23,824 nucleotides of DNA from a virus: the IMG/VR virus record IMGVR_UViG_3300031393_000006, positions 1-23,824 of that record. One strand, given 5' to 3'. This document shows positions 1 through 23,824 of the stretch, in pieces. Both the position numbers and the translations under genes were made by a program. Within the stretch, counting starts at the first letter, position 1. The number at the start of each line of letters is the position of its first letter. The notes beneath the pieces were generated by a model. The model was not told the origin of the DNA. It made no database searches and saw only the letters and a program-made list of their open reading frames with translations.

Positions 1-1090
1 GGTTTAGAGCCGAAACTTTACGTGTCCAAGAAGCTGCTGCAGAGAAAGTAGCGTTAGTAGCAAACGCGTCCTCAGCACCAGCCCAAGCATAACCCTCAGG
101 GTGCCACACGTAACCCCAACGGTACCAGATCTCAGTCTTACCACCACCAAGGTAGACAGACGCATCACGATCTATCTCAACCGGAGTTGGGATTTCAATC
201 GGAGCGAAAGAAACAGAGTTGGGTTTCAGAAGGAAAGTACACTTAGTAGACCGTGCGTTTAGATCGCTAGCACTAACCGATGCCATCTGAGTGAAACGAG
301 TAGGCAGTAGGCGGAATTTACCATCAAAGATAGTAGTGAATTCCAGTTCACCGTCCGTTACTCGGTCCTCATCAACGAGGTTAGCAGCGCGGATCTGTGC
401 AAGGGTCTCCGGAGAGGTAACCATGTACATGTAGTCCGGTTCGTAGTCCTTAAACGCCATACCAATTGCTTGGAACAGACGCTCACCACGAGCAGCACCA
501 ACACCCGATGCATCAAACAGCTTACGCTGATCAGGTGCACCGGAAGCAGCAGCACCAAAGACACCAGAAGCAGCGTTGAGATCAACAAAGAAACCAGTTG
601 CTGTGGCATCAGGGTCAGTATCAAAGTCTACAAGACCACCCTCACCTGCATCGCTAGCATCACCTAGGGCGACCTCTGAACGAGCAACACCTTGTAGGAC
701 GTTGTAGAAGGCTTTGCCTTCGTCTTCCATACGTGTCTGTGCGAAGTCACGAGCAATCTTTTTAAGCCCGTCTTCACCAGAGATCACTTGTTGCACGTTA
801 ACTTGCTCAGCACCGTGCGAACGAGCGGTCTTGATGTATTTTGCAAGGTTAGTGCTGATGTTTGTCATTGTACCTTCAGTGTCGTCAGTTGTTGACATGA
901 CGTTGACTTCCGGCTCAAGAGGCTTGTACCAACGGAACTGGCCAATATAGCTTTCTGAGTTACCGTCAATACCCTCACGAGTACCTACGACACCAGTCGT
1001 GTGGATGTTTTTGGAAGTAGTGTACGCTTCGTGTGAGTACTGACGTAGTACTTCCTCAATGACCTGAAAGTTAGCATTAGAGATAGGCAT
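1..1090 (-). CDS. Major capsid protein (3' end outside the window)
   Basis: The frame is open from ATG 1090 to the window edge (363 codons), so the C-terminus is missing. The start MPISNANFQVIEE has an AAAGGA ribosome-binding site about 7 nt upstream. The protein is a soluble acidic alpha/beta protein with a helical N-terminal arm, a long central domain and a C-terminal segment rich in Trp, Tyr and Gly (for example EIWYRWGYVWHPEGYAW), as in HK97-fold coat proteins. It directly follows the coiled-coil scaffold gene, the usual scaffold-coat order, and belongs to the head operon with portal and MuF-polymerase. The assignment rests on position, length and general character rather than on a diagnostic motif. 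A head decoration or other abundant virion protein is less likely. Confidence 0.82.
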   Translation of the reverse strand, partial: MPISNANFQVIEEVLRQYSHEAYTTSKNIHTTGVVGTREGIDGNSESYIGQFRWYKPLEPEVNVMSTTDDTEGTMTNISTNLAKYIKTARSHGAEQVNVQQVISGEDGLKKIARDFAQTRMEDEGKAFYNVLQGVARSEVALGDASDAGEGGLVDFDTDPDATATGFFVDLNAASGVFGAAASGAPDQRKLFDASGVGAARGERLFQAIGMAFKDYEPDYMYMVTSPETLAQIRAANLVDEDRVTDGELEFTTIFDGKFRLLPTRFTQMASVSASDLNARSTKCTFLLKPNSVSFAPIEIPTPVEIDRDASVYLGGGKTEIWYRWGYVWHPEGYAWAGAEDAFATNATFSAAASWTRKVSALN

Positions 1091-1111
1091 AGTTTAATCC
1101 TTTCGTTAGAA

Positions 1112-1876
1112 TCATCGGACGCCCAATTTCTTTCGTGTTTGGGCTATCATCTGATCTTGTGGAACATCGAAAATCGATTTAGGTTTGTCTTGAGGCACAC
1201 TTGTCGAAGTCATCGACGTAGTAGAACTCCCAGTATTTTGCTTCGGTTTGAAAAGAAACCTGTTTTCTTCATCTTCTAGATAACTAGAAACAGTAGACTC
1301 GATGTCTTTACCATCGCGAGAGACCCAACGACCACTGTCGTCTTGAATAAGAGAATCAACAATGTCCCGACGTGCAGATGCGCGAGCACGATCGTTACGG
1401 AATTCTGCAGTACTTAGAGAGGCGTCAACGGCGTTATCACGACGAAGACTCACGTTTTCACCCCTTAGAGTTTCTAGTTCAGAATTCATATCAGAGATCT
1501 GCGCTTCTAGCGCTTCTTTGTCTTTACCTGCTGATTTCATAGCTTCAATCTCAGCTTCCCTCTCACGCTTTTTAGTGTCTTTGAGTTCTGCTTGAGTATC
1601 TTTGAGTTTCTTATCAAGAGCATCCATCTTTTCTTTGAATTGCTGTTTCAGAACCTCAAGCTCTAAATCTTCTTTCTTATTCTTGTCTTTTTCTTTGTTC
1701 TTATCATCAGAGTCATCAACGTCAGCGTCCGCATCAGTTGTTTCCTCTTTGATATCATCTTCAGTGTTTCCGTTTTCGTCATCTTCGTTTGAAGCATTAT
1801 CTTTTTCGGATTGAGCATCATCAATTTTCTTACGAAGCTCTTCCATTTGTGCTTTGAGTTCTTCTTTAGTAGCCAT
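1112..1876 (-). CDS. Capsid scaffolding protein, coiled coil
   Basis: Encodes 254 aa from ATG 1876 (MATKEELKAQMEEL), with GTAGGAG 8 nt upstream. An in-frame GTG at 1897 would add seven residues, but that extension overlaps the ribosome-binding site and is unlikely. Residues 1-25 are helical. About 25-65 is a very acidic low-complexity stretch of Asp, Glu, Asn and Lys, and about 70-150 is a long charged heptad-like coiled coil. The C-terminus is basic (IAQTRKKLGVR), the usual coat-binding end of phage scaffolds. It lies immediately upstream of the coat gene. Scaffolds guide coat assembly into the procapsid and are then expelled or cleaved. The sequence is fast-evolving, so the call rests on composition and position. 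Confidence 0.75.
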   Translation of the reverse strand: MATKEELKAQMEELRKKIDDAQSEKDNASNEDDENGNTEDDIKEETTDADADVDDSDDKNKEKDKNKKEDLELEVLKQQFKEKMDALDKKLKDTQAELKDTKKREREAEIEAMKSAGKDKEALEAQISDMNSELETLRGENVSLRRDNAVDASLSTAEFRNDRARASARRDIVDSLIQDDSGRWVSRDGKDIESTVSSYLEDEENRFLFKPKQNTGSSTTSMTSTSVPQDKPKSIFDVPQDQMIAQTRKKLGVR

Positions 1877-1937
1877 TAAAATTTCTCCTACAGTCACTGA
1901 CTGTGTTAGCCGTTGAGTTACAAACTCTCAGGTCGAA

Positions 1938-2931
1938 TTAGGGTCCTACACCATAAAAATCTTTATTAGGTACGTCCGTCAATATGTCTTCCCTAGTTAT
2001 AGGGTTAGGCGGATCAATAAGACCAAGTTGTTTTGCTTCAGCGAGAAGTTCATCGTAGGTAGCCTTAGGCAACCCCTCTTTTCGCATTTCAGCAAGAGTT
2101 CTTCGGATAGTATCCCCCTCTAGGGCATCCGCATAGATTTCACGGAGAGCAGCTTTAGCGTTATCTGCTTCCGCTAGATTAGTAAAGAAAGCGTCGTGGA
2201 TTGTACCAGTAGACTTGCCCTCTTTGCGGCCCCACAAGTGGAACTTGCGAACAATAACCGCGTCGTTAGAATGGTTTCCATTCACACCCAGACCAATAGA
2301 AGCATCTTGGACAGATCCTTTTCCAAGGAGCTTGCCGTCTTCAGCTTGTGCTGCATAGATGTTCATAACCTTTCGTCCTGTTATGGGATCCCTGAATTCA
2401 ATTCTCTCTTGAAGTTCCGGTCGGTATCTTTGTGTCATAACCTTACCGTCAAAGGTCACCCACGGGATGTCTACCTTTTTAGTTTCAGTTGTAAAGCGTT
2501 TAGATACTCTTTTCCAGAAATTAATGAATTCATTTGTAACAGGTGCTCTGTCAGACAGCTTCTCTGACATTAGCGCAGAAAGTTCTTTAAAGTCATTTGG
2601 GCCAATCAGGCCTCCACGAGCACTAGTCACCTTAGCAACAAAGTCTGCCGTGTCGCTGTGAATTTCTTCTGCTTCTTTTAGAAGCCTTAGACCAATAGAC
2701 TGGTCCTTGTTCACCATATTGATAAGCTCACCCCTAAAGGCTTTCAGATTAGCTGAAGTAAGTTCTGCACCAATCCTATCTGCTTGTTTGATCTGTGAAT
2801 CAATTATCCTAAGCTGACCGCTTAGCTCTGATTTAGTAATTGTAGTAAAGCCTCTTTCATCTAGAAGTTTAGATAGCTTTGCTGCAACGTTAGCGGTCTT
2901 AGTTGCCTCACCGGCACCGTAGAAACTTACC
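1938..2931 (-). CDS. MuF-RNA polymerase, exon 2 (C-terminal polymerase: motifs B and C)
   Basis: This is the 3' exon of the gene that begins at 6693. The frame is open without a stop from 2930 to the TAA at 1938. The in-frame ATG at 2717 is internal and lacks the polymerase motifs upstream of it, so it should not be taken as a start. Spliced to exon 1, the junction codon becomes ATG and restores motif B as KAQNM-VSFYGAGEATK. Lys1158 and Tyr1166 have the same 8-residue spacing as T7 RNA polymerase Lys631 and Tyr639. Motif C is TIHDAFFTN with the catalytic Asp at about residue 1408 of the joined protein, matching T7 IHDSFG (Asp812). About 84 residues follow motif C, near the roughly 70 in T7. 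Numbering assumes the GTG start at 6693. Confidence 0.9.
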
Positions 2932-3208
2932 CAATTTGTTCAATGGGGTGGTTATTCCCATCCGCATAACAATAACTTAGTTATGCTGCTACATGTTTCC
3001 ATGCAGATCAGACTATATCATCAACCTTTCTGTAGTAGGTTGCCCTGCGCTTCCACTCAACACTTGAGTGTACTCCTTACGGATAGTCGTTGAACGTTCC
3101 TTATACAATACTATAGTATTGTATGAGGCTTCGCTGCTGATTGTCTTCACCGTTACGTGGTCAGAGTTTCCAGCAATTCACAGGGTTTAAAGAACACAAT
3201 ATAAGTTT
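2932..3208 (-). ncRNA. Group I self-splicing intron, 277 nt, no ORF
   Basis: The minus strand carries the group I core. P7 is GACUAU (3088-3083) with AUAGUC (3016-3011). P4 is UUGCUG (3176-3171) with CAGCAG (3139-3134). The R-like GUUCAACGACUAUC and S-like GAUAUAGUC boxes resemble T4-type introns. P1 pairs exon AGAACAU (3215-3209) with guide GUGUUCU (3197-3191), seven pairs ending in the required U.G at the 5' splice site. The 3' site follows G2932. The first bases of exon 2 (GUAAGUUU, from 2930) pair over 8 bp with AAACUUAU in the P1 loop, a P10. A perfect 22-nt palindrome (3103-3124) fits an extended P6. Removal joins the two polymerase frames exactly. There is no homing endonuclease ORF inside. 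Confidence 0.92.
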
Positions 3209-6200
3209 ATGTTCTGCGCTTTAGCACCTTTAGCAAGATCCTCCCAAGTCAAGTTCGCGTCACGGAGCGCCTTAATCTTGTTGAAACGAGGATCATTAAT
3301 GGTGTCAATAGCCACTAGGTCATAGAGTCTATTCTTTTGTGTCGTAGGAACAACGTTAGAGGCTTCCGAGACCATACGGTCCCCAGTAGAAAGCCCGATA
3401 ATTTGTGCACCAGAGGACGACGCATCGTTCTCTATCATAAGACGTGTTTTAAATGATTTGAGTTTAGCAGCATCTCTCATGTCGCCGCCAACGTGGTCAT
3501 ATACACGAGCATACTCTAAAGCCATACGAGACATCTTAGGTACCTCGGGTCCTTCTAGACCCTTGATTAGGGGGTGTTCTAGGAACTCCCTCATACGCCT
3601 GTCTCTCTGGGTTTCTTGCTGCATTAGCCTTCCTAGAGAAAGGATGTCTTCCCGCTTTCTCTGAAAGATAGCCTTACGACCACTAAGGGTAAGAGCCTCT
3701 GTACCGGGTCCAATCATAGCTCCAATCTGGGTCTCTAGCTCATTTACTGCATTGAGAGTCATTGGAGTAGCAATAGCATCATCTAAGAAGGGTCGAACCA
3801 TCTCACCACCAGTAGGTGTCAAGTATCCACGGTGGTAGACACGGCCACGGCTATCCATGTATGTATCCGACCAAAAGGGTTTACCACGATTTGTCTGGTA
3901 CCTGCCTGCTGTCATGAAACCAAAGCCTTGGTCACCACGTTTGATGATCTCGTGTCTAAACTCATTAAGGCCATCGTAGTAATCTGTGTTACCGCGAGGG
4001 TCACGGAACCTAACAACATCATCCATAAAGTTAAAGAACACCGGATCTGTTTGGTATTGTGTACCAGAGGCTTGGTTTAGAGCATTAGCAAAGTCTGCAT
4101 CAACCTGATTTGCGTCAAAGCTAGCGTACTTACGTCTAGATATGATAGGTCTGCCGGTAACATTACCACGAGCATCAAAGGCTTCCTTCTTACCAGCGCG
4201 GACAAACTGCCTATCTCTATCAAAAGAAATACCCATACGTCTGCCAACAACAACTCGTCTTTCAGCCTTCTGTAGCTCAATAAGACGTTTGTCGATTACC
4301 TCAACCTCTCTAGAAACTGTGTCTCCCCAGAAGCCTGTGGCACGACCTGTCTCTACATCTAGAACACCTCTGCGGGTCTTACCACGGTAGTTGAGACGGA
4401 TCATCTTTCTGTCCTTCATGTAATCAAGGACTCTGGAACCGTCTTTGTGGTAGTCTTGTAAAGTGTGTTTCTGGAATGGGTTAACATCTTCTAGATCTTT
4501 TGCCATTTGTTTACCAATAGCAATAGCAAGACCGTCGTAGTCTGTCATTTGTCCAGAACCAACAAGCTTTACTGCTTTAGAAAGAGAGTTGAGTACTTTG
4601 TCATCCATTACCTTTGATGTAGGATTCTTCTTAGATGTAAGAAATTCAAAGTCAATAATTCTACGAATACGTTCATCGATACCACGTTTAAATCTAACAG
4701 CTAATTCGTCTGTGGGTGTTCTATACCATTTTAGGTACTTAGCAAATGAGGTTTTCTCCCAACGCTTCTTAAGTGTTTCGGGCTTCTTGACTTTTCCTAG
4801 AAGACCTTGGAAATAAGACCTTGGTGGGCTTTTCCCTCTGAAGTAAAGCTCTTTCGAGAGTTTAGCTCCAACACCAGTACGGAAGGAATCAATAGACCTC
4901 TGATCTGCAAGAAGTCTATCCTGTAGCTGATCAATCTTGTAGTAATCACCCATAAGCTGGACTTGAGGTCCTCCTTCTTTAGCACCAAAGAAGCGAGAAA
5001 ATAAGTTGTATTTATCTCTCTGTCTAGTATCAAGAAGACGGGCAGTGTTCTGAACAGCAAATCTATTTTCTGCTCTAAGTACATTAGCAAAGTTGTCCCA
5101 AGGCTGCTTGTCTTTCCTAGCTCGCTCTATTACAACCCTAAGGTTTTCAATAGCAACTGTTTGCTGATTTGTTGACACTTTCTCTTCTAAGGAGTTAATC
5201 ACAGATCCAATGAAGTCTTTATCTTCAGATTGGAGGACTTTAGAGTTCCTCATGAAGTCAAGACGTTCTTGTAGAAGTGTGTAGTTAGGATCATAAAGGT
5301 TGTTGTTTCTTGCCTCACCTGTAAGGGGGTCGAAGCTATTATTACTTTCATCGAAGATGTTAGCTGTACGGCGACGAGCGGTTTGTTTACCTTGCAGTGT
5401 TGTACCTTTAAAGTCCGTTAGAGAGTAAGTTTTACCGAGATCATCAGCATCATTGACAAATAGATCTACAACCTCTCGCTTATACTTAGCATTCCTGACG
5501 AGGGTGCTAGGGCGCGCCACAGCGATCTGTGTTACGACATCTTCACCTATCGACTGCTTAGGGCGGAAAATGTTAGTAAGATTAGCAGCACGACGTCTCA
5601 AAGCAGTAATAGAGAGTGCGCTACCTTGAGGTGTCACAAAGTTATCGGCTTTGACTTCTCCTTTTCGGAAAAGATCTGCCTTTTCTTGACTACCAAGGAT
5701 CTTTGTTTGGACATCATAAGCCTGACGTTTAAGCCACTGACCAAAGGTTTCTTTCTCTGGGGGAGATCCTGTTAAAGAACTTCCTTTCGTGGTTTCAAGA
5801 GCAGCTAAATTGATCCTATCAGACTCTTTCTTTAGCAGTTCGGCTTTGCTCTCAAATATAGGAACAAGGGTAGAACGGCAGTTAAAGTGTAGTGGAGGGG
5901 CAAAACGCCTATCACCTACATCATAGATCTTACCATCATGATAACGACAAATGCTAGAAGTACGATTATCAAGCATTGCTTGGAACATGTAGCCTTTGAT
6001 GGCTTCCTTGTTTTCCCCTACCGCACTAAACAGAGCATCGCGCTGCGTAGCTGTGATACCTGTACGAGAAAGAGTACCCGCTTGGTGGGCTGTCATCTTG
6101 GTTGTTTTGCTGACGTCACTAATAATTTGATTTTGAGACTTATTATCTCTACGACCACGCTTCAACCAAGTTTGTACCCTAGTTGTCTCACCACGAGCAA

Positions 6201-6693
6201 TGTTCTCTACGTTATTTTTGATAGCAGCATCACCGTTGATACTAGCGCCAGTAATATCTGCTAGATCAGCCTTGTTCTTAGGTCTACGAACGGAGAACCA
6301 TCCTTTAGTGTGTTTTGAGATACTATCAGTGTAGAAATCTACCTCAGCACCATGTAGCTCTGTCAAATTTGTCTTCTGCCAAGAAAAGAGCTCTGTAGCA
6401 AAACGGTTTTGCTCTCGTCTGAATTTGTTGGCTATTTTCTTCTTTTGATCAATAGTAGTTGTTGCTAAGTCTTCCTTAACAAGCTTAACTAGAGACTCAC
6501 GATGACGATTTACAATACGACTATTACCAATCTGAATGCTCTCTTCGAACTTTCTAACGTCAGTAAGGTGATCAATCACCTCGTCGTTCATTTTCTGTGT
6601 AACATCCATTCTAGCAATCTCCTGATTGGTAAGTTTGGTGGAATGAACCGCACAGTCCTTGCAAAAGACCGTCGCCCCCTTGGAACATGTCAC
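3209..6693 (-). CDS. MuF-RNA polymerase, exon 1 (head-morphogenesis domain plus polymerase N-terminal part)
   Basis: Exon 1 gives 1161 codons plus AU of a split Met codon. Joined to exon 2 it makes about 1492 aa. Residues about 150-283 form a Mu gpF-type domain ending in LDNRTSSICRYHDGK and PPLHFNCRS. From about residue 600 the protein is a T7-like single-subunit RNA polymerase: DSRGRVYHRGYLTPTGG at 947-963 matches T7 DWRGRVY, and motif A is ENDASSSGAQIIG with catalytic Asp1090, followed by a segment that also aligns with T7. Residues 285-600 are unassigned. Unspliced, translation would stop after ILYCVL-type intron codons (NINLYCVL) before motif B, giving a dead enzyme. The start is uncertain. 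GTG 6693 would include a CKDC cysteine motif but lacks spacing for a ribosome-binding site. ATG 6609 has AGGAG 9 nt upstream. Confidence 0.9.
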
Positions 6694-6779
6694 TCCGTTT
6701 TATGATTTTTGCCTGCAGCTTTCTTGGCATAACGTTTTCACCCTGCATTTAACTTGCCTAAGGCAGCAAAGAGTAATTA

Positions 6780-6855
6780 TGGCCGACCCGGAAGGACTCG
6801 AACCCTCACTTGAAGATTAGAAGTCAACTGTTCTATCCTGTTGAACTACGGATCA
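6780..6855 (-). tRNA. tRNA-Arg (UCU)
   Basis: A 76-nt cloverleaf with encoded CCA (6782-6780). The acceptor UGAUCCG pairs with CGGGUCG using two G.U pairs. The D stem is GUUC/GAAC, the T stem GAGGG/CCUUC and the T loop UUCGAGU. The anticodon loop CUUCUAA gives UCU, which reads AGA. The anticodon stem GUUGA/UCUUC contains two U-U mismatches, so it is weaker than usual and function is less certain. It is the last tRNA of the array before the MuF-polymerase gene. Confidence 0.75.
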
Positions 6856-6907
6856 GTGTATAGTGTTTATAGTTTATGTGTGTCGTATCCTAGCTTAATC
6901 TTATGTA

Positions 6908-6983
6908 TGGTGGTCCTGCCGGGACTCGAACCCAGATATTACGATTATAAGTTGTACGCTCTAACCAGTTGAGCTACAAGACA
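6908..6983 (-). tRNA. tRNA-Ile (UAU)
   Basis: 76 nt with encoded CCA. The D stem is GCUC/GAGC, the T arm CUGGG-UUCGAGU-CCCGG, and the anticodon loop CUUAUAA gives UAU for AUA codons. The acceptor UGUCUUG/CAGGACC pairs except at position 1-72 (U-C). The anticodon stem has one A-C mismatch. AUA is rare in GC-rich bacteria, where a direct UAU anticodon is uncommon, which fits compensation for phage codon use. Confidence 0.8.
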
Positions 6984-6996
6984 TTGATTATTAAAT

Positions 6997-7083
6997 TGGT
7001 ACGGGTAGAGGGAGTCGAACCCCCACGTCTTTTAAAACACTAGGACCTAAACCTAGCGCGGCTACCTATTTCGCCATACCCGC
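6997..7083 (-). tRNA. tRNA-Leu (UAG)
   Basis: 87 nt class II tRNA with encoded CCA. The acceptor GCGGGUA pairs with UACCCGU. The anticodon stem CUAGG/CCUAG is perfect, and the loop UUUAGGU gives UAG for CUA codons. The long variable arm between the anticodon and T arms is as expected for leucine. The T loop is UUCGACU. This is the best-formed tRNA of the array. CUA codons are frequent in the neighbouring phage genes. Confidence 0.9.
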
Positions 7084-7084
7084 A

Positions 7085-7161
7085 TGGTCCCCCACCCCGG
7101 ACTCGAACCGGGAGAACCGGCAGTTTAAGTGCCGTACGGTTACCAATTACGTCAGTGGGGA
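7085..7161 (-). tRNA. tRNA with UAA anticodon (Leu) on a class I scaffold
   Basis: 77 nt with encoded CCA. The acceptor UCCCCAC/GUGGGGG, anticodon stem CGGCA/UGCCG and T stem CCCGG/CCGGG are all well paired. The anticodon loop CUUAAAC gives UAA, reading UUA (Leu). The variable loop is only GUUCU, although bacterial leucine tRNAs normally have a long variable arm. The gene looks functional, but what charges it cannot be told from sequence. It lies 1 nt from tRNA-Leu(UAG), so the two must be processed from one transcript. Confidence 0.85.
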
Positions 7162-7179
7162 ATGGTACCGTGTAATTAG

Positions 7180-7254
7180 TGGTGGAAAGGGGAAGAATCG
7201 AACTTCCTACGCGCAGGGCTTCAACCTACCGCTCTACCTCTGAGCTAATCGGGT
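7180..7254 (-). tRNA. tRNA-Phe (GAA)-like gene with unpaired acceptor stem
   Basis: The D stem GCUC/GAGC, anticodon arm GUAGG-UUGAAGC-CCUGC (anticodon GAA) and T arm GGAAG-UUCGAUU-CUUCC are all good, and CCA is encoded. The seven bases before the D arm (ACCCGAU) do not pair with the seven after the T arm (CCUUUCC). The acceptor stem is therefore missing. It is either a decayed tRNA or a recombinant of two tRNA halves. Confidence 0.55.
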
Positions 7255-7266
7255 AAATATAAATAA

Positions 7267-7320
7267 TGGCAGCTTAGGTAGGACTCGAACATACATGTGT
7301 TACCAGTCAGCCACTAAGCT
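7267..7320 (-). other. 54-nt tRNA-like element lacking an anticodon arm
   Basis: A perfect 7-bp acceptor (AGCUUAG/CUAAGCU) is followed by discriminator G and encoded CCA. It encloses a D-arm-like hairpin (GUG-CAC around a loop with GG) and a T arm with the UUCGAGU loop and one stem mismatch. Only 19 nt separate the acceptor from the T stem, so the anticodon arm is absent. Most simply it is a deletion derivative of a tRNA. A tRNA-like processing or replication signal is also possible. It lies 6 nt downstream of the 48-aa membrane protein gene. Confidence 0.5.
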
Positions 7321-7326
7321 ATTAGT

Positions 7327-7473
7327 CTATCCAGCGATGAGAGCAAGAAAGATCACAAAAGCTATTGCCCCGCCACCTACAAGGAGGCCAAGTGATTTAG
7401 TCTTAGACCAAGCTTTCACTTTATCTTTTGCTTCGATGACTTTTTCCTTTGCTGTATCAATGATGTCTTTCAT
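7327..7473 (-). CDS. Small membrane protein, 48 aa, within the tRNA array
   Basis: Starts at ATG 7473 with AGGAG 8 nt upstream. A longer reading to 7557 would run through a tRNA gene and is rejected. Residues 1-28 are a charged amphipathic helix (MKDIIDTAKEKVIEAKDKVK). Residues 30-47 are one hydrophobic span (LGLLVGGGAIAFVIFLALIAG), ending at the C-terminus as in tail-anchored proteins. It stands alone between tRNA genes downstream of the portal gene. It could be a small inner-membrane effector or a virion membrane-active peptide. A holin-like gene exists separately at 10099-10377, so a primary holin role is not required. Function unknown. Confidence 0.8.
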   Translation of the reverse strand: MKDIIDTAKEKVIEAKDKVKAWSKTKSLGLLVGGGAIAFVIFLALIAG

Positions 7474-7496
7474 TGTATATCTCCTGATATCGAATA

Positions 7497-7571
7497 TGGT
7501 TGCGCAGAGGGGAGTTGAACCCCTAGTACAGGCCTTATGAGGGCCGCGTGTTACCATTACACCACCGCGCG
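7497..7571 (-). tRNA. tRNA-Met-type (CAU)
   Basis: 75 nt with encoded CCA. The anticodon stem CGGCC/GGCCU pairs at four of five positions, and the loop CUCAUAA gives CAU. The T arm is AGGGG-UUCAACU-CCCCU and the D stem GUGU/ACAC. The acceptor pairs at positions 2-7, while 1-72 is a C-A mismatch, a feature of bacterial initiator tRNA. The three G-C pairs of an initiator anticodon stem (GGG/CCC at 29-31) are not present, so elongator Met or an Ile tRNA with lysidine at C34 remain possible. Confidence 0.82.
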
Positions 7572-7576
7572 AAACT

Positions 7577-7612
7577 TGGTGAGAGAGGGAGGACTCGAAC
7601 CTCGCTCGGTTA
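7577..7612 (-). other. 3' half of a tRNA gene (T arm, acceptor strand, CCA)
   Basis: A T-arm-like GAGG-UUCGAGU-CCUC is followed by CUCUCUC, A and CCA, matching the 3' ends of the neighbouring tRNA genes. No matching GAGAGAG acceptor strand or anticodon arm is seen upstream, where the portal stop codon lies 25 nt away. This is probably a remnant left by deletion into the array edge. Confidence 0.45.
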
Positions 7613-7636
7613 AAGATTTTCCTCGCCTAGTTATTC

Positions 7637-9250
7637 TTATTCTTGTACTTGTCCACCGTAGTCATTCATAGATCGAGCCATTTGGGCTACAGGGTCAGCC
7701 CTAATCTCGCTTACACCCTTTTCATCGTTGTAGTCGCCCGGAATGAAATCATTCTCCTTAGCGATATTAATAAAGACAGAACGAGGAATAAGGCCCATCT
7801 GGTACCACTCTGTAACAAGACGCATACCATCTTCACCCTGAGCCTGAGGACTAAAGTCCTTAGACATAGCAAAGTCAATATCTTCTGCTGTTAGTTCAAG
7901 ATCGTAGCGCCAGTTAATCATAAACGCAATAACAGACCGCATGGTATTAGAAATCTTCATATTAAGAGTACCAAGAGTGGCTGTCTGTGATGAGTTACGA
8001 AGCTCTAGTGCAATACCCGACTCTGTTGTCTCTGGGGCAAGCATACGAATACCCAGCTTAGCTAGTTCCTCTAGAGTCTGTTCAATAGAGTCCTTCATAT
8101 CGCTAAGAGCAGCGGTAGGAGGAGTGAGAACATCCGCTGTAACACCGCTAGGAAGGAACATCATAGTACCTAAACCTTGACTAGCAATCTTCTGCTGTTC
8201 ACCCTCTTCAATGTCTCCTATAAAGATAGGTGTGTAGGTAGCTGCGCCATACATCAAGTGGTTACGCCTAGAGATCTTATTGTAAAGGCCAATTTCTCGG
8301 TTAACAAAGGTTAATAGGATAGGCTCTTCAATATGAGTTTCACCGTCGAGAGGCCAAGCAGGGATACGTGCAAGACGCTTACCAAACTGTTGTGGTTTAA
8401 AGGTTTCATAAAGTTCATAACCAGTCTCTTCAATCCCTTCTTTTCCGGGTTTAAGACTGTTGTCAGTAATTTCTCCACCTTGAGCAGTGGCTGTAGAATT
8501 ATCTTCTTTACGATACTCATCAACAACTAGAAAACCTTCCCTATCAATGTAATGATCTCTTACGGTACTGACTAAGGTAGGATGCCAAGGGTTGTCATTT
8601 TTGTATACCGGAGTATAAAAACGAGTAATAAACCGTGTCATAGCCGGTAGGCCTGTAACGGGATGATATCCCTCAATAACGTTGATCACATTCTCTGCTG
8701 AAATAAGAGAAGGATAAGGCTTTACATAGTTTGCCTGCTTTGGAGTCATGTTCTCAGTTTCTTCTGGGGATACAGAAGGAACATCAACATAAATCCATGA
8801 ATATGAAGTTTGCATCTCTTCCCAGACTGCGTCATCAAGAAAGTGAAACAGAGACTGATTATCAGAAGTAAATCTGTGTCTAATCCAGTCAATCATTTCC
8901 ATCCTTAGAGTCTCTGGAATTTCATCAGGAAGTTCAAGATTAGATTCTTTTCTTAATAGAGCACCAGTCATTGAACGAGCGTACTGAGCAGTAACCCCCG
9001 GTAGTTCAGCTTCATCTTTATAGAAATTGTATTGATTTTGATCCATAGTAGGCGAGAAAGGAAGCAAGATGTTCTTCTTATTGCCATCATGATCAATGTC
9101 ATGAACAATCTCATCGTGGGCCTTTACAGCCTCTTGGCCTCGGACCACAGCTCGGCACTTCGCCCAAGTCGATCTAATAGAATCGTATTGATAGGACGGA
9201 GTACCCACACTCGACTTGTTTACAGAGGTCGAGAGAGTAATTTTGGCCAT
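7637..9250 (-). CDS. Portal protein (DUF4055-like)
   Basis: Encodes 537 aa from ATG 9250, with AAAGGAGG 7 nt upstream. Portal proteins form the dodecameric ring at the capsid vertex through which DNA enters and leaves. The protein has the portal layout of an acidic alpha/beta N-terminal part, a central region around EEPILLTFVNREIGLYNKIS, and a C-terminal long-helix segment (MKDSIEQTLEELAKLGIRML then SSQTATLGTLNMKISNTMRS) like that of DUF4055 portals. It is the first gene after the triple-promoter leader and precedes MuF, scaffold and coat, the classic portal-MuF-scaffold-coat order. No terminase is present in the window. Residues near the C-terminus (MARSMNDYGGQVQE) are hydrophilic. The family name is from memory, but the portal role is well supported by position. 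Confidence 0.85.
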   Translation of the reverse strand: MAKITLSTSVNKSSVGTPSYQYDSIRSTWAKCRAVVRGQEAVKAHDEIVHDIDHDGNKKNILLPFSPTMDQNQYNFYKDEAELPGVTAQYARSMTGALLRKESNLELPDEIPETLRMEMIDWIRHRFTSDNQSLFHFLDDAVWEEMQTSYSWIYVDVPSVSPEETENMTPKQANYVKPYPSLISAENVINVIEGYHPVTGLPAMTRFITRFYTPVYKNDNPWHPTLVSTVRDHYIDREGFLVVDEYRKEDNSTATAQGGEITDNSLKPGKEGIEETGYELYETFKPQQFGKRLARIPAWPLDGETHIEEPILLTFVNREIGLYNKISRRNHLMYGAATYTPIFIGDIEEGEQQKIASQGLGTMMFLPSGVTADVLTPPTAALSDMKDSIEQTLEELAKLGIRMLAPETTESGIALELRNSSQTATLGTLNMKISNTMRSVIAFMINWRYDLELTAEDIDFAMSKDFSPQAQGEDGMRLVTEWYQMGLIPRSVFINIAKENDFIPGDYNDEKGVSEIRADPVAQMARSMNDYGGQVQE

Positions 9251-9296
9251 GTCCGGCCCTCCTTTCTGCTTAAATTACCTTAAATTAAGGGGTTTT

Positions 9297-9321
9297 CTCT
9301 TCTTTAACACATTGTATTTAT
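9297..9321 (-). promoter_or_regulatory. T7/SP6-like phage promoter, variant b
   Basis: The minus strand reads ATAAATACAATGTGTTAAAG followed by AAGAG. It shares ATAAATA, TG and GTTAAAG with three other sites in the window. By alignment to SP6 promoters transcription would begin at the G after GTTAAA (about 9302). It lies 47 nt upstream of the portal start. Confidence 0.7.
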
Positions 9322-9336
9322 GTTTTGTCTGCTGTA

Positions 9337-9429
9337 GGATCCTCTCTTGAGATCTAAGGCTTGAAGCTCTTTAAAAGTACTTGTTTAAGCTATCAACAAA
9401 CAACAATGCTTTCGATTCAAGAGAGGTCC
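9337..9429 (-). other. Long inverted repeat / structured leader RNA
   Basis: CCTCTCTTGA (9341-9350 on +) and TCAAGAGAGG (9417-9426) are perfect 10-nt inverted repeats. They extend by GGA/TCC across one bulged base and enclose about 66 nt. The transcript from the two upstream promoters would fold here. An RNase III-type processing site is plausible, but no known cleavage signature is established. Confidence 0.5.
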
Positions 9430-9451
9430 TCTTAGGGTCTCTTCTTAGCAT

Positions 9452-9496
9452 CTACTGACTCCGATCTCGTCAGTAAGGTCCCTAGTTAGGATTCTT
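9452..9496 (-). repeat. 45-nt direct repeat, copy 1, with stem-loop
   Basis: Identical over 45 nt to 9593-9637. Each copy contains a perfect 7-bp stem (TACTGAC/GTCAGTA, here 9453-9459 and 9469-9475) around a 9-nt loop. It lies just downstream of the promoter at 9507-9532. There is no U-tract after the stem on either strand, so it is not a standard terminator. Confidence 0.85.
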
Positions 9497-9506
9497 AAGG
9501 GTTTTC

Positions 9507-9532
9507 CCCTCTCTTTAACGTCACCTATTTAT
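9507..9532 (-). promoter_or_regulatory. SP6-like phage promoter, variant a
   Basis: The minus strand reads ATAAATAGGTGACGTTAAAG followed by AGAGGGG. The core AGGTGAC is identical to the SP6 promoter (ATTTAGGTGACACTATAGAAG), and the spacing to the initiating G matches. A near-identical copy is at 17365-17390. The predicted start is the G at about 9513. The downstream RNA begins GAGAGGGG. Confidence 0.78.
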
Positions 9533-9592
9533 GTCTTTATTTACAAAGACTTATCTATCCTAAAACCATGAGTTTTGTCTAAATTTAGCCTC

Positions 9593-9637
9593 CTACTGAC
9601 TCCGATCTCGTCAGTAAGGTCCCTAGTTAGGATTCTT
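9593..9637 (-). repeat. 45-nt direct repeat, copy 2, with stem-loop
   Basis: Exact copy of 9452-9496, with the stem at 9594-9600 and 9610-9616. It lies about 20 nt downstream of the promoter at 9654-9678, so promoter plus stem-loop has been duplicated as a cassette with diverging promoter sequence. Confidence 0.85.
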
Positions 9638-9653
9638 TAGATTTTCTTTTTTC

Positions 9654-9678
9654 CTCTTCTTTAACGCATCGTATTTAT
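9654..9678 (-). promoter_or_regulatory. T7/SP6-like phage promoter, variant b
   Basis: The minus strand reads ATAAATACGATGCGTTAAAG followed by AAGAGG, closest to the copy at 9297-9321. It sits between the o-spanin gene end (9722) and the portal gene and would start at about 9659. Confidence 0.7.
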
Positions 9679-9721
9679 CTTGATGAAAACAAAGGTTTTT
9701 CATTAACCTTCTGCTAAGATA

Positions 9722-9967
9722 TTAATCACAACCGGTATCGAACCCTTTGATAACTCTTACTGCTGTAATGATGACATTCGGATGGGTCTGCTCATTATAC
9801 CTTAGAAGAGATTCAGCTAAATTACCAACTGGCTCTTCTAACGTTTCACAAATAGCCCCATCTGAAGCCTCTGGATTAATTGCTCCTGTCAAGGAGGTAC
9901 TGCAAGCTGTCGTTAACGTTATTAGGAGCAAGGCGAAGAGACTCATTGATTTTCTTCCTGCGTTCAT
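9722..9967 (-). CDS. Outer-membrane lipoprotein spanin (Rz1-like, o-spanin)
   Basis: 81 aa from ATG 9967 (MNAGRKSMSLFALLL), with AGGAG 7 nt upstream. A GTG at 10000 is possible but has no comparable site. A signal peptide with hydrophobic residues 8-18 ends in a lipobox-like TLTTAC with Cys22 as the lipidated residue. The mature part is short and acidic and contains three more cysteines... two are visible at ICETL and near the C-terminus (TGCD). The gene begins inside the i-spanin gene in another frame and runs past its end, the typical overlapping Rz/Rz1 arrangement. With the i-spanin it would bridge the periplasm and disrupt the outer membrane at lysis, implying a Gram-negative host. Confidence 0.82.
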   Translation of the reverse strand: MNAGRKSMSLFALLLITLTTACSTSLTGAINPEASDGAICETLEEPVGNLAESLLRYNEQTHPNVIITAVRVIKGFDTGCD

Positions 9968-10097
9968 TTTGGTTCTCCTGAAGTTCGATAGTAATTTCAC
10001 TCCGCTCTGCAGTTCTAACGTACCTCAAAGCACCAAATACAGTGCCCCCTAGTGCAATAACAACCGCGATAGCAATTAAGATAGTTTTGATTGGCAT
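9876..10097 (-). CDS. Inner-membrane spanin (Rz-like, i-spanin)
   Basis: 73 aa from ATG 10097 (MPIKTILIAIAVVIALGGTV). Residues 4-23 form one transmembrane helix, followed by a charged periplasmic coiled coil (SEITIELQENQNERRKKINES). The length is short for Rz but within the small-spanin range. The gene starts 1 nt after the holin-like stop codon and overlaps the lipoprotein gene by 92 nt in a different frame. It would pair with the o-spanin. The ribosome-binding site is weak (GGGTGGGA). Confidence 0.8.
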   Translation of the reverse strand: MPIKTILIAIAVVIALGGTVFGALRYVRTAERSEITIELQENQNERRKKINESLRLAPNNVNDSLQYLLDRSN

Positions 10098-10098
10098 A

Positions 10099-10377
10099 TC
10101 ATTCCCACCCTTCTTCATACTTAACTTTGTCACGTCTTGCCACATTTTCTGTGATCTCATGCAATCCAAGTGCCGAGCAAACAGCGGCTAGAGTGGGCGT
10201 GAAAGTTGTTTCCAGAAAAGAAGTATCACCGGAAAACATACCCCAACCTAGACAAGCAATAAAAGTTCCACCTGTGAACTCGCGCTTGTAGGTCTTTTTT
10301 CGGGGTCCTTGCTTTTCAGTGAATTTCTTTTTAACAAGATCAGGGGCTTTTTCCCCTGTTTCAATCTTATCGGTCAT
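10099..10377 (-). CDS. Holin-like protein
   Basis: 92 aa from ATG 10377 (MTDKIETGEKAPDL). The start lies within the last codons of the endolysin gene, an 11-nt overlap. The basic N-terminal part (residues 15-34) precedes two hydrophobic stretches, about 36-52 (GTFIACLGWGMFSG) and 57-74 (TFTPTLAAVCSALGL), then a charged C-terminal tail (RRDKVKYEEGWE). Size, two weakly hydrophobic helices and position between endolysin and spanins point to a holin that permeabilises the inner membrane. The membrane spans are modest, so a different lysis accessory role cannot be excluded. Confidence 0.65.
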   Translation of the reverse strand: MTDKIETGEKAPDLVKKKFTEKQGPRKKTYKREFTGGTFIACLGWGMFSGDTSFLETTFTPTLAAVCSALGLHEITENVARRDKVKYEEGWE

Positions 10378-10840
10378 ACCCCGGCGCTCCCTTTGGAATC
10401 TCGAAGTGTACCCAGTCAATAAAGCTGTGGTCTGTGTGTTGACCATCACCATCCCAGTCAGCGCCCCAACGAATAGGCACACCTAGTTTCTGACCAGCTA
10501 GCCTCATAGCAACACCAATTGCTTGATATCCTTCATACTTGCCCGCGTGGTCTACTTTGTAGAATGACTTAACGTTATCAGTATTCCAACTAATGTTACC
10601 GTTTTCCCACCAAGCTAGATCAACAGCCATACCAACAAGGTGACGGCTGTTCATTGTCTTTGATTTCCCTTCACTAACTAAACGACGCTGCCTTTCTCTA
10701 GACCTCATACCCTCAATTACAGCAAAGTCCTCTGTGGAGTACTCGCTTAGGGCAAGATATACAACGCGAATTAGATCGGGGTGCACCCCCGCGAGACGAT
10801 CGCGGGAGCGCTTAGACAGAACAAATCCTGTTTTTGTCAT
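10367..10840 (-). CDS. Endolysin, M15-family L-alanyl-D-glutamate-type peptidase
   Basis: 157 aa. The single domain carries the M15 zinc signature: SRHLVGMAVDL with His67 and Asp74, and DWVHFEIPK with His145. The upstream motif VIEGMRSRERQ matches the T5-type endopeptidase pattern in which an Arg and Glu near residue 43-48 precede the zinc site. The enzyme would cleave the peptide stem of peptidoglycan. There is no signal sequence, so export depends on the holin encoded next. The gene overlaps the upstream chaperone gene by 4 nt (ATGA) and the holin gene by 11 nt, so the lysis genes are translationally coupled. Confidence 0.9.
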   Translation of the reverse strand: MTKTGFVLSKRSRDRLAGVHPDLIRVVYLALSEYSTEDFAVIEGMRSRERQRRLVSEGKSKTMNSRHLVGMAVDLAWWENGNISWNTDNVKSFYKVDHAGKYEGYQAIGVAMRLAGQKLGVPIRWGADWDGDGQHTDHSFIDWVHFEIPKGAPGYDR

Positions 10841-11253
10841 AATTTATCTCTTCCTTTAACTTTTTTCTTTTTAGGGGGTTCAGGCCAAGCTGGAGCCTTT
10901 GGATCAAGTGTGTTGTCAGGCAGATCTCTAAGAGCTTTCCTGTAATCAGTCCAAGCTTTCTTGTCTGATTCCACATCTGGTAACAAGAATTTATCCGAAG
11001 CTGCTAGCTTTTTATTACGTTTTAGTCTAAATACGCGCCATTCTTCTTCTTTTCGGCGCTTGTTCTCCTCTTTAATTATGACGTCTTGTTCTTTTTCTAC
11101 TAGAACTCCGTTAGAAAAGGTTAGATCCTTAGGCTTAACGTTATAAGAAAATTCTGCGATAAGTTGGCCTTCTTCTAAAACTCTCTCAAGCCACTCACGA
11201 TTACGTGATGTACCTAGAATTTCTTCTTTGTTATTATACAAAATATAAATCAT
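10837..11253 (-). CDS. Phage tail assembly chaperone-like protein
   Basis: 138 aa. After a beta-rich N-terminal region and a charged helix (KEENKRRKEEEWRVFR), residues 76-125 carry the pattern seen in Phage_tail_APC/XkdW-like proteins: RLKRNKKLAASDKFLLPD, then WTDYRKALRDLPDN (101-114) and APAWPEPP. The C-terminus is lysine-rich. The ATG overlaps the stop of the J-like gene by 4 nt, so the two are coupled, as is usual for chaperones encoded beside the fibre or tip protein they help fold. It could act on the J-like protein or on the tail fibre. The exact client is unknown. Confidence 0.75.
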   Translation of the reverse strand: MIYILYNNKEEILGTSRNREWLERVLEEGQLIAEFSYNVKPKDLTFSNGVLVEKEQDVIIKEENKRRKEEEWRVFRLKRNKKLAASDKFLLPDVESDKKAWTDYRKALRDLPDNTLDPKAPAWPEPPKKKKVKGRDKL

Positions 11254-14200
11254 TTGAACCTCACAAATATAGAAGAAATACAGTCAAGAAGTTCAATATC
11301 ACCAGATTCTCCCATCCAGTATACAAATACAGAAAAGAGCGCTTCTGCAGGATTTCCATTAAAAGATCTAATGTTTTCAAGATCTTTAAGAACGCTTACA
11401 ACAGTAACGTAGTCGGTTTCTTGTTCTATTGGTGATAGAAGACGTTGTTTCATAACATGGTAGCCAGTACCACGGACTTTACCATCACCTTGGTATATAT
11501 CAACAGTTCCTGTTCCTGTTCCTGCAGTAGTAGCAGAGAATAAATCTCCGGGGTTGTATAAAAGACCTGCTGTACCGGCCATGTTATTCCAGGTGCCTTG
11601 AGAGGTAGACCCTAATGATTTTATTATGTAAGTGACCCCAGATATAACCGAAGTAACAGGTATGTCAATAATGTTTGTTGTGCTAATAGTACTCCCAACA
11701 GATTTAGTCTGTCCTACGGTACCATCCAAAGCATTCCAGTTTGCTTGCCCCGCACTACCAAGGTCGAGGATTGTGTAAGAGGAAAGGCTATTCATAAATC
11801 CACAGCTAACATCCATTAACACATAAGGACTACCCGCTTCAATTTTATAACCCCAAGCATCATTATCTGCGACTAAATTAGAGTAAACATGCTCGAAGTT
11901 AACAGCAATCTGAACATCAGCATTATAAGCAGGGGGTATATCTAAGGTAGCCCCGCCCACTAGTTGTAAGAAGTTAATCCCCTGCATAGGTAGGTTTCCC
12001 CTATATAAATTATCTTCTAGCTGAGTGATATTACCACCCTTAACTATAAGTTTACCACTACCGTCCGAGGATAAGCTTCCATCTCCAATACTGATTTTAT
12101 CAGCAGTTAAAGTATCGCTTACAAGCAGATTACCATCAATGACTTCATCTTGCTTAACCCAAGTAGATCCGGTATAGATCCATACAGATTGACTAGTTGG
12201 ACTAGCCTGTGCACCTGTATAGAACCAAGCTTGATCACTTGAGATTGGTGGTGTAGGTGTATTGAGATCAGAGTTCCATCTCGTCTGGGCTGTATAAGCA
12301 CTAGTAGGAAGAGAGGTAACAGGTATGTTCCATCTCCCCGGACCTCTAGCACCTACGGGTCCATCTTCACCGTCACTACCACTCATACCAACGACACTTG
12401 CCGCAGAGAACTCAGCGGTATTAATGATGTCGGTACTTTCACGACTAGCCGCCGTAGCTTGAATAGCAAAGAGATACTCTCCCGCATTAAGAGACGGAGC
12501 AGTCTGTGCCCAGTTTCCTAGGATACCTGTTAAGACGCCTGTATTAAAGTTGTAGGTCAAGTCACCAGTAGGATCCGCTGGTGGTGTAGTAGTTGTATTC
12601 TTAGCGTAGAGAGTAACAAACGCTGTATTGATACCGTCTTGGCCAGCCGAAGACTCAACAACCGGATTAGAAAACTCTGTTCCAGCTAGGGAGTTTGTCG
12701 CCGTAGTAGCTGAAGCAGTAGCTCTAGTTACCCATAGCTCTTCGTTTGGATTCAAGCTAGGGGGTAGCTTAGACCACCCGTTGAGGTTACCACCAGTAAG
12801 ATCTGCTGTGCTAAAGGTATAATTAAATGTACCAGTAGGTTTAGGTGGTGGGGTAGAACCAGAGGCTAGTTTCTGGAATAACAGAACAATTGCTGAGTTA
12901 AGACCATTTTCACCGTCACTACCACCAATACCGCTAGAAACGATAACAAACGGAAGAGATATTAGAGCAATAGACGTACCATCATTAAACTGAAAAGTAA
13001 CAGTTGCAAGTTCATCATTAACACTAACACTAGGTGTAATAAACCCAACGTTTACTTCATCTGGTATATCCGCTGATCTGTCTGTAACAGGGGCAGACCA
13101 AGTATTACCAGAGCGCGACAGTCGGTAACGGTTTCTTGCTACAGTAAGACCTGCTTTAATAAAGATTACATCAATATCAAGGAATGTATCACTGTAAGTT
13201 CCTGCATTAGGATTGTATATGATCTGGCCTTGTGTGACATACACCGCATTTGATGTGATACCTGAGGTCACAGGTGCTTGGCTAGTAACCTGTATGTTGT
13301 CTGAGTAGGCACTAGAATTACCTTGAGTATCAACTGCACAAACCCTGTAGTTATACAGTGTATTTGGTAGCCTGTTAGAGTCAGTAAACTTAGAACCAAC
13401 CTCTGTACCAACTAGGGTTGTTGGGTTAGCAAACACAGACCGATAAATCTGGTACTCTTTGAAGTCTAGCAGAGGTGAGTTATCAATGTTTTGTGTAACT
13501 TCGTCCCAAGTTAGATCAATTACGGTACCCTCGGCAGTAGCCACTAGGTTTTGTGGAGGTTTAGGGAAAGTACTATCAACACCAGAAGTGAAGGCGATAT
13601 GTGTAGGCTCAGACTCTAAGCCAGAGGTAAGAATAGTTTTCACTATTGCATGGTAATCCTTACCCCCATCGAGGGAGGGTATCCTAACAGAGTTTGATAC
13701 ACTCGTAGCTGTTTGCCGTAATACATCATCTACCTTCTTATACTCAATAAGGTAAGAAGCATCATTGTATACAGTATCCCAAGTTAGATCAACGTAAGAG
13801 TTAGATACTGCGCCTTTAAAAAATTCTACCCCTGTAGAGGCTTGCAAATTTGTTGGCTTACTAATAGTAAAGTCAAACACAGGTTGAGAAGTATAAGGAA
13901 TATCATCTGGCACATTCCAAGCAAACATGTTAGCTGTTACAAGTGTTGCTTTGACTTTAACAGAAAAATCCACCCTGATTTCAACTTCTTCTGCTTTCCA
14001 AATACCATTTGGGGCGTTCGTAAGTTCAGAGTCAATTCTGAAGAAATCACCGGGTTCAATCCTAAGACCTTTTCTGCCTAAAGTGATCTCAAGGTTATTT
14101 GAGTCACGAGAGATCCTTACTGTTTGCTCAGCTTCAGCCATAGCGTGGTAAGGTGTCGTAGCATCAGAAGTAATTGTACTCTCATAGATCTTATTGTTGT

Positions 14201-15716
14201 CTTCAGCTAGGTAAGTGTTATGAACAGTACTTCCTCGCTCGGGCCAAGAAATGGAATCTGAAGCAAAGTTCTCAAACTCGTTATTAAAATCAACCGTTAC
14301 TCGGTTAAACCTTTGAGCGGCTTGACCAAATTCTTCTTGAATGCTTCCAACACGAAGAATATCATCATCACCAAAGGTGTTGTCTGCATTGATAAGTGCT
14401 TCTAGTTCTGCGTCAGTATCAGGATAATTCATAACAAGACGGTATTTACCATCGTTGGTCCAAACCAAATCTGCAAAAGGAATACCGCTTAAGATAGATT
14501 CAATATTATCCCTAACACTTTGGCTGGGATCAATTGTTAAGTTACCTTCAAACCTATACACATCTTTTCGAGGAGCAGAGATTTCAACGTATTGGCCGAT
14601 CTCTTCTACGGGCTGACTTAAGAGAGCATAATACTGAGTGGAGGTCAGCCCGTACTGATCCCAGATCCCCCAGGACTGCTCCTGGCCCCTGGGGGGCTGA
14701 TAGTCATCAATCGGATTCAGCGACCCAATCGGATCATAGATTTCTGATACGAATTTATAGAACTTACCCGTATCAACGGCCTTGTAGATGGTAGACCCTG
14801 ATGGGTGTCCAAAGTAGTCTTGATCTTTAAGAGACTGTTTAGTAGGGAAGCCAGAGAGTGTACCGTACTCACGGAGAGGGCCTAGACCATTAACACCACC
14901 ACCAAACTGTTGGTCAGACATAGCAACCACACCAGCAATACCTGCTGCTCTACCAAAGGAGTCAATTTCAATTTGGCTATCAAGCAGACCTGCACCGTAG
15001 GGTGCGGTCAGATAATCAAACAGAACTTCTACGCGATTGTTAGAGTACTCCTTGTATCCGGATATACCATATGATCCCCCTCCAAGGTCGTCAAATGTGC
15101 GAATGTGGTTACCTTTAACAAGGAACTGTAGTCGTGGTATGCCACTGTACTGAGGCTCTTTACGGTTTAGTTTGAATATGTTAGTAGAGTAAGCACAATT
15201 AGTGAATTTGTTTGTTGCCGGTTGACCGTTAGCAGTATCAAGAGGTTCTGCTGTACCACCACTGTAGTGTACGTAGAAGTTATGAGTAAACTTCTTTTTC
15301 TGATATTTATAGGTAGTTGAGTTAACAAGAATGTCTTCAACACTCTCAATTCTTGTACCTTGGGTGTTACACAGAGCAGTGTTAAACATTAGGTAAGAGT
15401 TCTTACCAGCGTTGTGGGTACCACCTTCAAAACTAAAGTCTTCCGGTTGTTTAAAGGCATTACTTGCAGCAGTAACAGCGGGTGTGATTGAGCTACGCAC
15501 TCTATGGTTAAGCTCAGTACCACCAATAATCTGTTTTCCGTAAATAATAGGAAGAGGTCCGACCTCACCCCTTACTGGAATAAAGAAGCCTCGTCTCTTA
15601 TCAGCCTCCGCCTCAGCCTTTCTTCTTGCCCTGTCTTGTTTTTTCTTTTGGTTCCTGGCTGAAATAACTTGAAATGCCGCTGAAACGGCAAATAGGACTA
15701 AAGACTCAATACCCAT
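11250..15716 (-). CDS. Tail tip / host-specificity protein, lambda J-like, 1488 aa
   Basis: Starts at ATG 15716, sharing one base with the upstream stop (TAATG). The N-terminus has a hydrophobic helix and basic linker, then PVRGEVGPLPIIYGKQIIGG as in J-like proteins. About 350-600 is the tail-hub region. Two fibronectin III domains lie at about 622-715 and 719-812 (DLTWDTVYNDASYLIEY and DLTWDEVTQN). Two related modules of about 80 residues lie near 935-1025 and 1027-1110 (NSAIVLLFQK and NTAFVTLYAK). A short collagen-like Gly-rich linker follows (GSDGEDGPVGARGPG). The stretch VIDGNLLVSDTLTADKIS near 1198 matches the J C-terminal DUF1983-type region. It is longer than lambda J (1132 aa). It forms the tail tip and contacts the receptor. 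Siphovirus morphology is inferred mainly from this gene. Confidence 0.88.
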   Translation of the reverse strand: MGIESLVLFAVSAAFQVISARNQKKKQDRARRKAEAEADKRRGFFIPVRGEVGPLPIIYGKQIIGGTELNHRVRSSITPAVTAASNAFKQPEDFSFEGGTHNAGKNSYLMFNTALCNTQGTRIESVEDILVNSTTYKYQKKKFTHNFYVHYSGGTAEPLDTANGQPATNKFTNCAYSTNIFKLNRKEPQYSGIPRLQFLVKGNHIRTFDDLGGGSYGISGYKEYSNNRVEVLFDYLTAPYGAGLLDSQIEIDSFGRAAGIAGVVAMSDQQFGGGVNGLGPLREYGTLSGFPTKQSLKDQDYFGHPSGSTIYKAVDTGKFYKFVSEIYDPIGSLNPIDDYQPPRGQEQSWGIWDQYGLTSTQYYALLSQPVEEIGQYVEISAPRKDVYRFEGNLTIDPSQSVRDNIESILSGIPFADLVWTNDGKYRLVMNYPDTDAELEALINADNTFGDDDILRVGSIQEEFGQAAQRFNRVTVDFNNEFENFASDSISWPERGSTVHNTYLAEDNNKIYESTITSDATTPYHAMAEAEQTVRISRDSNNLEITLGRKGLRIEPGDFFRIDSELTNAPNGIWKAEEVEIRVDFSVKVKATLVTANMFAWNVPDDIPYTSQPVFDFTISKPTNLQASTGVEFFKGAVSNSYVDLTWDTVYNDASYLIEYKKVDDVLRQTATSVSNSVRIPSLDGGKDYHAIVKTILTSGLESEPTHIAFTSGVDSTFPKPPQNLVATAEGTVIDLTWDEVTQNIDNSPLLDFKEYQIYRSVFANPTTLVGTEVGSKFTDSNRLPNTLYNYRVCAVDTQGNSSAYSDNIQVTSQAPVTSGITSNAVYVTQGQIIYNPNAGTYSDTFLDIDVIFIKAGLTVARNRYRLSRSGNTWSAPVTDRSADIPDEVNVGFITPSVSVNDELATVTFQFNDGTSIALISLPFVIVSSGIGGSDGENGLNSAIVLLFQKLASGSTPPPKPTGTFNYTFSTADLTGGNLNGWSKLPPSLNPNEELWVTRATASATTATNSLAGTEFSNPVVESSAGQDGINTAFVTLYAKNTTTTPPADPTGDLTYNFNTGVLTGILGNWAQTAPSLNAGEYLFAIQATAASRESTDIINTAEFSAASVVGMSGSDGEDGPVGARGPGRWNIPVTSLPTSAYTAQTRWNSDLNTPTPPISSDQAWFYTGAQASPTSQSVWIYTGSTWVKQDEVIDGNLLVSDTLTADKISIGDGSLSSDGSGKLIVKGGNITQLEDNLYRGNLPMQGINFLQLVGGATLDIPPAYNADVQIAVNFEHVYSNLVADNDAWGYKIEAGSPYVLMDVSCGFMNSLSSYTILDLGSAGQANWNALDGTVGQTKSVGSTISTTNIIDIPVTSVISGVTYIIKSLGSTSQGTWNNMAGTAGLLYNPGDLFSATTAGTGTGTVDIYQGDGKVRGTGYHVMKQRLLSPIEQETDYVTVVSVLKDLENIRSFNGNPAEALFSVFVYWMGESGDIELLDCISSIFVRFK

Positions 15717-16279
15717 TAGATTTTCCCCCAGTTAAGTTCAATTTCAACGTTGTCGTAGACTTTATCAAAAGAAGTATCAGTGTCTGAGTACTGATTCATA
15801 CCATCCTTTGAAATCATCATAACGTTTACTGCATCAAATGCATCCATGGGGGAACTTCCTTCTAGAGACACAATCATTTCTTCAAAGTCATTAGATATAC
15901 GAGGACGATCAATTGTTCCGTTGTAGACATTAATAATGTCTGCGGGGTCAAGCATTGGTCTTCCATCAGCATCAAGAAAACCCACTTTAACACTAATAGG
16001 CTTACCAATAACGTTATTACCTTTGATCTCACTTCTAAGCAATTCGTCGTTGTCAGAAAAAGTTACTGTGTAAGCCGCCCTATCAACAACAGAATTATTA
16101 CGGTAAGAGGAAACACTAAGCACCCCCCCATCAGACACATAAACGCCACCATCAAATGTAATATCAGAAGGGAAAGAAGTGAAACGATAGGTAGAGGTCA
16201 GGTCTAGCCTGATTAGATAAAATACTCGGATAGGGTCACGGTCTAGTGCCGCTTGTACATTTGGTGAAAACGTTCTCAT
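15716..16279 (-). CDS. Minor tail protein / hub component (DUF2163- or lambda L-like)
   Basis: 187 aa from ATG 16279 with AAGGAGC upstream. The N-terminus MRTFSPNVQAALDRDPIRVFYLIRLDL resembles DUF2163 and related tail proteins that begin with an Arg-rich helix followed by a beta strand describing the first hub domain. The rest is beta-rich (YRFTSFPSDITFDGGVYV, ISVKVGFLDADGRPML, VYNGTIDRP), with aspartate at domain turns as in baseplate-hub folds. Located between an NlpC/P60-like gene and the J-like gene, where lambda has L and K. It probably connects tail tube and tip. Family assignment is by pattern only. Confidence 0.65.
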   Translation of the reverse strand: MRTFSPNVQAALDRDPIRVFYLIRLDLTSTYRFTSFPSDITFDGGVYVSDGGVLSVSSYRNNSVVDRAAYTVTFSDNDELLRSEIKGNNVIGKPISVKVGFLDADGRPMLDPADIINVYNGTIDRPRISNDFEEMIVSLEGSSPMDAFDAVNVMMISKDGMNQYSDTDTSFDKVYDNVEIELNWGKI

Positions 16280-16293
16280 GACTGCTCCTTAGA

Positions 16294-16878
16294 TTAGATT
16301 TCTTCAACCAGATTCACTGTACCAGCATTAGAAAGAATACCATCAGAGAATGTAATGCCTTTGATGTCATTAACATCACGACTATAAGTTAGAAGGCAAT
16401 TAGACCCATGTTGTATTCTTGTAGATGAAGGCACGGGCTGAACAAGGCCGGGGTGAATACGAGTAGAGCCAGAACCGTTCACGGTAGACTCTGTTAAATA
16501 CACCTTTGAATGGTTTGAAAACTTGATGAATGATCCGGCAGGAATTAGTCCCGATCCGGAGATGTTAATAGTTGTTGTTCCTGCTAAGTAAGTAGCCGAA
16601 GCGTTCATAGAACCAGCCGCCCAAGCTTCATCTACCGAGGGAAGTTGAGGCATAATCATAGTATCAACTGACCCAATAGCATCCCTAAATACCGATCCCA
16701 CAAGAGACAGAGAAGAGCTTTCAATTGTGATAAGCTGAAAAGATAGCTCCCAACGCTGTGCGTTTTGGATACTACGCTCTGTTTTAAGAGAGATAGTATC
16801 ACTAGAGAACATAGGTTCATTTGATCTAAAGGTTATTGGGGCGGAAATCCTGTTTCCATTGTAGAAATAAGCTGTCAT
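16294..16878 (-). CDS. Putative minor tail protein
   Basis: 194 aa. Its ATG overlaps the stop of the NlpC-like gene by 4 nt (ATGA). The sequence is beta-rich: SSDTISLKTERSIQNAQRW and ELSFQLITIESSSL suggest a tail-tube-type or distal-tail domain, followed by a Ser/Thr/Gly-rich insertion (ATYLAGTTTINISGSG) that resembles a small carbohydrate-binding or Ig-like loop domain. I do not recognise a precise family. Position in the tip operon, and coupling on one side only, point to a structural tail component. Confidence 0.6.
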   Translation of the reverse strand: MTAYFYNGNRISAPITFRSNEPMFSSDTISLKTERSIQNAQRWELSFQLITIESSSLSLVGSVFRDAIGSVDTMIMPQLPSVDEAWAAGSMNASATYLAGTTTINISGSGLIPAGSFIKFSNHSKVYLTESTVNGSGSTRIHPGLVQPVPSSTRIQHGSNCLLTYSRDVNDIKGITFSDGILSNAGTVNLVEEI

Positions 16879-17324
16879 TGTTGTTGTCTCCCTATACCGA
16901 CAATGGTCCTGTCTAAAAGAGGCAATACATCGCTTTGAACAACCATATCTCTTTCATTTATAAAGAATTCCGTATTAGAACCATAAACTAGCGAAGTATT
17001 AAGACCTGAGGCTGTTCTACGAGCAATCAAATCACCTTCTCTTACGTCCTCTAAGTTTTCTATTTTTTGTAGGCCCAACTGAACAATAAATCTATCCATA
17101 GCTGGTTGCAGGGATCTAGTCTTTGTTCCTTTCATCATCTCTAATACAAAATGTTTGTTACTAAAAAAGGTTTGCCTTGTCCACTTGGGTTGTTGATAGC
17201 TATGGTCTACTAACTGTTTATAAACTAGGACTAACGCCCAACAATCGTTGTGGCCTATAATGATGTTCCCTGTTTTTTTTAACCGGGCTTTCATTTCTTC
17301 GATTGCCTCTAAAACTTCTTTCAT
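16875..17324 (-). CDS. NlpC/P60-like tail protein (lambda K-like, DUF6950 type)
   Basis: 149 aa from ATG 17324 with AGGAG upstream, the first gene after the promoter at 17365-17390. The motif IIIGHNDCWALVLVYKQLVD (Cys28) is the nucleophile region of NlpC/P60-like proteins, and EDVREGDLIARR matches the second conserved strand. A catalytic His is not evident: the place where it is expected reads GLNTSLVYGS. The domain may therefore be structural, or the histidine may be diverged. In lambda-like tails this protein sits by the tail tip and may help penetrate the cell wall. Confidence 0.68.
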   Translation of the reverse strand: MKEVLEAIEEMKARLKKTGNIIIGHNDCWALVLVYKQLVDHSYQQPKWTRQTFFSNKHFVLEMMKGTKTRSLQPAMDRFIVQLGLQKIENLEDVREGDLIARRTASGLNTSLVYGSNTEFFINERDMVVQSDVLPLLDRTIVGIGRQQQ

Positions 17325-17364
17325 ACTCTTCTCCTAGTAAGTGAGGGAGGACCCTAAGGTTTCC

Positions 17365-17390
17365 CCCTCTCTTTAACGTCACCTAATTAT
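17365..17390 (-). promoter_or_regulatory. SP6-like phage promoter, variant a, tail operon
   Basis: The minus strand reads ATAATTAGGTGACGTTAAAG followed by AGAGGGGG, differing from the site at 9507-9532 by two bases over the shared core. The predicted start is about 17371, giving a leader of about 47 nt before the NlpC-like gene. Two imperfect inverted-repeat arms flank it (17345-17362 and 17403-17420), followed by T14 on the plus strand. Confidence 0.78.
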
Positions 17391-17551
17391 GTGATAAAAA
17401 ACAAACCCTTAGTTACTCCCTTTTTTTTTTTTTTCACTTTGAAGCTTAAGACTTGCTCCAAGACTTGTGAGTAAGTCAATTGGGCTTCCTTTAAAGAGCC
17501 GCTAAATGGACGGCCCCGGACAGTGTGTCCTGATCTTGGTTTGTCGTGTTG
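17391..17551 (-). other. Non-coding junction between fibre locus and tail operon
   Basis: It contains a 14-nt T run (17421-17434 on +), two copies of AAGTCTT on the minus strand, and a small hairpin GGACA-CAC-TGTCC near 17519-17531. No ORF is supported. G+C rises sharply to the right of about 17.5 kb, so this looks like the left boundary of an acquired fibre block. Confidence 0.6.
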
Positions 17552-17702
17552 TCAGGTGACTACGACGTTGTAATCGACGCCATCAGTGAACAGCGATGAA
17601 GCAGACCCAAATGTGTATACATCTATCCCGTCACTGGTTTCAGAAAACGTCAATTCTGTCCCGACGCCGCGCTGCGATTTGGGCGGCTACTGTTTCAGTC
17701 AT
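17552..17702 (-). pseudogene. Broken small gene at the end of the fibre locus
   Basis: ATG 17702 overlaps the stop of the preceding gene (ATGACTGA) and opens MTETVAAQIAARRRDRIDVF, then stops at 17640. A different frame is open from 17686 to 17552 and reads GTELTFSETSDGIDVYTFGS and onward to DGVDYNVVVT, which looks like real beta-rich coding sequence but has no good start. Joining the two needs a +1 shift near 17670. A frameshifted remnant is most likely. A programmed frameshift is possible but lacks a recognisable slippery site. Confidence 0.45.
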
Positions 17703-17958
17703 CTGCCCGCCTTAACGTTTCAATTTCAGCAAGCAAGGCTTTCGCGTCGGACACGTCATTCAGAAACGACCGCTCGCAGTGGTCGGGGTTGCGCTGCCAG
17801 AAGAATATGGCGTCAATAAACCGCTCACCCCGGCGGCCCTGCCGGTGCATCCGGGCGCTAACGCTTTCGTTCGGCCCCGTCTCTGTCAAGTCAACCGCCG
17901 TCATAACGTTGCCAAGCTGCGACAGGGCCGAACCGATCATGGATATGCGCTGCATCAT
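17695..17958 (-). CDS. Hypothetical accessory protein of the fibre locus, 87 aa
   Basis: Overlaps the upstream DUF4376-like gene by 4 nt (ATGA), so it is translationally coupled. MMQRISMIGSALSQLGNVMTA begins an alpha-helical, charged protein (RMHRQGRRGERFIDAIFFWQRN, AEIETLRRADD) without signal peptide or membrane span. I do not recognise the family. Composition is GC-rich like its neighbours. Position next to a DUF4376-type protein suggests a tail-fibre assembly or accessory role. Confidence 0.7.
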   Translation of the reverse strand: MMQRISMIGSALSQLGNVMTAVDLTETGPNESVSARMHRQGRRGERFIDAIFFWQRNPDHCERSFLNDVSDAKALLAEIETLRRADD

Positions 17959-18359
17959 GGCCAGTACTTATCATTGGTGAAGTCTGCCGGAATCGGGTCC
18001 ATGGCCTTGATTGCGTGGGCCGCAAAGATGTGCGCGCTCTCGTTCGCTGCCGCCGCATTGCCAAAGGCAAAGCACGTCTGAGCGTCCATCGTGGTCAAGC
18101 TGTTGTCGGCGGCAATCCACGTGAAGTCTGCATTGCCTCTATGCCACCGCAGGTCGCCGACCTCTGCTCCACCACCTATGGCAAATCCGGCAAGGGTTGC
18201 CGCGCCCGTGATCCGCGCGAGGCTTGCAGTGTCGCAGTCATACCGTTTGCCAGCAAAGGCAAAAGTTGCGGTCATACGGCGGTCGCGTTCTGCGTTTACT
18301 GCGGCGCGGGCTTCGGCAAGCAGGGTGGCTGGGTCTGGTCTGCCAATCTTGATAATCAT
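17955..18359 (-). CDS. DUF4376-like protein (tail fibre accessory)
   Basis: 134 aa. The N-terminal helix (ATLLAEARAAVNAERDRRM) is followed by a domain matching DUF4376: FAFAGKRYDCDTASLARITG, then small-residue helices (GAATLAGFAIGGGAEVG), LRWHRGNADFTWIAADN, and a C-terminal helix (AHIFAAHAIKAMDPIP). DUF4376 proteins are typically encoded beside phage tail fibres. It overlaps both neighbouring genes by 4 nt. Function is unproven: a folding chaperone or a small fibre component is likely. Confidence 0.72.
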   Translation of the reverse strand: MIIKIGRPDPATLLAEARAAVNAERDRRMTATFAFAGKRYDCDTASLARITGAATLAGFAIGGGAEVGDLRWHRGNADFTWIAADNSLTTMDAQTCFAFGNAAAANESAHIFAAHAIKAMDPIPADFTNDKYWP

Positions 18360-18574
18360 GCGCCCACTCCATCAGTCAAATCGGCTTCATCAACAGTCCA
18401 TTCGTTACGCCATTGGCGGTCTGTTGGAATGTCAGCCACGTCTACAATCTTGTACGCCTTTCCAGTCGGCACGTCTTTTGCGGCGATTTCCTCAATTGTC
18501 AGCCCGCAATCGGCAGGGATGATAACCGCCACGTTGCCTTCGTCGTTTTGGTAGATAATGCGTTTGTTTTGCAT
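18356..18574 (-). CDS. Hypothetical phage protein, 72 aa, fibre locus
   Basis: Starts at ATG 18574 with AAGGAGCG about 5 nt upstream. The sequence begins MQNKRIIYQNDEGNVAVIIP and contains KAYKIVDVADIPTDRQWRNE, a pattern seen in small proteins encoded with DUF4376 genes (a beta-rich domain with a Trp-containing loop). It is acidic and soluble. It overlaps the next gene by 4 nt. I assign no specific function. Confidence 0.7.
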   Translation of the reverse strand: MQNKRIIYQNDEGNVAVIIPADCGLTIEEIAAKDVPTGKAYKIVDVADIPTDRQWRNEWTVDEADLTDGVGA

Positions 18575-18585
18575 TGGGTCGCTCC

Positions 18586-20037
18586 TTACCTGAAAAACAT
18601 AACTTCTACTGACGGGAAGTCTTCTACGTTAGCACCTGCATTGACTGTCTTAATGCGACAAGCAGTAGTTGTTTTTGTTCCACCGTTCGTCCGACCAATT
18701 AACACGTCTTTAACTCCACCCGTATCCTCGCCAGAACCGGACATAGCGTAATTCGCATCCTGCATTGCTGTCGTAAAGTTTACAGTGTAATCACCCACGC
18801 CATTATCAGTAACGCTCGATACATTCCCGCCGCCGCGGATTGCCACTGTTCCGGTGCCGTTGAAATTTACCCACGCGCGGCAGGCATGCATCGGGGCTGT
18901 GCCGCCAGGATCAAGCGTTGCGCCTTTTACGCTTAAACTTTTGGTAATTTGGACATCACCGCCTGACGTTATTCTCATACGTTCCGTCGGGAATTCTTCG
19001 ATATCTGGTCTTGTTCCAAATGTTAAAGCCTGTTGATAACCCGATACGGATTCTTGGTCCCAGCCTATGTAGCATCCCGTTTCTTCAAATGAATTAGAAA
19101 TTCCGAAACCAATATATCCTTTGCCAAGAGTGTCACCACTGCTACCAGCACTGTTGATAAACTGAGCAACCATTGAATTGTTTACTTCTTCCACAACACG
19201 AAGTTTTTCAGGACTATTTGCAGAAGCCAGCCCTAAGTTAGCGCGCGCTGTCGTCGCGCTTCCCAGATCGCTTAAATTGTTGGATCGGTGGGCGTAGCGG
19301 TTGTCTGGCTGAACAGATGCCGTCCCAAGCGCCGTTCCCTGCCGGTAAGGTGTCCAGCCGCTTCCATCCTTTTTGGCGACGATAACCCATGCGCTATTTG
19401 CCTCATTGCGCACTTTCATGAGGTCGTTATTCGTATCGAACCAGAGCATGTGCGCAAATGTCGGGTTCGGCTCTGATGATCCGGCATTGTTCGTCGCAAT
19501 CGCGCTCAGAGCGGTGTTTGTTGTGAAGCCGGAGTCGTTGGTCAGAAGCGAGATGTTCGATCCAGACACTAGCTTGCCGTCGAGCGCACCCTGCAGCCCC
19601 GTGACGGTCGAGATGGCCTGCGTGTGTGCTGCTGGGGCATAGTCGCTGCTGTCAAAAGACTTAACCTGAGCTAAGTTAGTTACCTCACTGTCCATAAGAG
19701 CACCAGCGGATGTCACATTAGCTGTGTCTGTAACGTCTGCGGAAGCCTCGATGTTGTCCAACTTAGTCTTGTCACCATCTACAAAAGCACCCTCAGTAGG
19801 TGGCTGTTGCGCTGTATCTGCAAGACTTCCTTGCGCTGCAGTGGCGAAGTCTTCTGTGCTAGCCGTTGCTGCAGAACCCGCGTCTGAAATACTAGAAAGG
19901 GGCTGTGTACCTGTATGTGTTCCCCTATCTCTTAGTTGAGCGTCTGTTGCGTTGGCGGTTGCGTTGGAAGCAACGCCTTGAGTCTTGCTGATCCCGGCGT
20001 CGATATCTTCACCGGTATGGATACTGTTATATGGCAT
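18586..20037 (-). CDS. Tail fibre protein, 483 aa
   Basis: Starts at ATG 20037 with TAGGAGCC upstream. The N-terminal 150 residues are Ala/Thr/Ser/Asp-rich and low complexity (GVASNATANATDAQLRD, HTGTQPLSSISDAGSAATAS), typical of triple-stranded fibre shafts. The middle (QGALDGKLVSGSNISLLTND, NLSDLGSATTARANLGL) has repeat motifs common in phage fibres. The C-terminal 110 residues (ACRAWVNFNGTGTVAIRGGG, DYTVNFTTAMQDANYAMSG) are a fibre-end domain common in marine phages. It probably binds the cell surface. A maturation chaperone may be one of the small genes downstream. Confidence 0.85.
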   Translation of the reverse strand: MPYNSIHTGEDIDAGISKTQGVASNATANATDAQLRDRGTHTGTQPLSSISDAGSAATASTEDFATAAQGSLADTAQQPPTEGAFVDGDKTKLDNIEASADVTDTANVTSAGALMDSEVTNLAQVKSFDSSDYAPAAHTQAISTVTGLQGALDGKLVSGSNISLLTNDSGFTTNTALSAIATNNAGSSEPNPTFAHMLWFDTNNDLMKVRNEANSAWVIVAKKDGSGWTPYRQGTALGTASVQPDNRYAHRSNNLSDLGSATTARANLGLASANSPEKLRVVEEVNNSMVAQFINSAGSSGDTLGKGYIGFGISNSFEETGCYIGWDQESVSGYQQALTFGTRPDIEEFPTERMRITSGGDVQITKSLSVKGATLDPGGTAPMHACRAWVNFNGTGTVAIRGGGNVSSVTDNGVGDYTVNFTTAMQDANYAMSGSGEDTGGVKDVLIGRTNGGTKTTTACRIKTVNAGANVEDFPSVEVMFFR

Positions 20038-20048
20038 TGTTGTGGCTC

Positions 20049-20558
20049 CTACTCTGCAGCGGTAATAAATTCTTCTCCGCCTGATGTGATCAGTTGATCC
20101 TCATACGTTGGCGGAGAGGGTATGTACCCGTAAATAATTTCCGGCTCTGCCCGCGCGACAGTCATCTGAACCCCACTCTTGCCGCTGAGCTGTTGAACGG
20201 GAGGTTCAGCGTCAAAGTCTTCGGTGTTGAAATCCCCGACACGAATGCGAGTGACCGGAAAGCCCACGCTGAAGCCGTTAGGGGTCGGTCCGGAGGCCCG
20301 AACGATTTGCACTCGAAATGTCGCTGTGCTCGACCCGAGATCGCTCGTGCCTTCAAAGATCACCCGCACCTTACCGGCGACTCGATCTGTATATGAAATG
20401 ATCTCTTTGCCGAGAATCTGCGCACTTGGGTCATAGATCCTGACCTCCCATTCTGTGAGATCGAAAGGAGCCCCTAAAGCATCTACGGTCTCCGGTGGTC
20501 CAAAGAAATTAAGGTCGACGGCCACGTCACCGCCAGCGTTGTGTATAAGCGTAGTCAT
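20049..20558 (-). CDS. Fibre-locus protein, 169 aa, unknown
   Basis: Starts at ATG 20558 with GGGGGA 6 nt upstream. A TTG two codons earlier is a weaker alternative. The ATG overlaps the stop of a 45-aa ORF (ATGA). The N-terminal part is beta-rich (GDVAVDLNFFGPPETVDALG, LTEWEVRIYDPSAQ, GKVRVIFEGTSDL, ATFRVQIVRA), like a jelly-roll or Ig-like head domain. The C-terminus is acidic and flexible (AEPEIIYGYIPSPPTYEDQL). It could be a fibre-anchoring or baseplate-connector protein. Confidence 0.72.
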   Translation of the reverse strand: MTTLIHNAGGDVAVDLNFFGPPETVDALGAPFDLTEWEVRIYDPSAQILGKEIISYTDRVAGKVRVIFEGTSDLGSSTATFRVQIVRASGPTPNGFSVGFPVTRIRVGDFNTEDFDAEPPVQQLSGKSGVQMTVARAEPEIIYGYIPSPPTYEDQLITSGGEEFITAAE

Positions 20559-20692
20559 CGGCAATCCCCCTTCATTCTGTCGTCCGTATTAGCCATTATT
20601 TTACTCCTTTCATACAGGCCTCCACGGCAGAAGTGCAGGCCTCCAGACCAGCAGTTCAGATCCTTTTCTTGGTTATCATAAGGGTTAGCCAT
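20555..20692 (-). CDS. Small ORF, 45 aa, coupled to the next gene
   Basis: ATG 20692 has GAGGAATATAA upstream. It begins MANPYDNQEKDLNCWSGGLH and overlaps the next ATG by ATGA. An internal ATG at 20594 has its own AAAGGAG site and gives MANTDDRMKGDCR, so two MAN-starting reading options exist. The TGGAGGCCTG decamer occurs twice inside. Coding is plausible from the start signal and coupling, but there is no family evidence. Confidence 0.5.
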   Translation of the reverse strand: MANPYDNQEKDLNCWSGGLHFCRGGLYERSKIMANTDDRMKGDCR

Positions 20693-20726
20693 TTATATTC
20701 CTCAAATTTTCTAGGTGGGTTAGTCT

Positions 20727-20892
20727 TTAGTTAATAACCATTAGATAGGCAACCAAAGTGCCAGCACCGCCGCAGGCGTTCAGCCAGTTCAAACTGCCGT
20801 AGGTTAGGGCCTCGGCAGGACCAGACCCAAAGGCCATTGCAAAGTGGTTGCCGTCGGCGCGCAGGGCGTCTGGGCAAGGGATTGTTAGTCAT
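20727..20892 (-). pseudogene. Partial, start-disrupted copy of the 135-aa gene
   Basis: In frame with, and directly after, the stop of the 135-aa gene, the sequence reads LTIPCPDALRADGNHFAMAF, then GPAEALTYGSLNWLNACGG and stops after LMVIN. This matches the first half of the upstream protein (LTIACPEALRDDANQLAMVL, GPSDAETYVALNWQDAGG). The expected start ATGAGACTAACA is ATGACTAACA here, a 2-nt loss that puts the ATG out of frame. The C-terminal half is missing. It is a tandem duplication fragment, or a second gene using an unusual start. Confidence 0.6.
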
Positions 20893-21296
20893 ACATACGC
20901 CCCCACATCCACCTCAACCTCAACCTCAACCTCAACCTGCGTCAGCCCCATTGCGGCCAACGTTGCCAACGCATCGTCTCCGGCACAGGCGGTCAGTTTG
21001 TCAGGCGCTACCTCAACAGCCTCTAGCGAGAACACCAGCGCCGCTTGTGCGAGCCGTGCCGCATCCATGTCTATAATGTTGTCAGTGTCCCATGAGGGGC
21101 GCTGTAGGCCGCTCTGTGCTGTTGTGGTGAATGCGTCAGACACGATCAAGCTTGCGCAGGCGTAAAGGTTGCCCCCCGCGTCCTGCCAGTTCAGCGCCAC
21201 GTAGGTTTCTGCATCAGACGGACCGTAGCCCAGCACCATGGCTAGTTGGTTTGCATCATCCCGCAGCGCCTCGGGGCAAGCGATTGTTAGTCTCAT
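20889..21296 (-). CDS. Adhesin-associated protein, 135 aa
   Basis: ATG 21296 shares a base with the adhesin stop (TGATG) and has AGGAGG 7 nt upstream, so it is coupled. It begins MRLTIACPEALRDDANQLAM. It is an acidic, Ala-rich globular protein (GYGPSDAETYVALNWQDAGG, IIDMDAARLAQAALVFSL). The C-terminus is a VEVEVEVEV tract encoded by a tandem hexanucleotide (20911-20938). I do not recognise a named family. It may be a fibre accessory or tip component. The hexanucleotide could change protein length by two residues per unit without frameshift. Confidence 0.75.
   Translation of the reverse strand: MRLTIACPEALRDDANQLAMVLGYGPSDAETYVALNWQDAGGNLYACASLIVSDAFTTTAQSGLQRPSWDTDNIIDMDAARLAQAALVFSLEAVEVAPDKLTACAGDDALATLAAMGLTQVEVEVEVEVDVGAYV
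20911..20938 (-). repeat. Tandem hexanucleotide ACCTCA x4.7 (plus-strand unit)
   Basis: The unit occurs four full times plus four bases and encodes alternating Val-Glu near the C-terminus of the 135-aa protein. Slippage would keep frame. It sits 20 nt before the duplicated start-disrupted copy. Confidence 0.9.
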
Positions 21297-23536
21297 CAGT
21301 AGCCTCCTGTTACTGCTACGGTCCATCCGCGTGACCGTAGCGTGTCGATTGCTGCCTCACCAGCAGCGGACGGTGCCGATCCGCCCGACTGATCGAACAC
21401 ACGTGTTCCTGCCGCAATACCGGATGCAACAAGCGACACTAGGATGTTGTCGATGCTGGTTTGCGTCAGTGCGGTGTTGTTAAATGCGCTGGAAAAGTCC
21501 CCGCCTTTTATATTGTCGAAGGCATTAGCTGGGAAGCTGGTCAGGCTGGTGCAGTCGCGCCACGCTAACGCAAAGCTAGTCCCCGAAGACGTGTCGATTA
21601 GGGGGAAACTGGTGAGGCTTGAGCAACGCAACCACGCTATCGCAAAGATATTCCCCGAAGACGTGTCAATAAGAGGGAAACTGGTGAGGCTGGTGCAGTC
21701 CTGCCACGCTCGCCCAAAGCCAGTCCCAGAAGATGTGTCGATGAGCGGGAAACTCGTTAGGCTGGAGCAGTCGCGCCACGCTCCCCGAAAGTTAGTCCCC
21801 GAAGATGTGTCGATGAGCGGGAAACTGGTGAGGCTGGTGCAGTCCTGCCAAGCAAAAGAGAAATTAGTCCCTGCTGACGTGTCGATCAGAGGGAAGCTGG
21901 TGATTTCCGACCAATCTCTCCAGTAAGACTCAAAGTCGGTCACAGCCCCATAGCTGGCCGTTGCACCTTCCCCTACAAAGTAAGCCTCCGTCGCAGCAGC
22001 ATCCCCCGCACTCAAAGCCCCGTTGCGGATTAACTGCCCCACGAGTGCGGTGCCGGGGAAATACTGCCCGTCCCTGCCGCCAATCTCATACGGACCAGCA
22101 GGAATGTTCACGCCGTAGCTTGCTGTGCCTTGGTCCGTGCCGAGAACCATTGTGCCAGTAAACCCGCCCGTTGGTACTGTCACGGACAGGCGGTCATCCA
22201 CCTTGTCCAGCGTGGCGCGGGCGGGACCAGTCTGGTATGTCGGACGCGCCGCAGCCGTGGCCTGCGTGGCGTGGTTGCCGTTGCCTGATTTGTCCAGCAT
22301 CAGCCCAACAGGTTGTCCCGCCGTTGTGACGGGCGTGGTGCCTGCGCTATCTTGGAACAGCGTGGACAGGTCGGATGGACCGTACCATGCACCTGCCTCG
22401 CTTCCCGTGAACACGTCAGCAGGGGTGAACACGCCGTCCTGCACCGTCACGCTCACGCTGTCCTGCGCGTCGGGTGACACGCCGTTGCTTGCTGTCTCCG
22501 AGTACTCCAGAACTTCACCGACAGACGCTTCCTCCGGTATAGTATAGTCGAGACCAGAAAGGTTCGCCGTAACGTCAACGCCATCAAGCGTAAGCGTAGG
22601 TGTCAAAGTAGGTGCAGGCGACCCGGAGTAGATGCCTTCAACGATTGTCACTGTGCTACCCTGTGCCGGATCGCCGGTGATCTGCGGGGCGGAGGTGATC
22701 GTCGGCGCGAATGCCTTGAGACCTGCCTGTCCCCAGTTTAAGAGGTCTGTAAATTCAGACGCTGTCAGACCGCGACTGATCTCCATTCCTCGCGCTATTT
22801 CTACCTTGGCAAAAGTATCTTCGCTAAACACACCTTTGTTGCCAAACAATTGGCTAACTCCTGTTTGCCAGTCCGGATAGAAACTGACACCTGTTTCCGA
22901 GGCAACCAGAGTTCCGTCGATCCAGAGTTTAAGAGTGCCGCTCGGTATGTCGCCCTCTACGATGATCACCATGTCAAGCGGCGGATCATATGTCGGACTG
23001 GGTGCATCGAGAACATCTGTACTGGTGTTGTCAATCTGGAACCGGACAGGGGAAAACGAACCTTGCGGCGCATAGATAATCCTTAGTCCGTCATTAAGAT
23101 CATGGGCAGTCCAGACAGGGTTGGTGTTTCCGTTTGTGTCCAGCGACCTGATTGCAAAACATGCGGTGAAAACATCCTTGCCTGTGAAGTCTCGGGTCAC
23201 GCTCGTCAGTTTATCACTGATACCGTCCGAAAGTATCGTTCGACGGTTACCCACAATCTGCAGCCTCGGACGGTCGGCGAGTACCTCCGTGCTGTGATCC
23301 ACCCCGTTCGTGCTTCCGCTGTTATCTTTCCAAAGAGCCACGGGATCGTCATGGGCCGTCGCCGGAATTGTCCCGGCATCATCTTGCCAAAGACTCGACG
23401 TAGCGTAGGCATCCACGACAAAGCCCTGATCGTTTGATGTATAGAGGGTCTGCGGGAACACAAGCACGCCGGATCGACCACTTCGGCTATAGAAAACGGG
23501 AGTAGAAGTCATGTTAAGTGCTGTCGTTAGTCTCAT
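21296..23536 (-). CDS. Adhesin / receptor-binding protein with DUF285-like repeats, 746 aa
   Basis: Starts at ATG 23536 with AAAGGTCG upstream. The N-terminal about 280 residues form a LamG/concanavalin-like domain (LWQDDAGTIPATAHDDPVAL, FSPVRFQIDNTSTD, GTLKLWIDGTLVASETGVSF). About 285-370 is an Ig-like segment (APTITSAPQITGDPAQGSTV). A second beta domain follows, with QDSAGTTPVTTAGQPVGLML repeating the first domain's start motif. From about residue 545 there are six 24-residue units, SLTSFPLIDTSSGTxxFxxAWxxC, resembling DUF285/BspA-like repeats. The C-terminal cap (AFNNTALTQTSIDNILVSLV, GGSAPSAAGEAAIDTLRSRG) is common in such adhesins. It probably contacts the host surface. It is GC-rich, unlike the head genes. 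Confidence 0.8.
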   Translation of the reverse strand: MRLTTALNMTSTPVFYSRSGRSGVLVFPQTLYTSNDQGFVVDAYATSSLWQDDAGTIPATAHDDPVALWKDNSGSTNGVDHSTEVLADRPRLQIVGNRRTILSDGISDKLTSVTRDFTGKDVFTACFAIRSLDTNGNTNPVWTAHDLNDGLRIIYAPQGSFSPVRFQIDNTSTDVLDAPSPTYDPPLDMVIIVEGDIPSGTLKLWIDGTLVASETGVSFYPDWQTGVSQLFGNKGVFSEDTFAKVEIARGMEISRGLTASEFTDLLNWGQAGLKAFAPTITSAPQITGDPAQGSTVTIVEGIYSGSPAPTLTPTLTLDGVDVTANLSGLDYTIPEEASVGEVLEYSETASNGVSPDAQDSVSVTVQDGVFTPADVFTGSEAGAWYGPSDLSTLFQDSAGTTPVTTAGQPVGLMLDKSGNGNHATQATAAARPTYQTGPARATLDKVDDRLSVTVPTGGFTGTMVLGTDQGTASYGVNIPAGPYEIGGRDGQYFPGTALVGQLIRNGALSAGDAAATEAYFVGEGATASYGAVTDFESYWRDWSEITSFPLIDTSAGTNFSFAWQDCTSLTSFPLIDTSSGTNFRGAWRDCSSLTSFPLIDTSSGTGFGRAWQDCTSLTSFPLIDTSSGNIFAIAWLRCSSLTSFPLIDTSSGTSFALAWRDCTSLTSFPANAFDNIKGGDFSSAFNNTALTQTSIDNILVSLVASGIAAGTRVFDQSGGSAPSAAGEAAIDTLRSRGWTVAVTGGY
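21535..21905 (-). repeat. 72-nt tandem repeats (five clear units and one diverged)
   Basis: Five near-identical 72-nt units and one degenerate unit encode the 24-residue repeats of the adhesin. Backbone codons are conserved. Changes concentrate in three pairs of positions (after SSG, after F, and after AW), giving TN/RG/RD, TG/GR/QD, NI/AI/LR, TS/AL/RD and TN/SF/QD. These would lie on one face of a repeat solenoid. Confidence 0.85.
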
Positions 23537-23557
23537 TTCTCGACCTTTCTATTAATA

Positions 23558-23797
23558 TTAAGTTAATAGAGCGAAGATACCAACAGCTGATGTATTTGCC
23601 GCATTAAACCTTGAGACATTTGCTGTAATAAGAGTACCGCTACCTACTTCTGCTTCAATGGTCTCTCCGGCACTGTCGAAAGAAACTACTCCACCTACAT
23701 TTACAAAGAAGCCTACACAGACATCCTCTGGAACGTAATCACCATCACCTGTAGCTCTCCACTTGGGGGCTAAGCCTGATACTTTTGTTGCTTGCAT
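23558..23797 (-). CDS. Hypothetical protein, 79 aa, ahead of the adhesin
   Basis: ATG 23797 has AAAAGGAAT about 10 nt upstream. It begins MQATKVSGLAPKWRATGDGD and continues beta-rich (CVGFFVNVGGVVSFDSAGET, GTLITANVSRFNAANTSAVG), without cysteine motif or membrane span. Similar small proteins precede tail adhesins in phages. It could be a small fibre-base or decoration protein. Composition is closer to the phage core genes than to the GC-rich adhesin. There is no named family. Confidence 0.7.
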   Translation of the reverse strand: MQATKVSGLAPKWRATGDGDYVPEDVCVGFFVNVGGVVSFDSAGETIEAEVGSGTLITANVSRFNAANTSAVGIFALLT

Positions 23798-23824
23798 TTT
23801 TATTAATTCCTTTTCTTTTTGTTT

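Follow-up and report, generated by a model that had tools for sequence, protein, structure and literature searches.

A single phage gene was confirmed, by comparison of sequences, to encode a predicted MuF/SPP1-gp7 head domain and, C-terminal to it, an entire single-subunit RNA polymerase (RNAP). The product is probably a virion RNAP carried on a minor head protein, which would be made late, packaged, and used in the next infection to transcribe the early genes, including the gene for a second, free RNAP. The stretch analysed here (the window) comprises 23,824 nucleotides, positions 1 to 23,824 of IMG/VR record IMGVR_UViG_3300031393_000006. Its head genes and the parts of the fusion gene are as follows.

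7637..9250, minus strand: portal protein gene (phrog_145, E 2e-43)
6780..7571, minus strand: cluster of five tRNAs (Arg, Ile, Leu, Leu, Met; ARAGORN) in the gap between the portal and MuF-RNAP genes
6609..1938, minus strand: MuF-RNAP gene, with a 277-nt group I intron within polymerase motif B
3209..6609, minus strand: exon 1 of the MuF-RNAP gene, from the probable ATG
5866..6141, minus strand: MuF / SPP1 gp7 minor head domain (PF04233, E 3.9e-11)
3841..3855, minus strand: DSRGR motif (region of T7 DWRGR); D947, R949 and R951 each in 134/134 sequences
3403..3426, minus strand: RNAP motif A, DASSSGAQ, with catalytic Asp1090 (134/134)
2910..3222, minus strand: RNAP motif B, K1158...M1162...Y1166-G-A-G, split by the intron (K and Y in 134/134)
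2932..3208, minus strand: group I intron, 277 nt, without an ORF, in motif B between AAC AT and G GTA
1938..2931, minus strand: exon 2 of the MuF-RNAP gene (phrog_414, E 6e-11)
2262..2276, minus strand: NHSND motif (region of T7 PNFVHSQD)
2181..2198, minus strand: RNAP motif C, HDAFFT, with catalytic Asp1408 (132/132 sequences with letters there)
1112..1897, minus strand: probable scaffold gene (phrog_206, E 0.005; same position as DSS3_VP1 gp107)
2..1090, minus strand: major head protein (MCP) gene, cut by the window end (phrog_247, E 4e-23)

The fusion gene thus lies between portal and scaffold, as the sequence-only reading of this DNA had placed it. The window shares its head genes with the roseophage DSS3_VP1 (Naomviridae), with about 73% DNA identity for the MCP gene, and the order in both is portal, tRNA(s), MuF-RNAP, scaffold or hypothetical gene, and MCP. 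The start codon had to be revised: the earlier choice, GTG at 6693, gave a spliced product of 1492 aa, and the ATG at 6609, giving 1464 aa, is more likely because it is preceded by an AGGAGA Shine-Dalgarno sequence and aligns with the first Met of the DSS3_VP1 protein.

The intron matches Rfam RF00028 (101.6 bits, E 1e-25, over 2989-3218). Pairing of AGAACAU with GUGUUCU in P1 puts the 5' splice site after AGAACAT; P1 closes in the expected U.G pair, a G ends the intron, and the conserved core is present. The 3' splice site, after ...AACAAATTG, preserves the reading frame, and splicing rebuilds K-A-Q-N-M-V-S-F-Y-G where the intron-less DSS3_VP1 gene directly reads KAANMVTFYG. That one spliced protein joins MuF to a full single-subunit RNAP therefore holds, as the frame is open after splicing and intron-less relatives have the same architecture. 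A splice artefact, a frame error or an assembly artefact can be ruled out because the frame is uninterrupted in DSS3_VP1, in DSS3_PM1 and in IMG/VR contigs. In EBPR siphovirus 1, an intron-like element of 850 nt, which contains an HNH ORF, interrupts the gene 3 nt from the insertion site in the window, and its removal yields one protein of 1507 aa; this element scores below the Rfam gathering score and was assigned by splice logic only. An intein was rejected as the explanation of the 1778-aa ORFs (L162, L164, L166 and similar ones), as the insert lacks intein ends and is located after motif B.

The polymerase half retains its catalytic residues. The four residues named earlier (Asp1090, Lys1158, Tyr1166 and Asp1408) proved exact, and the aspartates of motifs A and C and the Lys and Tyr of motif B stand at T7 spacing (D1090, K1158, M1162, Y1166 and D1408; K631-M635-Y639 in T7). 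Exon 1, like exon 2, matches the RNA polymerase family phrog_414 (E 1e-12). The Pfam family PF00940 stays below threshold in the window (18.7 of 22 bits) and exceeds the curated cut-off in relatives (27-39 bits), in the same ORF as MuF. In a profile comparison with hhalign, T7 RNAP was matched with E 5e-9 and a probability of 96. The fold was modelled with AlphaFold2 for residues 264-1463 of the DSS3_VP1 ortholog, using 57 sequences (pLDDT 78, pTM 0.69). T7 RNAP complexes ranked first among the PDB matches of this model (Foldseek E 6.8e-18, probability 1.00) and mitochondrial RNAPs next, and weaker matches to N4-type virion RNAPs (about 1e-11) were obtained in BFVD. The right-hand polymerase fold claimed for the C-terminal part was thereby borne out, on the ortholog model. 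By computation, then, the active site and the fold predicted for the RNAP half are intact, and RNA synthesis itself is inferred.

The MuF half was recognised by two families in the window, PF04233 (44.1 bits in exon 1, above the curated cut-off of 29.6) and phrog_241 (E 2e-45), and TIGR01641 (SPP1 gp7) reached 57-67 bits in relatives (cut-off 39.65). A model of the N-terminal 620 residues (pLDDT 81, pTM 0.53) had no significant structural match in the PDB, so that the place of the MuF half in the head rests on sequence families.

The sequence-only reading had proposed a search for the same architecture in other phages, and it was found in DSS3_VP1, DSS3_PM1, EBPR siphovirus 1 and many IMG/VR contigs. 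Among 50,697 phage records, four covered at least 80% of the protein by tblastn: two records of DSS3_VP1, one of DSS3_PM1 and one of EBPR siphovirus 1. The proteins of the two roseophages are 61% identical to that of the window (over 99% of its length for DSS3_VP1), are encoded without an intron in one uninterrupted frame, and have been annotated only as "head morphogenesis" or "minor head protein-like"; that of EBPR siphovirus 1 is 30% identical. A profile scan of IMG/VR recovered at least 526 relatives (147 with a second query), which form two clades about 31% identical to each other. Besides these two roseophages, dozens of contigs encode the fusion as a single uninterrupted ORF, and in relatives both Pfam families exceed their cut-offs inside one ORF, where Pfam scans returned MuF and RNA_pol only. 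The fusion-bearing phages are a widespread, mostly aquatic and previously unrecognised group.

The window is a genome fragment, and counts that concern a second polymerase or early elements come from large relatives, not from the window. No replication module is present in the window. All 15 of the large records examined (62-81 kb, from both clades) encode, besides the fusion and away from the head module, an ordinary free T7-like RNAP, which is gp080 in DSS3_VP1. A recent duplication of the fusion as the source of this enzyme was rejected (hhalign E 0.003, 17% identity; no formal tree).

Two classes of promoter-like elements were found. Class 1 has the consensus ATAGGKKRCGTTAAAG, is often followed by a G-run, and resembles the SP6 promoter. 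Its copies in the window are:

9513..9528, minus strand: class-1 promoter-like ATAGGTGACGTTAAAG, 0 mismatches, upstream of the portal/MuF-RNAP operon
9302 (4 mismatches) and 9659 (2 mismatches): degenerate class-1 copies in front of the same operon
17371..17386, minus strand: class-1 promoter-like TTAGGTGACGTTAAAG, 1 mismatch

In DSS3_VP1, class 1 gave 19 matches at no more than 3 mismatches, versus 2.4 in shuffled sequences; 17 of them are on the coding strand, and three lie upstream of the portal gene. Class 2, with the consensus AAAAAGTGAGAAAAnnnnnGCATCTATAATGA, is located where the presumed early region begins. When 2.9 million IMG/VR contigs were scanned with its clade-1 pattern, 79 stretches were retrieved, all 79 with DSS3_VP1-like proteins. 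In 36 of these stretches the free RNAP gene is present, and there 69 of 69 clade-1 elements are upstream of this gene and on its strand, with none downstream or opposite. A related element, (T/C)GCG(C/G)(A/G)AAA...GGTATCTTATATGA, precedes the free RNAP gene in 13/13 genomes of the second clade; 26 sense copies versus 1 antisense were counted in 11 stretches, where about 4 per strand are expected from shuffles at the same tolerance. A scan of all viral contigs with this 15-base pattern yielded many probable chance matches and was left out of the statistics. Class-2 elements are upstream of the free RNAP gene in all 15 large genomes. Between them and this gene in DSS3_VP1, no class-1 element was found except one coding-strand copy inside an ORF. 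Neither form of class 2 was found in Pelagibacter phage Kolga, whose free RNAP is related and whose head morphogenesis protein carries no RNAP.

Directly after the clade-1 element, 57 of the 91 distinct sequences carry an inverted repeat 5 bp or longer, against 2.7 in shuffles, and its arms vary (GATAC, GATATA, GATAAA, GAAGA, GAACGA) with pairing kept. Whether this is a hairpin promoter like those of N4 or a hairpin at the 5' end of the RNA is not decided. The latter is the simpler reading because the hairpin begins at the presumed transcript start and several class-1 sites also precede GGGG..CCCC.

These computations established the fusion, its active site and fold, the two polymerases, and the two element classes with their positions; packaging, injection or delivery, and which polymerase reads which element are inferred. 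A polymerase encoded in a head operon behind late-type promoters would be useful mainly if carried into the next cell. As the free polymerase gene lies behind class 2, in DNA largely free of class 1, the reader of class 2 must be present at entry. We propose that: late in infection, the free T7-like polymerase of the phage would express MuF-RNAP from class-1 promoters; the N-terminal MuF domain of the fusion would anchor it in the procapsid near the portal; at infection it would enter with the DNA, or remain at the entry channel; it would then transcribe the early region, including the free polymerase gene, from class-2 promoters, whose hairpin starts at the presumed +1; and the free polymerase would in turn read the class-1 promoters of the middle and late genes. 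The capsid-associated, possibly injected transcription machine suggested previously is supported by every comparative test run, namely the conservation across two clades, the equal purifying selection on both halves, the intact fold and active site, the position of the gene in a late head operon preceded by late-type promoters, and the free RNAP of every large genome behind a distinct early element, with presence in the virion and injection remaining inferences. Injection of MuF proteins in every phage is not proven.

The candidates for reading class 2 are the packaged MuF-RNAP and the host RNAP. The fusion might be packaged while the host enzyme reads class 2, and the virion polymerase might then pull the genome in or use unrecognised early sites. 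T7 uses transcription to internalise its own genome, and the perfect TATAAT contained in the clade-1 elements means that host RNAP could read them. However, there is no -35 box at 16-18 bp; conservation spans more than 25 bp and includes a TGAGAAAA box upstream of GCATCTATAAT; clade 2 does not keep TATAAT (CTTATATGA) and keeps the remaining architecture; and the clade-1 element was found, in the IMG/VR pattern scan, solely in this virus group. The lack of a -35 box and the loss of TATAAT make a simple host sigma-70 reading unlikely, and the host-read scheme as a whole, although the strongest competitor, seems unlikely to us. MuF-RNAP is favoured as the reader because of the extent of class-2 conservation, the missing -35 box, the clade-2 loss of TATAAT and the precedent of phage P23-45 (below).

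Alternatively, the protein might be cleaved at head maturation, leaving MuF in the capsid and releasing the polymerase half to act in the cell as a free late polymerase. Proteolysis during head maturation is common in phages, and the stretches between MuF and RNAP are of low confidence in the structure models. We nevertheless regard this as improbable: every large genome tested already has a free RNAP, no fusion split into two genes was found among relatives except at introns, and the linker is under constraint comparable to that of the domains, with median NG86 omega values over 21 pairs of 0.07 (MuF), 0.06 (linker) and 0.08 (RNAP). By these values, the two halves are under equal and strong purifying selection. 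The great divergence of the RNAP half from T7 RNAP (about 14% identity in the structure match) might suggest a domesticated, structural remnant without activity, which is very hard to reconcile with this selection and with catalytic and NTP-binding residues that are invariant in 134 aligned sequences spanning 30% identity.

No description of a MuF-RNAP was found in the literature, and prior notice in the original Naomviridae paper is not excluded. The finding corrects an annotation common to hundreds of environmental phages. By providing two candidate promoter classes as well as a second polymerase, it also makes the cascade testable in a cultured phage. A more far-reaching possibility, which we hold only tentatively, is that this is a further, independently assembled virion RNAP that would be anchored in the head near the portal and would read hairpin-bearing early promoters during genome entry, so that DNA entry and first transcription would be mechanically coupled and independent of host RNAP, possibly as an adaptation to dU-DNA in a phage group that is widespread. 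The DNA of DSS3_VP1 is dU-substituted (PMC12697855), and DSS3_PM1 is likewise a dU-DNA phage. If the fusion works as a virion RNAP, this would explain how naomviruses could start transcription of such DNA without the host enzyme, and it would show that virion RNAPs arose repeatedly on unrelated structural proteins: a tape measure, a giant ejection protein and, in this case, a head protein.

The fold and motifs A, B and C are those of the T7/SP6 RNA polymerases, which are the closest solved structures, whereas T7 RNAP, a free early protein, has no virion domain. MuF-effector polyvalent proteins likewise combine MuF with an enzyme among virion genes and are proposed to be injected; the partners given in the portion of Iyer et al. 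2017 available to us (PMC5512222) are nucleases, RelA/SpoT, PRTase, kinases and others, and that portion makes no mention of an RNA polymerase fusion. The same portion describes N4-like virion RNAPs as occurring only in N4-like phages or prophages. The N4 enzyme (gp50, Schitoviridae) is likewise an RNAP of the right-hand, single-subunit type, forms part of a large protein whose gene belongs with the late virion genes, has a motif B that resembles YGSGARGIAGKL as here, and is accompanied by a second phage RNAP for later genes. It differs in having no MuF and in comprising 3500 aa with a metallopeptidase and a CTD; our protein, 1464 aa with MuF, is no such giant. Homology to N4 vRNAP was rejected, since the hhalign comparison covered only 62 columns around motif B (E 0.048, probability 1%) and failed elsewhere; an unrelated window protein gave 0.61. 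In Thermus phage P23-45, gp96 is an RNAP fused to the tape measure protein and gp64 is a non-virion RNAP (PMC10770324). As here, a virion structural protein is fused to an RNAP, a second, non-virion RNAP is encoded in the region read first, and there are two distinct promoter motifs. Unlike here, P23-45 has enzymes of the two-barrel superfamily and uses the tail tape measure as carrier, whereas both of our enzymes are predicted to be single-subunit RNAPs of the right-hand type, and a MuF head protein serves as carrier. P23-45 is an experimental precedent of the same logic, and on the best reading the fusion transfers to a new chassis what N4 and P23-45 do.

The gene for MuF-RNAP, the MuF head domain fused to a T7-type RNA polymerase, is also split in relatives, where the intervening sequences are either group I introns or elements resembling introns; HNH ORFs occur in some of them.

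Introns or intron-like elements in the MuF-RNAP genes of related records
L004, 12021-12870
L168, 9467-9733
L169, 13187-13463
L170, 7257-7542
L140, 14210-14416, near the NHSND motif

Several of these sit at motif B, and that of L140 is close to NHSND, which makes the active site of the polymerase a hotspot for introns. Other relatives carry in-frame insertions of unknown type, either of about 182 aa C-terminal of motif B (L159-L162, L164 and L166) or of 131 aa past MuF (L088). The ends of these insertions exclude inteins.

The SP6-like promoter-like elements preceding the portal/MuF-RNAP operon (class 1) vary by lineage (G003, G010 and G002 records, L251-L262), being ACCCCGTTAAATTAACCCT in clade 2 and AAAAATACTGCCG in G002, whereas the class-2 elements, found upstream of the free RNAP gene, remain similar. 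This combination suggests that the free RNAP and its promoter co-evolve fast.

Two contigs of one Gammaproteobacteria MAG, L089 and L090, bear MuF-RNAP genes and are apparently phages binned into it; the source contig of L089 (74,179 bases) matches IMG/VR record L091 at 100%.

Within the window, at 17400-23824, GC shifts abruptly from about 42% to 53-60%, directly past a run of about 15 Ts near 17420-17436. The tail-fibre genes beyond this shift may have been acquired horizontally as a module, or the contig may be a chimera joined here; MuF-RNAP is encoded on the other side of the shift. Five tRNA genes occupy the gap between portal and MuF-RNAP (6780-7571), and roseophage DSS3_VP1, whose ortholog is intron-less, has a tRNA-Asn at the equivalent position.
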